Assembly: GCA_025059775.1 (NCBI GenBank)
Contig: JANXCW010000003.1
Span: 1-64,000, forward strand
Source of the DNA: Armatimonadota bacterium
Lineage (GTDB): Bacteria > Sysuimicrobiota > Sysuimicrobiia > Sysuimicrobiales > Sysuimicrobiaceae
Direction: 5' to 3'
DNA length: 64,000 nucleotides
Below, in pieces: positions 1 through 64,000 of the stretch. The number at the start of each line of letters is the position of its first letter. Position 1 is the first letter of the stretch. Under the pieces are notes generated by a model, which was not told where the DNA came from, ran no database searches, and was given only the letters and a program-made list of their open reading frames with translations. The translations under genes were made by a program, and so were the position numbers.

Positions 1-132
1 CCGGAGGCCATCACCCTGGTGGTGGCGGGGGCTCGGAACGCGGGGGTGTCCACCGTCTGCCCCACCTTCGCCTGGCAGACGGTCACGCGTGGCATTCCAA
101 AGGCCCGGGCACGTGAGGAGCCCAGGGGGTGA
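1..132 (+). CDS. UGSC-partner domain protein, C-terminal end only (cut by window start)
   Basis: Frame 1 is open from the first base to a TGA at 130-132. Its first 75 bases are identical to bases 6803-6877 of the intact partner gene at 5870-6916, and the peptide contains the same NAGVSTVCPTFAWQTVTR segment. After that the tail diverges (GIPKAREEPRG-like instead of RIPAKRS) and runs six bases short of the next start. It is therefore the end of another copy of the UGSC-partner protein whose body lies upstream of the window. Whether that copy was fused to a UGSC domain cannot be seen. The function of the domain is unknown. Confidence 0.8.
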   Translation, partial: PEAITLVVAGARNAGVSTVCPTFAWQTVTRGIPKARAREEPRG

Positions 133-137
133 GAGCC

Positions 138-1238
138 ATGCGGAAGATGGTCGGGTTGGCCGTTGGGGTGGCTCTGGCTGCTCTGCTTGTCGCTCAAGGA
201 GTAGTGAGCTTAGCGGGCCCTGCGGAGCGGCCCCAGCGGGGAGGGGTGCTGAGGGTGGCGGACGAGCCCGCGGGAGGGCCCTTCGGGGTCCCGTGGATCA
301 TGCCGGTGTTCGGCATCATCGCCGCCATGCCCGTCTACGAAGCTCCCGTGTGGGTGGACGCGTACAACCGGGTCCTGCCCAGGCTTGCGGAGCAGTGAGA
401 GGTGGCTCCGGACCGCAAAGCCCTTCTCCTCCGGCTGCGGCGCGGCGTCCAGTCCCACGACGGCACGGAGATGACCGCGGAGGCGGTGAAGTTCAGCCTG
501 GAAGGGTATATCCAGGCGCGACGGGTACCCGCCTACATCAAATCCGTGGACGTACTGGACCGGTACACGGTGCGGGTGAACCTGGAGAAGTGGGACAACG
601 GCGTCTACATCTCCCTGAGCGCGGTTCTCATCACCTCCCCCGCCACCATTCAGCGGTTGGGCCAGGAGCGGGCGCAGTGGCAGCCCGTGGGCACGGGTCC
701 GTTCCGGATCGTGCGGTACGATCCGAACGCGTACGTGGACTACGTGCGGTTCAACCAGTACTGGGATCGGGGGAAGCCCTACCTGGACCGGTTGGAGCTG
801 CGGTTCATCCGGGACGAGCAGACGCGGAAAGCCGCCCTCCTGGCGCATCAGCTGGACATCGCGGGGTTCGGGGATCCCCAGATCATCGCGGAGCTCCGGG
901 ACACGGGAAGATTGCATCTGATCACGGGTCCTCCGGGCGCTGGAATCCTGATGATCATCCCGGACAGCGCGAACCCGGATTCCCCCTTTGCGGATCGGCG
1001 GGTTCGGGAAGCCTTGGCGTATGCGGTGGATCGGGATACCATCGCCCGCGCCCTCGGGCGCGGAAACTGGCGCCCGTGGAATCAGATCGCACACCCCCAG
1101 AGCCCCGCTGCCCTCCGGGATCTTCGGGAGTCCACCTACAACCCCGCGCGGGCAAAGGAGCTGCTGGCCCAGGCGGGATATCCCAACGGGTTCAGCACCC
1201 GGATCATCAAAGCCTTTTACCTGGAGCGGGACATCTAG
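138..1238 (+). pseudogene. Decayed family-5 solute-binding protein gene (nonsense mutation plus 3' truncation)
   Basis: The ATG at 138 starts a signal-peptide-bearing protein nearly identical over long stretches to the intact solute-binding protein at 6973-8508 (shared RGGVLRVADEP and PFGVPWIMPVFGIIAAMPVYE). At 396-398 the frame is cut by TGA where the intact copy has TGG (Trp, in AERWEV). The frame then stays open to 1238, where it ends in LERDI about 150 residues before the normal C-terminus. No hairpin follows the TGA and the homolog has Trp, so this is a nonsense mutation and not a selenocysteine codon. The gene cannot make a full periplasmic binding protein. Confidence 0.88.
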
Positions 1239-1276
1239 GAAAAAATGTGTGATAGACTTTAGGAAAAATGTGTGAA
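1237..1276 (+). repeat. Two near-identical 16-base direct repeats at the truncation end
   Basis: AGGAAAAAATGTGTGA at 1237-1252 recurs as AGGAAAAATGTGTGAA at 1261-1276 with one A fewer. The pair lies exactly where homology to the intact binding-protein gene stops and just before the ribosome site of the next gene. It may be a scar of the deletion or rearrangement that truncated the upstream gene. No transposase or inverted repeat accompanies it. Confidence 0.5.
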
Positions 1277-1293
1277 GAGCACGGGAGGGAACC

Positions 1294-2304
1294 ATGAGGT
1301 ACCGATGGCACGTGGGGGGGATGGTGTTGGCCCTCCTCGGCCTGGTACAGACGCCCGCCCTGATGGCGCAGGCGGACGCGGTGCGGGCGGCCCGGCAGGA
1401 GGGGAAGGTGGTTGTGTACGTGGCCATGCGGGAACCCATTTTCAACGTGGTCAAGAAAATCTACGAGGGCCGATACGGGGTGCCGGTGGAGGAGTGGAGG
1501 AGCTCCGCAAGCGGAATCCTGGATCGGGTTCTCACGGAGACCCGGGTGGGCCGCTGGCTGTTTGACGTGGCGGAGGGTACCACGGAGACCATGCAGGTGT
1601 TACGGGATGCAGGAGCCATCGGTCGGGGACCGTGGCCCCCCATCGAGGGGCTCACGATCGCATGGCGGGATCCTACCATTCCTCCTCCCTACCGGGTCAT
1701 CGCGGACGCGGTGATCTACAACCCGCGGCTGGTGCCGGCTGCGGAGGTGCCCCGATCGTACCTTGACCTCATCGATCCGAAATGGCGGGGAAAGATCGTA
1801 ATGGCAGATCCCCAGCGGAACGTGACCATCGCCCTCTGGCTGCACTGGCTCCGGACCGTGCTGGGGAGGGATTACGACCGGTTCCTCCGGGGATTCGCGG
1901 AACAGAGCCCTGCCTTCGTGGGATCCGATCCCCTGGTCCCTCCTAAGGTGATCAGCGGGGAATACCCCCTGGGGATCACCCTGCTGCACTACGTCCCTCT
2001 CTTCCGGGCCCAGGGGGCTCCCATCGACTATGCGCGGATCAACCCCATGATGGCCGTGGGAGCGCACTTCGCCGTGAGCGCCCGACCTCCGCATCCCAAC
2101 GCGGCGAGGCTTCTTATGGAGACGCTCCACTCCCGGGCCACGCTCCTGGCCCTCGCCCAGGAAGGGGAGGTGGTCCTGGTACGGGGCGTGAAGCCGCCCA
2201 TCCCCGATTTCGAGCAGATCCGGTTCCAGGTGGCGCAGCCGCTTGGCGGAGAGCAACTGCGGGAGTGGCGGCGCGAGCTGGAGAGGGTGTTTGCCCGGCG
2301 GTAG
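1294..2304 (+). CDS. ABC transporter extracellular solute-binding protein, Fe(III)/family-1 type
   Basis: A 336-residue periplasmic binding protein. The N-terminus (about residues 1-26) is a type I signal peptide with no lipobox Cys. The mature part begins with the KVVVYVAM strand typical of the FbpA/AfuA group and keeps the VIYNPRLVP and YLDLIDPKWRGKIVM region found in iron/putrescine/thiamine binders. The ATG at 1294 follows GGGAGGG. A permease (2338) and an ATPase (4191) complete a classical importer in the same direction. The substrate cannot be told from sequence; Fe(III) is the family default, but the conserved tyrosine ligands were not verified. The three genes are wedged between two copies of the UGSC-partner/binding-protein block. 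Confidence 0.85.
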   Translation: MRYRWHVGGMVLALLGLVQTPALMAQADAVRAARQEGKVVVYVAMREPIFNVVKKIYEGRYGVPVEEWRSSASGILDRVLTETRVGRWLFDVAEGTTETMQVLRDAGAIGRGPWPPIEGLTIAWRDPTIPPPYRVIADAVIYNPRLVPAAEVPRSYLDLIDPKWRGKIVMADPQRNVTIALWLHWLRTVLGRDYDRFLRGFAEQSPAFVGSDPLVPPKVISGEYPLGITLLHYVPLFRAQGAPIDYARINPMMAVGAHFAVSARPPHPNAARLLMETLHSRATLLALAQEGEVVLVRGVKPPIPDFEQIRFQVAQPLGGEQLREWRRELERVFARR

Positions 2305-2337
2305 TCGGGGAGGAACCCTGCGGCGAAGCGCACCGGC

Positions 2338-4053
2338 ATGAACGGGCGGACGCTGGTACTGCCGCGTCCCTGGACCCGGGTGGAGACGGCCACATGGGTG
2401 GCCGTAGCTACGGGGATTCTCGTGGCCTTTCTCACCCTGTACCCCACGGTCATGCTCTTCTACGGAAGCGTGAGCGATGCGCCTCTGGGACTTGCGGGGC
2501 ATTGGACCACGGCGCACTACCGGGAAGCCTACACGGATCCGGACACGTACCGGATCCTGGCGAACTCTCTCCTCTTTGCCTCCGGGGCGACGGCGTTCTC
2601 CATGCTTCTAGCGACGGTCCTCGCCTGGATCACGGTGCGGACCAATGCGCCGGGCAGGCACCTATTTGAGCTCATCGGCCTGGCCCCCAACGTGATCCCC
2701 CGGTTTCTCGTGGCCACCTCGTGGAGCCTGGTGCTGAGCCCCCGCATCGGACTTCTCAACCGGGGGGTGTTACAGCCCCTCGGGCTCCCCCCCCTGAACG
2801 GGTACTCCCTGGGAGGCATGATGTTTGTGGAAGGGTTGGTGCTCACGCCCCTCGCCTTCCTTATCCTCTCCGCGGCGTTGCGTGCCATGGATCCGGCCCT
2901 GGAGGAAGCAGGGCGGATGGCGGGCTCCGGGGTGCTGGACGTGACCCGCCGGGTGACCATCCCCGTCATGGCTCCTGCGGTTCTAGGCACGGCCACCCTG
3001 AACTTCGCGCGAGCCATCGAGAGCCTCGATATCCCCGTGGTCCTGGGGATGCCGGTGGGAATCGAGGTCCTAAGCACGAAGATCTTCCGAGAGGCCCTGG
3101 CAACCCTTCCGCCTAACCACAACCTCGCGGCCACGTATGCGGTCGGCCAGCTCGTCATGACCCTCACCCTGGTAGGAATTTACCGGAAGCTGACCGCCCT
3201 CTCGGAACGGTATGCCACCATCACGGGACGCGGATACCGACCCCGGGTGATCAACCTGGGACCGTGGCGGTACCTGGCCTCCGGGTTGGCGCTGGGAATC
3301 CTCGGCCTATTGGTGGTGGTGCCCCTGGCGGTCTTGGTGTACGTCTCCTTGGTTCCCTACTACCAGGTGCCGACCTGGGAGGTGCTGGGCCAGCTGACGC
3401 TGCGGCACTACGGGTTCCTCCTCCAAAGCAACCGCGTGGCCCGCGCCCTTCAGGTGAGCCTCACCCTGGCCCTGGGCGGGGCCACCGTGGCCATGCTCCT
3501 CGCCTCCCTGGTGGCGTACTTCACCGTCCACCGGAGGATGCGGCTCAGCGGGGTATTGGAGGGGCTCTCCTTCGTGCCCTGGGCCTTTCCCGGAACGGCC
3601 CTGGCGGTGGGGCTGCTGTGGGCCTACGCACAGCTCCCCCTGCCCATCTACGGGACTCTGTGGATCCTGCTCATCAGCTACGTCACCCGGTTTCTCCCCT
3701 ACGGCCTCAGGGCCATGACCTCTACCATGGTGCAGGTACACCGGGAACTGGAGGAGTCCTCAAGGGTCTGCGGAGCGGGATTCTGGGGCACCTTCCGGAA
3801 GATCCTCCTACCCCTGGTGCGGCCCGGATTCCTGGCGGGCTGGGCCATCCTCTTCACCATTTACATCCAGGAGTTCAGCACCTCCGTTCTCCTGTACACC
3901 CCGCGTGCGGAACCCGTGGGCCCCTTGCTGTTCCACCTGTGGGAGGACGGGCAGGTAGGGGATATGGCGGCGCTGGGGATCGTGGTGAGCGTCCTGTGTG
4001 TGGTCGTGGTGGCCGCGGCACGCCGATGGATGCGCGAGCCTACCGCTCCCTAG
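2338..4053 (+). CDS. Fe(III)-type ABC transporter permease, double-domain
   Basis: A 571-residue inner-membrane protein with about twelve hydrophobic segments arranged as two BPD_transp_1 halves, the FbpB/ThiP architecture. Each half has an EAA loop for contact with the ATPase: around residues 185-212 (LEEAGRMAGSGVLDVTRR) and around 468-495 (ELEESSRVCGAGFWGTFRK). The internal duplication means one chain can form the whole channel. It starts 33 bases after the binding protein and should pair with the ATPase at 4191. The substrate follows that of the binding protein and is unknown. Confidence 0.9.
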   Translation: MNGRTLVLPRPWTRVETATWVAVATGILVAFLTLYPTVMLFYGSVSDAPLGLAGHWTTAHYREAYTDPDTYRILANSLLFASGATAFSMLLATVLAWITVRTNAPGRHLFELIGLAPNVIPRFLVATSWSLVLSPRIGLLNRGVLQPLGLPPLNGYSLGGMMFVEGLVLTPLAFLILSAALRAMDPALEEAGRMAGSGVLDVTRRVTIPVMAPAVLGTATLNFARAIESLDIPVVLGMPVGIEVLSTKIFREALATLPPNHNLAATYAVGQLVMTLTLVGIYRKLTALSERYATITGRGYRPRVINLGPWRYLASGLALGILGLLVVVPLAVLVYVSLVPYYQVPTWEVLGQLTLRHYGFLLQSNRVARALQVSLTLALGGATVAMLLASLVAYFTVHRRMRLSGVLEGLSFVPWAFPGTALAVGLLWAYAQLPLPIYGTLWILLISYVTRFLPYGLRAMTSTMVQVHRELEESSRVCGAGFWGTFRKILLPLVRPGFLAGWAILFTIYIQEFSTSVLLYTPRAEPVGPLLFHLWEDGQVGDMAALGIVVSVLCVVVVAAARRWMREPTAP

Positions 4054-4054
4054 C

Positions 4055-4093
4055 GCCCCGAGGCCCTGGCATGGGGTTCGGCCGAGTCGGGGC
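4055..4093 (+). terminator. GC-rich hairpin after the permease gene (possible terminator or attenuator)
   Basis: Directly after the permease stop, GCCCCGAGGCC (4055-4065) can pair with GGCCGAGTCGGGGC (4080-4093), leaving a small internal asymmetry and a loop of about 14 bases. No T-run follows, so it is at best an imperfect intrinsic terminator or an mRNA stabilising structure. It is placed so that it could lower expression of the downstream ATPase gene relative to the binding protein. Confidence 0.3.
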
Positions 4094-4190
4094 GAAATGG
4101 TCGGCCGTGTCGGGGAACCGCCCGCCGGGTTCGAAACTGTCCTGCGCGGCACGGTGGACGGGTGGAGGATATATTTTAAGGTTGGGGTGA

Positions 4191-5312
4191 TTGGCTGTGG
4201 CCTCCATCCGGTTGATCTCCCTGCGGAAGGTGTTTGAGTTCCGGGGACAACTGGTCCGAGCCGTGGACGACGTGACCCTGGAGGCTCCGGAGGGAAAGAT
4301 CTTGACCCTGTTGGGGCCCAGTGGGTGTGGGAAGACCACAGTGCTGCGGTGCATGGCGGGGTTGGAGCGTCCCGACGATGGGGAGATCTGGTTCGGGGAT
4401 CGATTGGTCTTCAGCCGGTCACAAGGGGTCTATGTACCCCCTGAGCGCCGGAACATCGGGATGGTGTTCCAGTCGTATGCCATCTGGCCTCATCTGACGG
4501 TGTTCGAAAACGTGGCGTATCCCTTGCGGGTGCGGCGCTTGTCTGCTCAGGAGATCCGGAAACGGGTGGAGGCGGCGTTGGAGCTGGTGGGATTGGGAGG
4601 ACTGGCGGACCGCCCTGCGCCCCTTCTCAGTGGTGGACAGCAGCAGCGGGTAGCCCTGGCGCGGGCACTGGTGTACGAGCCACAGGTTCTGCTGTTGGAC
4701 GAACCCCTCAGCAATCTGGATGCGAAGGTACGGGAGCAGGTGCGGGAGGAGCTGCGGGGGCTGCAGCGGAAGCTGGGGATCACCACGGTCTATGTAACGC
4801 ACGACCAGGTGGAGGCGCTGTCCCTGTCGGACGTGGTGGCGGTGATGCGGGAAGGGAGGATAGAGGAAGTGGGGACCCCGCAGCAGCTCTACGAGCGGCC
4901 GCAGACCCGGTTCGTGGCGGAGTTCGTGGGGACCACGAACCTGCTCTTAGGGCGCCTGATAGCGGCGAACGGACAGGTAGGTGTGGTGGAGACAGAATGC
5001 GGGCGGCTCCAGGTGCGGCTGGAGGGGATGGACGTACCGCGGGGCGAGCGGGTGTGGGTGGGGATTCGACCGGAGCACGTGGTGGTGGAGTCGCAGCCGA
5101 CGGGGGAGGCGAACGTAGTGACGGGAAGGGTCCAGTCCGCCCTGTTCGAGGGGACGGTAATGCGGTACCGGATTGCCGTGGGGGAGGGGAAAGCGACCCT
5201 GATGGCGTACGGGAGGCCGGGCTGGCGGCCTGAGGAGACCGTCTACCTCCAGCTGGATCCGCGGCGGATCCTCCTCCTGCGCGATCGGTTCCCGGACGCG
5301 GCGAAGAGCTAG
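4191..5312 (+). CDS. ABC transporter ATP-binding protein, FbpC/PotA type with TOBE domain
   Basis: A 373-residue ATPase with Walker A GPSGCGKTT (about residues 42-50), Q-loop, signature LSGGQQQR (about 145), Walker B LLLDEP (about 167) and the H-loop THDQ (about 203). The C-terminal third (about 240-370) is a TOBE/regulatory extension as in Fe(III), spermidine and maltose importers. The start used is TTG 4191; GTG 4197 is an equally plausible start two codons later. It lies 137 bases after the permease and very probably energises it. The UGSC gene begins 24 bases downstream, so the two may be co-transcribed. Confidence 0.9.
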   Translation: MAVASIRLISLRKVFEFRGQLVRAVDDVTLEAPEGKILTLLGPSGCGKTTVLRCMAGLERPDDGEIWFGDRLVFSRSQGVYVPPERRNIGMVFQSYAIWPHLTVFENVAYPLRVRRLSAQEIRKRVEAALELVGLGGLADRPAPLLSGGQQQRVALARALVYEPQVLLLDEPLSNLDAKVREQVREELRGLQRKLGITTVYVTHDQVEALSLSDVVAVMREGRIEEVGTPQQLYERPQTRFVAEFVGTTNLLLGRLIAANGQVGVVETECGRLQVRLEGMDVPRGERVWVGIRPEHVVVESQPTGEANVVTGRVQSALFEGTVMRYRIAVGEGKATLMAYGRPGWRPEETVYLQLDPRRILLLRDRFPDAAKS

Positions 5313-5336
5313 ACCGAGGAAGGGAGGTGAGGAGGC

Positions 5337-5873
5337 ATGGCGGTGCTGGTGGATCCCACAGGAGGGACCGTGGAGATCACGCGGCGCATGGCCCCACGGG
5401 GCGGTCGGACCCTGCGGGGAGCACGGGTGGGGCTTGTGGACAACGGTAAGCGAAACGCGGACATCTTCCTCCAGGCCCTGGGGACCCTCCTCCGGGAGCG
5501 GTATGGGGTAAGCGAGGTGGTGCCGCGGCGTAAGCCGCACTTTGCGGTCCCTGTAAGCCCGGAGCTGGTGGAGGAGTTGAGCGCTCAGTGCGACTTCGTG
5601 ATCCCCGGGGTGGGGGACTGAGGGTCCTGTAGCGCGGCCAGTGTGGCCGACGGCATCCTGTTCGAGGAGCGGGGGATCCCGGCCGCCGCGGTGATCACGG
5701 ATGCCTTCCGGCGTACCGCGGATGCCATGGCCAGGACCCAGGGGTTGGAAGGGTATCCGTACGTGGCCATTCCGCACCCCATCAGCAGCCTCTCCCCGGA
5801 GGAGCTGAGGATGCGGGCGGAGCAGGCCCTTCCGGAAGTGGTGCGGCTGTTACAGGAGGAGGTGAAGGGATGA
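5337..5873 (+). CDS. UGSC family selenoprotein, stand-alone (TGA read as Sec at residue 95)
   Basis: The frame from ATG 5337 (after AGGGAGGTGAGGAGG) is open to 5873 except for TGA at 5619-5621. Reading TGA as selenocysteine gives 178 residues with GVGD-U-GSC-SAASVADGILF at the interruption. The UGSC (seleno)protein family is known to have U or C at this place within a GD[U/C]GSC motif, so the TGA falls on the expected redox residue. The N-terminal half carries the family features LRGARVGLVDNGKRNAD and VVPRRKPH, and the part after TGA continues the fold (IPAAAVITDAFRR, AIPHPIS). A hairpin follows at 5635-5649. The stop overlaps the partner gene start by four bases (ATGA). The reaction is unknown; the U-x-x-C arrangement suggests thiol/selenol redox chemistry. 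Without Sec insertion only a 94-residue fragment would form. Confidence 0.85.
5619..5649 (+). promoter_or_regulatory. UGA(Sec) codon and bacterial SECIS-like hairpin, copy 1
   Basis: TGA at 5619-5621 is followed by CGGCC (5635-5639), loop AGTGT (5640-5644) and GGCCG (5645-5649): five perfect pairs. The apical loop begins 18 bases after the codon and has G as its second base. Bacterial SECIS elements lie inside the coding region close behind UGA and present a G early in the apical loop to SelB, so distance and loop agree. No covariance test was possible. The stem could partly reflect GC-rich coding sequence. Confidence 0.6.
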
Positions 5874-6916
5874 GCCGGGGTGTGGTGGCGGAGCCGACCC
5901 GGGAGGCGGTGCGGGGCGCCCGGGAGGCCATTGAGTACTGCTACGAGCGGGGGTGGACGGACGGGTTGCCCGTGGTTCCCCCCGCAGAGGAGTTCGTAGA
6001 AGAGTTCCTGGCGCAGGTGGACCGGGACCCGGAGGAGGTGGTGTTTGCGCAGGAACACCTGGGCCGGAAGTGCACCGTGCGCCTTGCCGCAGCGAACGCG
6101 GTCATGGCGGGGTGCAGGCCGGAGTACTTCCCCGTGGTGCTGGCGATGCTGGAGGCGGTTCGGGACCTGCCGGTGAGCCGGGGGCTGTTCCAGAGCACCA
6201 CCGGGCAAGCGGTGCTGGTGGTGCTCAACGGTCCCATCCGGCAGGAGCTGGGGTTTAACGGTTCCGACAACGTCTTCAGCCCCGGGGACCGGGCCAACGC
6301 CACCGTGGGGCGAGCCCTGCGGCTGGTGATCATGAACGCCTTGGGGATCCGTCCCCATGCCTTCGATCAGAGCACCCAGGGTACTCCCGCCAAGTACAGC
6401 TTCTGCATCGCGGAGAACGAGGAGGAAAGCCCCTGGGAGCCCCTGCACGTGGAGCGGGGGTTTGGCAAGGAGGAGAGCACGGTGACGGTGGCTTGGGCAA
6501 GGGGGACCATGCCCGTAGAGCAGCGGGACTCCAAGCAGCCCGAACACATCCTCCTCAATATCGCGGACTCCATGTCCTACGGAGGGGGGTACTTTCCCTC
6601 ACCCCGGGGGCACGGGTCCATCGTGGTGATGGGGCCGGAGCATGCGCAGCTGATCGCCCAGGCGGGGTGGAGCAAGCGGCAGGTGCGGGAGTTCCTGTGG
6701 GAGCACTTCGGCCGTCGGGCGGGGGAGCTGCGGCGGCTGGCGAAGGATGGGGGTCTGGACCCGGATCTCAGCGATGCGGCCTTCGTGCGGTTCGCCTCCG
6801 GGCCGGAGGCCATCACCCTGGTGGTGGCGGGGGCTCGGAACGCGGGGGTGTCCACCGTCTGCCCCACCTTCGCCTGGCAAACGGTCACCCGCCGGATCCC
6901 GGCAAAGCGGAGCTGA
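5870..6916 (+). CDS. UGSC-partner protein (stand-alone version of the UGSC C-terminal domain)
   Basis: A 348-residue soluble protein with no signal peptide, starting at ATG 5870 inside the last codons of the UGSC gene, so translation is coupled. It is homologous to the C-terminal three quarters of the fused proteins at 16446 and 18146: shared GWTDGLPxVPP near the N-terminus, NAVMAG, VVLNGPIR/VVVNGPVR, SPGDRANA/SPGNMANA and NEEESPWEPLHVE. Thirty-four bases around that last motif are identical to the fused gene at 17575. I do not recognise a catalytic signature or known fold. The split/fused relationship says it works in a complex with the UGSC selenoprotein. The best description is an uncharacterised obligate partner of UGSC. 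Confidence 0.8.
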   Translation: MSRGVVAEPTREAVRGAREAIEYCYERGWTDGLPVVPPAEEFVEEFLAQVDRDPEEVVFAQEHLGRKCTVRLAAANAVMAGCRPEYFPVVLAMLEAVRDLPVSRGLFQSTTGQAVLVVLNGPIRQELGFNGSDNVFSPGDRANATVGRALRLVIMNALGIRPHAFDQSTQGTPAKYSFCIAENEEESPWEPLHVERGFGKEESTVTVAWARGTMPVEQRDSKQPEHILLNIADSMSYGGGYFPSPRGHGSIVVMGPEHAQLIAQAGWSKRQVREFLWEHFGRRAGELRRLAKDGGLDPDLSDAAFVRFASGPEAITLVVAGARNAGVSTVCPTFAWQTVTRRIPAKRS

Positions 6917-6972
6917 GGTGGATGCATCGGCTGCGCGGTGAAGGGAAATCTCTTCGATCAGGAGGTGAGCGG

Positions 6973-8508
6973 ATGCGCAGGCTGTGGGGACTGGCCGTGG
7001 GAGTTGCCCTGGCCGTGGTTTTGGGGGCCAGGGGGGTGCACATCGGGATCGCCGGGCCCGCGGAGCGGACCCAGCGGGGAGGGGTGCTGAGGGTAGCGGA
7101 TGAACCTCCGGGAGGGCCCTTCGGGGTCCCGTGGATCATGCCGGTGTTCGGCATCATCGCCGCCATGCCCGTCTACGAGACCCTGCTGTGGGTGGACGCG
7201 TACGGCCGGGTCTCACCGAGGCTTGCGGAGCGGTGGGAGGTGGCTCCGGACCGCAAAGCCCTCCTCCTCCGGCTGCGGCGCGGCGCCCAGTTCCACGACG
7301 GCACGGAGATGACCGCGGAGGCGGTGAAGTTCAGTCTGGAGGAGAGCATCCGGGTGCGGCGGCTACCCGCCTACATCAAATCCGTGGACGTACTGGACCG
7401 GTACACGGTGCGGGTGAACCTGGAGAAGTGGGACAACGGGGTGTTCCTGGCCCTGGGGGGATCCGCGGCCCTCATCGCTTCTCCTGCCACCATTCAGCGG
7501 TTGGGCCAGGAGCGGGCGCAGTGGCAGCCCGTGGGCACGGGTCCGTTCCGGATCGTGCGGTACGATCCGAACGCGTACGCGGACTACGTGCGATTCAACC
7601 AGTACTGGGATCAGGGGAAGCCCTACATGGATCGACTGGAGATGCGGTTCATCCGAGACGTGCAGACGTTAAAGGCAGCCTTGCTCGCGGGACAGCTGGA
7701 TGTGGCTGGATTCGGAGATCCACAGGTGATCGCGGAGCTGCGGGGTACAGGGAGGTTCCGGACCATCACGGGGCCTCCGGGAAGCGGCATCCTCATGATC
7801 GTTCCAGACAGCGCGAACGCGGACTCGCCGTTTGCGGACCGGCGGGTGCGGGAGGCGCTGGCGTATGCGGTGGACCGGGCGGCCATCGCACGGGCTCTGG
7901 GGTATGGGAACTGGGAGCCGTGGGACCAGATCGCGCATCCGGCAAGCCCCGCGGCCCTTCAGGACTACCGGGGGCCCACCTACAACCCCGCGCGGGCAAG
8001 GGAACTGTTGGCCCAGGCAGGCTATCCTAACGGCTTTGACAGCCGTCTGACGCCTGCTCCCTTCCTGCCTCGGGAGGTGGGCGTGGTGATTCAGCGGTAC
8101 CTTCGGGAAGTGGGAATCCGAACGGAGCTGGATACCCCGGAGATCGCGAGGTACGCGGAGTACCAGCGGAAGGGCTGGCGCGGTCTGCTCCTGCATTACT
8201 TTGGCTACTTCCCGAACTTCAACAACTATATTCGGTTCTACTTCACCAACTCTCCGGAAGGATTTGTGAGCATGAGGCGGCCCGAGGGACTGGACCGGTT
8301 GGTGGAGGACTCCGCCTCCACGCTCACGGTCCAGCGGCACAAAGTACAGCAGATGCATCGAGTGCTGCTCCAGGACCTCACCGTGATCCCCGTCTACCTC
8401 AGCATGCGGACGTACATCGCGCGCCCAGAAGTTCGGGACACGGGGCATCTCACCAAGGCCACCTGGCCCTACTGGGAGCCCGCGAAGGCATGGAAGGCCC
8501 GGCAGTAG
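6973..8508 (+). CDS. Family-5 (dipeptide/nickel type) ABC solute-binding protein, UGSC-linked
   Basis: A 511-residue periplasmic binding protein of the SBP_bac_5 fold. It has a signal peptide (about residues 1-28, no lipobox Cys), then RGGVLRVADEP, LAERWEVAPD, the family hallmark region LRLRRGAQFHDGTEMTAEAVKFSLE, and WQPVGTGPFRIVRYDPN. ATG 6973 lies seven bases after GGAGGTGAG. No cognate permease is adjacent, so it is an orphan binding protein that may use a transporter encoded elsewhere. It is the intact parent of the decayed copy at 138-1238. With the proteins at 15148 and 20091 it shares a G[VI]PW motif about 60 residues in, marking a subfamily that travels with UGSC genes. The ligand is unknown. 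Confidence 0.88.
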   Translation: MRRLWGLAVGVALAVVLGARGVHIGIAGPAERTQRGGVLRVADEPPGGPFGVPWIMPVFGIIAAMPVYETLLWVDAYGRVSPRLAERWEVAPDRKALLLRLRRGAQFHDGTEMTAEAVKFSLEESIRVRRLPAYIKSVDVLDRYTVRVNLEKWDNGVFLALGGSAALIASPATIQRLGQERAQWQPVGTGPFRIVRYDPNAYADYVRFNQYWDQGKPYMDRLEMRFIRDVQTLKAALLAGQLDVAGFGDPQVIAELRGTGRFRTITGPPGSGILMIVPDSANADSPFADRRVREALAYAVDRAAIARALGYGNWEPWDQIAHPASPAALQDYRGPTYNPARARELLAQAGYPNGFDSRLTPAPFLPREVGVVIQRYLREVGIRTELDTPEIARYAEYQRKGWRGLLLHYFGYFPNFNNYIRFYFTNSPEGFVSMRRPEGLDRLVEDSASTLTVQRHKVQQMHRVLLQDLTVIPVYLSMRTYIARPEVRDTGHLTKATWPYWEPAKAWKARQ

Positions 8509-8542
8509 GACAGGAGCGGGGAAGTGAGGGAGGACGAACCGC

Positions 8543-9919
8543 ATGATGGCCCATCCGGGAGCGCGGCCATCGGAGCGCCCCTACATGGTGGAGGAGGCCC
8601 GCCGGATACCCGTCTTTGGGGAGTTCGACGTGGTGGTGCTGGGTGGAGGCCCCGCGGGCATCGCCGCCGCCACGGCCGCGGGTCGGTGTGGTTGCTCCGT
8701 GGTGCTCGCGGAGCGGTACGGATTTCTCGGCGGGATGGGGACCGCAGCAGGGGTTACTACCTTCGCGGGCCTCCACGCCAATGTCTACGGGGAGCACCGG
8801 CAGGTGGTGCACGGGGTGGTGGACGATCTCCTGGCCCGGATGGAGCGCCTGGGGGGGCTCAACGCCCCGCATCTCTCCCTGGGCGGCCGTATCATGGCCC
8901 AGGCCTACGATACGGCCGCGTACAAGGTCGCCGCGGACGACCTCGTGCTGAGCGCGGGCGTGAAACTCCTCTTCCACACGTTGGGTGTTGGGGCGTTGAT
9001 GACCCATGAGCGGGAGATCGCGGCCCTGCTGGTGGAGACCAAGTCCGGACGTTTCGCCATCCGCGGACGGGTGTTCATCGATTGCTCCGGCGATGCGGAC
9101 CTCGCCGCGTGGGCGGGAGTACCGTACGAGAAGGGAGACGGCCGGGGGAAACTCCTGTATCCCACCACCATGTTCCGGATCAACGGGGTGGATCCAGAGC
9201 GGGCGGGAAGGGCCTGGGAGCTGCTTCCTCAGATCATGGAGGAGGCAGAGCGGGAGGGAAGAAGGTTCCCGCGGCGCGCTCCCATCCTGCGCCCCCAGCG
9301 GAACCCTCTGGAGTGGCGCGCCAACGTAACCCAGATCCGGCTCCCGGACGGCAGGGCGGTGGACGGGACGGATGTGGAGCAGCTGACGTATGGAGAGGTG
9401 GAGGGGCGCAGGCAGGTGTGGGCGTTCTTCGAGTTCCTCCGGGAGCGCCTTCCGGGATTTGAGAACGCTTACATCGTGGACATTGCGCCTCAGTTGGGGA
9501 TTCGGGAAACGCGGCGCATCGTGGGGGAGTACCAGCTGACGGAGGAGGATGTAGTGGGCTGCGCGAGTTTCGAGGACACCATCGGGGTAAACGGGTGGCC
9601 CGTGGAAGAACACGTGCAGGGAGATGTGGTGATCCGTTGGCCGCCCATCCCCGACTGCCGGGGCTTTCACCATCTGCCCTACCGCATCCTGCTCCCACAG
9701 AAGGTGGATAACCTCCTGGTGGCGGGGCGGTGCGCCTCCATGACCCACGGGGGGCAGTCCTCCGCCCGAGTATCCGGACCTTGCTTCGTCATGGGGCAGG
9801 CGGCAGGAACCGCCGCCGCCTTGGCCCTGCAGCTCGGTATCCCCGTGCGCCACCTGCCCGTAGCACGGCTCCAGGCGCTCCTGGAGCGGGATGGCGTCTA
9901 CCTGGGGCGGGACCTCTAA
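8543..9919 (+). CDS. FAD-dependent oxidoreductase (FAD_oxidored family)
   Basis: A 458-residue cytoplasmic flavoprotein. An N-terminal Rossmann motif VVVLGGGPAGIAAATAAGR (about residues 29-47) binds the FAD ADP moiety. It is followed by the GFLGGMGTAAGV segment typical of the FAD_oxidored group and, near the C-terminus, a second FAD contact VDNLLVAGRCASMTHGGQSS. Members of this group include FAD-linked oxidoreductases of unknown substrate often next to ABC binding proteins. ATG 8543 follows GGGAGGA. It sits 34 bases behind the UGSC-linked binding protein and is probably in its operon, so it may oxidise or reduce the imported compound. Confidence 0.85.
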   Translation: MMAHPGARPSERPYMVEEARRIPVFGEFDVVVLGGGPAGIAAATAAGRCGCSVVLAERYGFLGGMGTAAGVTTFAGLHANVYGEHRQVVHGVVDDLLARMERLGGLNAPHLSLGGRIMAQAYDTAAYKVAADDLVLSAGVKLLFHTLGVGALMTHEREIAALLVETKSGRFAIRGRVFIDCSGDADLAAWAGVPYEKGDGRGKLLYPTTMFRINGVDPERAGRAWELLPQIMEEAEREGRRFPRRAPILRPQRNPLEWRANVTQIRLPDGRAVDGTDVEQLTYGEVEGRRQVWAFFEFLRERLPGFENAYIVDIAPQLGIRETRRIVGEYQLTEEDVVGCASFEDTIGVNGWPVEEHVQGDVVIRWPPIPDCRGFHHLPYRILLPQKVDNLLVAGRCASMTHGGQSSARVSGPCFVMGQAAGTAAALALQLGIPVRHLPVARLQALLERDGVYLGRDL

Positions 9920-9940
9920 GCGGCTGCGGAAGGGGGAGCG

Positions 9941-9969
9941 CCTCCCGGCCCGCGTTGCGGGCTGGGAGG
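9941..9969 (+). terminator. Strong GC hairpin between the oxidoreductase and acyl-CoA ligase genes
   Basis: CCTCCCGGCCCGC (9941-9953), loop GTT, then GCGGGCTGGGAGG (9957-9969): thirteen pairs with a single G-U. It lies 22 bases after the upstream stop, where an operon boundary is expected. There is no T-run after it, so termination would be imperfect or factor-assisted. It separates the UGSC module from the beta-oxidation genes. Confidence 0.6.
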
Positions 9970-10012
9970 GAGGGGGGGTAAACTGGGGATCCGAGAACGG
10001 AGGTGAGTGGAA

Positions 10013-11641
10013 ATGCAGATGGTGTCGGAGTTACGCGCGAGCTTGGCGTACCCCTTGACCCTCTCCCGGGTGCTGGAGCGGATGATCCGGTACTGGGGAC
10101 ACGTGGATGTGGTGACGCGGCGGCCGGACCGCTCCTTGCACCGAACCACCTATGTGGAGCTGTACCGGCGCGCACACGCCCTGGCCCGTGCCCTGACCCG
10201 CCTGGGCATTCGGCCTGGGGATCGCGTGGCCACCCTGTGCTGGAACCACTCCATGCACATGGAGTGCTACCTCGGCGTCCCCATCACGGGAGCCATCCTG
10301 CACACCCTCAACCTGCGTCTCCACCCCAGCGATCTCGCGTACATCGTGAACCACGCGGAGGACCGCTTCCTCATCGTGGACGATGTCCTGCTCCCGTTAT
10401 TCGAGCAGTTTAAGCAGGACGTGCGGTTGGAGCGGATCTTCGTGGTTCCCTTCTCGGGGCAGCCCGCTCCCGCCCCCTACGACAGCTACGAGGAGCTCAT
10501 CCAGGGGCCCTTTGAACCCTTCCCGTACCCGGACATCCCGGAGGACAGTCCCGCCATGATGTGCTACACCTCCGGGACCACGGGGCGTCCGAAGGGGGCC
10601 ATGTACTCCCACAAAGCCATGGTGCTGGCGGCTATGGCCACCATGCTGGCCGATACCTTCGCGATTTCCCGGCGGGACACCATCCTGGCGGTGGTGCCCA
10701 TGTTCCACGTAGCTGGCTGGGTCCTGCCCTTCTCCGCGCCGCTCGCGGGCGCACGCCTGCTGCTACCGGGCCCGCATCTGGATCCCGAGAGCGTCCTGGA
10801 GCTCATCTCCTCCGAAGGGGCCACCTTCTCCGGAGGCGTACCCACCGTCTGGCTGGGGATCCTGGACGTCCTGGAGCGCAACCCGGAGAGGTATCCCCTC
10901 CGTCGGGAGCTGCGGGTGGCGGTGGGCGGTAGCGCGCCTCCGGAATCCCTCCTGAGGCGCATGAAGCGTGCCGGCATCCGACTGATCCACGGATGGGGGA
11001 TGACGGAGGTGCTCATCGGGATCCAGAGCCACCTCAAGCCCCATATGGAGAGCTGGCCCGAGGAACAGCAGATCGCTATGCAGCTCAAGCAGGGCATGCC
11101 CGTACCTCTTCTGGAGGCCCGCATTATGGGGCCCGAAGGGGAGGTTCCGCCGGACGATCGGACCATGGGGGAGCTGCAGGTCCGGGGGCCGTGGGTGGCG
11201 GGGAGCTACTTCCGCGGGGAAGCCCCAGATGCCTGGACCTCAGACGGCTGGTTCCGCACGGGGGACGTGGCCGTGTGGGATGCGGAGGGGTTCATCAAGA
11301 TCGTGGACCGTACCAAGGACCTCATTAAATCCGGGGGCGAGTGGATCAGCTCCGTGGACCTCGAGAACGCCCTCATGACCCATCCCAAGGTCAAGGAGGC
11401 CACGGTGATCGCGGTTCCCCACCCCAAGTGGATGGAGCGACCCCTGGCGGTGGTAGTACCCCGGGAAGGCGAGACGGTGACGGAGGAGGAGCTGCGGGAG
11501 TACCTGCGGCCCAAGTTCGCGAAGTGGTGGCTGCCCGATGCCTTCGTGTTTGCCACGGAAATCCCGAAGACCTCCACGGGGAAGCTGGCGAAGCTGGTGC
11601 TACGGGAACGGTTCAAGGACTGGAAGTGGCCGGAATCCTGA
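10013..11641 (+). CDS. AMP-dependent acyl-CoA synthetase (medium/long-chain fatty acid type)
   Basis: A 542-residue adenylating enzyme that converts a carboxylic acid, ATP and CoA to acyl-CoA. It has the P-loop-like YTSGTTGRPKGAMYSH (about residue 183), GWGMTE (about 327), the hinge DRTKDLIKSGGEWISSVDLE (about 432-451) and the catalytic C-terminal lysine in KTSTGKL (about 521). The length and the GEWISS hinge fit the AlkK/FadD-like subgroup. ATG 10013 is nine bases after GGAGG; an upstream GTG at 10007 would sit too close. It heads a beta-oxidation set with the genes at 11657 and 13970. Confidence 0.92.
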   Translation: MQMVSELRASLAYPLTLSRVLERMIRYWGHVDVVTRRPDRSLHRTTYVELYRRAHALARALTRLGIRPGDRVATLCWNHSMHMECYLGVPITGAILHTLNLRLHPSDLAYIVNHAEDRFLIVDDVLLPLFEQFKQDVRLERIFVVPFSGQPAPAPYDSYEELIQGPFEPFPYPDIPEDSPAMMCYTSGTTGRPKGAMYSHKAMVLAAMATMLADTFAISRRDTILAVVPMFHVAGWVLPFSAPLAGARLLLPGPHLDPESVLELISSEGATFSGGVPTVWLGILDVLERNPERYPLRRELRVAVGGSAPPESLLRRMKRAGIRLIHGWGMTEVLIGIQSHLKPHMESWPEEQQIAMQLKQGMPVPLLEARIMGPEGEVPPDDRTMGELQVRGPWVAGSYFRGEAPDAWTSDGWFRTGDVAVWDAEGFIKIVDRTKDLIKSGGEWISSVDLENALMTHPKVKEATVIAVPHPKWMERPLAVVVPREGETVTEEELREYLRPKFAKWWLPDAFVFATEIPKTSTGKLAKLVLRERFKDWKWPES

Positions 11642-11656
11642 CCGAAGGAGGCGGCG

Positions 11657-13960
11657 ATGGGCATCCGCAAGGTAGGCGTCGTGGGGGCAGGGGCGATGGG
11701 GAGCAGCATCGCGGCCCTGGTAGCATCCGCGGGGATCCCGGTGATCCTCCTGGACCTGCCCTCGGAGGGGGATCCCGACGCCCTGGCCAAGCGGGGGGTG
11801 GAGCGGGCCCTGAAGTCCCGGGCATTCTACGATCCGGAAGCCGTCCGGTTGATCACCGTGGGCAACGTACACGATCACCTGCACCGGTTGGGGGACTGTG
11901 ACTGGGTGGTGGAGGCGGTAGTGGAGGAGGTGGAGCCCAAACGGTCCCTCTTCGCACAGCTGGATTCCGTACTCCCTCCCACCGTCGTGGTTTCCTCCAA
12001 CACCTCCACCATCCCTATGCGGATTCTGGTGGAGGGAAGGTCAGAGTCCTTCCGACGCCGTTTCCTCGGCACCCACTTCTTCAATCCCCCTCGTGCCCTG
12101 CTGCTCCTGGAGCTGGTGCCCGGTCCGGACACGGACCCGGAGTTGCTCCGGCGTATGCAGAGGTTCGCAGAACGCGTGCTGGGTCGCCGGGTGATCGTGG
12201 CGAAGGATCGCCCGGGGTTCGTGGCGAACCGGATCGGTATCTACGGCCTCGTGCAGGCCATCCGGATCACGGAGGAGGAAGGACTGACCCTGGAGGAGGT
12301 GGACCGGCTTACGGGGCCGTTTCTGGGACGACCCCGCTCCGCCACCTACCGCACCGTAGACCTCACCGGCCTCGACATCCTGGTGCTCGGTACCCGCTCC
12401 CTCCAGGAGAACACCGGGGACGACTACCACCTGCCGGATTGGGTGCACCACCTGTACCGGGAAGGCCGGCTGGGGGACAAGGCCGGGAGCGGATTCTTCC
12501 GTCGAGAGGGCGACACCCTGCTCGCCTGGGACTACTCCACGAGGACCTACCGGCCCCAGCGCCCTCCCGAGATCCCGGGTCTGGAGAGGGCGGAGGCCGT
12601 CCCCTTCCCGGATCGGCTACGGGCTGCCATGGAGCTTCCGGATCGGTATGGGCGGTTCGTGCGCAAGCTCCTCCTCCGCACCTGGCACTTCGCCTTCCTC
12701 CGGGCATCGGAGGTGGCCCATGACCTCGTCTCCGTGGACCGGGCCCTGGAGTGGGGATTCGGCTGGGAACTGGGTCCGTTCCGGCAGATGGACGCCGTGG
12801 GATCGAGCCTCGTCGCGCAGGGGTTTGCGGAGCTGGGCCTCGAGGTTCCCGACCTCCTGACCCGGGCTACCCAAGGGTTCTACGCGAACGGTGCCTATCT
12901 GGATTTCTCCGGGGAATACCGGCCTGTCCCAGAGCGGGAGGGAGTGCTCAGCCTGCGACAGACGCCCACCGTGCTGACCCAGGCTCCGGAGGCCCGCCTG
13001 GCGGACCTCGGAGACGGAATTCTGGGAGTGGAGCTGCGCGGCCCTTCGGGAGCCCTGACGCCTCAGGCGCTGGAGGTGTTGCGCCGGGCCGTGGAGGAGG
13101 CAGAGGTAGGGAGGTGGGAGGGAATCGTCATCGGTACGGAGGACCTCCGTCGGCTTCCCGCGGACTGGGATTACCGGTGGATGCTTGATCGGATCCGTGG
13201 AGGAGAGGAGGAATCCGTCCAGGCTTGGGTAGAGCAGGTTCAGGAGGCATGCATACGGCTCCGGGAGTGCACGGTTCCCGTGGTGATCTGCGCAGCAGGC
13301 CAGGTGGCGGGGCCGGGCGTGGCGTTCCTGCTGGCCGCGGACCGGGTGGTGGCGCATGCGGATCTTCAGGTGGCCCTCGTGGAGTACGCACTGGGGTTGG
13401 TGCCCGTGGGGGTTCCCACCTTCCTGCTCCGGCGGTTCACAGAGGACCTCCTCCCCTACGGGGTGGCGGGAGAGCTCAAGCCGGAGGCAGGAGCAGACCT
13501 CCACGAGGCCACGCACCGGGTATTTCGCCTCCTCCTTTCGGCTTCTACCACCCGCAGTGCGCAGGAAGCGCAACGTCTAGGACTGCTGTGTCCCTGCGAC
13601 CTCATCACCCTCAGCCGGGACCGGATGCTGGCGCAGGCGAAGGCAGTAGCGCTCGCCCTGGCTCCCAGCTATGTCCCGCCGGTCCCCGGTCCCCTGTGGG
13701 GGATGGGGGACGAGACCCTCGGGAACCTGCGCTACGCCGCGTGGGCGCGGTGGGAGGCCCGGCAGGCCACGGAGTGGGATCGGGAGGTGGCCTACGCACT
13801 CGCGGACCTCCTCTCCGGGGGCGAGGGCCCCCCGCGGTGGGCGGAGGAGCAGGAGTTCCTCCAGGTGGAAGTGAGCACCTTCCTGCGGCTGCTTCGTTCT
13901 CCCAGGACCCAGGAACGGCTGGTGCACTACCTGGAGACCGGAAGGTTCCTCCGGAACTGA
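11657..13960 (+). CDS. 3-hydroxyacyl-CoA dehydrogenase / enoyl-CoA hydratase-domain protein (FadB/FadN-like)
   Basis: A 767-residue beta-oxidation enzyme with the dehydrogenase first and a crotonase-like domain last, the order seen in Bacillus FadN and not the FadB order. The NAD site VGVVGAGAMGSSIAALVA is at residues 6-23; the HAD catalytic region GTHFFNPPRALLLLELVPG is at about 139-157; a helical dimerisation domain follows (about 185-400). The C-terminal part (about 430-650) has a crotonase fold (VVICAAGQVAGPGVAFLLAAD), but the second catalytic Glu was not confirmed. It oxidises 3-hydroxyacyl-CoA to 3-ketoacyl-CoA. It starts 16 bases after the ligase and ends 10 bases before the thiolase. 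Confidence 0.9.
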   Translation: MGIRKVGVVGAGAMGSSIAALVASAGIPVILLDLPSEGDPDALAKRGVERALKSRAFYDPEAVRLITVGNVHDHLHRLGDCDWVVEAVVEEVEPKRSLFAQLDSVLPPTVVVSSNTSTIPMRILVEGRSESFRRRFLGTHFFNPPRALLLLELVPGPDTDPELLRRMQRFAERVLGRRVIVAKDRPGFVANRIGIYGLVQAIRITEEEGLTLEEVDRLTGPFLGRPRSATYRTVDLTGLDILVLGTRSLQENTGDDYHLPDWVHHLYREGRLGDKAGSGFFRREGDTLLAWDYSTRTYRPQRPPEIPGLERAEAVPFPDRLRAAMELPDRYGRFVRKLLLRTWHFAFLRASEVAHDLVSVDRALEWGFGWELGPFRQMDAVGSSLVAQGFAELGLEVPDLLTRATQGFYANGAYLDFSGEYRPVPEREGVLSLRQTPTVLTQAPEARLADLGDGILGVELRGPSGALTPQALEVLRRAVEEAEVGRWEGIVIGTEDLRRLPADWDYRWMLDRIRGGEEESVQAWVEQVQEACIRLRECTVPVVICAAGQVAGPGVAFLLAADRVVAHADLQVALVEYALGLVPVGVPTFLLRRFTEDLLPYGVAGELKPEAGADLHEATHRVFRLLLSASTTRSAQEAQRLGLLCPCDLITLSRDRMLAQAKAVALALAPSYVPPVPGPLWGMGDETLGNLRYAAWARWEARQATEWDREVAYALADLLSGGEGPPRWAEEQEFLQVEVSTFLRLLRSPRTQERLVHYLETGRFLRN

Positions 13961-13969
13961 GGTGGGATC

Positions 13970-15130
13970 ATGCGAGAAGCGGTGATCGTGAGCGCGGTGC
14001 GGACGGCGGTGGCTCGGGGCAAAAAGGACGGATCCCTGGCCGCCCTGCACCCCGTGGACCTTTCCGCGGTGGTGATGCGGGCGGCGGTGGACCGCATCGA
14101 TCTTGATCCCGCGCACCTTGATGACGTCGTCTGGGGGTGCGCGTTCCCGGAGTCCAGCCAGGGGCAGAACGTGGCGCGGTTGGGGCTGCTGCGGACTGGG
14201 TTCCCCGTAGAGGTCACGGGCATGACCCTGAACCGGTTCTGCTCCAGCGGGCTGCAGGCCATCGCGCTTGCGGCCCAGGCCATCCTCTCCGGCATGGCGG
14301 AAGCGGTCCTGGCCGGGGGCGTGGACATGATGAGCCGCATCCCCGCCTCCGGCTACCATCCCCGGTACCATCCCGGGATGACAGAGACCTACATCGCCAT
14401 GGGTCTGACCGCGGAGCGGGTGGCGGAACGGTGGGGGATCTCCCGGGAGGAGCAGGATCGGTGGGCCTACCGGAGCCACCGTCTTGCCACGGAGGCGTGG
14501 GCGGCTGGGAAGTTCGCAGGGCAGATCGTACCCGTTCGGGTCCGGCGTCGGAACCCGAAGGGGGAGCGGGAGGAGTTTGACTTCGTCCGGGACGAGACGG
14601 TACGCCCGGATACGAGCCTGGAGAAGCTGGCGGCTCTCCGGCCTGCCTTCAAGGAGGGGGGGACGGTAACCGCGGGGAACTCCAGCCCCTTCTCGGACGG
14701 TTCTGCCGCGGTGGTGGTGATGAGTCGATCGAAGGCGGAGGACCTGGGGTTGCGGCCCCTGGCGCGATTCGTGAGCTTTGCCACAGGAGGGGTGGAGCCG
14801 GACGTCATGGGAGTGGGACCGGTCCGGGCGGTTCCCAAGGCCCTACGGCTTGCGGGCCTGCGGATGGAGGACCTGCGGCTCATCGAATTCAACGAGGCCT
14901 TCGCAGCTCAGGTGCTTGCGGTGCTCAAGGAACTGGAGATGCCCGTAGAGAAGGTGAACGTCAACGGGGGGGCTATCGCCCTAGGCCACCCCCTCGGCGC
15001 CACGGGCGCCAAGCTCACCACCCAGCTCATCTATGAGCTGCGGGCCCGAGGAGGCGGGTTCGGCATGGTCACCATGTGCGTCGGTGGAGGAATGGGGGCA
15101 GCGGGCATCTTTGAGGTGTATCCGAGCTGA
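13970..15130 (+). CDS. fadA: Acetyl-CoA C-acyltransferase (thiolase)
   Basis: A 386-residue thiolase that splits 3-ketoacyl-CoA with CoA to acetyl-CoA and a shortened acyl-CoA. The acyl-accepting Cys is in [16 protein letters not shown] (about residue 91), the active-site His in [15 protein letters not shown] (about 342), and the second Cys in [17 protein letters not shown] (about 373). The length is typical. It is the last of the three-gene beta-oxidation operon with 10013 and 11657. An acyl-CoA dehydrogenase is not adjacent; the nearest is at 29683. Confidence 0.93.
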
Positions 15131-15147
15131 GGGGGCGAGGGAAGCGT

Positions 15148-16432
15148 ATGAGAGAGAGGGGAGGACGGGCGGTTCTGAGGATGGTGGGGGTGGTGTCGCT
15201 GGTGGGCCTGTTGGCCTGGACCACCCGTGCCGCGGAGGTCCCTGGGACCTCCACAAAGAGCTACGGAGGTGTGCTGCGGAAGATCTACGCCATCCCTCGT
15301 AGCCCCGTGGGGGTCCCCTGGGAGATCGTGGGCATCAGCGTGGACGCGGCCACCCCCGCGTTAGAGGCCTTGGTGCGGGTGGACAAGCACGGAAGGGTCT
15401 TCCCTTGGCTCGCGGAACGGTGGACGGTGTTGCCGGATCAGAACACGATCCTCTTCCGGCTGCGCCGGGGAGTGAAGTTCCACGATGGAACCGATTTCCA
15501 TGCACAAGCGGCGAAATGGAACCTCGACCGGCAGATCGAAGCCCGGACGATCCCCGTGACCTCGGTGGAGGTGGCGGACGAGTACACGATCCGGGTGCGG
15601 CTTGCGGAGTACAACAACATCTGGCCGACCATCTTTGGAGGGAGTCGCGCACTCATGATCTCCCCCACTGCCTTTACCCGCAACGGAGTGGAGTGGGCTC
15701 GATGGAACCCGGTAGGGACCGGACCCTTCCAGATCGTACGGTATGAGCGGGACGTGCAGGCCATTTACAGGCGGTTCGAGAGATACTGGCAAGCGGGGAA
15801 ACCGTATCTGGAGGGTGTGGAATACCTGTTCCTCGTGAACCCTGAGACGCGAAAGATGGCCTTCCTTTCCGGGCAGGCCAACTTCCTAGGGGCTACGTTT
15901 CAGGCAGCAGCGGAGTTGGCCCGGGAGTCCAGGGACCGCTACAACGGGGGTTCCGGACACGGCTGATCGGCACGGATGCCGCTGAACGGGAGCAGCTGGT
16001 GGCTGTGCAACGGTATCTGCAGCAGGTGGGGATCCAAGCGGAAATCGAACAGGTCCCCAGCACGCGGTATCAGGAGTACATCAACGGGGGGGTGGGAGGG
16101 ACTTGCTCTACCAGCCCTTCGCCCGCTTCCCCACCGTGAACGAGTTCGTGCGCCAGTACTGGTTCCTCAACCAGCGGTTCGCCAGCTTCGAGCGGCCAGA
16201 GGGGTTCGAGGGGGTATGGCGTCAATCGTTGAAGACCCCGGTCCCAAGTCCTCAGTTCGCGCAGCGGCTGAACCAGATGCTGATCGAGAAGGATCACCTG
16301 ATCCCTGTCTTTTACTACAAGACGATCATCGTGACCACCAAGGAGGTCAGGGATACGGGATACTTCCGGTGGTACACCACGGCCTGGTGGTCTCCAGAAG
16401 AAGCCTGGATGGCTCGAAGAGAAGAGCGCTAG
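15148..16432 (+). pseudogene. Decayed family-5 solute-binding protein gene (internal loss plus frameshifts)
   Basis: ATG 15148 begins a good signal peptide and a binding-protein N-terminal half with YGGVLRKIYAI, GVPWEIVGIS, RLRRGVKFHDGT and WNPVGTGPFQIVRYE, but the frame stops at 15966. Family residues continue in two other frames: LIGTDAAEREQLVAVQRYLQ from 15963 in frame 3, then LLYQPFARFPTVNEFVRQYW from about 16100 in frame 2, to a stop at 16432. The whole is about 80 codons too short for the roughly 510-residue family, so an internal piece is also missing. At least two frame changes plus a deletion make this a pseudogene. It lies 13 bases before a UGSC gene, mirroring the decayed copy at 138. 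Confidence 0.85.
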
Positions 16433-16445
16433 AGGAGGTGGAGGC

Positions 16446-18125
16446 ATGGCGGATCGGTACGAGGTGCTGAGCCCTGTGGGGGAGGCAGAGATTCCGGAGC
16501 CGTGGCGGATCGCACCCCGGCTGGACCGGTTGGAGGGTCGGGTGGTGGGGCTGTTTGAGAACAACAAGCGGGCGGCGCCCAGGATCCTGGAGGCGGTGGA
16601 ACGGGAGTTGAGAGCGCGTGTACCGGGGGTTCGATTCAGCCGCTTCCGGCACCCGCACAACCGGGAGCTGGTGGGGGAGGAGTTCGAGGCCTTCCGGCGG
16701 TGGGTGGAGGGAGTGGATGCGGTGGTGGGGGCGGTAGGGGACTGAGGGTCGTGCACCAAGTACTTGGTGTTCAACCTCGTGGAGGTTGAAAAACTCGGGA
16801 AGCCTGTTGCCGCCCTGTGCAACGTGGGGTTTGCACGGGATGCGCGGTCGGCGGCGATGGTGAAGGGGTGCCCGGCGCTGCGGGTGGTGCTGGAGCGGGT
16901 GCCGTGCGAGGCAACGGATGGGGAGTCCATCGCGCGGGGGGTGGCGGAGGTCATCGGGGAGGTGGTGCAGGCGCTGACGGAGCCTTTGCGGGAAGAGGAG
17001 TGGGAGGAGGCGCTCGCGCGGGCAGCGGCGTGGCAGCCTGGGGACGCCCGTGGGGTGGTGTACCGGGGGGGTTACGAGGAGGTGAACCGGTACTTCTACC
17101 GGATGGGTTGGACGGATGGGCTGCCGATCGTACCGCCCACCCCGCGGGCGGTGGAGGAGATGCTGCGGGGCACGGATCTGGATCCGGACCACGTGGTGGC
17201 GAGTTTGCCGCCGCGGGGGGGCAAGGCCACGGTGGAGAAGATCGCCATCAACGCGGTGATGGCGGGGGCGCTGCCCACGCATCTACCGGTGATCATCGCG
17301 GCGGTGGAGGCCCTGGCGGACCCGGATGCGTGGTACGGGACGTATCAGGTGAGCACGGGGTCGTGGGCGCCGTTCGTGGTGGTGAACGGACCGGTGCGGC
17401 GGGACATAGGGTTGAACTGCGGGAGCGGGGCGTTGAGCCCCGGGAACATGGCCAATGCGGCCATCGGTCGGGCGATCCGTTTGGTGGACCGGAACATCGG
17501 GGGGGTGCGGCCCGGGATCGAGGACATGGGGGTCTTTGGGAATCCTGGGAAGTACACCCTGGTGCTGGGGGAGAACGAGGAGGAAAGCCCCTGGGAGCCC
17601 CTGCACGTAGAACAGGGCTTGGAGCGGGAGGAGAGTGCGGTGAGCGTGTTCTTCCCGAACACCTATGTGCAGGCGGTGGCCATGGGGACGGATCCGGAGA
17701 GCCTGGTGCTGACCCTGGCCCGGAATGTACCGGCGGGCAAGCGGAACGCGCTGACGGCCATGCTGGTGATTCCGGACCACGCACGGATCCTAGCCCAGGC
17801 GGGGTGGTCCAAGCAGGAGGTGGTGCGCCGGGTGGTGGAGGCCGCCCGCATCCCCCGATACCGATCGCCGTACATACCTCCGGAACGGGCGGAGGGCCTG
17901 AGCCCGAAGGAGCTGCCGCGGAGGGAGGAGGACTGGATGCCCGCATGGATGGACCCGGCCCAGATCCGACTGGTGGTGACCGGGGGACCCGGCAGCTTCA
18001 TGGCCCTGTGGATCGGTTCCGGGCTCATGCCCGCCCGGTGGGTGACCAAACGCGTGCGACTGCCGAAGGCGTGGGGACGGATGGTAGTCCGCTACCGGGG
18101 AATGGTGCCCAGGTACGCGGGCTGA
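16446..18125 (+). CDS. UGSC selenoprotein fused to its partner domain, copy A (Sec at residue 100)
   Basis: From ATG 16446 (after GAGGAGGTGGAGG) the frame is open to 18125 except for TGA at 16743-16745. Read as Sec, this is a 559-residue protein. Residues 1-200 are the UGSC domain (LSPVGEAEIPEP, LDRLEGRVVGLFENNK, AVGD-U-GSC-TKYLVFNL, KPVAALCNVGF). Residues about 205-559 are the partner domain (GWTDGLPIVPP, NAVMAGALPTHLPVI, NEEESPWEPLHVE). The TGA falls on the residue expected in the UGSC family, and homology runs unbroken across it. A 16-base perfect palindrome follows it. If TGA were a stop, translation would end at 99 residues and the remaining 459 codons would have no ribosome site. It is cytoplasmic with no signal peptide; the reaction is unknown. 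Confidence 0.85.
16641..17473 (+). repeat. Mosaic near-identical repeat, upstream copy
   Basis: Three blocks match the tandem paralog almost base for base: 16641-16799 with 18329-18487 (1 mismatch in 159, spanning the UGA and hairpin), 17133-17315 with 18815-18997 (2 mismatches in 183), and 17343-17473 with 19025-19155 (2 in 131). The sequence between and outside these blocks is clearly diverged. This patchwork points to gene conversion between tandem copies, not to a recent whole-gene duplication. Confidence 0.85.
16743..16769 (+). promoter_or_regulatory. UGA(Sec) codon and SECIS-like hairpin, copy A
   Basis: TGA 16743-16745 is followed by CACCAA (16754-16759), loop GTAC (16760-16763) and TTGGTG (16764-16769), a perfect six-pair stem, with a further G-U possible outside. 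The loop begins 14 bases after the codon with G first, in keeping with bacterial SECIS elements read by SelB. The whole 16-base palindrome is conserved exactly in copy B. Its sequence is unrelated to the copy 1 hairpin at 5635 although position and shape agree. Confidence 0.65.
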
Positions 18126-18145
18126 TGGCGTATGGAGAGGGAGTA

Positions 18146-19807
18146 ATGTACGAGGTCCTGAGCCCCGTGGGGGAAGCCGAGCTTCCGAAGCCGCAACCCA
18201 TCGCTCCCCGCCTCGATCGCCTGGAAGGACGGGTGATCGGGCTATTCGTGAACTCGAAGCCCGTGGCTCCGGTTCTCCTGGAACGGGTGGAGGAGCTGCT
18301 ACGGGAGCGGGTAGGTGCCCGCACGGAGCGCTTCCGGCACCCGCACAACCGGGAGCTGGTAGGGGAGGAGTTCGAGGCCTTCCGGCGGTGGGTGGAGGGA
18401 GTGGATGCGGTGGTGGGGGCGGTAGGGGACTGAGGGTCGTGCACCAAGTACTTGGTGTTCAACCTCGTGGAGGTTGAAAAACTCGGCAAACCCGCGGTTG
18501 CTCTCTGCAACCTGGGGTTCGTGCAGGACGCCAAGGCCTCTGCCGCGGTGCGCGGCGTGCCGGGCCTCCGCGTTGTTTCGGAGGAGATCCCCAGCGAGTG
18601 CACCAGCCGCGAGGAGATCCGGCGCGGCGTGGATCGCGTCTTCGAGCATGTTCTGTGGGCCCTTCAGGAGCCGCCCACGGACCAGGAGCTGTTCCCGGAG
18701 ACGTGGGACCTTCTGGAAGGAGGGGCGGTGGATGGCGTCGTGTACCGAGGTACCCTGGAGGAGGTGAACCGGTACTTCTACCGGCGTGGCTGGACGGATG
18801 GGTTTCCCATCCTCCCGCCCACCCCGCGGGCGGTGGAGGAGATGCTGCGGGGCACGGATTTGGATCCGGACCACGTGGTGGCGAGTTTGCCGCCGCGGGG
18901 GGGCAAGGCCACGGTGGAGAAGATCGCCGTCAACGCGGTGATGGCGGGGGCGCTGCCCACGCATCTACCGGTGATCATCGCGGCGGTGGAGGCCCTACTG
19001 GATCCCCGTACTTGGTTTGGCACCTATCAGGTGAGCACGGGGTCGTGGGCGCCGTTCGTGGTGGTGAACGGGCCGGTGCGGCGGGACATAGGGTTGAACT
19101 GCGGGAGCGGGGCGTTGAGCCCCGGGAACATGGCCAATGCGGCCATCGGCCGGGCCCTCTCCCTGGCGATCCGGAATATCGGGGGAGCACGGCCCGGGAT
19201 CGAGGACATGGGGGTATTGGGGAATCCCGGGAAGTGGTCCATGGTGGTAGGGGAGTGGGAGGAGCAGAGCCCCTGGCCTCCCCTGCACGTGGACGAGGGA
19301 CTTGCTGCTGAGCAGAGCGCGGTGAGCGTGATCTTTATGAACACCTTCGTGCAGATCCTAGGCTATGGCAGCGAACCGGAGGATCTCGTCCGTAGCTTCA
19401 CCTACAACGTTCCGCCTACGAAGAAGGACGCCACCACCGCGCTTCTGCTTCCCCCCCATCTCGCCCGGATCCTGGCGGAAAGCGGTTGGCAGAAACAGGA
19501 CGTGGTGGACTTCGTCTGGCGCTACACGCAGGTCCCGGCCTACCAACACCCGGACTGGGTGCGGGCCCGCCGGTTGGAGGAACGCCATACCCGCATCGGG
19601 ACCGTGGAGGCGCACGTGGCGGTCCAGGTGCTGAGCCGGAGGGAGGCCATCCGGGTGGTGGTGATGGGAGGGCCGGGAAACGTGATGGGGGTTGTTCTGG
19701 GAGGAGGAATCATGCCGGCCCAGTGGGTCACCCGTCCGGTGCAGCTTCCCAGAAGCTGGGGGAGGTTGGTAACGAGGTATCGGGGTGTTGTTCCAAGAAT
19801 CCGTTAG
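18146..19807 (+). CDS. UGSC selenoprotein fused to its partner domain, copy B (Sec at residue 96)
   Basis: A tandem paralog of the preceding gene: 553 residues with TGA at 18431-18433 read as Sec in AVGD-U-GSC-TKYLVFNL. ATG 18146 lies five bases after GGAGAGG and aligns with the start of copy A; an ATG at 18125 overlapping the previous stop is the alternative. The partner domain begins at about residue 200 (GWTDGFPILPPTPRAVEEML). The last third differs most from copy A (EWEEQSPWPPLHVDEGL instead of NEEESPWEPLHVE), suggesting altered substrate or partner. It is followed after 16 bases by the SelW-like gene. The function is unknown; redox chemistry is inferred from the U-x-x-C motif. Confidence 0.85.
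18329..19155 (+). repeat. Mosaic near-identical repeat, downstream copy
   Basis: Counterpart of 16641-17473, with matching blocks 18329-18487, 18815-18997 and 19025-19155. The offset changes from 1688 to 1682 between the first and second blocks, so small indels lie in the diverged part between them. Confidence 0.85.
18431..18457 (+). promoter_or_regulatory. UGA(Sec) codon and SECIS-like hairpin, copy B
   Basis: TGA 18431-18433, then CACCAA (18442-18447), loop GTAC (18448-18451) and TTGGTG (18452-18457), identical in sequence and spacing to copy A. Because the surrounding block is also nearly identical, the conservation alone does not prove selection on the hairpin. Confidence 0.65.
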
Positions 19808-19823
19808 CGGATAGGAGGGACCC

Positions 19824-20063
19824 ATGACCATCAGCATCGTGTACTGCAGCGAGTGCAACTACCTTCCTCAGGCCCTGGAGGTCGCCCGAGGAATCCTCGA
19901 GCGGATGGCGGACGAGATCGACGAGCTCGTGCTGGTTCCCGCCGCGGGTGGTGCCTTCGAGGTGCGCAGGGATGGCGAGCTCGTGTTCGACATGATGGTC
20001 TCCGGTGGGTTTCCAAACGTGGAAGAACTCGTCCGGAGGCTGAGCGGGAAGATCCGTTCCTAG
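19824..20063 (+). CDS. SelT/SelW/SelH (Rdx) family protein, cysteine form
   Basis: A 79-residue thioredoxin-like protein with VYCSECNYLPQALEVARGIL at residues 6-25, the Rdx C-x-x-C that is C-x-x-U in selenoprotein W. Here both codons are TGC, so this member does not need Sec. The following LVLVPAAGGAFEVRRDGELVFD and the terminal GGFPNVEELVRRLSGKI match the small SelW-like fold (G-x-FEV-x-v-n-g and the F/P helix). ATG 19824 follows GGAGGGACC. It sits between two UGSC genes and a binding protein, so it is a candidate redox partner for the UGSC proteins. That partnership is inference. Confidence 0.85.
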   Translation: MTISIVYCSECNYLPQALEVARGILERMADEIDELVLVPAAGGAFEVRRDGELVFDMMVSGGFPNVEELVRRLSGKIRS

Positions 20064-20090
20064 CCACCGGGGAGCGTGGGAGGGGAAGGA

Positions 20091-21614
20091 ATGGCAAAAG
20101 GATTTCGACTGCATCCTCTTCGGACGTTCCTCCTCCTCGGGCTCGCAGGCCTGCTGCTGGCCGGGGTGTGGAACGTATCCGCGGGTCCTGCCCCCACGCG
20201 GGGAGGTGTGCTGCGGATTCGGGACGAGGCTCCCGCGGGCATCATCGGAATCCCCTGGGAGATCATCACCACAGGTGTGCTGTGGGCGAACCCCGCCTTT
20301 GAGTCCCTCACCCGCATGGATGCACGGGGACGGATGTTCCCGCACCTCGCGGTGCGGTGGGAGGTGGATCGCCAGAATCGGGCCGTGGTTTACCACCTCC
20401 GTGAGGGCGTGCGGTTCCACGACGGCTCCGTCATGGATGCGGACGTGGTGGCGTGGAACCTCAACCAGGAGATCGCGAAGGGACGGGTCCCGGGCCGCCG
20501 GGCGGTGGCCGCAGGTCCCACCACGGTGCGGGTGGAGATGGATCGGTGGGATAACCGCATCTGGGAGGTTCTCTCCGTCACCAGCGGGTTCATCGCCTCC
20601 CAGCGGTTCATCGAACAGAACGGGGTAGAAGCAGCGCGTTGGCGGCCCGTGGGGACCGGGCCCTTCCAGCTGGAACGGGTGGAGCATCCTGTCCGCATTC
20701 GGTACACGCGATTTCCGAACTACTGGCAGCGGGGGCTTCCGTATCTGGACGCGGTGGAGATCCTCAGCATCCCGGATCCCCAGACCTCTGCGGCGGCGTT
20801 CCTCGCCCGCCAGGTGGATATTTTGGGCATGGATGCGAACGAGGTGGTGCAGCGGCTCGTGGATCAGGGGTATCCCGTGGACGTGGGGACTTCCTCTGTC
20901 CTTGCCATTCTTCCCGATAGCGCCACGCCCAGTTCCCCCTTCCGGGACCGGCGGGTACGCGAGGCGTTGAGCTTGGCGCTGGATCGGGAGGCTCTTGCCC
21001 GGCTCAGAGGATTTGGCCTGAACGAGCCGGCGAAACAGTTGGCCTCCAGGGAGTCCTTGGCATACAGCGCGGACCTAGAAACCTATGGCGCGTACAGCAC
21101 CCAGCGGGCCCGGGAGCTGCTCCAGGCGGCCGGATACCCGGAAGGGTTTGAGACGCGCCTGATCGTGAACCCGCGGGTGGATCGGGATACGGCGGTGGCG
21201 ATTCAGGGCATGCTGCGGGCGGCGGGAATTCGGGTGGAGCTGGAGTTCCCCCCCATCGGCCGGTACGCGGAGTACCAGCTGCGTGGGTGGCGGGGACTCA
21301 TCATGCATCCGCTGGTGCACGCGGTGAACTTCGCGAATGTGGTGCGCCTGTACCTGTTCGGGGAGTTCACCTTCGCAAGTGTGGACAAGCCGGAAACGGT
21401 GAAGCAGGCCATGGAGGAAGCCCTCTCCACCGCGCGCCTGGAACGGCACAAGCTGCAGAAGCTACACCGAATACTCCTCCAGGACCGGACCATGATCCCC
21501 GTGATGGTTCTGAAGCGGGCGTATGTGCGCCACCCCTATGTCCGAGACAACGGCCACATGCGGTGGGTCACCTGGGCGCACTGGACTCCCGAGCGGACCT
21601 GGATCGCCCGGTGA
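20091..21614 (+). CDS. Family-5 ABC solute-binding protein, UGSC-linked paralog
   Basis: A 507-residue periplasmic binding protein with a signal peptide (about 1-32, no lipobox Cys), RGGVLRIRDEAPAG, the subfamily GIPWEIITTG motif, YHLREGVRFHDGSVMDADVVAWNL and WRPVGTGPFQLERVEHP. ATG 20091 follows GGAGGGGAAGGA; an upstream GTG at 20076 has no spaced ribosome site. It is related to but clearly diverged from 6973-8508. No permease is nearby. It directly follows the UGSC/Rdx genes and is followed by a GMC oxidoreductase, giving the order UGSC-UGSC-Rdx-binding protein-flavoprotein. This parallels UGSC-partner-binding protein-flavoprotein at 5337-9919. Confidence 0.87.
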   Translation: MAKGFRLHPLRTFLLLGLAGLLLAGVWNVSAGPAPTRGGVLRIRDEAPAGIIGIPWEIITTGVLWANPAFESLTRMDARGRMFPHLAVRWEVDRQNRAVVYHLREGVRFHDGSVMDADVVAWNLNQEIAKGRVPGRRAVAAGPTTVRVEMDRWDNRIWEVLSVTSGFIASQRFIEQNGVEAARWRPVGTGPFQLERVEHPVRIRYTRFPNYWQRGLPYLDAVEILSIPDPQTSAAAFLARQVDILGMDANEVVQRLVDQGYPVDVGTSSVLAILPDSATPSSPFRDRRVREALSLALDREALARLRGFGLNEPAKQLASRESLAYSADLETYGAYSTQRARELLQAAGYPEGFETRLIVNPRVDRDTAVAIQGMLRAAGIRVELEFPPIGRYAEYQLRGWRGLIMHPLVHAVNFANVVRLYLFGEFTFASVDKPETVKQAMEEALSTARLERHKLQKLHRILLQDRTMIPVMVLKRAYVRHPYVRDNGHMRWVTWAHWTPERTWIAR

Positions 21615-21631
21615 GGGGAAGGAGGGCGGAG

Positions 21632-23179
21632 GTGGAAGGGCACGGTTGGGATTACATCGTGGTGGGCGGAGGAGCCGCGGGGTGCGTGCTCGCGGCCCGA
21701 CTCTCCGAGGACGACCGCGTGCGGGTCCTCCTGCTGGAGGCGGGCCCGAGATGGCAACCTGAGGAACTTCCGAGGGTCTTCCGGAGGCGGGGATACGGGC
21801 TGGATCAGGCCCTAGGCGCCCGCAGTCCTCTGCCGGAAGTGTACCCGGATTTCTACTGGCGGGGAATCCTAGCCCGGCGGGCAGAGGGACAGGATCCCGC
21901 GCCGTACGCACGTGGCCGGGGGCTTGGGGGAAGCTCCGTCGTCCACGGCCTCATCGGGATGCGCGGGTTGTCGGAGGACTTCGAGGAGTGGGTGGCGCTG
22001 GGCTGTACGGGGTGGGGGTGGGAAGAGGTCCTTCCCTACTTCTGCCGATTGGAGGACGATCTGGACTTCGGGGATGCCCCCTACCACGGACGGGGTGGTC
22101 CCCTGCCCATCGCCCGAGAGCCGGAGGAAGGGTGGGGGACCTGGGGGCGTGCATTCCGGGAGGCTGCGGAACGGCTCGGGTACCCGTGGAGCCCGGACAT
22201 CAATGCTCCGGAGGCCCGGGGGGTGGTCCCCATGGCCCTCACGGTGCGGGACGGGCAACGGGTAACGGTCCGGGACGCCTACCTTGCCCCCGCGGAAACG
22301 CGGGGGAACCTCACCGTGCGATGCGAGGCCACCGTAGAGCGGGTACTTGTGGACGCCCGCACGGGACGATGCTTGGGCGTCCGTACGTTGGATGGCCGGG
22401 AGTTCCGGACGTCCGAAGACGGAGAAGTGCTCCTGTGTGCAGGAGCGGCCATGTCTCCCGCCATCCTCTTGCGCTCCGGCATCGGCCCGGACGCGGAGCT
22501 GCGGCGCCTGGGCATCCGCACGGTGGTGGATCTCCCGGTAGGCAAAGCGGTGCAGGACCACGTGATGGTCCGGATCCGGGTTCCCATCCGGCAGGAGCAC
22601 CAGCGCTCCCGGGACAACTATCCTTCCTACGTGGCCTGCCGGTGCGACAGCGATATCGGCCCTTCCGGGCGCCGGGATCTGTTCCTCATGGCGGTGAACC
22701 ACGCGTACTGGTTTGGGGAGCCCGAGGCAGGCATCGCGGTGATGCTGTACGAGTGCCGTTCGCGCGGGGAGATGGTGCTCGCAGGGGCCGACCCCACAGC
22801 TCCCGTACACTTCGAGCTGCGTCTGCTCTCGGATCCGTTGGACCTGCAGCGGTTGGAAAAGGGGGTGGAGCTGGCACGGGAGCTCCTGGCCCAGGCCCCC
22901 CTGCGCGGGCTGGTCCTGGAAGAAGCGAAGTGGCCGGATGGCGCGCGGATCCAGGCGGAGTGTCGGGACGTGATGCACCTGGCGTGTACCGCACCCATGG
23001 GGAGACCTGAGGACGGAGTCTCCGTGGTGGATCCGGAGTGTCGGGTACACGGGGTACAGGGGCTTCGGGTCATTGACGCCTCCGGCATGCCCAAGGTGGT
23101 GCGGGCCAACACCTACCTCACCGTGGTGGCCATGGCGGAGCGCATGGCGGATCGCCTGCGGGGCCGCGTGCCGCGCTAG
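21632..23179 (+). CDS. GMC family FAD oxidoreductase (choline/alcohol dehydrogenase-like)
   Basis: A 515-residue flavoenzyme with N-terminal FAD motif DYIVVGGGAAGCVLAARLSE (residues 6-25), the GMC signature-like GRGLGGSSVVHGLIGMRG (about 92-109), and the C-terminal FAD/active-site region VMHLACTAPMG, GLRVIDASGMPK and RANTYLTVVAMAERMAD. The catalytic His (in MHL) and the later Asn (RAN) of the GMC His-Asn pair appear to be present. Such enzymes oxidise alcohols to aldehydes or ketones. GTG 21632 follows AAGGAGG; GTG 21611 overlapping the previous stop is possible. It is probably co-transcribed with the binding protein 17 bases upstream. Confidence 0.87.
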   Translation: MEGHGWDYIVVGGGAAGCVLAARLSEDDRVRVLLLEAGPRWQPEELPRVFRRRGYGLDQALGARSPLPEVYPDFYWRGILARRAEGQDPAPYARGRGLGGSSVVHGLIGMRGLSEDFEEWVALGCTGWGWEEVLPYFCRLEDDLDFGDAPYHGRGGPLPIAREPEEGWGTWGRAFREAAERLGYPWSPDINAPEARGVVPMALTVRDGQRVTVRDAYLAPAETRGNLTVRCEATVERVLVDARTGRCLGVRTLDGREFRTSEDGEVLLCAGAAMSPAILLRSGIGPDAELRRLGIRTVVDLPVGKAVQDHVMVRIRVPIRQEHQRSRDNYPSYVACRCDSDIGPSGRRDLFLMAVNHAYWFGEPEAGIAVMLYECRSRGEMVLAGADPTAPVHFELRLLSDPLDLQRLEKGVELARELLAQAPLRGLVLEEAKWPDGARIQAECRDVMHLACTAPMGRPEDGVSVVDPECRVHGVQGLRVIDASGMPKVVRANTYLTVVAMAERMADRLRGRVPR

Positions 23180-23399
23180 GGGAGCTGGGCCCCGGTAGCC
23201 TATTGCGCTCGGGGCAGGGGAGATGCCGCGCGAGAGTACCGGGGCTTCGTGGGAACCACTCCCAGGACTGCCCGGGAATCCTACCGGGCCGGGTGGAGCG
23301 CTCTCGGGCGTTGCAGGGAGCTCCCATACCCTCCCTCTCGCCACCTGGACGGTCCGGTTCGCATTCCCTCGGAGACCAAAATCCGTGTGCTGACTGGCC

Positions 23400-23475
23400 T
23401 GGCGCGCCCGGAGGGATTCGAACCCCCGACCCGCTGCTTAGAAGGCAGCCGCTCTCTCCCCTGAGCTACGGGCGC
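23400..23475 (-). tRNA. tRNA-Arg (anticodon UCU)
   Basis: Read on the minus strand, GCGCCCG pairs with CGGGCGC as acceptor stem. The D-arm, anticodon stem GCTGC/GCAGC with loop CTTCTAA, and T-arm with GGTTCGAATCC are all present. The anticodon TCT decodes AGA. Discriminator G and an encoded CCA are at the 3' end (23400-23403 on this strand). Confidence 0.95.
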
Positions 23476-23484
23476 ACCCACTCC

Positions 23485-23490
23485 ATTGTA
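23485..23490 (-). promoter_or_regulatory. -10 element of the tRNA-Arg promoter
   Basis: On the minus strand TACAAT lies nine bases before the mature tRNA 5' end. This is the right place for the -10 box. No clear -35 hexamer is visible. Confidence 0.45.
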
Positions 23491-23530
23491 TCGGAACCCC
23501 CTGGGGCTCCGTAGCGCTCTTGGGGGGGAG

Positions 23531-23539
23531 TGGTATAAT
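23531..23539 (+). promoter_or_regulatory. Extended -10 promoter of tRNA-His
   Basis: TGGTATAAT is a perfect TATAAT with the TGN extension, 20 bases before tRNA-His. The position expected for -35 (about 23511-23516) is not TTGACA-like, which agrees with an extended -10 promoter. Confidence 0.65.
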
Positions 23540-23558
23540 CCACTTAGTCCGCTCGTAC

Positions 23559-23634
23559 GGTGGCCGTAGCTCAACGGCAGAGCACCAGACTGTGGCTCTG
23601 GGGGTTGGGGGTTCGAATCCCCTCGGCCACCCCA
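23559..23634 (+). tRNA. tRNA-His (anticodon GUG)
   Basis: The extra G at position -1 (23559) faces C73 (23631), a histidine tRNA identity feature. The acceptor stem GTGGCCG pairs with CGGCCAC, the anticodon stem is CCAGA/TCTGG with loop CTGTGGC (anticodon GTG), and the T-arm has GGTTCGAATCC. CCA is encoded at 23632-23634. Confidence 0.95.
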
Positions 23635-23706
23635 ACAGAACTCCATGTGAGGGAAGGTTTCAGGAGAAGCCAAGGGATTCCATGGGGTGCTGAGCTGGCT
23701 GAGGTC

Positions 23707-23741
23707 TTGACAGAAATGTATTCTGTATACAGAGTTCTGTA
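23707..23741 (+). promoter_or_regulatory. Probable GntR/FCD operator with overlapping promoter elements
   Basis: TCTGTATACAGA at 23722-23733 is a perfect 12-base palindrome, with an extra half-site TCTGTAT at 23735-23741. FadR/FCD-type GntR proteins typically bind palindromes with a TGTATACA-like core. A TTGACA hexamer (23707-23712) precedes it, though no well-spaced -10 is obvious. The site is 44 bases before the GntR gene at 23778, so autoregulation and control of the downstream operon are likely. Confidence 0.6.
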
Positions 23742-23777
23742 TTGAACTAGCCGCGTAGACTCACGAGGCGGTGACCT

Positions 23778-24638
23778 GTGCTTGCCCGGGATGCAGAGCG
23801 GCTGATTCGGTCCGAGGTTCTTCCCCTGGAGCGCTCCGAGATCAGCGCGCAGATCGCGGAGATCCTGGCCAACGAGATCATCCAGGGGCGTCTGCCCGGG
23901 GGCACAAGGCTCCGTGAGGAAGCCCTGGCCGCTCAGTTTAAGACCAGCCGGACCCCAGTCCGCGAAGCCCTCCGCCGCCTGGAGCGGGAGCACCTGGTGG
24001 AGCACATCCCCCGCCGGGGGTTCGTGGTGGCCACCATCCACGCCCGGGCTGTGGCGGGAATCTATCTGTGCCGTGCCTGGCTCCATGGCCTCGCCGCCCG
24101 GCAGGCGGCCCTGGTGGCCACGGATGCCGAGCTCGAGGAGCTCGAGGGCCTTGTCCGCCGGATGCGCCAGGCCCTGGATCCCCCGAACGTTCCGGAGCTG
24201 TTCCGCCTCAATGTGATCTTCCACCAGCGGGTCGCAGAGATCGCCCACAACCCCATGCTGGAGGAGATTCTGCGCGGGCTGGGGCGGCCCATCCTGCGCC
24301 TCAGGTACATGTCCATTTCCGTGCCGGGACGGGCGGAAGCCTCCGTGCGGGCCCACGAAGAGATCATGGAGGCGTTCCGCAATAGGGATCCCATCCGCGT
24401 GGAGACCGTGGTCCGGGAGAACATCCTGGCCGCGGGGGAGGCCATTCTGCGCCACTACTTCCCTGAGGAGCTGAGCCGGGACCCCGCACTGCTGGAGACC
24501 TATCTGGCCACGGGGTACGGGCCGCCGCAGGCCTTCTCCCAGCGCGTTGCCTCGGGGGCCTCCGTGATGGAAATGGCAAGGGAAAACATGGACGGCAGGG
24601 AGCGAGAAACCAAAAGGAAGGGGAGGAGAGCGCCGTGA
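23778..24638 (+). CDS. GntR family transcriptional regulator, FCD subfamily
   Basis: A 286-residue DNA-binding protein. The winged helix is at about residues 18-90 (AEILANEIIQGRLPGGTRL, SRTPVREALRRLEREHLVE, RRGFVVA); the all-helical FCD effector domain is at about 95-230, with histidines in NVIFHQRVAEIAHNPML and RAHEEIMEAF that usually hold a metal for a carboxylate ligand. Such regulators respond to small organic acids. The tail after residue 235 is an extension with a basic end. The start is GTG 23778. It leads the importer/CoA operon; its stop overlaps the next start (GTGA), so regulator and transporter are co-transcribed. Confidence 0.9.
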   Translation: MLARDAERLIRSEVLPLERSEISAQIAEILANEIIQGRLPGGTRLREEALAAQFKTSRTPVREALRRLEREHLVEHIPRRGFVVATIHARAVAGIYLCRAWLHGLAARQAALVATDAELEELEGLVRRMRQALDPPNVPELFRLNVIFHQRVAEIAHNPMLEEILRGLGRPILRLRYMSISVPGRAEASVRAHEEIMEAFRNRDPIRVETVVRENILAAGEAILRHYFPEELSRDPALLETYLATGYGPPQAFSQRVASGASVMEMARENMDGRERETKRKGRRAP

Positions 24639-25600
24639 GACGCACCGTCTTTCGGATAGGGTTGGTCGGGGCCGTCTTGGCAGTCCTGCTCGTGTACTCC
24701 GTTTCTCCCGTTCCCGCCCAGGCCCCCATCCGGCTCCGGGTGGGTATTATCCCCATCGTGGACCTGCTGCAGCTGTTCGTGGCGGATGCGAAGGGCTACT
24801 TCACAGAGGAAGGGTTACGGGTGGAGACCACGGCCATGGCGGGAGGTGCGCAGATCGCTCCCGCGGTGGAGGGCGGCAGCCTGGATGTGGGATGGTCCAA
24901 CATCGTCTCCATCCTCCTGGCCCGGGAGCGGGGCTTTGACTTCGTGTTCTTCGCACCGGGTGCATTTGAAGTAGATCCCCACAACCGCGTCCACCAGCTG
25001 CTGGTCCCCGCGGACTCGCCCGTACGAGGCGCACGGGATCTCGTGGGCAAAACCGTGGCGGTCAACACCCTGGCGAACATCCCCTATCTCGCGGCCCTGG
25101 CTTGGCTCGATCAGCAGGGAGTGAATCCGGCTCAGGTGCGGTTCGTGGAGATCCCGTTCCCCGATATGCCCGCGGCGTTGAGCGGAAAGCGTGTGGACGC
25201 CGCGGTGGTCATCGAGCCCTTCGCGAGCGTGGCGGTGGCGCAGGGGACCGCCCGGGTGCTGGATCCCCGCCCCTTCGCGGTTTTCGGACCGAGAGTCCTG
25301 GTGGCCTCCTGGTTCGCGAAGCGTTCCTGGCTCGATCGGAACCGACAGGCGGCGGCCGCCTTCAACCGGGCCATCCGGAAGGCGAACGAATTCATCCTCC
25401 GTCGCCCCGGAGAGGCCAGGGTCCTGATCCCCCGCTACACCCGGGTCCCCGCGGAGCTCGCGGAGCGGATGCCGATCCCGGGCTTCTTCTCCACGGTGTT
25501 CGACTCAGATGTCCAGCCAGTGGTGGAGGCGGCGGTCAAACACGGGCTTCTGCGGAGACGCCTCTCGCCCGGAGACATTTTGGTGCGAGGCCTGCGCTGA
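24635..25600 (+). CDS. ABC transporter substrate-binding protein, NMT1/Tau/Ssu type
   Basis: A 321-residue periplasmic protein with a signal peptide (about 1-29, ending VPAQA). The mature part shows family features: RVGIIPIVDLLQLFVADAKG, YFTEEGLRVETTAMAGG, LDVGWSNIVSILLAR and the LVGKTVAVNTLANIPY region. It delivers the ligand to the permeases at 25604 and 26395. The family binds sulfonates, nitrate, pyrimidines or aromatic/short acids. Here the metabolic genes that follow suggest an organic acid. Confidence 0.88.
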   Translation: MRRTVFRIGLVGAVLAVLLVYSVSPVPAQAPIRLRVGIIPIVDLLQLFVADAKGYFTEEGLRVETTAMAGGAQIAPAVEGGSLDVGWSNIVSILLARERGFDFVFFAPGAFEVDPHNRVHQLLVPADSPVRGARDLVGKTVAVNTLANIPYLAALAWLDQQGVNPAQVRFVEIPFPDMPAALSGKRVDAAVVIEPFASVAVAQGTARVLDPRPFAVFGPRVLVASWFAKRSWLDRNRQAAAAFNRAIRKANEFILRRPGEARVLIPRYTRVPAELAERMPIPGFFSTVFDSDVQPVVEAAVKHGLLRRRLSPGDILVRGLR

Positions 25601-25603
25601 AGG

Positions 25604-26398
25604 ATGGGCGCCGTGCGGTCTGAGCGGAGGGGATTCGACCGATGGGCCTCCGTCCTGGGAGCGGTGGCGGTGTGGGAAGTGGTCTCCCAAACCGGGATTC
25701 TCCACCCCGCCTTTTTCCCGCCTCCCAGCCGGGTGCTGCTGGCCCTGGTCCGGGAACTAGAAACGGGCGAGATCCCCAGACACATCTGGATCACCCTCAC
25801 CGCGTATGCCCGGGGCCTTGCCTTGGCCCTGGCCATCGGAGTACCCTGGGGAGTTCTCCTGGGCCGCATCCGGCTCGTGCGACGGGCAAGTGCCGTGCTG
25901 ATCGAGATGCTGCGCCCCATTCCCTCCGTGGCCATCATCCCCGTGGCCATCCTCCTGCTGGGAATCGGGGAGGAGATGCGGTTCGCGGTGGCGTGCTATG
26001 CCGCGGTGTGGCCCCTGCTGTTCAACACCATGTACGGGGTCTACAATGCGGATCCCGTCCTGGTGGACAGTGCCCGGATCTTCGGCTTCGCACGGTGGGA
26101 GGTTCTCCTGCGGGTGGTGGTGCCGTCCGCCCTCCCGTTCATCACCACGGGTATGCGGGTGAGCTCCGCGGTGGCCCTCATCGTAACCGTAACCGCGGAG
26201 ATGGTGGCGGGCACCGGGGGACTCGGCTTCTACGTGAAGGCCACAGAGCTGGGAGGCCGCATCCCGGAGATGTACGGAGGGATCCTGCTCCTGGGAACCC
26301 TCGGATACCTGCTGAACCACCTGCTGCGAGCCGCGGAAGGTCGGGCCCTGCGGTGGTACCGGGGGGCCATGGGGCGGGCGGAGGAGGGGGCAGGGTGA
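25604..26398 (+). CDS. ABC transporter permease, SsuC/TauC type (first of two)
   Basis: A 264-residue membrane protein with about six hydrophobic segments and a cytoplasmic loop DSARIFGFARWEVLLRVVVPSA that fits the EAA motif contacting the ATPase. ATG 25604 lies three bases after the binding-protein stop. A second, related permease follows with overlapping stop/start, so the channel is probably a heterodimer; most Tau/Ssu systems use one permease gene. Confidence 0.9.
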   Translation: MGAVRSERRGFDRWASVLGAVAVWEVVSQTGILHPAFFPPPSRVLLALVRELETGEIPRHIWITLTAYARGLALALAIGVPWGVLLGRIRLVRRASAVLIEMLRPIPSVAIIPVAILLLGIGEEMRFAVACYAAVWPLLFNTMYGVYNADPVLVDSARIFGFARWEVLLRVVVPSALPFITTGMRVSSAVALIVTVTAEMVAGTGGLGFYVKATELGGRIPEMYGGILLLGTLGYLLNHLLRAAEGRALRWYRGAMGRAEEGAG

Positions 26399-27183
26399 GG
26401 GTGTTACGAGGACCACGCGGGATCCCATCGGTCAACTGGACGGGCTGGCTGGTTTTCCTCGGGTTCGCGGGGGCCTGGGAGATCCTCTCCCGTCGATCCG
26501 GATCCCTGTACTTTCCCCCCGTCACCCGGATCGTCGAAACCTTCGCCGCAGTGTGGCAGTTCCAGAACCTCTCGGCCCACGTGGTCCCCAGCCTGGTGCG
26601 GATGGGGGAAGGCTACGGCCTCGCGGCCCTTACGGGAACGGTGCTGGGAATCGCCATGGGACATTGGAAGCAGCTGGATCGCTTCGCAGACCCCCTCGTG
26701 GAGTTCCTCCGGGCGGTCCCTCCACCCGCGCTCATTCCCTTCGCCCTCCTCACCATGGGCATCGGAGATGCAAGCAAGGTGTTCGTGATCGCCTTCTCCA
26801 GCCTCTGGCCCATCCTCCTGAATGCCCGGGACGGGGTGCGGAACGTGGACCAGGTGATGATCGAGACCGCTCGGATGTTCGGCCTGAAAGCCCGGGAGGT
26901 GGTGACGGCGGTGGTGGCCCCGGCCACCATGCCCCAGCTCTTCGCGGGTCTTCGAACGAGTCTGGGGGTGGCCTTCATCACCATGGTGATCGCGGAAATG
27001 GTAGGGAGCACCAATGGGCTTGGGTACTTCATCCTGAATGCCCAGCGTCTGTTTGCGGTGCCGGAAATGTATGCGGGCATCCTCCTGCTGGGACTCCTGG
27101 GGTATCTGGTGAACGGTGCCTTCGAGCGGCTGGAGAGCCGGATCCTGAGTTGGCACCGAGGATCCCGGGCGGTGCAGCTATGA
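26395..27183 (+). CDS. ABC transporter permease, SsuC/TauC type (second of two)
   Basis: A 262-residue membrane protein homologous to its neighbour, with EAA-like loop ETARMFGLKAREVVTAVVAPA and the C-terminal YAGILLLGLLGYLVNGAFERLE typical of the family. GTG 26395 overlaps the preceding TGA and follows GGAGGAGGGG; GTG 26401 is an alternative. Its own stop overlaps the ATPase start (ATGA). Confidence 0.9.
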   Translation: MRVLRGPRGIPSVNWTGWLVFLGFAGAWEILSRRSGSLYFPPVTRIVETFAAVWQFQNLSAHVVPSLVRMGEGYGLAALTGTVLGIAMGHWKQLDRFADPLVEFLRAVPPPALIPFALLTMGIGDASKVFVIAFSSLWPILLNARDGVRNVDQVMIETARMFGLKAREVVTAVVAPATMPQLFAGLRTSLGVAFITMVIAEMVGSTNGLGYFILNAQRLFAVPEMYAGILLLGLLGYLVNGAFERLESRILSWHRGSRAVQL

Positions 27184-27992
27184 ACCGGGTCGTGCTGGAA
27201 GTGGCGGGTGTGAGCAAGGAGTTCTCAGGACGTCAGCGGGCGGCGTTGGAGGAGGTCTCCTTCTCCGTAACGGAGGGCGAATTCGTGACCATCGTGGGCC
27301 CCTCGGGGTGCGGGAAGTCCACCTTGCTCAAGTGCGTGTGCGGTCTAATGAGTCCCTCTCGGGGCGAGATCCGGGTGGAGGGGCGGCGGGTAATGGGCCC
27401 ACCGCCCGGAGTCGTCCTGGTGTTCCAGGAGTACAACCGGTCGTTGTTTCCCTGGCTCACGGTGATGCAGAACGTGATGCTCCCCCTGCGGAAGCGAAAG
27501 GGGCTCACACCTGTGGATCGGGAAGGACTGGCCCTCCGGATGCTGGCGGCGGTGGGACTGGACGGTTTCGTGAACCACTATCCGTGGGAGCTCTCCGGAG
27601 GGATGCAGCAGCGGGTAGCCATCGCCCGCGCGCTGGCCTTTCAGCCCCGCATCCTCCTCATGGACGAGCCCTTCGGCTCCGTGGACGCCCTCACCCGAAT
27701 GGAGCTGGAGGACCTGTTGCTGAACCTCTGGACCCAGTTTCGGTTTACCACCCTGCTCGTCACGCACGACGTGGACGAGGCCATCTACCTCGCGGACCGG
27801 GTTCTGGTCTTCAGCGGATCTCCAGGAAGGGTGGTGGACGATGTGCCGGTACACCTCCCGCGGCCCCGCGATCAGATCGGGACGCGGTCCGCGGCCGAAT
27901 TCGCCTCCTTGCGATCCCGGATCTTCCGCCAGATCGGGAGCGGGCGGATGAACGGGGTAGCGACGCCACAGGGGGAGGGAAGGGAACGATGA
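27180..27992 (+). CDS. ABC transporter ATP-binding protein, SsuB/TauB type
   Basis: A 270-residue ATPase with Walker A GPSGCGKSTLLK (about residue 41), the Q-loop in VFQEYNRSLFPWLTV, signature LSGGMQQRVAIARAL (about 140), Walker B RILLMDEPFGSVD (about 158) and the switch THDVDEAIYLADR. The LFPWLTV segment after the Q-loop and the EAIYLADR end are characteristic of Tau/Ssu importers. It completes the 24635-27992 transporter, and its stop overlaps the CoA-transferase start, tying import to activation. Confidence 0.93.
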   Translation: MNRVVLEVAGVSKEFSGRQRAALEEVSFSVTEGEFVTIVGPSGCGKSTLLKCVCGLMSPSRGEIRVEGRRVMGPPPGVVLVFQEYNRSLFPWLTVMQNVMLPLRKRKGLTPVDREGLALRMLAAVGLDGFVNHYPWELSGGMQQRVAIARALAFQPRILLMDEPFGSVDALTRMELEDLLLNLWTQFRFTTLLVTHDVDEAIYLADRVLVFSGSPGRVVDDVPVHLPRPRDQIGTRSAAEFASLRSRIFRQIGSGRMNGVATPQGEGRER

Positions 27993-28885
27993 TTCAGGAC
28001 AAGGTACGAGGCCTGCAGGAGGTGGTGGCGTCCATCCCGGAGGGGGCGCACGTGGCGCTGGGAGGCTTTGCCGTCTCAGGATGTCCCATCGCCTTCGTGC
28101 ATGAGATGATCCGGCAGCGGCGGGGCAGGCTCACCCTCAGTCAGGCGGTGGGGGGGATGGATACAGATCTCCTGGTGGGGGCGGGTCTGGTGGAAACCCT
28201 GATCTTCGGGGGGGGATCCCTGGATCGGGCGGGGCTCCTGAACCAGGTGAACGAGGCCATCCTGAGGGGCACGATCCGGGTTCTGGAGCAGAGCAGCCTG
28301 GCCATCACCCTTCGCTACCATGCAGGGGCTTTGGGCATCCCCTACATCCCCACCCGTACGCTCCTGGGTTCCGAGATGCTGGAACCCCTCGTGGAGGCGG
28401 GAGAGGTGGAGGTGGCGGAGGATCCCTTCGAAGGCCAGAGGATCGTCCGGCTCCGGGCCCTGCAGCCGGACGTGGCGGTGCTGGTCGTCCAGATGGCGGA
28501 CCGCCAGGGCAATTGTCGGATCCTGGGCCCCACTTGGGACAACCTGGAGAAGGCCCGGGCCGCCCGCCGCACCGTGGTGCTCGCGGAGGAGCTGGTGGAC
28601 GAGGAGGAGTTCCGAAAAGCCCCCGAGGGAACCACCCTGAGCGGCCTCTACGTGGACGCGGTGGTCCCCCTCCGCTTTTCCGCGTACCCCACCGCCTGCT
28701 ATCGGAAGTATGATTACGATTTCGACCACCTGCGGCGCTACGCCACCCTCGCACAGACCGAGGAAGGGTTCACCCAATACCTGGAAGAGTACGTCCTGGG
28801 GACCTCCGACCACGAGGGGTACCTGTGTCGCATCGGAGAGGAGCGCCTGCGGGATCTGCGGGCGGATCCGGAGAGGGGGTATTGA
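27989..28885 (+). CDS. CoA transferase family I, subunit A (glutaconate/3-oxoacid type)
   Basis: A 298-residue subunit with the family N-terminal layout: IPEGAHVALGGFAVSGCPIAFVHEMIRQ, LSQAVGGMDTDLLVGAG and VETLIFGGGSLD, and the C-terminal PTACYRKYDYDFDHLRRY. It resembles GctA more than AtoD. With the next gene it would move CoA from an acyl-CoA to a free acid, activating the imported substrate. ATG 27989 overlaps the transporter stop. Confidence 0.87.
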   Translation: MIQDKVRGLQEVVASIPEGAHVALGGFAVSGCPIAFVHEMIRQRRGRLTLSQAVGGMDTDLLVGAGLVETLIFGGGSLDRAGLLNQVNEAILRGTIRVLEQSSLAITLRYHAGALGIPYIPTRTLLGSEMLEPLVEAGEVEVAEDPFEGQRIVRLRALQPDVAVLVVQMADRQGNCRILGPTWDNLEKARAARRTVVLAEELVDEEEFRKAPEGTTLSGLYVDAVVPLRFSAYPTACYRKYDYDFDHLRRYATLAQTEEGFTQYLEEYVLGTSDHEGYLCRIGEERLRDLRADPERGY

Positions 28886-28889
28886 GACC

Positions 28890-29660
28890 ATGAGCGGAAG
28901 GCAGGAGTACAGCCCAAGCGAGATGATGGTGGTGGCCGCCTCCCGGCTGCTCCGGGACGGGGAGACCGTGTTGGTGGGGCTGGGGCTTCCACAGCTGGCG
29001 TGTCTGCTGGCGAAGGCCACCCATGCTCCACGGCTCCGAATGGTCCTTGAGATCGGGGTCCTGGAGCCCGAGCCGGTGGATCCCGCCATCGGAATCGCGG
29101 ATCCCCGCCTTTGGTACCGCGCCACCTGCCACACCAGCTTCACGGAGACCCTCGGGATTCTCCTGCAGGGCGGCCGGATCGACGTAGGGTTTCTGGGCGG
29201 GGCCCAGGTGGATCGGTTCGGGAACATCAACTCCACGCACGTGTGCGAGAATGGACGACCCGTGCGCAGGTTTCGAGGCAGCGGCGGTGCGTGCGATATC
29301 GCGGCCCTGGCGGGGCGGGTGATCATCATCACACCACACGAGCGGCGGAGGTTCCCGGAGCGCGTGGACTTCTGCACGAGCCCGGGCTTCCTCCAGGGGG
29401 GACGGAGTCGGGAGGCCGCGGGCCTGCGCGGGGGGCCGGTACACGTGATCACGGATCTGGCCGTGATGGGGTTCGATGCGGAAACGCGCGAGATGCGACT
29501 GGTGAGTGTACATCCGGGGGTGGATCCCGCGGCCGTGCAGGAGGCCACCGGATTCCCCCTGGCCTGGGCCGGGGAGGCCCGCACCACCCCCCCTCCCGCT
29601 CCGGAGGAGCTGGAAATCCTGCGGAACCGCGTCGATCCGCACGGCTGGTATCTGAGGTGA
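28890..29660 (+). CDS. CoA transferase family I, subunit B (catalytic)
   Basis: A 256-residue partner of 27989. In this family the beta subunit carries the glutamate that forms the glutamyl-CoA thioester, in an E-x-G context near residue 50; LRMVLEIGVLEPEP at that place is the likely site, although I could not align it rigorously. GFLGGAQVDRFGNINST and FRGSGGACDIAALAG are family blocks for CoA binding. It starts four bases after subunit A. Confidence 0.85.
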   Translation: MSGRQEYSPSEMMVVAASRLLRDGETVLVGLGLPQLACLLAKATHAPRLRMVLEIGVLEPEPVDPAIGIADPRLWYRATCHTSFTETLGILLQGGRIDVGFLGGAQVDRFGNINSTHVCENGRPVRRFRGSGGACDIAALAGRVIIITPHERRRFPERVDFCTSPGFLQGGRSREAAGLRGGPVHVITDLAVMGFDAETREMRLVSVHPGVDPAAVQEATGFPLAWAGEARTTPPPAPEELEILRNRVDPHGWYLR

Positions 29661-29682
29661 CAAGGGAAGGAGGAGGCGATTT

Positions 29683-30843
29683 ATGGAGCGGGGCTCGCTG
29701 GAATCCTTGAATCTGTTGCGGGAGTCCATTCGTGAGCTCTGCAGGCGGTTCCCGGACGGGTACTGGAGGGAACTGGATCGGCAGCGTGCCTACCCGGAGG
29801 AGTTCATCCGGGCCCTCACGGAGCAGGGGTATCTCTCCATCCTCATCCCGGAGGAGTACGGGGGCGCGGGACTAGGGATCACGGAGGCCAGCGTGATCCT
29901 GGAGGAGATCAACCGCTCCGGGGGAAACGCGAGCGCATGCCACGCGCAGATGTACACCATGGCGCCCATTCTCCGGTACGGCAGCGAGGAGCAGAAACGC
30001 CGGTACCTGCCGAAGATCGCCCGTGGGGAGCTCCGGCTCCAGGCCTTTGCGGTCACGGAGCCCGACGCCGGTTCGGACACCACCCGGATCACCACCTTTG
30101 CCCGCCGCGTGGGGGACCGTTACGTGATCCGCGGCCAGAAGATCTTCATCTCCCGGGTCCTGCAGTCCGACCTGATGCTCCTGCTGGCCCGTACCACCCG
30201 GTACGAGGAGGTGGCGCAGAAGACCGAGGGGATGTCCCTGTTCCTCGTCGACCTGCGGGAGAGCCGGGATCGGATCCGGGTGACCCCCATCGAGACCATG
30301 CTCAACCACCCCACCTACCAGCTGTACTTCGATGATCTGGAGGTTCCCGCGGACGCCCTCGTGGGAGAGGAGGGGAAGGGATTCCGGTACATCGTGGATG
30401 GGTGGAACGCGGAGCGGATCCTGGTGGCGGCGGAGGCCATCGGAGATGCCCGGTGGTTTCTCCAGCGGGCCGTGGAATACGCAAAGAAGCGTGTGGTGTT
30501 CGGCCGCCCCATCGGGGCCAATCAGGGGATTCAGTTCCCCATCGCCCAGGCCTTCGCCCGCGTGGAGGCCGCGGATCTCATGCGGTTCGAGGCAGCCCGC
30601 CGGTTCGATCGGGGAGAGAGCTGTGGGCCTCAAGCGAACATGGCGAAGCTGCTGGCCACGGAGGCCAGCTGGGAGGCGGCTAACGTCTGCATGAACGTGC
30701 ACGGGGGATACGGCTTCGCGGTGGAGTATGACGTGGAACGGAAGTTCCGGGAAACGCGGCTGCTCATGACGGCGCCCGTGAGTCAGAACCTGATCCTTGC
30801 GTACCTCGGCCATCGGGTACTGGGCCTGCCGAGATCCTACTGA
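29683..30843 (+). CDS. Acyl-CoA dehydrogenase
   Basis: A 386-residue FAD enzyme that introduces an alpha,beta double bond into acyl-CoA and passes electrons to ETF. It has PEEYGGAGLGITEAS, the FAD/substrate motif AFAVTEPDAGSDTTRI (about residues 124-139), KKRVVFGRPIG and the C-terminal NVHGGYGFAVEYDVERKFRE. The usual C-terminal catalytic Glu (in an EGT-like context after the FRE segment) is not visible; the sequence there is LLMTAPVSQNLI. The catalytic base may lie elsewhere, as in isovaleryl- and long-chain types. Its own ETF and quinone reductase are in the same operon. Confidence 0.9.
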   Translation: MERGSLESLNLLRESIRELCRRFPDGYWRELDRQRAYPEEFIRALTEQGYLSILIPEEYGGAGLGITEASVILEEINRSGGNASACHAQMYTMAPILRYGSEEQKRRYLPKIARGELRLQAFAVTEPDAGSDTTRITTFARRVGDRYVIRGQKIFISRVLQSDLMLLLARTTRYEEVAQKTEGMSLFLVDLRESRDRIRVTPIETMLNHPTYQLYFDDLEVPADALVGEEGKGFRYIVDGWNAERILVAAEAIGDARWFLQRAVEYAKKRVVFGRPIGANQGIQFPIAQAFARVEAADLMRFEAARRFDRGESCGPQANMAKLLATEASWEAANVCMNVHGGYGFAVEYDVERKFRETRLLMTAPVSQNLILAYLGHRVLGLPRSY

Positions 30844-30859
30844 GAGGAGGGAGAGGGCG

Positions 30860-31753
30860 GTGGAGATGGAGTTGAAACGCTCATGGCTGTTCGTCCCCGG
30901 GAACCGGCAGCGGATGATCGACAAAGCCTTCGGGCTTGCTGCGGATGCCCTCATGCTGGATCTGGAAGACGGAGTCCCTCCGGCCGCAAAGGAGGAGGCG
31001 CGGGAGCGCATCGCGGAGGCCCTGGAGCGGCCCAGGACGGAGGGAGGGCCCATGCGCTTCGTCCGGGTAAACGGCGCCCGGCATCCTGACCTGGACCGGG
31101 ATCTCTGGTGCGCGGTGCGTCCAGGAGCGGACGGGTTGGTGCTCCCGAAGGTGGAGAGCCCGGAGCAGGTGCGGGAAATGGACGAGCGCGTAAGCCGCCT
31201 GGAGGCGGAACGGGGAATGCCCATAGGAGGCCTTCGGTTCCTCGTGGCCATCGAGAGCCCCTTGGGGTTACTGGAGGCCTACCGCATCGCCCGGTCCAGT
31301 GAGCGGGTGGTGGGATTGCTCTTCGGGGCCGAGGACTACTCCCGGGAGTTGGGGCTCCCGGTGGTACGGGAGAAGGAAGCTCGGGAGCTCCTGTACGCCC
31401 GATCCGCGTTCGCCACCGCGGCCGCGGCAGCCCACGTACAGGCGGTGGACGGCGTCTGGCCGGACCTAAACGACATCGCGGGCCTGTGGCAGGACTGTTG
31501 GATGGCGCGCCGGCTGGGCTTCACGGGCAAGTCCATCATTCACCCTTCCCAGATCGAGCCCGTAAACCACGTGTTCACTCCTTCTGCCAACGACCTCGAG
31601 TTCGCCCGGCAGGTGGTGGAGGCCTTCGAGCAGGCGGAGGCGGCGGGGGTGGGCTCCATCACCTTAGGAGGCCAGCTCATCGACCGGCCCATTGTGGAGC
31701 GGGCCCGGGCTACCCTGCGTCTGGCCGAGAGTTTGGGGGTGATCCAGAGATGA
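30860..31753 (+). CDS. CitE-like CoA-ester lyase (HpcH/HpaI family)
   Basis: A 297-residue TIM-barrel enzyme. SWLFVPGNRQRMIDKAFGL with DALMLDLEDGVPPAAKEEAR, VLPKVESPEQV, FLVAIESPLGLLEAYRIA and GLLFGAEDYSRELG give the CoA pocket, the Mg-binding Glu/Asp and the catalytic region of citramalyl-, malyl- and methylmalyl-CoA lyases. It would cleave a beta-hydroxyacyl-CoA to acetyl- or propionyl-CoA and a 2-oxoacid. GTG 30860, nine bases after GGAGG, is preferred over ATG 30866. With the MaoC-like hydratase (33838) and CoA transferases it forms a C5-acid route. Confidence 0.88.
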   Translation: MEMELKRSWLFVPGNRQRMIDKAFGLAADALMLDLEDGVPPAAKEEARERIAEALERPRTEGGPMRFVRVNGARHPDLDRDLWCAVRPGADGLVLPKVESPEQVREMDERVSRLEAERGMPIGGLRFLVAIESPLGLLEAYRIARSSERVVGLLFGAEDYSRELGLPVVREKEARELLYARSAFATAAAAAHVQAVDGVWPDLNDIAGLWQDCWMARRLGFTGKSIIHPSQIEPVNHVFTPSANDLEFARQVVEAFEQAEAAGVGSITLGGQLIDRPIVERARATLRLAESLGVIQR

Positions 31754-32757
31754 GGTACGACATCGAACTGAACTCTGCGGCGCACTACCCGGCCCGAGAC
31801 GTGGTGGATCTGGCGGTCCTGGCGGAGCAGGCGGGCTTCGGGGCGCTCTGGAAAGGGGAGTCCAACAGCACGGACCCCCTGGTGCTTCTGTCGGCCGTAG
31901 CCGGCCGAAGCCAACGACTCCAGTTGGGGACCGCCATCTACCACATCCACGGTCGCAGCCCCGTGACCCTGGGGATCCAGGCGGCCACCCTCCAGGATCT
32001 CAGTGGAGGACGGTTCCTCCTGGGACTCGGTGTGGGAAACGCGAACATCGCGGGCTGGCACGGGAGCACCCTCACCAAGCCCTTGGCGCAGATCCGGGAG
32101 TACATCGAGATCGTGCGCAGGGTCGCCCGGGGCGAGCGGGTAGAGCATCAGGGCCAGTACTACTCCACCGGGCAGCGCTTCCGGCTGGCGTGGAAGCCCC
32201 GATACGAGCCGCCTCCCATATACGTAGCCGCCCTGGGACCCCGCATGGCACACCTGGCCGGGGCGGTGGGGGACGGGGCGCTGATCAACATGGCCCTTCC
32301 CCAGAAGATCCGGGAGATCGCGGCCAGCGTGCGCCGGGGAGCGGAGGAGGCAGGCAAGGATCCTCATTCCGTGGAGATCATCGCCAAGGTTCGCGTTTCG
32401 GTGCACGCGGACGAACGGAAGGCCAGGAGCCGGCTCCGGCAGGTTCTGACCTTCTACAACCTGGCGGAGTACTACAGCGACATGCTGCGGGGAATGGGAT
32501 TCCGTGCGGAGGTGGATCGGGTGCACGAGGCCTTTCGGGAAGGAGGGTTCAGGGCTGCCCAGGAGGCGATCACGGACGAGTACATGGACCGGTTGCCCGT
32601 GATCCCGGCCACTTCCGTAGAGGAGGTGCGGGCCCGGTTGCAACCCTTCGCGGAGGCCGGGGTCACTCGATTGATCATCCCGTACGTGCCCGCGGAGGAT
32701 CCTCCTGCGGAGGAGGCAGCCCGATTCCTCCGGGCGTGGAGCACGGTGAAGGTGTAG
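31750..32757 (+). CDS. LLM-class flavin-dependent oxidoreductase
   Basis: A 335-residue bacterial-luciferase-fold TIM barrel using F420 or FMN. DVVDLAVLAEQAGFGALWKGES, QLGTAIYHIHGRSPVTLG, GGRFLLGLGVGNANIAGWHG and PPIYVAALGPRMAHLAGAVGDG are the family blocks. The start overlaps the CitE stop (ATGA). The substrate is unknown; embedding in the acid-catabolic operon suggests oxidation or reduction of a pathway intermediate. Sequence alone does not separate F420 from FMN use. Confidence 0.88.
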   Translation: MRYDIELNSAAHYPARDVVDLAVLAEQAGFGALWKGESNSTDPLVLLSAVAGRSQRLQLGTAIYHIHGRSPVTLGIQAATLQDLSGGRFLLGLGVGNANIAGWHGSTLTKPLAQIREYIEIVRRVARGERVEHQGQYYSTGQRFRLAWKPRYEPPPIYVAALGPRMAHLAGAVGDGALINMALPQKIREIAASVRRGAEEAGKDPHSVEIIAKVRVSVHADERKARSRLRQVLTFYNLAEYYSDMLRGMGFRAEVDRVHEAFREGGFRAAQEAITDEYMDRLPVIPATSVEEVRARLQPFAEAGVTRLIIPYVPAEDPPAEEAARFLRAWSTVKV

Positions 32758-32804
32758 TGCAGGGGCGGGAAATCCACAGAGGATCTGGAGAGGAGGTGAG
32801 GAGG

Positions 32805-33818
32805 ATGTGTGACATCTACGACCAGCAGGCGGCGGAGCAGATCATGGTGGGACGTACCCTGACCCTGAAGCGGGTCCGGGAGCTGAACGCGAAGGACTAC
32901 TTCTACCAGATGCTGAAGGATCGTCCGGAGATCCGGAGGATCTACCCCGGAATCGAGAATGAGCTCCTGGTGGGGGCCATCGACACGCACATCCATGCGT
33001 ATCCGGATTTCGTCTACCGATCCCAGGACATGATCCAGGTGGCTATCGATGCGGCGAAGGCCCGCATGCGGGCCGTGGTGTTCAAGGACCACTACAACAT
33101 CAGCTGCAATGCGGCGTACGTGGTGCAGCGGTACATTGACGACATGGTGGACCGGGGAGAGCTGGAGCACCGGGTAGAGGTCTACGGCGGGATGGGCACC
33201 TGTCACGGGATGAATCCGGAGTATGTGCGGATCGCCCTCCAGTACCCCAACTGCAAGATGATCTGGTTCCCCACCTTCACTTCATACGGATACTGGCGGT
33301 CCGCGGGCCGGCCGGAGCTCGGCAAGGTGCGGCTCGTGGACGACAACGGAGAGGTCCTGCCTGAAGTGGTGGAGATCATGAAGCTGGCCGTGGAGCATCG
33401 AGTGGGGATCGGCTTCGGACACACGGATTTTCAGGAGCTCCTGCCCCTGGCGAAGAAGGCCAAGGAGCTGGGGGTTCGGGCCGTCCTGGACCATCCCCTC
33501 CTGGAGCTCAACAAGCTCCTGTTGGACGAGATGCGGGAGCTGGCGGATCTCGGAGTCTATGTGGGGACCTACTGCCAGCCCATGATCCCCAGCCTGTACC
33601 AACCCGTGGCAGACCCCATGGAGACCATCGAGGCCATCAAGCAGATCGGGCCGGAACGGTGCATCATTGGAAGCGATTTCGGACAGGTGATGCACATGGA
33701 CACCATGGACGGGATGCGGGTCTTCCTGCGGGCCCTGCTGGCCTTTGGGATCAGCACGGAGGACATTCGGAAGATGTTGGTGGAAAACCCGGCGAGGCTG
33801 ATCTGGCTGGAGGACTGA
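32805..33818 (+). CDS. Metal-dependent hydrolase, DUF6282-like (amidohydrolase superfamily)
   Basis: A 337-residue protein with the amidohydrolase HxH in VGAIDTHIHAYPDFVYR (about residues 57-73), further His in VFKDHYNISC and GFGHTDFQELL, DHPLLELNK, and a terminal Asp in IIGSDFGQ. This order matches the metal site of the superfamily, and the overall sequence resembles the DUF6282 group, whose reactions are uncharacterised. ATG 32805 follows AGGAGGTGAGGAGG. It probably hydrolyses an ester, lactone or amide form of the imported acid; that is inference from the operon. Confidence 0.8.
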   Translation: MCDIYDQQAAEQIMVGRTLTLKRVRELNAKDYFYQMLKDRPEIRRIYPGIENELLVGAIDTHIHAYPDFVYRSQDMIQVAIDAAKARMRAVVFKDHYNISCNAAYVVQRYIDDMVDRGELEHRVEVYGGMGTCHGMNPEYVRIALQYPNCKMIWFPTFTSYGYWRSAGRPELGKVRLVDDNGEVLPEVVEIMKLAVEHRVGIGFGHTDFQELLPLAKKAKELGVRAVLDHPLLELNKLLLDEMRELADLGVYVGTYCQPMIPSLYQPVADPMETIEAIKQIGPERCIIGSDFGQVMHMDTMDGMRVFLRALLAFGISTEDIRKMLVENPARLIWLED

Positions 33819-33837
33819 CCGAAAGGAGGTGAGGGAG

Positions 33838-34341
33838 ATGCCGGTGAAGCCGGGCTGGGAAGGCCGCTTCTTCGAGGACTTTGAGGTGGGGGATGTGTAC
33901 AGGAGCCGGCTGGGCCGAACCATCACGGAGGCGGACAACATCTGGTTCACGCTGCTGACCAACAATACAAATCAGATCCACTTCAACGTGGAATACGCGA
34001 AGCGGACGGAATTCGGCAGGCCCCTGGTGAACAGCGCCCTCACCCTAGCCGTCGTAGCGGGGCTGGGGGTTCAGGATACAAGCGAGAACGGGTTCGCCCT
34101 GGGTTGGGACGAGATCAAGCTCCCGAAGCCCGTCTTCGTAGGGGATACCCTGTACTCGGAGTCGGAGGTGGTTGAAAAACGGGAGTCCCGGTCCCGACCC
34201 CAGTTCGGGATCGTAAAGTTCCGGACCAGGGGGATCAACCAGCGAGGCGAGGTGGTGATCGAGTACACACGGAGCGTCATGGTCTGGAAGCGGGAGTACG
34301 CACCACGCCGGGATCTGTTCCCCACCCCGCGGGAGGAGTGA
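33838..34341 (+). CDS. MaoC-like (hot-dog) acyl-CoA hydratase, mesaconyl/itaconyl-CoA hydratase type
   Basis: A 167-residue hot-dog-fold protein. In the R-hydratase motif, expected as S/T-G-D-x-N-P-x-H, this protein reads TNNTNQIH (about residues 41-48): His and the later Asn are kept but Asp is Asn. The same LLTxNTNxxHF pattern is, as I recall it, found in the MaoC-like hydratases of mesaconyl-CoA and itaconyl-CoA pathways, so the change is probably a subfamily trait and not inactivation. ATG 33838 lies five bases after AAAGGAGGTGAG. Neighbouring CitE-like lyase and CoA transferases support a C5-dicarboxylyl-CoA substrate. Confidence 0.82.
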   Translation: MPVKPGWEGRFFEDFEVGDVYRSRLGRTITEADNIWFTLLTNNTNQIHFNVEYAKRTEFGRPLVNSALTLAVVAGLGVQDTSENGFALGWDEIKLPKPVFVGDTLYSESEVVEKRESRSRPQFGIVKFRTRGINQRGEVVIEYTRSVMVWKREYAPRRDLFPTPREE

Positions 34342-35549
34342 TGCCAGGCGTCCTGGCCGGGAAACGGGTGGTTGCCCTGGAGGTGGCGGTGGCTGGGCCG
34401 TTCTGCACGAGCCTCCTCGGTGACATGGGGGCAGAGGTCATCAAGATCGAGAGACCCGGGGGGGATCTTATCCGATCCTGGGACAGCGTGGTGCGGGGGT
34501 TAAGCTCAGGCTACGTATGGGTGAACCGGAACAAGCGGAGCGTGGTGCTGGACCTGAAGCGAGAGGGCGCTCAAGAGGTCGCTCGACGGCTGGTGGAGCA
34601 CGCGGACGTATTCATGGAGAACTACGCGCCGGGTGTGGTGGAAGCCCTGGGGCTGGGCTATGAACAGGTCCGGGCGTGGAACCCCCGTTTGGTATACTGT
34701 TCAATCTCCGGGTACGGACGGGAAGGGCCGTACCGGGAGATGAAGGCCTACGACCTGCTGGTGCAGGCGGAGGCGGGTATGATGGCGGTCACAGGGTATC
34801 CGGATGCTCCGGCCAAGGTAGGAGTGCCGGTGGCGGATCTCGCCGCGGGCCTGTACGGAGCCCTGGGGATTGTGCTGGCCCTGCTGGAGCGGGAGCGAAC
34901 CGGAGAGGGGCAGTTCGTGGAAGTATCTATGTTCGAAGCCATGCTGGCATGGCTGGGGTACTTTCCCTACCACGTCTGGTACGGCGGACAGGAGCCTGGG
35001 CGGGTGGGCATGCGGCACCATTACATCGTGCCCTACGGTCCTTTCCAGACGGCAGAGGGAAAGTGGATCTGCTTCGCGGTGGCGAGCGACCGGGACTGGA
35101 GACGGTTCTGCGAGCAGGTCATCGAGCGGCCGGACCTCGTGGAGCACCCCGATTTCCACACCGTGGAGAAGCGCCGCCAGAATCGGGAGATACTGGAACC
35201 GATCCTGGAACAGATCCTGAGAGGGCGTAGCCAGGAGGAGTGGGCGCGTCGGCTGCAGGCGGCAGGGTTGCCGTGGGGACTCATGCGGAGCATCCGGGAG
35301 GTGCTGGACCATCCCCAGGTGCAGGCCCGAGGACTCATCCAGGAGCTGGACTCGCCGGTGGGAAGGGTGAAGACCATCGCAAGCCCCCTGCGGCTGGAAC
35401 GGAACAGGGCGCAGTACACCCGGGTTCCGGACCTGGGGGAGGATACGGTTCCCGTGCTCCAGGAGCTGGGCTTTTCCCTGGAGGAGATCCGAACCCTCCA
35501 GGCGGAAGGTGTGATCAGGACAGGACCGGATACGCAGGAGAACGCGTGA
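34341..35549 (+). CDS. CaiB/BaiF family III CoA transferase
   Basis: A 402-residue member of the formyl-CoA/succinyl-CoA transferase family. AGPFCTSLLGDMGAEVIKIERPG, VWVNRNKRSVVLDLKR, and AYDLLVQAEAGMMAVTG with the catalytic Asp (of AYD, about residue 137) are present, as are ADLAAGLYGALGI and EVSMFEAMLAWL. It transfers CoA between acids. ATG 34341 overlaps the MaoC stop. Two different CoA transferases in one operon (with 27989/28890) suggest two activation steps or two acids. The itaconate pathway is known with either class. Confidence 0.92.
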   Translation: MPGVLAGKRVVALEVAVAGPFCTSLLGDMGAEVIKIERPGGDLIRSWDSVVRGLSSGYVWVNRNKRSVVLDLKREGAQEVARRLVEHADVFMENYAPGVVEALGLGYEQVRAWNPRLVYCSISGYGREGPYREMKAYDLLVQAEAGMMAVTGYPDAPAKVGVPVADLAAGLYGALGIVLALLERERTGEGQFVEVSMFEAMLAWLGYFPYHVWYGGQEPGRVGMRHHYIVPYGPFQTAEGKWICFAVASDRDWRRFCEQVIERPDLVEHPDFHTVEKRRQNREILEPILEQILRGRSQEEWARRLQAAGLPWGLMRSIREVLDHPQVQARGLIQELDSPVGRVKTIASPLRLERNRAQYTRVPDLGEDTVPVLQELGFSLEEIRTLQAEGVIRTGPDTQENA

Positions 35550-35572
35550 GCGCGGATCAGGAGGTCGGCGGA

Positions 35573-36367
35573 ATGCGCGTGGTGGTGTGTGTGAAGCAGG
35601 TGCTCGACCCGGAGCTCCCGGCAGAGGAGTTCACCGTTGACCCGGTGGCGAAGCGGCCCGCGGTGGAGAACGCCCGCTTGGTGATGAGCACCTTCGATGA
35701 GATCGCGCTGGAAGCAGCCCTCCAGCTGCGGGAGGCAATCGGGGAGGCTTCCGTGGTGGCCCTGAGCCTGGGGGGCCGGAGCGCGGACGACGTCCTGAGG
35801 AAGGCCCTGGCCATGGGGGCCCAGGAGGCCCTGCGGATCGACGCCTCTGCCCTGGAAGAACCGGATGGGGTCCAGACGGCATCTGCGCTGGCGGCCGCCA
35901 TCCGTGGCCCTCTCTGGCCCGTGGATGTGGTGATCTGTGGACGCCAAGCCGCGGACACGGATGCGGGGCAGGTGGGGCCTATTCTCGCGGAGATGTTGGG
36001 CTTCCCCCTGGTCACCAACGTGCTCTGGGCGCGTCCGGGGCCTGGGGGGACCTTGCACCTGGAGCGGGAGACGGAGGAGGGCACGGAGGTGGTGGAGGTG
36101 ACGCCTCCCGTCCTCCTGACGGTTACGAATGCGGAGTGCAACGTTCCCCGCATGCCCAAGGTGCGGGACATCCTGGCGGCCCAGCGGAAGTCCGTTCCCG
36201 CGGTGGAGGTAGGGGATCTGCAACCGGAGGTGCCTTCCCCGTGGACTGTCCTCACGGATCTGTCCCTGCCGCAGCTGAAGGGGCGGTGCCGGGTGATCGA
36301 GGCGGAGACGGTGGAGGAGAAGGTGGAAGCCCTGCTGGCGGAGTTAGATCGGCTGCGGGTGGTGTAA
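35573..36367 (+). CDS. etfB: Electron transfer flavoprotein beta subunit
   Basis: A 264-residue ETF beta. MRVVVCVKQVLDPE at the start, DEIALEAALQLRE, the AMP-binding VDVVICGRQAADTDAGQVGPILAEMLGFP and the tail RCRVIEAETVEEKVEALLAEL are diagnostic. It pairs with EtfA to take electrons from the acyl-CoA dehydrogenase at 29683. ATG 35573 lies eight bases after AGGAGG. Confidence 0.95.
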   Translation: MRVVVCVKQVLDPELPAEEFTVDPVAKRPAVENARLVMSTFDEIALEAALQLREAIGEASVVALSLGGRSADDVLRKALAMGAQEALRIDASALEEPDGVQTASALAAAIRGPLWPVDVVICGRQAADTDAGQVGPILAEMLGFPLVTNVLWARPGPGGTLHLERETEEGTEVVEVTPPVLLTVTNAECNVPRMPKVRDILAAQRKSVPAVEVGDLQPEVPSPWTVLTDLSLPQLKGRCRVIEAETVEEKVEALLAELDRLRVV

Positions 36368-36377
36368 GGAGGTCGGG

Positions 36378-37385
36378 ATGCGTGTACTCGCGGTGGTTCT
36401 CACCCATCCCCCGGCTTCCGGGTGGGAGGAAGTCGTGGGAGCCGCGCACGCGGCCGCGCAGGCTGCGGACGGTTCCCTGCTGGCGGCCATCCTTGGGCCG
36501 GAGAAGGGTGCGCGGGAGCTGGCGCAGGAGATCTGGCGGGCAGGGGCCGAGGAGATCTGGCTGGTGACGGATCCCCTCCTGGAAGATCCGCTCAGCGATC
36601 GATACGTGGCCGCCCTGACAGGGGCGGCGCGCACCCTGCAGCCTACCGTCCTGCTGCTCCGGGGCGATCCGCTGGGCGCGGAGCTGGGGCCCCGGGTGGC
36701 CTGGCGGCTACGGGCGGCTTCGATAACGGACGTGGTGGGGGTGCGCAGGGATTCGGAGGGTTCTCTCCTCTGGATCCGACCCATGTACGGTGGAAAGGCG
36801 CTGGCCGCGGTGAGATCCCACCGCCCCGTGACGGTGGTGACCGTGCGGCCCCGGGCGTTCTCCGCACCACCCCTTCGGTCCGGAGATCCAGACCCGCAAC
36901 GCATCCAGGCCCTCCCTCTGAGCGAGGAGGTCCCGGTGGAGACCAGGGTTCGACTGTTGGAAAGCCGCAGGCAGGAGACCGCTGGGCCTCGGCTGGAGGA
37001 GGCTCGGGTGGTGGTGGGAGGAGGACAGGGCATCGGCGGGAGGGAGGGCTTCCGGATGCTGGAGGAACTCGCACGCCTGCTGGGCGGAGCGGTGGGGGCC
37101 AGCCGCGCTGCGGTGGACGCCGGTTGGGCTCCCGGGCATCTCCAGATCGGCCAGACGGGGAAGAAGATCGCTCCGGAGCTCTATCTCGCGGTGGGGATCA
37201 GCGGGGCGAGCCAGCACCTCGCGGGGGTGAGCGGCGCGCGGCACATCGTGGCCATCAACACGGATCCGGAGGCCCCCATCTTCAAGGCGGCGGAGGTTGG
37301 CGTGGTGGAGGACTGGAGGGCGATCGTCCCCCGGCTTGTGGAGCGGCTGAGGGAGCGGAAGAAGGTCGATCCACAGGGGCCCTGA
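36378..37385 (+). CDS. etfA: Electron transfer flavoprotein alpha subunit
   Basis: A 335-residue ETF alpha. The C-terminal FAD domain has VVVGGGQGIGGREGF, AAVDAGWAPGHLQIGQTGK, IAPELYLAVGISGASQHLAGV and AINTDPEAPIFKAAEVGVVED. It starts ten bases after etfB and ends 12 bases before the membrane oxidoreductase gene, giving a complete electron path in one operon. Confidence 0.96.
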   Translation: MRVLAVVLTHPPASGWEEVVGAAHAAAQAADGSLLAAILGPEKGARELAQEIWRAGAEEIWLVTDPLLEDPLSDRYVAALTGAARTLQPTVLLLRGDPLGAELGPRVAWRLRAASITDVVGVRRDSEGSLLWIRPMYGGKALAAVRSHRPVTVVTVRPRAFSAPPLRSGDPDPQRIQALPLSEEVPVETRVRLLESRRQETAGPRLEEARVVVGGGQGIGGREGFRMLEELARLLGGAVGASRAAVDAGWAPGHLQIGQTGKKIAPELYLAVGISGASQHLAGVSGARHIVAINTDPEAPIFKAAEVGVVEDWRAIVPRLVERLRERKKVDPQGP

Positions 37386-37397
37386 AGGGAAGATCCC

Positions 37398-39446
37398 ATG
37401 TGGCCAGGGACGGTGGGCGAAGCCACCCGGGAGGTCTTCTGGAACATCCCGGCTGCGGGGGTGGTGGTGATGTACCTCCTCACCGTGGTGGCGGCAGGGG
37501 TGTTCGGATACGGGGTCTACCGGGAGTATCGGTGGTGGCGACGCGGCAAGTCCCTCAGCCGGCTCCATCCCGTCCGGCCTCGCCTGAAACTGGTCCTCAC
37601 CCATGTGATCGGACATGCGAGGCTCTTTGCGGACCGGCTGCCGGGCCTCTACCACTTCGCTTTCTTCTGGGGGTTCCTGGTGCTCTTCCTGGGGACCGTG
37701 GTGGTGTTTGTCCACCACGACCTGCGGATCCGCATCATGCGTGGTCTTTTTTACCTGTACTTCCAGTCCGCCACCCTGGACCTCATGGGCCTCGTGGCCG
37801 CCCTGGGCGTCGGTGCCGCGCTCCTCTCCCGGTACATCGGAGGTCCTCCTCGGCTGCGGAGGGGAGTTTGGTCGGATATTGCCATTCTCCTCCTCTTCGA
37901 GGCCATCCTGCTTACGGGATTCGTGGTGGAGGCCTTGCGCATCGCAGCCACGGAGGACCCCTGGGGGCGGTGGAGCCCCGTGGGGTTTGTGATCGCCCAG
38001 GCCTTCCGGGGAGCAGGGATGACACCCGGGGACATGCGGTGGCTCCATGCGGTCCTGTGGTGGGTCCATTTCGTGCTCGCCACCGCCTTCGTGGCCTATA
38101 TCCCCTATTCGAAGCTCTTCCACCTCCTGCTGGCGCCCCTGAACGTGTACCTCCAGCCCCTGGAGCAGGGTGGCTCTCCCCGCCCGCTCCCGTTGGAAGA
38201 GGGGGCGGTGTTGGGGGTCCGGAGTCTTGTAGACTTCACGTGGAAGGATCTTCTGGATCTCGACGCATGCACGGAATGCGGACGGTGCACCGCGGTCTGT
38301 CCCGCCTCCGCCACGGGCAAACCCCTCTCCCCCATGCACCTGATCCTGGATCTCCGGAAGACCATGCGCTCGGGTCAGGGAAATTCACCGGTTCCGATCG
38401 CGGGAAATGTGATCCGGGAGGAGACGCTGTGGGCGTGCACCACGTGCATGGCGTGCATGGAAGCGTGCCCAGTATTCATCGAGCACGTCCCGAAGATCCT
38501 CGACCTACGGCGCTATCTGGTGATGGAGGAGGCTCGGCTTCCCGGTGGGATGCGGGAAGCCCTGCGCAGCCTGGAGGCGCGGGAGCATCCCTGGGCAGGG
38601 ACCCGGTGGAGCCGGCGGGACTGGTACCGGGCTTTGCCCGTCCTGGAGATGAAAGAGGTAGGGCGCGCGGAGAGGGTGGACGTGGTCTACTGGGCGGGGT
38701 GTGCGGTGCTGGACGAGCGCTATCAGCGGGTGGCCCGTGCCCTCGTCCGCATCCTGCATCAGGCCGGGTTGCGCGTGGGGGTTTTGGGTCCCGAGGAGCG
38801 GTGTACCGGGGACCCCGCCCGGCGCATGGGGGACGAGTTCGTGTTCCGTACACTGGCTACCGCAAACCTCGACACCTTTGCCCGATACGGGGTGCGGCGG
38901 GTGGTGACCTCCTGTCCGCATTGCTATAACGTGCTGAAGAACGAGTACCGGGAGCTGGGTGGGGATCTGGAGGCGCAGCACCACACGGAGTTCCTCTCCT
39001 CCCTGCTCCGGCGGGGAAGCTTAAGACCTGCCCTGCGGGAGGCGGGGGGAGCCGAGGTCTCGGTGACCTATCACGACCCCTGCTACCTGGCCCGGTACAA
39101 CGGGGTGGTGGATCCCCCCCGGGAGGTGCTGAAGGAGCGTGGGGGATGCAAGCTAGTGGAGATGCCGCGGAGGGCTAGGAACACCTTCTGCTGCGGGGCC
39201 GGAGGGGGGAGGGCCTGGGTGGAAGAGCGGGGAGAGGAACGGGTGGCCATCCAGCGCGCGCGGGAAGCGATCCAGACGGGGGCCGATACGGTGGCGGTGA
39301 GCTGCCCGTTTTGCCTGCAGATGCTGGAAGATGCGGTGAAGTCCGCGGCAGAGGGGCGCGCGGTGCGCGTACTGGACGTAGCGGAGCTGGTGGCGGACTT
39401 CCTCCAGGTACCGGAGCAGGCCGCTTCAGAGCCGAAGACGCAGTAG
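37398..39446 (+). CDS. Membrane Fe-S oxidoreductase with NarI-like and CCG domains (ETF:quinone oxidoreductase type)
   Basis: A 682-residue protein. Residues about 20-245 hold five or six membrane segments like the cytochrome b subunit NarI. Two 4Fe-4S motifs follow: CTECGRCTAVCP at 291 and CTTCMACMEACP at 347. Then come two cysteine-rich CCG/DUF224 regions (YWAGCAV near 432; CCGAGGGRAW near 597), as in heterodisulfide reductase HdrD. This architecture is known for the EMO-type proteins that move electrons from ETF to menaquinone in anaerobes and actinobacteria. Placement right after etfBA supports that role. The last 21 bases overlap the convergent gene at 39426. Confidence 0.88.
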   Translation: MWPGTVGEATREVFWNIPAAGVVVMYLLTVVAAGVFGYGVYREYRWWRRGKSLSRLHPVRPRLKLVLTHVIGHARLFADRLPGLYHFAFFWGFLVLFLGTVVVFVHHDLRIRIMRGLFYLYFQSATLDLMGLVAALGVGAALLSRYIGGPPRLRRGVWSDIAILLLFEAILLTGFVVEALRIAATEDPWGRWSPVGFVIAQAFRGAGMTPGDMRWLHAVLWWVHFVLATAFVAYIPYSKLFHLLLAPLNVYLQPLEQGGSPRPLPLEEGAVLGVRSLVDFTWKDLLDLDACTECGRCTAVCPASATGKPLSPMHLILDLRKTMRSGQGNSPVPIAGNVIREETLWACTTCMACMEACPVFIEHVPKILDLRRYLVMEEARLPGGMREALRSLEAREHPWAGTRWSRRDWYRALPVLEMKEVGRAERVDVVYWAGCAVLDERYQRVARALVRILHQAGLRVGVLGPEERCTGDPARRMGDEFVFRTLATANLDTFARYGVRRVVTSCPHCYNVLKNEYRELGGDLEAQHHTEFLSSLLRRGSLRPALREAGGAEVSVTYHDPCYLARYNGVVDPPREVLKERGGCKLVEMPRRARNTFCCGAGGGRAWVEERGEERVAIQRAREAIQTGADTVAVSCPFCLQMLEDAVKSAAEGRAVRVLDVAELVADFLQVPEQAASEPKTQ

Positions 39447-40448
39447 CCGGCGCGCGTTCCCTTCGAAGATAGCCTGCTTGGCCTCAGGCGGAAACGAGAC
39501 GTTTTCCACCACCCGGATGGTCTCCCGGATGAACAGGGAACCGCCCTCGGGATCGAAGGGGAAATCCGTGGCAAACAGGACCCGCTCCGCTCCGAAGAAG
39601 GCGATCCCGCACTCCGTAGCCGCAAGCGCCCCGAAGAGGGCGGTGTCCGCATAGAAGGCACGGAAGTAGTCCAAGGGGCGTTTCCTCAGGGCCTCCTTGG
39701 CCTGCAGGTCCTCCGGGAAGTCCGTGCGGGTTCCCAGCTGATCCAGCCCCCAGCCGACCCTACCTTCGAAGTAGGGCACCATGCCTCCCATATGGTGGGT
39801 GAGGAGCTTCAGGTTCGGGAATCGGTCAAAGAGTCCTGAGAACACCATCCGGGCCATGAAGACGCTCGTCTCGTAAGGCCACCCGAAGGTCCACCAGATG
39901 TCGTACTTGGAGCGGGACTCCGTGGGGTAGTCGGGTTGATCCGGAGGCCGGGTTGGGTGGACCCAGATGGGAAGGTCGCACCGGCTCATGTATGCAAACA
40001 GGGGCAGGTATTCGGGTTGATCCAAGGGCTTTCCGTTTACGTTGGTGTAGATCTGGACTCCTGTGGCGCCGAGCTCCCCGATGGCCCGCTCCGCCTCCTG
40101 GACCGCAGCCTCTGGGTGGTTCAGGGGCAGGGAGGCTATGAATCCCACGAACCGATACGGGTAACGATCCACCAGCTCCGCCATGGCGTCGTTGGCCACC
40201 CGGGCGAGTTCCGGGGACCGGTCAGGGCCGGCCACGGCTTCGAGGGGCGGGGCAGCCAGGGAGAGGACCTGGACGTAATCGGGGTAGGCATCCAGGATGC
40301 GGAAGCGTGCATCGAGGTCATACAGGGCGGGGATCCCGCGCACCCGCTTCTGCATGTACGCCTCCCCGGCCACGTGGCGCACCAAGTAGTCGTAGTACCG
40401 CTGCGGTAGGATGTGGCAGAAGACGTCGATCTTCCAGGGCACCTTCAT
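39426..40448 (-). CDS. Amidohydrolase (ACMSD-like, Amidohydro_2 family)
   Basis: A 340-residue TIM-barrel protein. The N-terminal metal motif reads KIDVFCHILP: the first His of the usual D-x-H-x-H is Phe, while the second is kept. LTHHMGGMVPYFEGRV and LFATDFPFDPEGG supply the later His and Asp ligands. The family includes decarboxylases of aromatic-derived acids and lactone or amide hydrolases. ATG 40448 abuts GGAGG with no spacer; GTG 40442, six bases further, is better placed and may be the true start. It overlaps the convergent gene by 21 bases. It is probably transcribed with the importer genes upstream at 40465-43121. Confidence 0.82.
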   Translation of the reverse strand: MKVPWKIDVFCHILPQRYYDYLVRHVAGEAYMQKRVRGIPALYDLDARFRILDAYPDYVQVLSLAAPPLEAVAGPDRSPELARVANDAMAELVDRYPYRFVGFIASLPLNHPEAAVQEAERAIGELGATGVQIYTNVNGKPLDQPEYLPLFAYMSRCDLPIWVHPTRPPDQPDYPTESRSKYDIWWTFGWPYETSVFMARMVFSGLFDRFPNLKLLTHHMGGMVPYFEGRVGWGLDQLGTRTDFPEDLQAKEALRKRPLDYFRAFYADTALFGALAATECGIAFFGAERVLFATDFPFDPEGGSLFIRETIRVVENVSFPPEAKQAIFEGNARRLLRLRL

Positions 40449-40464
40449 CCTCCGTGGGTTGGAT

Positions 40465-41508
40465 TTAGCGGCTTCCCCGCTCCCGAATCCGGTCCAGGGC
40501 CTTCTGGAGGTAGCTGAAGTCCACAAGCTGCTCCGTGGGGACAATGGCCCGGATGGCCCGCCGCTCCAGCATGAACTCCTGAAGGGGCCGGATGTAGCCC
40601 ACGTGGAAGGTGCCATCTGGCCGCAGGCCTGGCCAGATCATGTTCCGGTACACCTCCACGTCCTTGAAGGGAAGATACTTAAGGAAGATTCGGATCACCT
40701 CCTCCCGCACGGAGGGATCCCGCATGGCGAGGTCGTAGTAGCGCAGCCCCCGGATGTAGGCGGTCATCCAACGGACTCCGAGGTCCGGGTTTGCCAGCAT
40801 GGCGGGCCCGTAGAAGATCACCCCGATGGGGAAGTCGTTGACCACCCGGTCCGCGGTCATAAGGATCACCGCGGACTTGAGGCGGTAGGTGGCCACGGTG
40901 GCCACGGGCTCGATCACGAAGGCAGCGTCCACGGCACCGTTCTGCAAGGCCACGGGCATATCGGGGTTCGGCAGGACCACCAACTCCACATCCCGGAGGG
41001 TGAGCCCCGCGGTCCGGAGCATCTCCTGGACCTCGAAGGTCACAGCACCCTCCAGGTTCGTCACCGCCAGCTTCCGCCCTCGCAGTCCCGCGATGGATCG
41101 GACGCCCCGCTCGTAGAGTTCCCGACGGACTAGGAGGACGTTGAAGCCGTTGCCCCGCCGGATGATGCCCTTGCCCGCCACCACCTTGAGCGGGATCCCC
41201 TGATGGATGGCGTTGATGAAGGCAGGGTCGATGGCCCCACCGCCCACATGGAGCTGCCCCGTGGCCAGGAGCGGAATGGTCTGCCCGCCCGTGCGGAAGG
41301 TGTTGTTCATGGAGAGCTCGATGCCTTCCTCCGCGAAGTATCCCTTCTCCATGGCAATGTACATCCCCGCATCGGAGGGGTGGCCCACGGTCCCCACCAC
41401 CACCCGCTCGAGCCGCCGCTGTCCCAGGGCCATGGCCCCCGTGCTCAGGAGGGCCAATGCCCAGACGAAGCCGAAGATGGCCCACCGGACTGTCCGCACC
41501 TCCCTCAC
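40465..41508 (-). CDS. ABC transporter substrate-binding protein, NMT1/Tau type
   Basis: A 347-residue periplasmic protein with a signal peptide (about 1-29). VVVGTVGHPSDAGMYIAMEKGYFAEEGIELSM, LLATGQLHVGGGAIDPAF and LRGRKLAVTNLEGAVTFEVQE are family segments. GTG 41508 is used; GTG 41499 is possible. It forms a transporter with the permease (41524) and ATPase (42336). It is related only distantly to 24635. The substrate is unknown, perhaps an aromatic acid, given the ring-cleavage genes on the same strand. Confidence 0.87.
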   Translation of the reverse strand: MREVRTVRWAIFGFVWALALLSTGAMALGQRRLERVVVGTVGHPSDAGMYIAMEKGYFAEEGIELSMNNTFRTGGQTIPLLATGQLHVGGGAIDPAFINAIHQGIPLKVVAGKGIIRRGNGFNVLLVRRELYERGVRSIAGLRGRKLAVTNLEGAVTFEVQEMLRTAGLTLRDVELVVLPNPDMPVALQNGAVDAAFVIEPVATVATYRLKSAVILMTADRVVNDFPIGVIFYGPAMLANPDLGVRWMTAYIRGLRYYDLAMRDPSVREEVIRIFLKYLPFKDVEVYRNMIWPGLRPDGTFHVGYIRPLQEFMLERRAIRAIVPTEQLVDFSYLQKALDRIRERGSR

Positions 41509-41523
41509 CCCCGTCCTGCGGGT

Positions 41524-42336
41524 TTACTGCCAAGGCACCAGGATCCTACGTAGGGCGTCCACGGCCAGCACGGAGAGGTAGCCCAGCAGCGCCGTGATCA
41601 TGAGCACCGCGTACAGGGTCGGCACGCTGAAGGTCTGCCAGCTGCTCCATAGCACATACCCCAGCCCGTTTCGGGCTCCCAGCATCTCCGCCAGCACCAC
41701 CAGGATCAGGCTCAGCCCGATCCCCAGCCGCGCCCCCGCCATGATGAGGGGCAGCGCTCCCGGGAGGGCCACCGTGCGGATCAGCTGCCATCGGGTGGCG
41801 CTGAAACTTCGGGCCACATCGAAGTACACCCGCCCCGTTACCAGAACCCCTTCCATGGCGTTCACCACCATCACGAAGAACACCCCGATGGCGGACATGG
41901 TGAGTTTAGAGCCCTCTCCAAGTCCGAAGATCAGGAGCAGCAGCGGCAGCAGGGCGCTTTTCGGAATGGGGTAGAGGGCGGCCACCACCGGGTCCAGGGC
42001 CGCCCGTACCCACGGGGAAAGCCCCATCAAAATCCCCAGGAGGGCCGCGGGAACCGCCCCGATCACGAACCCCACCCCCAGCCGGGCCAGGGTTGCCCCT
42101 AGGTGTGGCACCAGATCCCCACCCCCGAGCCCCCGAACCAGGGTCTCGAAGATGAGGCTGGGAGGGGGGAAGAACCGGGCGTCCATCCAGCCCAGTCGCG
42201 CTGCCGCTTCCCAGGCCCCCAGCCACACCAGCGGGAAGACGCTGCGGGCCAAAGACGCCGCCTGGGTCCTCCACCCGCTCGCTTGGACCGCCGGTCTGCG
42301 CTCCAGGGCCTGCGCCTGGAGGGTTCGCTCCTCCAC
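41524..42336 (-). CDS. ABC transporter permease, SsuC/TauC type
   Basis: A 270-residue membrane protein with about six hydrophobic segments. FFPPPSLIFETLVRGL, the DVARSFSATRWQLIRTVALPGA EAA-like loop and RNGLGYVLWSSWQTFSVPTLYA are typical. GTG 42336 overlaps the ATPase stop by one base (TAGTG) and follows GGAGGAGGTGGGGGG. Confidence 0.9.
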   Translation of the reverse strand: MEERTLQAQALERRPAVQASGWRTQAASLARSVFPLVWLGAWEAAARLGWMDARFFPPPSLIFETLVRGLGGGDLVPHLGATLARLGVGFVIGAVPAALLGILMGLSPWVRAALDPVVAALYPIPKSALLPLLLLIFGLGEGSKLTMSAIGVFFVMVVNAMEGVLVTGRVYFDVARSFSATRWQLIRTVALPGALPLIMAGARLGIGLSLILVVLAEMLGARNGLGYVLWSSWQTFSVPTLYAVLMITALLGYLSVLAVDALRRILVPWQ

Positions 42337-43121
42337 TAGCCCCCCACCTCCTCCGCGATCAGGGACCAGATGTGCCGGTAGATGCGGCCGTATTCTGGGC
42401 TGCTGCGGATCTCCACCACGTCCCGGGGTCGGGGGAAGGGTACGGGCACCCGGGCCTTGATGCGGCCCGGCCGGCGCGTCATCACCACCACCTCGTCCCC
42501 CAGGGTGATGGCCTCGTCGATGCTGTGGGTGATGAACACCACCGTTTTCCGGTACTCCTCGCACAGCCGCGCCACCTCCTGCTGGAGGAGGGTGCGGGTC
42601 TGCTCATCCAGGGCGCTGAAGGGCTCGTCCATGAGCAGGATCTCGGGATCCACCGCAAAGGCCCGAGCGATGCTCACCCGCTGCTTCATACCCCCCGAGA
42701 GCTGGTGGGGGTAGGCATCCGCGAAGCCTTCCAGGTGCACCCGCTCGATCCACTGCTCCGCGATGGTGTACCGCTGCGCCCGGGGGACTCCCCGAAGCGC
42801 AAGTCCGTACGCCACGTTGTCCCGTACCGTCATCCACGGGAACACGGACTGCTCCTGGAACACCATGGCAAAGGGGATCCCGCTGCCGTTGGCGTGTAGC
42901 ACCACCCGCCCCTCGAACTCCCGCTCGAGTCCCCCGAGGATCCGCAGGAGCGTGGTCTTGCCGCACCCGCTGGGCCCCACGATCACCGTGAACTGCCCCC
43001 GGGGTACCTCGAAGCTCACCTGCTCCAAGGCCACAAGCCTCCCCTTCCGGGTGGAGAAGACCTTCCGCACCTCCTCCACTCCCACGGCGGGAGGCTCTGC
43101 CCTGAGTTCCGCAGGTGCCAT
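42336..43121 (-). CDS. ABC transporter ATP-binding protein, SsuB/TauB type
   Basis: A 261-residue ATPase with Walker A GPSGCGKTTLLR (about residue 50), the Q-loop in VFQEQSVFPWMTV, signature LSGGMKQRVSIARAF (about 140), Walker B EILLMDEPFSALD and switch THSIDEAI. It is first of the importer operon on this strand, and a HutC-like site lies about 70 bases upstream at 43192-43201. Confidence 0.93.
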   Translation of the reverse strand: MAPAELRAEPPAVGVEEVRKVFSTRKGRLVALEQVSFEVPRGQFTVIVGPSGCGKTTLLRILGGLEREFEGRVVLHANGSGIPFAMVFQEQSVFPWMTVRDNVAYGLALRGVPRAQRYTIAEQWIERVHLEGFADAYPHQLSGGMKQRVSIARAFAVDPEILLMDEPFSALDEQTRTLLQQEVARLCEEYRKTVVFITHSIDEAITLGDEVVVMTRRPGRIKARVPVPFPRPRDVVEIRSSPEYGRIYRHIWSLIAEEVGG

Positions 43122-43191
43122 CTACACCGACTCCCCCAGCCTGCCCACCTAACTATGGTGGACGATCAGGAGGAAGCCTGCAAGTTGATCG

Positions 43192-43201
43192 GTCTATACA
43201 A
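43192..43201 (-). promoter_or_regulatory. Possible HutC-type operator upstream of the importer operon
   Basis: On the minus strand TTGTATAGAC occurs here and again, as part of a better palindrome, at 60927-60936 beside the HutC-type regulator gene. The site overlaps the stop codon of the hydratase gene and precedes the importer ATPase start by about 70 bases. The shared ten-mer could be chance. Confidence 0.35.
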
Positions 43202-43985
43202 ACCGTACGGAGAGGGGGGGGAATCCCGCCATCTCCAGCGTGACCACATCCCCCCGTTGAACCGGTACGGCCCTTCCTAGGGAGCCGCTGAACACGATGT
43301 CGCCAGCCCGGATCTCCTCTCCGAACTCCGCCAGCTTGTTGGCGAGCCAGGCTACGCAGCGGGCCGGATGCCCTAGGGCTGCGGCGCCCAGGCCTTCCGT
43401 GGCCGCCCGGCCGTTGTGCCAGAGGATCATGCCCACCAGACGCAGGTCTGCCTCCCGCATCCGGCTCGACCACGGTCCGGTGACGAATCCCCCGAAGGAG
43501 GCGTTGTCCGCGATGGTATCCGTGATCTTGATCCGCCAGTCCGAGATGCGGGAGTCGATGATCTCGATTCCTGCGGTAACCGCCTCCGCGGCTGCCAGCA
43601 CATCCTGCAGGGTGACGTGCGGACCCCGGAGGGGCCGGCCCAGTAGGAACGCCACCTCCCCCTCCACCCGGGGCTGGAGGAAGAGGTCGTAGGGAACCTC
43701 CACCCGGCCGGCCTGGGGCGGGAAGTACCGGGAGCCCCACAGGCAACCGTAATCCGGCTCGTTCACGCCCAGCTGCGCCTGCATGGCGGCGCTCGTGAGC
43801 CCGATCTTCCGACCCACGATGCGCTCCCCGCGGGCGGTGCGCAGGCGCATCCAGTGCTGCTGCACCGCGTACGCCTCCGGGATCTGCACCAGCCCCGCCT
43901 CCTCGCTCAGGGGGGGAATAGGGCGGCGGTGGAGCAGGGCTTCCTCTAGTCGATGCGCGAGGACCTCTACCGACTGCTGAGGCAT
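43194..43985 (-). CDS. 2-keto-4-pentenoate hydratase (DmpE/MhpD-like)
   Basis: A 263-residue FAH-fold hydratase. IVGRKIGLTSAAMQAQLGVNEPDYG is the DmpE/MhpD signature, followed by PRVEGEVAFLLGRPL (metal Glu) and GIEIIDSRISDWRIKITDTIADNAS. It adds water to 2-oxopent-4-enoate to give 4-hydroxy-2-oxovalerate for the aldolase at 46151. ATG 43985 lies inside the end of the dehydrogenase gene (19-base overlap). Confidence 0.88.
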   Translation of the reverse strand: MPQQSVEVLAHRLEEALLHRRPIPPLSEEAGLVQIPEAYAVQQHWMRLRTARGERIVGRKIGLTSAAMQAQLGVNEPDYGCLWGSRYFPPQAGRVEVPYDLFLQPRVEGEVAFLLGRPLRGPHVTLQDVLAAAEAVTAGIEIIDSRISDWRIKITDTIADNASFGGFVTGPWSSRMREADLRLVGMILWHNGRAATEGLGAAALGHPARCVAWLANKLAEFGEEIRAGDIVFSGSLGRAVPVQRGDVVTLEMAGFPPLSVRFV

Positions 43986-45424
43986 ACGGTTTTCGCTTCC
44001 GTGTAGAACTCCAGGCTGTACTGAGCTCCCTCGCGGCCGATGCCGCTGTCCTTCATCCCCCCGAAGGGCACCCGCAGGTCCCGGACGAAGAAATCGTTCA
44101 CCCACACGGTCCCCACCTCAAGGGCGTTGGAGACCCGGATGGCCCTCCCCACGTCCCTGGTCTGCACCACCGCGCTGAGCCCGTAGTTGACCCCGTTCGC
44201 AATTTCGATGGCTTCCTCCTCGGTGTCGAAGGGCAGGACGGTGACCACGGGGCCGAAGACCTCCTCCTGGCAGATGCGGTCTGTGGGGCGCACCCCCGCG
44301 ATGACCGTGGGGTTGAGGAAGTTGCCCCGGTCGAAGGGGGCGGGAAGCGAGGGCCGGTCCCCGCCCAGGAGGATCTGAGCGCCCTGGGTCCTGGCCTCCT
44401 CCACATACCCCAGGACCCGCTGGAGGTGTTCCGGGGCGATCAGGGCGCCCAAGGTGGTCTGGGGATCCATGGGATCTCCGGGGCGCAGGCGTTCGCAGGC
44501 AGCCACGAAGCGGCCGAGAAAGGCCTCAAAGATGGGCCGCTCCACCAGCACCCGGGGACCTGCCAGGCAGAACTCCCCCTGGTTGAAGAAGCCCGCCCGG
44601 ACACTCACCTCCACCGCGCGGTCCAGGTCCACGTCCGCGAAGACGATGTTGGGGCCTTTGCCGCCCAGCTCGAAGCTGAGCCGCTTGAGCGTAGGGGCGG
44701 CGTTCTGCATGATGATGCGGCCCGTGGTGGTCTCCCCTGTAAAGGAGATGAGCCGCACCAGGGGATGCTTTGTGAGGAACTCCCCCGCGGAGTTGGGACC
44801 GAAGCCGTGTACCACGTTCAGTACACCCGGCGGAAGCCCTGCTTGGTGCGCGAGCTGTGCGAGCTTCCAGGCTCCGATGGGCGTCCACTCCGCGGGCTTG
44901 AGGACCACGGTATTCCCGAAGGCCAGGGCTGGTCCGATCTTCCAGGTCTCCAGCAGGAGCGGCACGTTCCAGGGCGTGATGAGGGCGGCCACGCCTACCG
45001 GCATCCGCTGCACGTAGTTCACGTACCCGTTGTCCATGAGGAAGGCTTCTGTTCCGTGGGTGACCGCGTAGTCCGCGAAGAACTCGATGTTGTTCGCCAC
45101 GCGGGCGATGTACACCGCGGGGTCGTTCTCCCGGACGGGGCGCCCCACGTCCCAGGTTTCGATCCGGCTCAGCTCCTCCGCGGCCTCTCGGATGGCGTTC
45201 GCGAAGGCCCGGAGGTACCTCCGACGTTCCACGGCGGGTAAGCGGCTCCAGTGCTTGAAGGCCTGATGGGCGGCCCGGATCGCGGCGTCCACCTCCTCCG
45301 CGGTGGCCTCCGGGGCCGTGCCGATCACCTCGTTCGTGGCGGGGTAGTACACCTCGAACCGGTTCTTTCCTCTGACGAACTCCCCGCCGATGTAGTGCTC
45401 CAGCTCGAAGAACGGTCGGCTCAT
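43967..45424 (-). CDS. 2-hydroxymuconate-semialdehyde-type aldehyde dehydrogenase
   Basis: A 485-residue NAD aldehyde dehydrogenase. ITPWNVPLLLETWKIGPALA, the LSFELGGKGPNIVFADVD Glu loop and catalytic Cys286 in NQGEFCLAGPRV are present. The region around the NAD site resembles the DmpC/XylG and HpaE group, enzymes that oxidise the semialdehyde formed by extradiol ring cleavage. The neighbours (decarboxylase, hydratase, aldolase, acylating dehydrogenase) make the 2-hydroxymuconate type most likely. ATG 45424 has AGGAGGGG upstream. Confidence 0.9.
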   Translation of the reverse strand: MSRPFFELEHYIGGEFVRGKNRFEVYYPATNEVIGTAPEATAEEVDAAIRAAHQAFKHWSRLPAVERRRYLRAFANAIREAAEELSRIETWDVGRPVRENDPAVYIARVANNIEFFADYAVTHGTEAFLMDNGYVNYVQRMPVGVAALITPWNVPLLLETWKIGPALAFGNTVVLKPAEWTPIGAWKLAQLAHQAGLPPGVLNVVHGFGPNSAGEFLTKHPLVRLISFTGETTTGRIIMQNAAPTLKRLSFELGGKGPNIVFADVDLDRAVEVSVRAGFFNQGEFCLAGPRVLVERPIFEAFLGRFVAACERLRPGDPMDPQTTLGALIAPEHLQRVLGYVEEARTQGAQILLGGDRPSLPAPFDRGNFLNPTVIAGVRPTDRICQEEVFGPVVTVLPFDTEEEAIEIANGVNYGLSAVVQTRDVGRAIRVSNALEVGTVWVNDFFVRDLRVPFGGMKDSGIGREGAQYSLEFYTEAKTVCLSSR

Positions 45425-45443
45425 CTCAGACCCCTCCTTTCCC

Positions 45444-46154
45444 CTAACCTTCCAGGACCGTGAGCAGCAGCCGGTCTTCCCCCACCACCTCCACAACCCC
45501 TGGCTCCGCGGGAACCGCGGCCGCGGGCGAACCTAGGAACACCACCTGCCCCGCGCACAGCCCGCCTACCCGGTCCGCAAGCCAGCACAGCCGCAGGGCG
45601 GGATCCCCAAGGGCTTCCACCCGCCCCTCCGTCCGGAGGGCTCCGTTGACGTACAGGCGCAGCGTCTCAGGGGGCCGCTCTCCGAGCAGGACTTCTCCCA
45701 GCACGAACCCACCGCCCGAAGCGTTGTCCGCCACCACCTCCGCCGCGGTGAAGCGGTAGTCCTGCCAGACGCTGTCCAGGATGTCCAACCCCAAGAACCA
45801 GCCGCCCATGGCCTTCCGGGCGGCTCCCGGAGAGCTCCCGGGAGGAAGGTCCTGCCGGAGGATGGTGGCGAGTTCCGGTTCCAGGCGGGGCTGGATGAAT
45901 CGGTGGAGAGGGACCGTGTGCTCGAGCAGCATGTCCGCGCAGATGCGTCCGTAGATGGGTTCCGGAATCCCCATCTGGCGTTGCTTTGCCTCGCTCAGCA
46001 GGCCCAGCTTGAATCCCCGCAGAACCCGACCCTCGCACAGGGCCTGCTGGATCCGGTAGGCCACCGCGAGGTCCAGCTGTACCCCGACGCTAGGTAGAGA
46101 AGTGCGGTGCTGCCGGGCCTTGCGGATCTCCTCCCGCAGCTGCGTCTCCGTCAT
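45444..46154 (-). CDS. 4-oxalocrotonate decarboxylase-like protein (DmpH type)
   Basis: A 236-residue protein of the same FAH-related hydratase/decarboxylase family as 43194. [25 protein letters not shown] is closer to the DmpH pattern (K-x-GLxSxAK-x-QMG-x-x-PIYG) than to the hydratase, followed by [25 protein letters not shown]. DmpE and DmpH proteins form a complex, and both are present here. The start overlaps the aldolase stop by four bases. Confidence 0.8.
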
Positions 46155-47203
46155 CCCCCTACCGCCGCCTGCTCTCGGGCGCGCACCAGGTCCAGGGCCA
46201 CGTCCAAGATCCAGTCCTCCTGTCCCGCTACGGCCTTGCGCCGCCCCAGTTCCACCAGGATCTCCCGAGGGTCGATCCCGAGGCGCTCTCCAATGCGCCG
46301 GGCATGCAGGAGGAAGGTGGAGTACACCCCCGCGTACCCGATGGTGACCGCATCCCGGTCCGGGAAGGGCTGGAAGGGCATCATGGGCGCCAGAATGAAC
46401 TCCGCGGTGTCCATGAGCTTGAAGACATCCAGGCCGGGGTTGATCCCGGCCTTGTCCAGTACCGCGGCCAGCACCTCCGTGGCCGCGTTTCCCGCTCCCG
46501 CCCCGCATCCCCGTAGGCAGGCGTCCACTTGGTCTGCGCCCGCCTCGATGGCCGCGAGGGTGTTCCCGATGGCCAGACCCAGATTGTTGTGTGCGTGGAA
46601 GCCCACCTGCACCCGGAGGGCCTGCTTGAGAGCCCGGACCGCGCCCGCGGCCTCCCAGGGGAGCATAGCACCCGCGGAGTCCACCACGTACACGCAGTCC
46701 GCCCCGTAGGACTCCATGAGGAGGGCCTGCTCCGCCAGAACCTCCGGAGGCCGCATGTGGGCCATCATGAGGAAGCCCACGGTCTCCATCCCCAGTTCCT
46801 TCGCGAGTCCGAAGTGCTGCTCGGAGATGTCCGCCTCCGTGCACTGGGTGGCGATGCGGGCGATGGTGGCGCCGCGGCGGACCGCCTCCTTGAGCTCGTG
46901 CCGGGTGCCGATCCCGGGCAGGAGCAGCACCGCGATGCGGGCCCGCTGGACCGCGGAGGCGGCCTCCTCCACCAGATCCAGATCCGACACCCGGGAGAAT
47001 CCGTACTGGATGCTCGATCCCGCGAGCCCGTCCCCGTGGCTCACCTCGATCACGGGGACTCCGGCTTCGTCCAGGGCCGCGGCGATCCTGTGCACCTGCT
47101 CCCGGGTGAACTGGTGCCGGAAGGCGTGCGAACCGTCCCGCAGGGTGGTGTCCGTCACCCGGGGGGGCTTCAAGGGGGGCCTCGTGGTTCCTGTGGCGCT
47201 CAT
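46151..47203 (-). CDS. dmpG: 4-hydroxy-2-oxovalerate aldolase
   Basis: A 350-residue DmpG/MhpE aldolase. [18 protein letters not shown] carries the catalytic Arg-Asp (TTLRDG), and [24 protein letters not shown] the metal-binding Hx[19 protein letters not shown] and the C-terminal communication domain for the dehydrogenase are present. It splits 4-hydroxy-2-oxoacids to pyruvate and an aldehyde that is channelled to DmpF, whose gene overlaps it by four bases. Confidence 0.96.
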
Positions 47204-48117
47204 ACCGCTACCCTCGCGAGCATGTGCTGGGCGATGAGTTCCCCCACCCGCCGGGCCGCGGAGGTCATGATGTCCAGGTTGCCCGCGTAGGTGGGGAGGA
47301 AGTCCCCCGCCCCTTCGATCTCCAGGAGCATGGCGATCACCGTCCGCTCGCCCCAAGGAGTCTCCCGGCGGTCGAAGTGCACGGGGTTCTTGAGCCGGTA
47401 ACCGGGCACGTACCGCTGGACCTCCGCCACCATCCGCTCCACGGACTCCCGGATGGCCTGAGGGTCGATCTCCTCCGACGCGGGGATGCAGTAGATGGTG
47501 TTCCGCATGATGATGGGAGGCTCCGCGGGGTTTAGGATGATGATGGCCTTGCCCTTCGCGGCCTTCCCCAGGACCTCGAGACCCCGGGCGGTGGTGGAGG
47601 TGAACTCGTCAATGTTCTGTCGGGTTCCGGGCCCCGCGGAGCGGCTCGCCACCGTGGAGACGATCTCCGCGTATTGCACGGGCGTGATCCGGCTCACCGC
47701 ATAGACGAGGGGGATGGTGGCCTGCCCCCCACAGGTGATGAGGTTCACGTTGGGCGCGTCCACGTGCTCCCCGAAGTTCACGGGAGGGACCACGTAGGGA
47801 CCCACGGCGGCCGGGGTGAGATCCACCGCCAACTTTCCTGCCTCCCGGAGCATCTTGGCGTGGCGGACGTGGGCCTTGGCGCTGGTGGCATCGAAGACAA
47901 TGCGGATCTCAGGATCCTCCAGCACCGCACGGATCCCCTCCACGCTCGTGCGGATTCCCAAGGATCTCGCCCGCGCGAGCCCCTCGGAGGCGGGGTCGAT
48001 CCCCGCCACCAGCACGAGCTCCATGGGGCCCGGGTTCTTAATGATCTTGTACATGAGGTCGGTCCCGATGTTTCCGGACCCCAGGATGGCCACCTTCACC
48101 CGCCCGTCCTGCGGCAT
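47200..48117 (-). CDS. dmpF: Acetaldehyde dehydrogenase (acetylating)
   Basis: A 305-residue DmpF/MhpF enzyme that makes acetyl-CoA from acetaldehyde, NAD and CoA in complex with the aldolase. [18 protein letters not shown] is the NAD site and [18 protein letters not shown] holds the catalytic Cys. The start at ATG 48117 matches the family N-terminus; ATG 48180 would add 21 residues and lie only five bases from the probable -10 box. It is first gene of the lower meta-cleavage operon on this strand. Confidence 0.95.
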
Positions 48118-48185
48118 CCTCTGCTCCCCCTCTCCGATCTGGTAGGCGGGATCGCTGACTTTCGTCCGATCCCACGCCATGTTCT

Positions 48186-48214
48186 ATTCTAACCGCTCTA
48201 ACCACAATGCCCAA
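48186..48214 (-). promoter_or_regulatory. Probable sigma70 promoter of the lower meta-cleavage operon
   Basis: On the minus strand TTGGGC (48214-48209), a 17-base spacer and TAGAAT (48191-48186) precede dmpF by about 70 bases. The -10 matches the consensus at five of six positions; the -35 is weak. The 185-base gap between the divergent genes is the only place for promoters of both operons. Confidence 0.5.
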
Positions 48215-48364
48215 GAAGGGGGAAATCAGTCTTCGGAGGCCGTGCCGGATGGGCGTCCCGTGGAGATTGAGCGGTTGGGTAAGGCTCCCCTAACTTTGAG
48301 GAGGGCAGGAAGCCTGGATCGAAGGACTCCGGCGCTGGAATCCCACCAGGGAGGTCAGACTGCG

Positions 48365-49576
48365 ATGCGGAGAAAGGGGGCGGTGTTCACAGGGCTGGTG
48401 GTGCTGGTTTGTGTGAGCCTGTCTGTGGCCGGGGCCGGCACCGCGGCCCCCCAGGCCACGATCCGCCTGGGGACGGTGATCCCGCTCACAGGCCGGTTCG
48501 CCTCCGGGGGCGCTCAGGTGCGGGCGGGGTACGAGCTGGCGGTGGAGGACATCAATGCCCGCGGGGGAGTCCAGGTGGGGGGTCAGAGGCTACGGCTGGA
48601 GCTGGTGATGCTGGATGACGAGAGCGACCCCACCAAGACCGTGAGCCGGATGGAGGCTTTGGCGCAGCAGGGGATCGCCGCGTACCTGGGAGGGTTCGGG
48701 AGCGACCTGCATGCGGCCGCGGCCGCGGTGGCGGAGAAGAACCGCATCCCGTACTGCGGGGTGGCGTTCGCCCTGTGGAGCATCCACCAGCGGGGCTACC
48801 GGTACCTCTTCTCCCCGTTCCCCAAGTCGCCGGATATGGCCATCGAGACATACCGGATGCTCAACAGCTATCTCCCCTCCGACCAGCGACCCCGGCGGGT
48901 GGCCATCTTCGCGGAACGGACGGACTGGGGCCGGGAGATGGCCTCCCTGTGGTCGGTGCGGTCCACGGAGTTCGGCTATCAGGTGGTGTTCCGGGGGGAG
49001 TACACCGTGGGCACCCGGGACATGAGCGACCTGATCCTGCGGGCCAAGGCCGCGGGCGCGGAGCTGGTCCTCGGGGTTCCCACCCCGCCGGACGGCATCA
49101 CCATGGTCCGTCAGATGAAGGAGCTTGACTTTAACCCCAAGGCGTACCTGTTGATCCGGGCTCCGGACGCTGTCGCCTGGAGCCAGAGCTTGGGCAAGGA
49201 CGGGGATTATACCCTGCTCATCCCGGGATGGCACTACGCGGTGAAGTTTCCCGGAGCCCCGGAGCTGAACGCGAAGCACCAGCAGAGGTTCGGCCGGCCG
49301 GCGGATGTCATCGTGGGACCTGCCTACGCCTGTGTGCAGGTGGTGGTGGACGCCATCCGACGGGCGGGAAGCCTCGATCATGAGAAGATCCGGGACGCCA
49401 TGGCCGCCACGAACCTCACGACCGTGGTGGGACCCGTGCGGTTCCGGCCGGATGGCACAAGCCCTGTGCGGGTGATCATCGTACAGTGGCAGGGCGGACG
49501 GCAGGAGCTGGTGTGGCCCCGGGAGTTCGCCACGGCCCGCTTCGTGTATCCGGCTCCGCCCTTCCGCAGCCGGTGA
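48365..49576 (+). CDS. Liv-type ABC substrate-binding protein (Peripla_BP_6)
   Basis: A 403-residue periplasmic protein with a signal peptide (about 1-30). IRLGTVIPLTGRFASGGAQVRAGYELAVEDINARGGV and LELVMLDDESDPTKTVSRMEALA are the family start, and the two-lobe fold continues to the end. ATG 48365 lies about eight bases after GGAGG. It heads the five-gene importer 48365-52850. The ligand could be an amino acid or an aromatic or acyl acid; the flanking ring-cleavage genes favour the latter. Confidence 0.9.
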   Translation: MRRKGAVFTGLVVLVCVSLSVAGAGTAAPQATIRLGTVIPLTGRFASGGAQVRAGYELAVEDINARGGVQVGGQRLRLELVMLDDESDPTKTVSRMEALAQQGIAAYLGGFGSDLHAAAAAVAEKNRIPYCGVAFALWSIHQRGYRYLFSPFPKSPDMAIETYRMLNSYLPSDQRPRRVAIFAERTDWGREMASLWSVRSTEFGYQVVFRGEYTVGTRDMSDLILRAKAAGAELVLGVPTPPDGITMVRQMKELDFNPKAYLLIRAPDAVAWSQSLGKDGDYTLLIPGWHYAVKFPGAPELNAKHQQRFGRPADVIVGPAYACVQVVVDAIRRAGSLDHEKIRDAMAATNLTTVVGPVRFRPDGTSPVRVIIVQWQGGRQELVWPREFATARFVYPAPPFRSR

Positions 49577-50310
49577 TGCCCTTGGGTCAGCCCCTCCTGG
49601 AGGTCCGCGGACTGTGGAAGGCGTTTGGAGGGGTGCAGGCGGTTCGGGACCTCACCTTCCACGTGGAGGAAGGGGAAATCTTCGGGCTGCTTGGCCCGAA
49701 CGGATCGGGCAAGACCACGGTGTTCAGCTTGGTGGCGGGTACCCTGCGCCCGGACCGAGGGGACATCCGGTTCCAGGGAATCCCCCTCAACGGAGTACCG
49801 GCCCACCGTCGGGCTACGCTGGGAATCGCCCGGACCTTTCAGCTTGTCCGTAGCCTCCACCACCTCTCCACGCTGGATAACGTGGCGGTAGCCCGCCTGT
49901 ACGGCGCCCAACCCGCCTCCTCCATCTCCATCGCCCGCAGGGAAGCGGAAGAGCTCCTGAACTTGGTGGGACTGCATGGGAAGGCGTTCCTCCCCGCAGG
50001 GCAGCTGAACCTCGCGGAGCGACGGCGCCTGGAGGTCGCTCGGGTCCTGGCCATCCGGCCCCGGCTTCTGCTCCTGGATGAGCCCTTCGCGGGGCTCAAC
50101 CCGGAAGAAGTCCAGGCGGAGATCCTCCTGTTCCAGCGGCTCCGGGCGGAGGGGCTCACCCTCGTGCTGGTGGAGCACAACGTGTCCGCGGTGCGGGCCT
50201 TGTGTGGCCGGGTGGCGTTCCTGAACTCCGGGGAGAAGATCGCGGAAGGTTCCTGTGAGGAGGTCCTCAGCCACCCCCGGGTGGTGGACATCTATCTGGG
50301 CCGGGGATGA
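49576..50310 (+). CDS. livG: Liv-type ABC ATPase LivG
   Basis: A 244-residue ATPase with Walker A GPNGSGKTT (about residue 40), Walker B RLLLLDEPFAGLNPEEV and the LivG end VEHNVSAVRALCGRVAFLN. The signature region reads LNLAERRRLEVARVLA in place of LSGGQ, a variation seen in LivG proteins. ATG 49576 shares one base with the binding-protein stop. Confidence 0.92.
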   Translation: MPLGQPLLEVRGLWKAFGGVQAVRDLTFHVEEGEIFGLLGPNGSGKTTVFSLVAGTLRPDRGDIRFQGIPLNGVPAHRRATLGIARTFQLVRSLHHLSTLDNVAVARLYGAQPASSISIARREAEELLNLVGLHGKAFLPAGQLNLAERRRLEVARVLAIRPRLLLLDEPFAGLNPEEVQAEILLFQRLRAEGLTLVLVEHNVSAVRALCGRVAFLNSGEKIAEGSCEEVLSHPRVVDIYLGRG

Positions 50311-50314
50311 TCCC

Positions 50315-51028
50315 GTGATCCCCCTGCTGGAGGTCCGGAACCTGGAGGCCGCCTACGGAGATGCGCAGGTATTGTGGGGGGTAAACTGGCAGGTGGCTCC
50401 CGGGGAGGTGGTGGCGGTGGTAGGCCCCAACGGCGCGGGCAAGAGCACCGCCCTCCGGGCCATCATGGGACTCGTGCGGCTCCTCCGGGGCGAAGTGTGG
50501 TTCGAGGGGGAGCGCCTGGATGGGAAGCCCCCAGAGGCGGTGGTGGAGCGGGGCATTGCCATGGTTCCGGAGGGCCGTCGGCTGTTTGGCCACATGACGG
50601 TCCTCGAGAACCTGTGGATGGGGGGCTACGCGGCCCGGGCCAGGGCCCACCGGACGCGGACCCTAGAGGAAGTCTTCGACCTGTTCCCCATCCTCGCGGA
50701 GCGCAGACATCAGCTGGCGGGGACCCTCTCCGGCGGTCAGCAGCAGATGCTGGCCATTGCCCGGGCCCTCATGAGCCGGCCGCGGCTGCTGCTCCTGGAT
50801 GAACCCTCCCTGGGCCTGGCGCCCAGGGTGGTGCAGCAGGTGTACGAAGCCCTTCACCGCATCGTGCGGGAGGGCGTCACGGTGGTGGTGGTGGAGCAGA
50901 ACGTGTTTCCCGTGCTGGAGCACGCCTCGCGGGGATACGTGATGGCGCAGGGAAGGGTGGTCCTGGAAGGGGACGCCCGGAGGCTGTTGGAGGCGGAAGA
51001 AGTACGGCGTTCCTACGTGGGGGCCTAG
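50315..51028 (+). CDS. livF: Liv-type ABC ATPase LivF
   Basis: A 237-residue ATPase with Walker A GPNGAGKSTALRAIMGL, signature LSGGQQQMLAIARALM, Walker B RLLLLDEPSLGLAPRVV and VVEQNVFPVLEHASRGYVM, all typical of LivF. The start is GTG 50315, four bases after livG; the next gene overlaps its stop by one base. Confidence 0.93.
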   Translation: MIPLLEVRNLEAAYGDAQVLWGVNWQVAPGEVVAVVGPNGAGKSTALRAIMGLVRLLRGEVWFEGERLDGKPPEAVVERGIAMVPEGRRLFGHMTVLENLWMGGYAARARAHRTRTLEEVFDLFPILAERRHQLAGTLSGGQQQMLAIARALMSRPRLLLLDEPSLGLAPRVVQQVYEALHRIVREGVTVVVVEQNVFPVLEHASRGYVMAQGRVVLEGDARRLLEAEEVRRSYVGA

Positions 51029-51903
51029 TGGAGATCTGGCTGCAGAACCTCGTCTTCGGGGCCCTCGTGGGGGGGCTGTACGGGCTTGCCGCGGTGGGAC
51101 TCGCCCTGGTGTTCGGCGTGCTGCGGATGTTGAACGTCTCCCATGGGGAGCTCCTGATGTTGGGGGGGTACGCCACCTTCTGGGCTTTCTCCCTGTGGGG
51201 GGTGGATCCCTTCGCCTCCGTCCTGATCACGGGACCGCTTCTGTTCGGCGTGGGGGTGGTGCTCTACCAGACGCTCTTCGGCCGGCTGATCCGGCTCCAG
51301 GAAGAGGCGAAAATCCAGCTGTCCATTCTCCTCGGATTCGGCCTTGCCCTCGTGCTCCACGCCCTCGCCATCTTCGCGTGGACCGCGGATGAACGGGCGG
51401 TGACCACCGGCTATGCGGGACGTGTGATCCCCCTGGGGCCCGTAGTGATCCCTTTGACGCGGGTGTGGGGCCTCGGGGTGGCGTTTGCGGCGCTCGCTGG
51501 ACTCCACCTCTTCCTGCACTGGACGGATCTAGGGCGGGCCATCCGGGCCACCGCGGAGGACTGGGAGGCGGCGAGCCTCATGGGAGTGCCCGTACGCCAG
51601 GTCTACCGCACCGCGTTCGCCCTGGGGAGTGCCCTCGCGGGCGTGGCAGGCGCTCTCGTCACGGTGTCCGATGCCATCAGCCCGGCCATCGGTCTGGGCT
51701 GGACCCTCAAGGCCCTCATCGTGGTGGTCCTCGCGGGCCTGGGGAGCATGTTCGGGACCTTCGTGGCGGGCATCCTGCTGGGGATGGCGGAATCCGCAGC
51801 CGCCTTCGCCCTCGGCGGGGTGTTCCGGGAGGTGGTGGGATTGGTGCTCTTCCTCGTGATCCTCCTCCTCCGGCCGCAGGGTCTGTTCGGGAGGGGCCCG
51901 TGA
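51028..51903 (+). CDS. livH: Liv-type ABC permease LivH
   Basis: A 291-residue membrane protein with about eight segments. ALVGGLYGLAAVGLALVFGVLRMLNVSHGELLMLGGY is the LivH hallmark (N-x-x-HGE), and AIRATAEDWEAASLMGVPV the ATPase contact loop. The start is GTG 51028 (TAGTG overlap). Confidence 0.93.
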   Translation: MEIWLQNLVFGALVGGLYGLAAVGLALVFGVLRMLNVSHGELLMLGGYATFWAFSLWGVDPFASVLITGPLLFGVGVVLYQTLFGRLIRLQEEAKIQLSILLGFGLALVLHALAIFAWTADERAVTTGYAGRVIPLGPVVIPLTRVWGLGVAFAALAGLHLFLHWTDLGRAIRATAEDWEAASLMGVPVRQVYRTAFALGSALAGVAGALVTVSDAISPAIGLGWTLKALIVVVLAGLGSMFGTFVAGILLGMAESAAAFALGGVFREVVGLVLFLVILLLRPQGLFGRGP

Positions 51904-52850
51904 GGCGGGCGGGCGCGGTGGCGGGCGGGATAGCGCTCGTGGTCCTGCCGTTAGTGCTTCAGGAGTCCGCGGTGGTGAATTGGGCGTTCCTCGTGCTTCT
52001 CTCCGTGACCCTGGCCCAGTCCTGGAACCTCCTGGGAGGCTTCGGTGGGCAGGTCAACCTGGGACTGGCGGCCTTCTTCGGCATCGGGGCTCTTCTGACC
52101 CGCACCCTTTGGCTGGAAGGGGTTCCGGTCGGCATGGCCCTGGTCGCGGGATGCGCCGGCAGCGTGCTGGCCGGCTTGCTCGTAGGAGCCCCCTCTCTCC
52201 GCCTCCGGGGGCCGTACTTCGCCATCGGAACCCTCGCCATGGCGGAGATCCTGCGCATCGTGGTCGCCACTACCCTGCCGGAGGTCTCCGCACTCCCCTC
52301 CCGGGCCATCGCCACCTACCACCTCCTTCCCCGCTACTACCTCATCCTCCTCGTGGCGGCCGCGGCCACCCTGGCCGCTTGGTGGCTCTCCCGTGCCAGG
52401 TTCGGACTTGGGCTGGTGGCGGTGCGGGAGGACGAACTGGTGGCGGAGAGCGTGGGGATAAACGCCTTCCGCCACAAGCTCCTCGCCTTCCTGTTGAGCG
52501 CGGGGTTCGCAGGAGCTACGGGCGGTGCGTTCGGCTACTACCACCCCAGCTTCTACCCGCAGTTTGCCTTCAGCCCCGTGTGGACCTTCGATAGCGTGCT
52601 GATGGTGTTCCTGGGAGGCATCGGGACCGTATGGGGGCCCGTGTTGGGGGCGGCGTTCTTCGTAACCGTTCGGGAGGTGCTAGCCCTGGGGCTTGCGGAG
52701 GTCCATGTGCTCGTGTTCGGATTTCTCTTCATCCTGGTGGTCCTGTTGCTTCCCGGGGGGTTGGTAGAGATCGGGCGGAGCCTGCGCCGCTTTGCCCCCG
52801 GCCGTGCGGCCCCCGGGCGTCACCCGGCAGATCTGGTGGGAGGGATCTAG
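51900..52850 (+). CDS. livM: Liv-type ABC permease LivM
   Basis: A 316-residue membrane protein. LAQSWNLLGGFGGQVNLGLAAFFGIGAL is the LivM hallmark; AVREDELVAESVGINAFRHKLLAFLLSA is the ATPase contact region. GTG 51900 overlaps the livH stop. It completes the first Liv system. Confidence 0.93.
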   Translation: MRRAGAVAGGIALVVLPLVLQESAVVNWAFLVLLSVTLAQSWNLLGGFGGQVNLGLAAFFGIGALLTRTLWLEGVPVGMALVAGCAGSVLAGLLVGAPSLRLRGPYFAIGTLAMAEILRIVVATTLPEVSALPSRAIATYHLLPRYYLILLVAAAATLAAWWLSRARFGLGLVAVREDELVAESVGINAFRHKLLAFLLSAGFAGATGGAFGYYHPSFYPQFAFSPVWTFDSVLMVFLGGIGTVWGPVLGAAFFVTVREVLALGLAEVHVLVFGFLFILVVLLLPGGLVEIGRSLRRFAPGRAAPGRHPADLVGGI

Positions 52851-52887
52851 GGTTTTCCGAAAGCCGCGCGTGTTGCGGGGATTCCCG

Positions 52888-52907
52888 TTTATACTATTTT
52901 ATACTAT
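52888..52907 (+). promoter_or_regulatory. Tandem 10-base AT-rich repeat with two phased TATACT boxes
   Basis: TTTATACTAT occurs twice back to back (52888-52897, 52898-52907), giving two -10-like TATACT hexamers exactly ten bases apart in otherwise GC-rich DNA. It lies 28 bases before the second Liv binding-protein gene. TTGCGG (52873-52878) is a weak -35 candidate but the spacing to either TATACT is not ideal. It is probably the promoter of the second Liv operon. Confidence 0.55.
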
Positions 52908-52935
52908 GTGCGGATCCCACGGGAGGTGAGGGAGA

Positions 52936-54132
52936 ATGCGGAACTTGGGGACGATCGGGGTGGCGGTGATCCTCGGATTTGCCGCGTTGCTGGCGGTTCC
53001 CAGCGGGGCCCAGGTGCGGCCCTTAAAGGTCGCGGCCCTGACACCCCTGAGCGGGCCGTTTGCCTTCTGGGGTGTGAACGTGCGGGATGGGATGCGCATG
53101 GCGGTGGAGGAGCTGAACGCGGCGGGGGGCGTGCTGGGACGCCCGGTGGAGTTTGTGGAGCGAGACGACCGCAACAGCCCCGCGGAAGCCATCAGCGCCT
53201 TCCGGTTCCTGGTAGAGCGGGAGGGGATCACGGCCGCGGGGGGAATGATCAGCAGTGACATCGGGACTGCCCTCGCGCGGGAGGCGGAAACGCTGCGGGT
53301 CCCCATCTTCCTCACGCGGGCTGGGGCGCACACCATCCTCCGGAGGAACAGCCGGTATACCTTCCGGACCTGCCTCGTGGCCTCTCCCATGTACGTGCAG
53401 GCGTCCGCGGCTCTCATGCAGTTCAACAAATACACCCGGGTGGGCGCCATCATCGCAGATTACGCCTGGGGACGGTCCTACATGCAATGGCTGGAGCGCT
53501 ACGTGCGTTCCATCCCAGGCATGCAGATCCAGATCGAGGTAGCCCCTGTGGTCACCTCGGACTTCACCCCGTACCTGCGCAGGTTGCAAGGCTTCAACCC
53601 TGAGTTCCTGGACATCGGGGGCCATCCGCCCGGTATTCCCGTGATCGTGCGTCAAGCCGTGGAGCTGGGGATGCGCCAGCAGATGTTCGGGGCCCACAAT
53701 CCGCCGGAGTGGATCGTGCAGCGGGCAGGAGAAGCCCTCTACGGGCGCTACGTGGACTACACCTGCGCGGATTTCACCCATCCCACCTTCCGTCGGCTGG
53801 CGGAGCGGTTCTACGCCGCCTACCGGCGTTACTTCGACGACAACGCCCTCTCGGGCTATGCCATCGTGAAGATGGTGGCGGATGCCGCGCGGAAAGCGAA
53901 CTCCACGGATCCCCGCCGCATCGCGGAGGTGATCCGGAAGGGGAGGTTCGTGCAGCCCGGATACGGATGGCCGCTGTCCTTCACGGAGTGGGGAGAGATG
54001 AAGGAGGCCCGTCCCATCATGTTCACCATCGAGCGGGGGGATCCGCCGGGCGGAATCTGCCCGAACTGCGGCTGGAAGCAGCGGCTCGAGTTCCGGGTTC
54101 CGCGTCTGGAGCCCTATGTCCCCGAGGAGTAA
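52936..54132 (+). CDS. Liv-type ABC substrate-binding protein (second system)
   Basis: A 398-residue periplasmic protein with a signal peptide (about 1-25). PLKVAALTPLSGPFAFWGVNVRDGMRMAVEELNAAGGVLG and FVERDDRNSPAEAISAFRFLV are family features. The C-terminus carries an unusual GICPNCGWKQRLEF (C-x-x-C), which might bind metal or form a disulfide. ATG 52936 follows GGGAGGTGAGGGAG. It is only distantly related to 48365. The next gene starts 17 bases before its stop. Confidence 0.9.
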   Translation: MRNLGTIGVAVILGFAALLAVPSGAQVRPLKVAALTPLSGPFAFWGVNVRDGMRMAVEELNAAGGVLGRPVEFVERDDRNSPAEAISAFRFLVEREGITAAGGMISSDIGTALAREAETLRVPIFLTRAGAHTILRRNSRYTFRTCLVASPMYVQASAALMQFNKYTRVGAIIADYAWGRSYMQWLERYVRSIPGMQIQIEVAPVVTSDFTPYLRRLQGFNPEFLDIGGHPPGIPVIVRQAVELGMRQQMFGAHNPPEWIVQRAGEALYGRYVDYTCADFTHPTFRRLAERFYAAYRRYFDDNALSGYAIVKMVADAARKANSTDPRRIAEVIRKGRFVQPGYGWPLSFTEWGEMKEARPIMFTIERGDPPGGICPNCGWKQRLEFRVPRLEPYVPEE

Positions 54133-54886
54133 CTCGCCCTTCCTCCGGTGTCGGGGGATCACGAAGCGTTTTGGGGGAATGGTGGCCCTCCGGGACGTGA
54201 CTTTCGAGGTGGAGGCTGGAGGCTTCGTGGGGTTGATCGGTCCCAACGGAGCGGGAAAGACCACCCTCCTCAGCGTGATCAACGGCCTGCTGTCGCCGGA
54301 TGAGGGCGTGGTGGAGCTGGAAGGTGAGCGCATCTCCGGGTTGCCCGCGCACGCGGTGACCCGTCGGGGAGTGGGGCGGGTGCTTCAGATCCCCCGGCTG
54401 TTCCCCCGCCTTACGGTGGAGGAGAACGTGTTGGTGGGGGGGCTGTTTGGGGGACCCCAGGGCATCCGCTGGCAGGAGGCCTTGCACCGGGCACGGGAGG
54501 CCCTGAGGCTGGTGGGGTTGGAGCGGAAACGGGAGGAGGTGCTCGGGCGGCTGAATACCCAGGAACGTCGCCTGGTGGACCTGGCGCGGGCCCTGGCCGC
54601 AAGGCCCCGGCTGCTGTTGGTGGACGAGCTCATGAGTGGGCTCAGCCTGGTGGAAATCGAGCAGTGTACCGCGCTGCTCCGGCGCATCCGGCAGGAGCTG
54701 GGGATCACCATTCTCTGGGTGGAACACGTGATGGAGGCGGTTCTGGGAACGGTGGAGCGCGTCATCGTCCTGGATCACGGCGCCATCATCGCGGATGGTC
54801 CGCCCGCACAGGTAGCCCGGGATCCCGTGGTGGTAGAAGCCTACCTGGGCGTGCCCATGCACGAGCTGGAAGGAGTAGGGAGATAG
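54116..54886 (+). CDS. livG: Liv-type ABC ATPase LivG (second system)
   Basis: A 256-residue ATPase with Walker A GPNGAGKTTLLSVINGL (about residue 43) and Walker B RLLLVDELMSGLSLVEI. The signature region reads LNTQERRLVDLARALA and lacks the LSGG core, as LivG proteins often do. The end matches WVEHVMEAVLGTVERVIVLDHG. ATG 54116 overlaps the binding-protein gene. Confidence 0.9.
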   Translation: MSPRSNSPFLRCRGITKRFGGMVALRDVTFEVEAGGFVGLIGPNGAGKTTLLSVINGLLSPDEGVVELEGERISGLPAHAVTRRGVGRVLQIPRLFPRLTVEENVLVGGLFGGPQGIRWQEALHRAREALRLVGLERKREEVLGRLNTQERRLVDLARALAARPRLLLVDELMSGLSLVEIEQCTALLRRIRQELGITILWVEHVMEAVLGTVERVIVLDHGAIIADGPPAQVARDPVVVEAYLGVPMHELEGVGR

Positions 54887-54889
54887 TCC

Positions 54890-55627
54890 ATGCTGGAAGT
54901 CCGGGATCTGTGGGCGGGCTATGACGGCACCGCGGTGGTCCGGGAGGTGGACCTGGAGGTGCCCGGGCGGGAAGCCACCGCGGTGCTGGGGCCTAATGGG
55001 GCAGGGAAGTCCACGCTCTTTCGGGCCATCGCGGGCCTGATCCGTCCCCAGCGGGGAGCGGTGATCTTCGAAGGGACTCCCATCCACGGGCTTCCGCCCC
55101 ATGAGATCTCCCGGCGGGGTCTCGTGTACGTGCCCGCGGAGCGGGAGCTCTTTCCACAGCTCACGGTTCTCGAGAACCTGGAGCTGGGAGCGTACAGTTC
55201 GCCTGGGGGATTCCAAAGCAGGCTGCGGCTGGTCTTCGATCTGTTCCCCCGCCTGGCGGAGCGGCGCCGGCAGCGGGCCGGCACCCTCAGCGGGGGCGAG
55301 CAGCAGATGCTGGCCATTGCCCGGGCCCTCATGGGCCGGCCTAAACTGATCCTGCTGGACGAACCCTCCACGGGCCTCGCGCCCCGCCTGGTGGCGGAGC
55401 TGTATCGCCAGCTGGAGGCGCTGCAGCGGGAAGGGGTGACCATCCTGCTCGCGGAGCAGCAGGTACGGTCGGCCCTGGCCCTGTGCCGCCGGGTCTACGT
55501 TCTCCGGGACGGACGGGTGGTATTCCGGGGAGCGGCCTCCGACCTGTGGGGGAAGTCGGAGCTGCGGCAGGCGTACTTAGGGGAGCTGCGGGGCATGGAG
55601 TCCGTAGGCGGGGTGGCGGGCGGATGA
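54890..55627 (+). CDS. livF: Liv-type ABC ATPase LivF (second system)
   Basis: A 245-residue ATPase with Walker A GPNGAGKSTLFRAIAGL, signature LSGGEQQMLAIARALM, Walker B KLILLDEPSTGLAPRLV and LLAEQQVRSALALCRRVYVL. It starts three bases after livG, and its stop overlaps the livH start (ATGA). Confidence 0.93.
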   Translation: MLEVRDLWAGYDGTAVVREVDLEVPGREATAVLGPNGAGKSTLFRAIAGLIRPQRGAVIFEGTPIHGLPPHEISRRGLVYVPAERELFPQLTVLENLELGAYSSPGGFQSRLRLVFDLFPRLAERRRQRAGTLSGGEQQMLAIARALMGRPKLILLDEPSTGLAPRLVAELYRQLEALQREGVTILLAEQQVRSALALCRRVYVLRDGRVVFRGAASDLWGKSELRQAYLGELRGMESVGGVAGG

Positions 55628-56481
55628 CGGGGATCGTGCTCGATGGACTCGTACAGGGATTGCAACTGGCCCTGTTGAGCGTGGGTGTGGTCTTCGTGTA
55701 CGGACTGGGAGGGGTTTTGAACCTGGCGCACGGGCAGGTGGCGGTATCCGGAGGGTTGGTGGCCGCCCTCCTGCTTCAGAGCCGTTGGCCTCCCGTGCTG
55801 GCCTGCGCGGCGGGAATCCTCTTTGCGGGATTCGTGGCCCTCCTGCTGGACCAGACCCTTCTACGTCAGGCCTACGCCCGCCGGGGGGAGGAGCGCCTGC
55901 TCCTGGGGATCATCCTGACCCTGGGGCTTTCCTTCGCCCTGGATGGACTATTTACCTGGCGGTACCCGAACCTGGCCCTGACCCTGCAGCTCTCCAGCCC
56001 CTACGTCCGGATCGGGGGGATTGTGGTGCGCACGGGGAGCCTGGCCGTGGCAGGTCTTGCCGTGGCCGCGTTCCTGGTTCTCCTGGCCTTCCTGAGGGGC
56101 ACCTTCCTGGGCAAGGCCATCCGGTGCATCATCCAGAACGAGGTAGGAGCCTGGCTGTGCGGGGTGGATGTGCACCGGGTGCGGACCCTCACGGTGGCCC
56201 TCAGCGGGCTTTTGGCAGGGGTCGCGGCGGTGGCGCAGGGCTTCTTCTCGTACCTGGGCCCCGAGATGGGGACGGAGTTCACCATTTTGAGCCTGATCGT
56301 GGCCGTGGTGGGCGGGGTCCGCAGCCTCACGGGCACCTTCCTCGCGAGCCTCATACTGGGGCTGGTGAACGCCACGTTGAGCTACGCGGTGGGGACCTAC
56401 GTCACCTGGATCGTGCTCCTGGCGGTGGCGGCTTCCACCCTGTTGATCCGGCCCGAGGGGCTGCTGGCGTACTGGCCATGA
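55624..56481 (+). CDS. livH: Liv-type ABC permease LivH (second system)
   Basis: A 285-residue membrane protein with about eight segments. VVFVYGLGGVLNLAHGQVAVSGG is the LivH signature (NLAHG), and AIRCIIQNEVGAWLCGVDVHRVR the ATPase loop. ATG 55624 is coupled to livF. Confidence 0.92.
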   Translation: MTGIVLDGLVQGLQLALLSVGVVFVYGLGGVLNLAHGQVAVSGGLVAALLLQSRWPPVLACAAGILFAGFVALLLDQTLLRQAYARRGEERLLLGIILTLGLSFALDGLFTWRYPNLALTLQLSSPYVRIGGIVVRTGSLAVAGLAVAAFLVLLAFLRGTFLGKAIRCIIQNEVGAWLCGVDVHRVRTLTVALSGLLAGVAAVAQGFFSYLGPEMGTEFTILSLIVAVVGGVRSLTGTFLASLILGLVNATLSYAVGTYVTWIVLLAVAASTLLIRPEGLLAYWP

Positions 56482-57542
56482 GCGGACGCCAGCTGGTCGT
56501 CCACGCCGTTCCGGTCCTGGCCGCGGGAGGGGTCCTCGTGATGGTGCCCTTCCTGCTCGGGGGAAGTCCCTATGGGCTGCGCATCGCGAGCCTCATGCTG
56601 ATCCTGGCCACCTACGCTGTGGCTTTCAACCTCCTGTTCGGACACACCCGTCAGCTCTTCCTCTGTGTGGGAGCCCTGGCGGGCCTGGGAGCGTACGCCT
56701 CCGTGATCCTGGTCCGGGATGCAGGATTCCCCCCCCTCCTGGCCGCCGTCCTTGCCACGCTGGGGGCGGCCTTGCTGGGAGGCTTCCTCAGCTACGTGGG
56801 CGTGCGTCGGGGGCTGGGGGTGCTGTTCGTGGGCATCATCACCGTGGCGGTCTCCCTCATCTTCCACAACCTCCTGCTGGGTCTGAGGGAGTATACGAAC
56901 GGGGAGACGGGGATCTCCACCCAGGGTTTGGGATTCGGTCTGGGGGAAGCGCCAACGCGCGCGTACTACGTCCTCCTCGGAGTCCTGGTGAGCTCCCTCA
57001 CCATCTACCAGCTCCTACTCCGGTCCCGATACGGGCTCGCCTTCCGGGCCCTGGGGGAAGACGAGCTGAACGCGGAGCTCTCCGGGATCGACGTGACGCG
57101 GTACAAGGTTGGGACCGCAGCCCTGGCTTCAGGCCTTATCGGGCTTGTAGGGGTCCTGTACGCGGACGTCAACGGGTTTATCAGTCCCTCCGTCTTCGCC
57201 CTGGGGCACGTGGATATCCCGGTGCTCCTCGCCCTGCTGCTGGGGGGGATAGGGACCACCTTGGGACCCGTGGTGGGAGCAGGACTGTTTACCCTGGTGG
57301 ACGAGCTCGTGCGCCCCTTCGGGCAGCTCACGGTGCTCACGTACGGCATCCTCCTGGTGGTGCTCTTCCTGGTCTTCCGGGAGGGGGTAGTGCCGTTCGC
57401 GGGACGTCTCCTCCTGCGGTTGGGCCGGGTACTCCTCCCGGGTATACCTAGGGAGGCCAGGGCCGGCTCCGGACGTTCCCCCCAGCCGGCAGGTGCGTCA
57501 GAGGGGGGTGTGGGACGTTCGGAATCCGCGGGGGGAGGGTAG
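56478..57542 (+). CDS. livM: Liv-type ABC permease LivM (second system)
   Basis: A 354-residue membrane protein. ILATYAVAFNLLFGHTRQLFLCVGALAGLGAY and FRALGEDELNAELSGIDVTRYKVGTAAL are LivM features. A Gly/Ser-rich C-terminal tail of about 35 residues after the last membrane segment is unusual. ATG 56478 overlaps the livH stop. Confidence 0.91.
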   Translation: MSGRQLVVHAVPVLAAGGVLVMVPFLLGGSPYGLRIASLMLILATYAVAFNLLFGHTRQLFLCVGALAGLGAYASVILVRDAGFPPLLAAVLATLGAALLGGFLSYVGVRRGLGVLFVGIITVAVSLIFHNLLLGLREYTNGETGISTQGLGFGLGEAPTRAYYVLLGVLVSSLTIYQLLLRSRYGLAFRALGEDELNAELSGIDVTRYKVGTAALASGLIGLVGVLYADVNGFISPSVFALGHVDIPVLLALLLGGIGTTLGPVVGAGLFTLVDELVRPFGQLTVLTYGILLVVLFLVFREGVVPFAGRLLLRLGRVLLPGIPREARAGSGRSPQPAGASEGGVGRSESAGGG

Positions 57543-57575
57543 ACTTTTCATTCTTTTGTGAAGGAGGTGAGACGC

Positions 57576-58004
57576 TTGCGAGAAGGACTTCCTGCTCGAC
57601 AGATGGACGATGAGGAGGTGGAGCGGCTGCGCTCCGTGTATGTGGATCTGATGGGTTTCGTGCCGCCCCGTATTCAGGCCCGCACGGACCTCCTCTCCCG
57701 TGTGGACCCGGAGGGGCTCCGGCTGCAAGAGGCCCTGCGGCGTCACTTCATGTACCCCAAGTGCTTCGACGTGAAGACAGCCCAGTTGATGTTGTTCGGG
57801 ATGTTGCTCGTGAACCTCCAGGACGCCGCGAAGCTGCACGCCATCGCGGCCCGCCGGGCCGGCGCCACCTGGGAGGAGCTGGCGGCGGTGGTGGGCCTTG
57901 CGTTCCTCTTCCGGGGGCTGTCGGCGGCGAACTACGGCTCCCAGATCCTCATGGAGATCGCGCAGGCGGAGGCACAGGAGGCAGAGCAAGCTGCGAGGAG
58001 GTGA
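57576..58004 (+). CDS. Carboxymuconolactone decarboxylase / AhpD-like family protein
   Basis: A 142-residue helical protein. [46 protein letters not shown] fits the CMD-fold core, including the late His, but it lacks the C-x-x-C of AhpD peroxidase reductants, so it is more like the decarboxylase branch. The start is TTG 57576, correctly spaced after AAGGAGGTGAG; GTG 57558 lies upstream of that ribosome site. It sits six bases before the extradiol dioxygenase, which suggests a step in aromatic degradation. Confidence 0.78.
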
Positions 58005-58009
58005 GGGAA

Positions 58010-58990
58010 ATGGTTCCACCCCTGGTGGCACAGTTGCTGCACGTGGAGCTGCTCACGCCCAAGCCGGAGGAGACCTACTGGTTCTTCCACGACCTCTTGG
58101 GGATGGAGGAAACCACCCGTCACGGACCCTCTGTGTACCTAAGAGCATATGAGGACACCTATCACCATACCCTGGTGATCACGGAGGCTCCCACCGCGGG
58201 GTTGGGACACATCGCGTGGCGGGCTCCGAGCCCCGAAGGACTGCAGGCGGCCGTGGAGCGGCTGGCGGAGAGCGGCTACGGATGCGGCTGGTCCGAGGGA
58301 GATGTGGGGCACGGGCCCGCGTATCGGTTCACCACACCGGAAGGCCACCCCATGGAGATCCTGTGGGAGGTCGAGTACTACCAGGCGCCTCCGGAGAAGC
58401 GCACCGCCCTGCGCAACCGGCCACAGCGGCGGCCCCTCCGGGGCGTTCCCGTGCGCCGGATCGACCATGTCAATCTCCTGGCAAGCTCCATTCCTCCCAT
58501 GCGGCGGTTCTTCCAGGAGGTGCTGGGCTTCCGCCTGCGGGAACAGAAGATCGGCGAAGGAGGAGTGGAGGTCGGTGCGTGGTTGAGCGTAAGCCCGCTT
58601 GTCCATGAAGTCGCGGTGATGCGGGATGCCACGGGTCAGCCGGGCCGGTTCCACCATCTTGCCTACTGGTACGGCTACCCTCAGCACCTTCTGGACATCG
58701 CGGACATCTTCAGCGATTATGGAGTCCGGATCGAGGCGGGACCTGGCAAGCACGGGACCACTCAGGCCTACTTCCTGTACGTGTTTGAGCCGGGGGGAAC
58801 CCGCATCGAGCTGTTCGGGGATACCGGGTACCTGATCTTCGACCCGGAGTGGAAGACGGTGGTCTGGGACGTGGCGAACGAAAGCGATCTGGAAAAGAGC
58901 AGCATCTGGTTCGGAGGGCGGCTGCCGGACACCTTCTACACCTACGGGGTGCCCTCCAGAACGTGGGAGCCTGCGCCCGTGGGGCGCTGA
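58010..58990 (+). CDS. Extradiol ring-cleavage dioxygenase, catechol 2,3-dioxygenase type
   Basis: A 326-residue two-domain vicinal-oxygen-chelate protein. The C-terminal domain carries the Fe(II) facial triad at almost the positions of XylE: His153 (RIDHVNLL), His215 or His216 (RFHHLAYW) and Glu267 (GTRIELF). The N-terminal domain (about 8-125) is the non-catalytic repeat ([24 protein letters not shown]). It cleaves catechol-like diols next to a hydroxyl to give a 2-hydroxymuconate semialdehyde, the substrate of the enzyme at 43967. ATG 58010 follows GAGGAGGTGAGGG. The exact diol cannot be told. Confidence 0.9.
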
Positions 58991-59003
58991 AGGAGAGAGG
59001 GCC

Positions 59004-60125
59004 GTGGGGAAAAGTCCCTTGGAGGCTTCGGGCCTGCCGTTGTTCTTCCGGATCGATCTGGCCCCGGACCGGATCCTGGGAAGACAAGCGGATGGCGAGA
59101 AGATCGTGGTACGTACCGCGGCCCGGTCGCTCTCCACCATGCAGAAGGAAGTCCTGGTAGCCCAGAGCGCCACGCGGGCCACTTGGCGGCTCGCCAGCGA
59201 CGAGGGGCCCTATCTCCTGGGCGATGATGTAGCGCCTCCGCTCCTGGCCCTTTTCAGCGTGGGGCTGGTAACGGACCTCGCGGAGGCGCTCCAACGGCAG
59301 ATGGTGTTGCGGGGTGCTCCGCGGAGGCCGGTGCAGCTTCAGCTGGACACCCGCTACACCATGAGAGGTTCGGCGACGCAAGGGACCCTCCGTGCGGGTG
59401 CGTACCCCGCCGGAGCTCTCTGTGCTCGGAGTGCTCCCGGAAGCGCTGATCCGGGAGGCGGTATGTGGGGCACCCGCGTACGGCCTTGTGCGTGCCGGAC
59501 TTGCGAACCGATTCTCCCTAGTCCACAACGGCCGTCCTCTGAGAACGGTACGGGTAAATCCCGCAGATACACCGATCCCTCCGGATCCTCATCCTTTCTT
59601 CGACGGGTTGCTTCCCGTGGAAGATCCGGGGGCGGTGGAACGGAACGGGCCCACGCCGAGGACGGAAGAGGACACCAGCCACCCGGGCTCGAGCCTGGCA
59701 GAGACGCAGGACCGGACCCTGCATCTCCAGGCCATCTGCGTGCAGACGTCAGAAGGGCTGTGGCACGTGGAGCAGCGCATGTACAACCCCCGCGGGACCA
59801 TCTTCCGGTTTCTCTGTGACCCATCGGGTATACGGGCCCCTGACCCTCTCACGTACCTCTCCGCAGGGATCGCCTTCTGCTTCATGACCCAGCTGGCACG
59901 CTTCGCCCGAATCCGGCGCAAGGACCTGCGGGCCTGCCGGGTGGCGCAGGACACAGGTTTCCGGATGGGAGGGGATGCGGAGCCCGTGGTGACCCACGTC
60001 TTTTTGGAGACGAGGAGGACGACGCCTTCGCACAGGAGCTCCTGGCCATGGGGGAGCACACCTGCTTCCTGCATGCCCTGTGCCGTACGGAGATGGAAGT
60101 GCAGATCCAGCCGCGCATGGTCTAG
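59004..60125 (+). pseudogene. Tandem OsmC-like domain protein with two frameshifts
   Basis: GTG 59004 (after AAGGAGAGAGG) begins a protein in frame 3. Family-like residues switch to frame 1 near 59385-59396 (VRTPPELSVLGVLPEALIREA) and back to frame 3 near 60000-60005, inside a T5 run, to end at TAG 60123-60125. Restored, it would be about 373 residues with two OsmC-like halves: GPYLLGDDVAPPLLALFSVGL (first) and DPLTYLSAGIAFCFMTQLARFAR with MGEHTCFLHALCRTE (second, keeping both cysteines). OsmC proteins reduce organic peroxides. One T missing from a T-run and an indel in a GTGCGGGTGCG repeat could be assembly errors, so the gene may be intact in the organism. Confidence 0.65.
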
Positions 60126-60128
60126 AGG

Positions 60129-60884
60129 ATGAGTCGGAGGCTCGGCACGGAAGCCCAACAGGCCCAGCCGGTCCTATACCGGTACCAGCAGATCAAGGAG
60201 CACCTCCTCCAGCAGATCCAGTCGGGCAAGCTGCGCACGGGAGACCGGATTCCCCCGGAGGAGGAACTGGCGGAGCGGTTCGGCGTGAGCCGTATGACCG
60301 CTCGTCAGGCGGTCATGGAGTTGGTGCGCGAGGGCTGGCTGTACCGTCGGCAGGGCGTGGGGACCTTCGTGACCCAGCCTCCCTTCGAACGCCAACTCAG
60401 CCGCCTCACCACCCTCTCGGAGGAGTTGGAGGCACGAGGGGAGGGGGATCGGCTCCGATCCCGGGTGCTCAGCTGGGGTACCCTTCCCGCGGCGCGGCCC
60501 GTGGCGGAGCTCTTCGATCTGCCCACCGGGACCCCCTTGCTCCGCGTGAGCCGGGTGCGGTACCTGGACGAGACTCCCCTCGCCCTCCAGGTGATCTACA
60601 TGCCTGCCCCGTTGGTCCGAGGACTGCGCCCCCAGGACCTGGAACGCGGGTCCGTGTACCGGGTGCTGGAGGACCGGCTGCGCCTGCGCATCCACCGGGC
60701 GGAGCAACGGGTGGAGGCGGTGCCCGCCACCCGCTTTCACGCCCGGGTACTGGAGGTACCCGAAGGTAGCCCCCTCCTTCTCGCCCGCAGGCGCGCCTAC
60801 CTTGTCACCGGCCAGCTGTTCGAGGTTACCCGCACCTACTACCGGGCCGACCGCTACTATTTCCAGGTCACCCTCTTCCGGTGA
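60129..60884 (+). CDS. GntR family transcriptional regulator, HutC/UTRA subfamily
   Basis: A 251-residue regulator. The winged helix is at about residues 17-82 (YQQIKEHLLQQIQSGKLRTG, VSRMTARQAVMELVREGWL, GVGTFV) and the UTRA ligand domain at about 95-245. HutC-type proteins bind GT-N-TA-N-AC palindromes and respond to small metabolites. A matching site lies 42 bases downstream of its stop, ahead of the gene at 60963, and a related one at 43192. Confidence 0.93.
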   Translation: MSRRLGTEAQQAQPVLYRYQQIKEHLLQQIQSGKLRTGDRIPPEEELAERFGVSRMTARQAVMELVREGWLYRRQGVGTFVTQPPFERQLSRLTTLSEELEARGEGDRLRSRVLSWGTLPAARPVAELFDLPTGTPLLRVSRVRYLDETPLALQVIYMPAPLVRGLRPQDLERGSVYRVLEDRLRLRIHRAEQRVEAVPATRFHARVLEVPEGSPLLLARRRAYLVTGQLFEVTRTYYRADRYYFQVTLFR

Positions 60885-60926
60885 GGCCCCGTGGGAAGGA
60901 ATTCCGGGAGGCGGCGACGTAGTGTA

Positions 60927-60938
60927 TTGTATAGACAA
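60927..60938 (+). promoter_or_regulatory. Probable HutC-type operator
   Basis: TTGTATAGACAA is a 12-base palindrome with one mismatched pair, and contains GTATAGAC, fitting the GT-N-TA-N-AC consensus of HutC/UTRA regulators. It lies between the regulator gene and the M24-like gene start at 60963, about 25 bases before it, where it would overlap a promoter. Confidence 0.6.
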
Positions 60939-60962
60939 ACCCGGCTGGCGGAGGGAATCACG

Positions 60963-62096
60963 GTGTCCACACAACCACCTCCGCGGGAGGAACGGGATTG
61001 GCGGATCCGCCGAATCCGGGCGGCCATGGCGGAGGCCGGACTGGAGGGGCTGCTCCTGTGGGGTCCCGCATGGCGGCGGGAGAACGTGCGCTACCTCACC
61101 GGGGCCCGGATCCGGGGAGGCTTCTCCGCGGTCTACCTGCCTGCGGTCGGGGAGCCTGCCGCCTTCGTCTCCCGGGAGGAAGACCGGTCCGCTGTGGAAC
61201 AAGCTGGCTGGGTTCAGGATGTTCGCCCGCTTGGGTTCCCTGAGTGTGCGGAGCTCGTGAGCCGGATCCGTGAGGGGGGATCCCCGGACCGGGTCGGGGT
61301 AGCCCTGTGGGAGCTCGTGCCGGAGGCCCTTGGGAGGGCGCTCCGGAGGGAGTTTCCCCGTACGCGCTGGGTACCCGCCACCGACCTATTGGATCGCCTC
61401 CGCATGACCAAAAGCCCCTGGGAGGTGGAGCAGGTTCGAAGGGCAGCCCGGGTGTGCGAGGTGGGGTGGGAAGCATTTCTGCATGCCCTCCGACCAGGCG
61501 TCGCGGAGTACGAGGTGGTGGCGGAGGTGGAGGGGACGCTGAAGCGGCTTGGGGCGGAGGACAACTTCCTGCTCATCGCCTCCGGCAGGGACGAGGTGAG
61601 AGGGATGACCCCGCCCGGCCGACGTCGCATCGAGCGGGGGGATCTCGTGCGCACCGAGCTCACCCCTCAGGTCAACGGGTACTGGGCCCAGATCTGCCGG
61701 ACCGCGGTGGTGGGAGCGCCTACGAAGCCTCAGATCCGGTCGCTGGAGCTGTTCCGGGAGGCGATGGAGGCGGGCTTGGCGGCCTGCCGACCAGGTGTCA
61801 CCGCCCACGAGGTGGCGAAGGCCCAGAACGACGTCTTCCGGAAGTACGGCTACGGGGAGTACTGCACGAGCCGGTACACCCGGGTGCGGGGACACGGACA
61901 TGGCCTGCACCTGGACGAGTGGCCCACCCTCCTGGAGGGTGTAGAGATCCCTCTGGAGGAGAACACGGTACTCATCGTGCACCCAAACACCTACACACCG
62001 CTGGCGGGCTACTTCGTGCTGGGGGATCCCGTGGTGGTCACCCGGGAGGGCTGCAAGCGACTGGTCCGCACAGAACCCATCCTGTTCGCCGTGTAG
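60963..62096 (+). CDS. M24 peptidase-fold protein (creatinase/prolidase superfamily), metal site degenerate
   Basis: A 377-residue pita-bread-fold protein: N-terminal creatinase domain (about 15-140), then the catalytic domain. Where metallo-M24 enzymes have D-x-G and S-D-x-T-RT this protein has ELTPQVNGYWAQICRT, so both Asp ligands are gone (Glu and Gln). The His motif is kept (GHGHGLHLDEWP), but the later E-P-G site reads VHPN. Such loss of metal is known in creatinase and some lyases of this fold. GTG 60963 is placed after the operator and follows GGAGGG. Its reaction is probably C-N hydrolysis or a lyase step, not aminopeptidase activity. Confidence 0.82.
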   Translation: MSTQPPPREERDWRIRRIRAAMAEAGLEGLLLWGPAWRRENVRYLTGARIRGGFSAVYLPAVGEPAAFVSREEDRSAVEQAGWVQDVRPLGFPECAELVSRIREGGSPDRVGVALWELVPEALGRALRREFPRTRWVPATDLLDRLRMTKSPWEVEQVRRAARVCEVGWEAFLHALRPGVAEYEVVAEVEGTLKRLGAEDNFLLIASGRDEVRGMTPPGRRRIERGDLVRTELTPQVNGYWAQICRTAVVGAPTKPQIRSLELFREAMEAGLAACRPGVTAHEVAKAQNDVFRKYGYGEYCTSRYTRVRGHGHGLHLDEWPTLLEGVEIPLEENTVLIVHPNTYTPLAGYFVLGDPVVVTREGCKRLVRTEPILFAV

Positions 62097-62106
62097 GGAG
62101 GAACCC

Positions 62107-63192
62107 GTGAAGCGCGGGCTTGTGGTCCTCGATCCGCTTGACGTGGCCCTGGAAGAGTACACCCGGCGGGTGGGAGCGCTCCAGGATCGTCTTCGCGCCA
62201 TCGGCTGCGGGCTGGGACTGATCTACGGGGATGTGTACCGGTCCGGAGACATCACATACCTCACCAACCTCTGCCTGTACTGGAATGAAGGCATCCTTGC
62301 AGTCCCCCCCGAGGGAATGCCCGTGTTCCTTACCAAACTCTCCCCCCGGGTACATCCCTGGATGCGGTCCATCTCCACGGTCGGAGACCTGAGGAGCGGC
62401 CAGGACCTTGCCGCCCTGGTGGAGGCCGTTGCCGCCGAGCATCCCGGGGGAAGCGTGGGACTGGTGGAGGAGATGTGGTGGCCTGCTCCCCTGGTGGAAG
62501 CCGTCCGGAAGCGGCTTGTGGACCGCCCCGTACGCGATCTGGGATCGGTGGTTCGGGGGTTGCGACGCCGTCCTTCCGAGGCGGAGCGCCAGCTCCTCCG
62601 GCAGAGTGCAAGGCTGGCAGCCACCGCGGTGGCCGTGGCCGCCAGCACGCCCGGCGAAAGGTCAGAGCGGGTGGCCGCCGCGGAGCGGGAGGTGCGGAGT
62701 GCAGGGGTCCGGGACGTGGTCCTGTGGTGGGATCCCGGACCCGGAAGGGGATGGTCCATAGAGGTCCTGGTGGACTGGCGGGGATACTGGGCCCACGCGG
62801 CGCGCACGGTCCTGGAGGACCGGGCCCGTCTGGAGGCGGGGGAGCGGTTCGCGGAGGCCTACCGGAGGGCCACCACGACCCTGAGGGCTGGTGTGCAGAT
62901 CAGGCAGGTGGAGGCGGAGGTCCGGGCATGGCTGGGGAGCCGACCGGACGAACGGTGGTCTGTGGACGTGGTGGAGCACGTGGATCTCGAGACCCGAGGG
63001 GAGCATCGACTGCCGCAGGTGCGGGACGAGCCGCTTGCTGAGGGCACCGTGGTTTCCCTCGAGCTCCGGCTATGGGGGCCGGATGGGACGCGGTGGGTGG
63101 CCGCGGATACATACGAGGTGTATAGGGACGGAGTGCGTTGGCTTACGGACCGATTGCCCCCGGATCCGGTGGTGCGGGTGGAAGGCGGATAG
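62107..63192 (+). CDS. M24 peptidase-fold protein, diverged second copy
   Basis: A 361-residue protein starting at GTG 62107 after GGAGGAACCC. YRSGDITYLTNLCLYWNEGILAV is the creatinase-type N-terminal domain. The C-terminal half keeps the fold outline (VDWRGYWAHAARTVLEDRA) but again lacks the Asp ligands, and even the GHG motif is lost (VEHVDLETRGEHRLPQ). It probably forms a heterodimer or complex with the protein at 60963, ten bases upstream. The function is unknown. Confidence 0.7.
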   Translation: MKRGLVVLDPLDVALEEYTRRVGALQDRLRAIGCGLGLIYGDVYRSGDITYLTNLCLYWNEGILAVPPEGMPVFLTKLSPRVHPWMRSISTVGDLRSGQDLAALVEAVAAEHPGGSVGLVEEMWWPAPLVEAVRKRLVDRPVRDLGSVVRGLRRRPSEAERQLLRQSARLAATAVAVAASTPGERSERVAAAEREVRSAGVRDVVLWWDPGPGRGWSIEVLVDWRGYWAHAARTVLEDRARLEAGERFAEAYRRATTTLRAGVQIRQVEAEVRAWLGSRPDERWSVDVVEHVDLETRGEHRLPQVRDEPLAEGTVVSLELRLWGPDGTRWVAADTYEVYRDGVRWLTDRLPPDPVVRVEGG

Positions 63193-63201
63193 GAGGGAGG
63201 G

Positions 63202-64000
63202 ATGCGGATCCTCACCAACGAGGAGATCACCCAGGTGCTCACCATGCAGGACTGCATGGAGGCCCTGGAGCAGGCCTATAAGGAGCTGGCCCAAGGGCTC
63301 GGCGCGAACCGGCCCCGGAACCATACTTACTTTCCCCTGGAGGACCCCCGTTATCCCGGATTCCGATTCCGGTTCAAGTCCCAGGAAGGGGGATGCGTGA
63401 GCGCGGGGGTGTGGGCTCTCCGGATCACCTCGGACCTCGCGGGGGTGGAGACCCTCCCGGATGGGGTGAAGCGACGGCGGCTTCTGCCCGTGGCCCCAGG
63501 AGGCCGGTACGTGGGGTTGATCTTCCTGTTCAGCCTCCGGGATCTGGCGCCCCTCGCCATCCTCCACGACAGTGTGATTCAGAAGATGCGGGTAGGGGCG
63601 ACCAGTGCCCTCGGGATCCGGGAACTGAGCAATCCGGACGCGCGGGTGGCGGGTCTGTTCGGGTCCGGATGGCAGGCTGGCGCGCACCTGGAGGCCCTGC
63701 TGCTGGTCCGTCCCGCCATCGAGGAGGTCCGGGTCTACAGCCCAACCCGGGAGCACCGGGAAGCCTTCGCCGCTCAGTGGAGCGAGCGCACGGGAAAGCG
63801 CGTGGTCGCCGTGGACCATCCCCGTGAGGCGGTGGAAGGCTGCCAGATCGTCACGTGCGCCACCGCGGCCATGGATCCCTGTTTCGACGGTGCCTGGTTG
63901 GAGCCAGGGACGCACGTGACCTGCATCACCAGCCCGGATGGAACCGCCATGCGCCGGGAGCTCGATGACGCCACCTTCGATCGGGCGGACGTGATCGTGG
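63202..64000 (+). CDS. Ornithine cyclodeaminase / mu-crystallin family protein (cut by window end)
   Basis: ATG 63202 follows AGGAGGGAGG, and the frame stays open to the window end (266 codons of about 320-340 expected). MRILTNEEITQVLTMQDCMEALEQAY is the family N-terminus, MRVGATSALGIRELSNPDARVAGLFGSGWQAGAHLEALL the NAD-binding Rossmann motif (G-S-G-x-Q-A), and IVTCATAAMDPCFDGAWLEPGTHVTCI the next block. Members catalyse ornithine cyclodeamination, alanine or tauropine-type dehydrogenation, or ketimine reduction. It belongs to the operon with the two M24-fold genes under the HutC-type regulator. Confidence 0.88.
   Translation, partial: MRILTNEEITQVLTMQDCMEALEQAYKELAQGLGANRPRNHTYFPLEDPRYPGFRFRFKSQEGGCVSAGVWALRITSDLAGVETLPDGVKRRRLLPVAPGGRYVGLIFLFSLRDLAPLAILHDSVIQKMRVGATSALGIRELSNPDARVAGLFGSGWQAGAHLEALLLVRPAIEEVRVYSPTREHREAFAAQWSERTGKRVVAVDHPREAVEGCQIVTCATAAMDPCFDGAWLEPGTHVTCITSPDGTAMRRELDDATFDRADVIV

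Follow-up and report, generated by a model that had tools for sequence, protein, structure and literature searches.

Three UGSC selenoproteins and their U1 partner in an Armatimonadota genome, with a possible role in thiol-driven substrate reduction

Introduction

What does a reading frame encode that is open and homologous on both sides of a single TGA codon, and what might its product do? The question arises three times within one 64,000-nucleotide stretch of DNA from an Armatimonadota bacterium, which is analyzed here and called the window. A sequence-only reading had placed TGA codons at 5619, 16743 and 18431, each in the context G-D-TGA-G-S-C, and had assigned the three genes to the UGSC selenoproteins. 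UGSC is a known and common selenoprotein family (PMC2398784, PMC13188914) that is functionally unexplained. The Global Ocean Sampling study described a UGSC/Unknown_1 fusion, in which the second, conserved domain is of unknown function (PMC2398784), and the UAG-encoded UGSC selenoproteins of the Geodermatophilaceae are referred to as published in a passage of PMC5330540 that cites Mukai et al. 2016. The family itself is known already, as are the fusion and the UAG variant. The wider module described below, and its link to GrdB and PrdB, were not found in the open-licence papers searched.

Results

The three TGA positions proved exact. Gene 1 (5337–5873, + strand, 178 aa) has its in-frame TGA at 5619–5621 and its real stop, also TGA, at 5871–5873. 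Gene 2 (16446–18125, + strand, 559 aa) is interrupted at 16743–16745 and ends with TGA at 18123–18125, and gene 3 (18125–19807, + strand, 560 aa, with an alternative start possible at ATG 18146) is interrupted at 18431–18433. With TGA read as a residue, the translations P0001 (5337–5870), P0002 (16446–18122) and P0003 (18125–19804) carry it as U95, U100 and U103, respectively. Each contains this single internal TGA, in the context G-D-U-G-S-C, and no further internal stop. Plain ORF calling breaks all three genes at the TGA and restarts at GTG 5643, TTG 16764 and TTG 18452; these are the fragments with false starts that had been foreseen.

All three proteins match the UGSC family PF24696, with its U/C-G-S-C motif, over the whole domain, at 206.7, 107.1 and 112.6 bits for genes 1, 2 and 3 against a curated cut-off of 25 bits. 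The equivalog NF041046 (cut-off 125 bits) is passed by gene 1 alone, at 167.6 bits; genes 2 and 3 reach 76 and 84 bits, and therefore form a divergent UGSC branch. They are also two-domain fusions: after the UGSC part the frame runs on into a domain of ∼350 residues that we call U1. This is 37–39% identical to a stand-alone U1 gene (5870–6916, + strand, 348 aa) that overlaps the end of gene 1 by ATGA and matches no Pfam or NCBIfam family. Both the fusions and the recurrent partners of the family had been missed in the sequence-only reading. The Global Ocean Sampling fusion is probably the same arrangement as genes 2 and 3, a likeness drawn from its description rather than an alignment.

The same region of the window contains genes for an FAD-dependent oxidoreductase (PF12831; 8543–9919, + strand), ABC transporters, an acyl-CoA ligase, a 3-hydroxyacyl-CoA dehydrogenase/hydratase and a thiolase. 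Directly 3′ of gene 3 lies a small Rdx/SelW-like protein (19824–20063, + strand) with the all-cysteine motif C-S-E-C, which is a candidate reductant. Just upstream of gene 2 (15148–16432) a family-5 substrate-binding protein is apparently split across more than one frame; this appears to be a frameshift, arising from decay or assembly error. The window itself begins with the tail of a further U1 gene (1–111), 89% identical to 5870–6916. This is one of four contig ends that fall inside U1 genes, the others being the start of C18, the start of C28 and the end of C29 (loci L026, L025 and L024). Repeated U1 copies thus break the assembly, so that the true number and order of UGSC–U1 pairs may differ.

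Can the organism decode these genes? Machinery for selenocysteine had been expected elsewhere in the genome (2.35 Mb, 99% complete), and all of its components were located. Within 5 kb on contig C4 there are selB (C4:85028-86869), an adjoining selA-like ORF, assigned by reading the ORF next to selB and not from a profile search, and tRNA-Sec with the anticodon UCA. The selD gene, at C8:32726, carries a TGA of its own. The genome contains six UGSC genes, every one with exactly one TGA. Nine further UGSC genes, from five other genomes of the phylum, all follow the same pattern; five of them belong to a second genome of the genus and four to genomes elsewhere in the phylum. The clustering of three such genes had been called unusual; three do lie within the window, but the genome has six copies and the family was already known to be a common one.

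The comparison was extended with 80 loci collected using a U1 profile, on which the locus counts below are based. A UGSC frame lies within 1 kb of U1 in 77 of them. The column occupied by TGA in the window is TGA, TAG or a cysteine codon (TGC/TGT) in these homologues, always within an open frame, and none of them ends there. The TGA had therefore been correctly placed on the U/C column of the family. In a tree of 68 UGSC domains the selenocysteine/cysteine state switches ∼5 times. TAG is found in four loci (L053, L079, L090 and L100), from Geodermatophilus and Blastococcus, genomes that contain a tRNA with a CUA anticodon that fits the tRNA-Sec model; the same tRNA is labelled Pyl by ARAGORN. 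These UAG-type proteins belong to the same family, while the organism of the window uses UGA and tRNA-Sec(UCA) instead. Such a distribution is hard to reconcile with TGA codons that are sequencing errors, the marks of decayed genes, or reassigned genome-wide to another amino acid. Beyond the breaking of the genes by ORF callers nothing favours an explanation of this kind. The TGA is common to all six genomic copies and to copies in other phyla, it occurs once per gene in a genome that encodes the selenocysteine machinery, and homologues have cysteine, or UAG together with a matching CUA tRNA-Sec. Genes 1 and 2 moreover stop at ordinary TGA codons (5871 and 18123). We regard chance, error, decay or reassignment as effectively excluded.

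The sequence following each TGA provides a further element of decoding. The bSECIS model has a stem of 4–16 bp, a loop of 3–9 nt with G in one of its first two places, and a distance of 16–37 nt from the UGA (PMC13188914). Gene 1 has a hairpin that conforms (5635–5649, + strand; CGGCCA-GUG-UGGCCG), with 6 bp and a GUG loop beginning 19 nt past the TGA. Genes 2 and 3 are laid out differently, each with two hairpins (16753–16789 and 18441–18477, + strand), of which the second fits the model, with 8 bp and a GUG loop 33 nt from the TGA; in gene 2 it spans 16771–16789 and reads UCAACCUC-GUG-GAGGUUGA. The hairpin DNA of gene 3 is identical to that of gene 2. It lies in a nearly identical block extending from about −90 to +50 around the codon, beyond which the similarity of the two genes drops sharply over most of the neighbouring sequence. 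The block looks like the product of gene conversion, and the hairpins of the two genes are therefore not independent evidence. Counted from the TGA, gene 2 shares its first 54 nt without a single difference with its ortholog from a second species of the genus, whereas identity in most of the 30-nt windows to either side is 0.77–0.97.

Six standard base pairs enclosing a loop that starts with GU, at +17 to +31 from the first base of the selenocysteine codon, are present in 43 of 50 genes with a selenocysteine codon. Six pairs occur at this place in just 1 of 27 cysteine genes, and the GU loop in none of the 27. The Fisher probability for the difference (p = 4e-13) is too strong, since related sequences were counted as independent. 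Folding energy over the first 48 nt does not separate the two groups (p = 0.75); only the hairpin at its fixed place does so. The stem also varies by paired changes, from CGGCCA/UGGCCG to CCGCCA/UGGCGG in Pseudomonadota and CGUGCA/UGCACG in genes of the C18 type, and these argue for the same reading as a SECIS hairpin. Taken with the machinery and the codon column, this makes it almost certain, as far as gene sequences can tell, that the three genes are genuine UGSC selenoproteins, whose decoding relies on SelB, on tRNA-Sec and on the hairpin just past each UGA. On a Chloroflexota contig a second, divergent UGSC gene (L034:9002, − strand) has TGA in the context G-G-U-G-S-C and lacks the hairpin normally present at +17 to +31.

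UGSC belongs to a larger module, in which U1, its neighbour in those 77 loci, is the constant companion. In 41 of the 80 a small NifU-like CxxC protein is encoded within 300 bp of U1 or UGSC, and on an Arthrobacter plasmid it is fused to UGSC; the match to NifU is weak, and is reached only by this fused copy. Thioredoxin genes are found in some loci. Plasmids have the orders trxB-trxA-U1-UGSC (Arthrobacter), U1-UGSC-trxB (Roseovarius) and trxB upstream of U1 (Variovorax). Of the 80 genome loci, only 4 have trxB within 8 kb. No trxA, trxB or NifU-like gene is seen in the 64-kb window. A PF12831 oxidoreductase like that at 8543–9919 occurs in 25 of the 80 loci. Further neighbours, several of them named by reading the sequences, are ABC, TRAP or tricarboxylate transporters, CoA ligases and transferases, aconitase X, IlvD, and IclR or LysR regulators. 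Two UGSC–U1 fusions near aconitase X (L153:7176-8900 and L156:7218-8903) have a motif degraded to GDMGTS and form a branch in which the redox residue is gone.

The AlphaFold2 model of UGSC (pLDDT 93.5) has an alternating order of strands and helices that is Rossmann- or flavodoxin-like, with selenocysteine predicted at the start of a helix. Among its best 50 matches in the PDB, lumazine synthase, flavodoxin-like and Rossmann proteins predominate; thioredoxin is absent from these 50, and the model does not have the thioredoxin topology. A thioredoxin-like fold was suggested for UGSC in 2008 (PMC2398784); the strand–helix order of the model and its best 50 matches rule against it. The U1 model is of similar quality (pLDDT 91.2), and the fold search gave no convincing match, only weak ones to class I fumarase (the best) and cyanuric acid hydrolase. 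With query TM-scores of 0.27 or below, these were dropped as clues to the function of U1. Sequence searches of the PDB gave nothing relevant. A MAFFT alignment that mixed fused and single-domain proteins was misaligned and was not used.

Is there a known system that UGSC resembles? GrdB, GrdH and GrdF of the glycine, betaine and sarcosine reductases, together with PrdB, form the closest comparison. The GrdB genes of related genomes have the U-G-S/T-C motif as UGSC does, here as A-T-U-G-S-C-N-R-C, and there is weak colinear similarity to GrdB and PrdB across the C-terminal ∼90–110 residues, most of it within and just past the selenocysteine motif. Comparison of the profiles with hhalign aligns UGSC with GrdB at E = 1.9e-5, selenocysteine upon selenocysteine. 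When the four motif columns are masked the likeness is weaker, with a score of 30.1, where none of 60 shuffles exceeded 21.7. Among 43 UGSC members, 18 match TIGR01917, 15 PrdB (TIGR04483, weakly, best E = 0.0015) and 10 GrdF. Of the genes in the window, gene 1 has no match to TIGR01918, TIGR01917 or TIGR04483, and gene 3 is far below the cut-offs (13.2 versus 65.45 bits for TIGR01918, 12 versus 602.2 for TIGR01917). An hmmsearch with the motif-masked UGSC profile does not rank GrdB above decoys, and common descent with GrdB is for that reason not proven, although remote homology is likely. In some UGSC loci the thioredoxin-linked clusters are a further likeness to the GrdB and PrdB systems.

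There are also clear differences. UGSC proteins lack the first ∼330 residues of GrdB and fall far below its family cut-offs, and no partners of the GrdA, GrdC or GrdE type were seen. Nor was a pyruvoyl partner: U1 matches no GrdE or PrdA family, has no similarity to the known partner subunits and does not align with GrdB. A profile search found no GrdB in the genome of the window. Relatives in the phylum encode TGA-containing selenoproteins of the GrdB type (L109-L126; 13 of 43 genomes above the cut-off), with none in the window's own taxonomic family.

Discussion

Our analysis leads us to favour, by a narrow margin, an explanation that takes selenoprotein identity together with a selenocysteine-dependent, thiol-driven substrate reductase as a whole. 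For the function as such, UGSC acting with U1, to which it is fused in genes 2 and 3, is most likely a substrate reductase, an assignment that we make tentatively.

A scheme for such chemistry exists in D-proline reductase, where the selenocysteine of PrdB is proposed to attack the α-carbon of the bound substrate to give a selenoether, which a cysteine resolves to a selenide-sulphide that is then reduced by a partner (PMC3091704). The UGSC–U1 proteins have U-x-x-C and a constant partner that could serve for binding; in some clusters thiol reductants are encoded close by. By analogy we infer that U1 would hold a substrate, and that selenocysteine, at the helix start of the Rossmann-like α/β domain, would attack an activated carbon in it. 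The cysteine of U-x-x-C would resolve the product to give a selenide-sulphide, and a small thiol protein would re-reduce this. Thioredoxin or the NifU-like CxxC protein could take that part, and in the window perhaps the SelW-like Rdx. Each of the several copies sits in a transporter and CoA-pathway cluster of its own, and they would differ in the substrates on which they act.

Two other functions have to be weighed against substrate reduction. The U-x-x-C motif and the thioredoxin and Rdx neighbours would also suit selenoprotein peroxidases, or general thiol-disulphide oxidoreductases that guard redox-sensitive catabolic enzymes with U1 as scaffold or target, and a title in the reference list of PMC3091704 reports peroxidase activity for GrdB. 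Yet the near-obligate pairing with U1, the fusion, and the spread of copies across distinct transporter and CoA clusters are better suited to a substrate enzyme, and the UGSC model is unlike the thioredoxin fold; we consider a protective role of this kind unlikely. Alternatively UGSC–U1 could be a lyase, hydratase or transferase, in which selenocysteine or cysteine is a nucleophile or metal ligand and there is no net reduction. Aconitase X and the dehydratase IlvD are frequent neighbours, the best, if very weak, fold match of U1 is class I fumarase, and in Sporomusa and Vibrio the fusions encoded next to aconitase X retain neither U nor C. It follows that the fold can serve in at least one way that does not need the redox residue, and that the chemistry is not family-wide. 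However, U1 fold matches at such TM-scores say little, and the thiol-reductase neighbours and selenocysteine itself favour redox chemistry, so that non-reductive catalysis is likewise improbable.

Returning to the substrate reductase, a broader generalization is possible though doubtful. UGSC–U1, in some loci with the NifU-like protein, might be a distinct class of selenocysteine-dependent substrate reductases driven by thioredoxin or Rdx, distantly related to glycine and proline reductase but without the pyruvoyl subunit. Such enzymes would serve in the catabolic clusters of a wide range of bacteria and, with cysteine in place of selenocysteine, of haloarchaea.

A genome in which all six UGSC genes require selenocysteine illustrates the damage that standard ORF calling does to operons of this kind. 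The functional blank of the UGSC family may be turned into a testable type of reaction by the constant partner U1, by the NifU-like protein as a third member, by the clusters linked to thioredoxin and by the likeness to GrdB and PrdB.

Follow-up and report, generated by a model that had tools for sequence, protein, structure and literature searches.

Split and fused forms of a UGSC-family selenoprotein, related to the selenocysteine end of GrdB, and its partner protein

The DNA analysed here, 64,000 nucleotides from an Armatimonadota bacterium (contig JANXCW010000003.1, positions 1 to 64,000; hereafter the window), carries three UGSC-family selenoprotein domains on the plus strand, one encoded by a gene of its own and two joined in a single chain to a second, larger domain, here called the partner. 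Specifically, the split form consists of a UGSC gene at 5337..5873 (PF24696, E 3.5e-61), in which the selenocysteine (Sec) codon, TGA at 5619-5621, lies within the motif GDUGSC, and a gene at 5870..6916 encoding a partner of 348 amino acids, the ATG of which, at 5870, overlaps the TGA stop of the UGSC gene (5871-5873) as ATGA. The fused forms are found at 16446..18125 (fusion 1; Sec codon TGA 16743-16745; PF24696 E 1.4e-30) and 18146..19807 (fusion 2; Sec codon TGA 18431-18433; PF24696 E 2.8e-32); they are 69% identical to one another, and an alternative in-frame ATG start of fusion 2, at 18125, would place the two genes in a TGATG overlap. All three UGSC regions are members of PF24696, with Sec in GDUGSC and scores of 206.7, 107.1 and 112.6 bits against a curated cut-off of 25, while the fused copies score 76 and 83.9 bits with NF041046, below its equivalog cut-off of 125. 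The split and fused partners of the window are likewise homologous (43% identity over 258 aa, E 1e-67). A preliminary description of this DNA had recognized two overlapping genes at 5337-6916 and the same two domains in one chain at 16446 and 18146; the reading frames agree with the former statement, and domain searches and homology with the latter. Its label of a two-component system is misleading, as neither a histidine kinase nor a response regulator is involved.

The models PF24696 and NF041046 span the UGSC domain alone, and the partner is absent from the libraries searched: it has no Pfam or NCBIfam match at E<=1, comparison by sequence with solved structures returned chance matches only, and a search of a viral fold library returned no match. 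The partner motifs GWTDG, NAVMAG and SPWEPLHV are kept in distant relatives, and an AF2 model of the split-form partner reached a pLDDT of 88.6. The partner represents an uncatalogued family, the fold of which is weakly matched in the PDB. Within the genome to which the window belongs (2.35 Mb, 99% complete) there are six UGSC genes, all with TGA and each adjoined by a partner or a piece of one.

The same genome encodes a tRNA-Sec (79.5 bits; cut-off 47) that adjoins selB. Compared with shuffled sequences, the 47 nt after the TGA showed only a moderate gain in folding energy (z -0.8 for the split gene and -2.4 for the fused genes), so that the assignment of Sec rests instead on homology, on conservation of the TGA, and on the presence of this machinery. 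Among 92 UGSC-partner pairs, the Sec column holds U in 83, Met in four, Ala in three and Cys in two, and the residue at position +3 is Cys in 74 of the U forms (UxxC in 74/92) and Ser in 9/83. Ala or Met at the Sec site, with Cys kept at +3, characterizes a supported clade of six proteins, which comprises fused chains (L033:4377-6047, L034:3343-5040, L044:2314-3972, L045:323-1981 and L065:4407-6065) and one split or interrupted form (L060:2476-3024). Sec is therefore not indispensable in every member of the family.

Across bacteria and archaea, the UGSC domain and the partner are associated, either as neighbouring genes or as a fused chain. In a survey of 251 Chloroflexota genomes, of the kind that the preliminary description had proposed, the partner was present in all of those with UGSC (26/26) and in one partner-only genome besides, giving UGSC in 26, the partner in 27 and both in 26 (Fisher p ~2e-34, computed over genomes that are not fully independent); a partner widespread without UGSC, which would have spoken against the proposed link, was not observed. 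Similarly, among 43 genomes of the window's own phylum, UGSC was found in 6, the partner in 7 and both in 6, and the one partner-only genome has its partner at a contig end. When a single Chloroflexota MAG (G056) is set aside, a partner lies within 700 nt of 54 of 61 UGSC genes. A set of 80 loci, fetched by a query consisting of the partner only, gave 111 partner matches: 49 fused behind UGSC, 31 split with UGSC first, 20 split in the reverse order, 1 in the same frame in reverse order, and 10 without UGSC within 2 kb, some of which sit at contig ends. Solo partners within long contigs do occur (L049, L072, L079, two in G153, and one in G196, at G196:C42), and the genome G147 has the partner without UGSC; together with the Ala/Met clade, these cases make "obligate", as applied earlier to the predicted complex, an overstatement. 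In one further locus (L094:1914-6131), four partner genes stand in tandem, with a single UGSC gene 2.6 kb off.

A tree built from the partner domains of the 92 pairs requires no fewer than 8 changes between the fused and the split state, 4 of which follow necessarily from branches with good support, and no fewer than 7 changes of gene order. Both fused copies of the window belong to an all-fused clade of 21 members, and the split copy, elsewhere in the tree, is sister of an acidobacterial split pair. Given this separation, the copies of the window represent old parallel lineages, and their difference in architecture does not go back to genes split or joined recently in this genome. Distances among UGSC domains correlate with those among partners, with a Mantel r of 0.84 overall and, within one genome, of 0.78 for its 21 pairs and 0.76 for its 10 split pairs. 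Restriction to a single genome removes the effect of the species tree but not that of co-duplication, and the distances could also correlate because the two genes were duplicated together, even if their products do not touch.

Structure prediction of the fused protein, which had been put forward as a check, gave one rigid unit when AF2 was run with 120 rows (pLDDT 95.4, pTM 0.94); as the larger domain makes up about two thirds of the chain of 180+360 aa, we infer from this pTM that the two domains are placed confidently relative to one another. The Rosetta-stone link drawn in the preliminary description is borne out by the near-perfect co-occurrence and adjacency of the two proteins, and by the finding that repeated fusion and shifts of gene order leave their association intact. 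With the rigid model of the fused chain, these observations support well the conclusion that UGSC and partner very probably constitute one functional unit, and a direct physical complex between them is likely.

In the UGSC half of the model, strands and helices alternate and Sec directly follows a strand. Foldseek matches to this half, at modest E-values, were lumazine-synthase-like and other Rossmann/flavodoxin-like folds, no thioredoxin being among the top 50, and on this basis a Trx-like fold for UGSC was rejected. These results bear upon the 2008 view of UGSC as a thioredoxin-like UxxC oxidoreductase acting on or through the partner, which drew on a "likely Trx-like fold" (PMC2398784) and with which the frequency of UxxC in the pairs (74/92) and a SelW-like gene behind fusion 2 are consistent. 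Such a role appears unlikely, however, given not only the fold of the model but also homology that points to GrdB (see below), Ser at +3 in nine Sec members, replacement of Sec by Ala or Met in seven, and the lack of conservation of the SelW-like neighbour.

The best PDB match of the partner model is the alpha subunit of class I fumarate hydratase (E 2.8e-5), followed by cyclic amide hydrolases (Toblerone fold), but with TM-scores of 0.2-0.3 this is a weak match of folds and serves as a lead only. Residues conserved in the partner among the 92 pairs are D31, N76, N120, R148, E182, E184 and H193, while its best Cys columns are conserved to 75% and 61%; unlike fumarase, to which it has no sequence match, the partner does not conserve the cysteines of an iron-sulphur cluster, and that site is hence unmatched. 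The conserved acidic, Asn, Arg and His residues could be read as the main active site of a non-redox lyase, hydratase or isomerase, to which the Sec or Cys of UGSC would contribute a nucleophile or base. Retention of both domains in the Ala/Met variants and the CoA-linked lyase/hydratase genes found among some neighbours are in keeping with such an enzyme, for which the fumarase match is the structural argument; considering how low the TM-scores are and that the iron-sulphur site has no counterpart, we regard it as rather improbable.

Comparison of profiles shows homology between UGSC and the C-terminal part of GrdB, in which the Sec of that protein lies. NCBIfam searches with the fused UGSC chains gave sub-threshold matches to GrdB, GrdF and GrdH (E 0.01-0.17), and GRDB genes from UGSC-bearing genomes, when TGA is read through, encode the stretch ...AVILTSTUGTCTRCGA... 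at their Sec site. Alignment of the UGSC and GRDB profiles with hhalign had a probability of 96.4% (E 1.3e-9, 98 columns) and placed Sec on Sec, against a baseline probability of 0.1-0.3% for unrelated profile pairs. The homology is limited to about 100 C-terminal residues of GrdB: full-length PF07355 (347 positions) has no match in the UGSC chains of the window, and the window's own genome is without a GRDB match in a search that was positive in other genomes. GrdB/PrdB (PF07355) and GrdE/PrdA (PF09338), the latter found adjoining GRDB genes, likewise combine a Sec protein with a larger partner, with UGTC in place of UGSC; they differ from the pair described here in that most of GrdB is absent from UGSC and that GrdE and the partner are unrelated. 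The overall layout thus resembles that of GrdB and GrdE, with only the Sec end common by descent. Two possible origins of the partner were rejected by profile comparison, namely kinship with GrdE/PrdA (probability 0.1% against GrdE) and kinship with GrdB or UGSC themselves. Also widespread are short GRDB-C-like selenoproteins that have the motif UPxC and, in some cases, additional domains at the C terminus (L107-L126, e.g., L111:1201-1884 and L119:712-1851); they carry Sec at the same place as UGSC (hhalign 85.7%), but are far closer to GrdB (99.9%) than UGSC is.

The genomic context of the window modules is rich in genes for solute import. Directly upstream of the split pair, on the same strand, is an ABC transporter (1294..5312) composed of a binding protein (1294-2304), a permease (2338-4053) and an ATPase (4191-5312), and directly downstream is an SBP_bac_5 gene (6955..8508, +; PF00496, E 5.9e-69). 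Fusion 2 is followed directly by the SelW-like gene (Rdx, CxxC; 19824..20063, +; PF10262, E 8e-20) and, beyond it, by another SBP_bac_5 gene (20076..21614, +; PF00496, E 4.1e-57). The SelW-like gene was considered as a conserved redox partner and rejected, being absent near other modules. Between the split and the fused modules, at 8543-15130, lie genes for an FAD oxidoreductase (PF12831), an acyl-CoA ligase, a hydroxyacyl-CoA dehydrogenase and a thiolase, likely a catabolic island. At its start the contig cuts into a further partner gene, the C-terminal end of which occupies 1..132 (+), followed by an SBP_bac_5-like gene (138..1238, +) that is probably a pseudogene: a TGA at 396-398 replaces the Trp of its paralogue, and the frame ends early at a second point. 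Other contig ends of this genome (G000 C28, C29 and C18) also fall inside partner genes; at these points the assembly was probably interrupted by partner copies almost identical to one another.

Solute-binding genes also adjoin modules outside the window. Of 105 modules in the 80 loci, 24 have an SBP_bac_5 gene and 13 a TctC gene no more than 400 nt away on the same strand; DctP-type genes adjoin some modules elsewhere. In 400 kb of MAG G056, SBP_bac_5 lies within 500 nt of 38/53 modules and accounts for 47/72 adjacent ORFs compared with 25/85 non-adjacent ones, among which it is common as well (p 1e-5). Further neighbours include CoA-transferases, enoyl-CoA hydratases, dehydrogenases and glycyl-radical enzymes, PFL-like genes of the last kind standing beside modules at L033:6074-10232, L040:55-2517, L067:1425-3923 and L141:8335-10761. 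The solute-binding genes make import of small solutes the best clue that context provides. That the pair should do no more than bind an imported ligand or metal, as a sensor or carrier without turnover, would fit these genes and the very many paralogues in one MAG, but is very unlikely in view of the strongly conserved polar residues and Sec, which suggest catalysis, the catabolic neighbours, and the lack of any DNA-binding or signalling domain.

Homology to GrdB and the adjoining solute-binding genes lead us to propose GrdB-like selenol chemistry on imported solutes. In glycine-reductase-type enzymes, a carbon of the substrate is presumed to be the target of the selenolate (PMC10298544), and the GrdB/GrdE-like proteins FarB/FarE are proposed to cleave the C-F bond of fluoroacetate (PMC10838667). 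By analogy, a small organic solute would be supplied by a dedicated binding protein of the SBP_bac_5, TctC or DctP type and enter a pocket whose shape and substrate specificity come from the partner, which would occupy the position of GrdE/PrdA, though it is an unrelated protein. As in the reductases of glycine, betaine and proline, a leaving group would then be displaced through attack by the UGSC selenolate on an electrophilic substrate carbon. Se in turn would be attacked by the UxxC thiol at +3, a step that would free the reduced product and leave an Se-S bond for a cellular thiol system to reduce. Judging from the relation to GrdB, covalent binding of the substrate may fall to the Sec half itself; a substrate site on the partner, which the preliminary description had considered probable, is conjectural. 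Nucleophilic selenol chemistry of this type is a credible possibility that falls slightly short of an even chance, and the explanation as a whole, in which UGSC and partner are the halves of one cytoplasmic enzyme with a GrdB-like mechanism, we judge to be evenly balanced between right and wrong.

UGSC is among the commonest selenoprotein families of aquatic metagenomes, with 255 sequences in the GOS data, and a fusion termed UGSC/Unknown_1 was reported from the GOS selenoproteome in 2008 (PMC2398784). That fusion, described from a few aquatic organisms with a Trx-like fold assumed (PMC2398784), is of the same kind as those of the window, joining UGSC to a conserved domain of unknown function, and Unknown_1 is very likely the partner described here. 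The pairing seen in the present analysis differs in being wide, reciprocal, order-changing and related to GrdB. Neither the relation to GrdB nor the mutual co-occurrence of the two families, the changes of gene order, the clade without Sec or the expansion detailed below was found in the literature examined, an incomplete selection beyond which work by Haft and colleagues (2023, 2025) may hold some of these points. With a fixed partner and a kinship to the active end of GrdB, this "unknown redox protein" becomes the subject of an enzyme hypothesis that experiments can address.

An extreme expansion of the family was encountered in the Chloroflexota MAG G056 (JACPQD01; loci L031, L035, L039 and L140-L159), where UGSC has at least 127 matches and the partner at least 150, both being lower bounds set by how many candidates were scored. 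The largest bacterial selenoproteomes published comprise 57 and 63 genes for selenoproteins (PMC13188914), and the UGSC count of this MAG is thus more than twice the higher figure; the expansion, if it holds, would reset the known upper limit of bacterial selenoproteome size. Tentatively, and with greater reserve than for the chemistry itself, the system may be a previously unrecognized class of Sec-dependent enzymes that unites GrdB-like chemistry with a new partner and, with more than 100 copies and their own solute-binding proteins, would form a broad catabolic toolkit in some Chloroflexota. The source is a MAG, in which single 350-kb contigs hold dozens of copies, and the 400 kb already mentioned were picked for their density of matches. 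Within these 400 kb there are 61 distinct UGSC domains, of which 60 contain a single TGA with GxC after it; the partners number 62, of which 39 are fused, 20 split and 3 solo.
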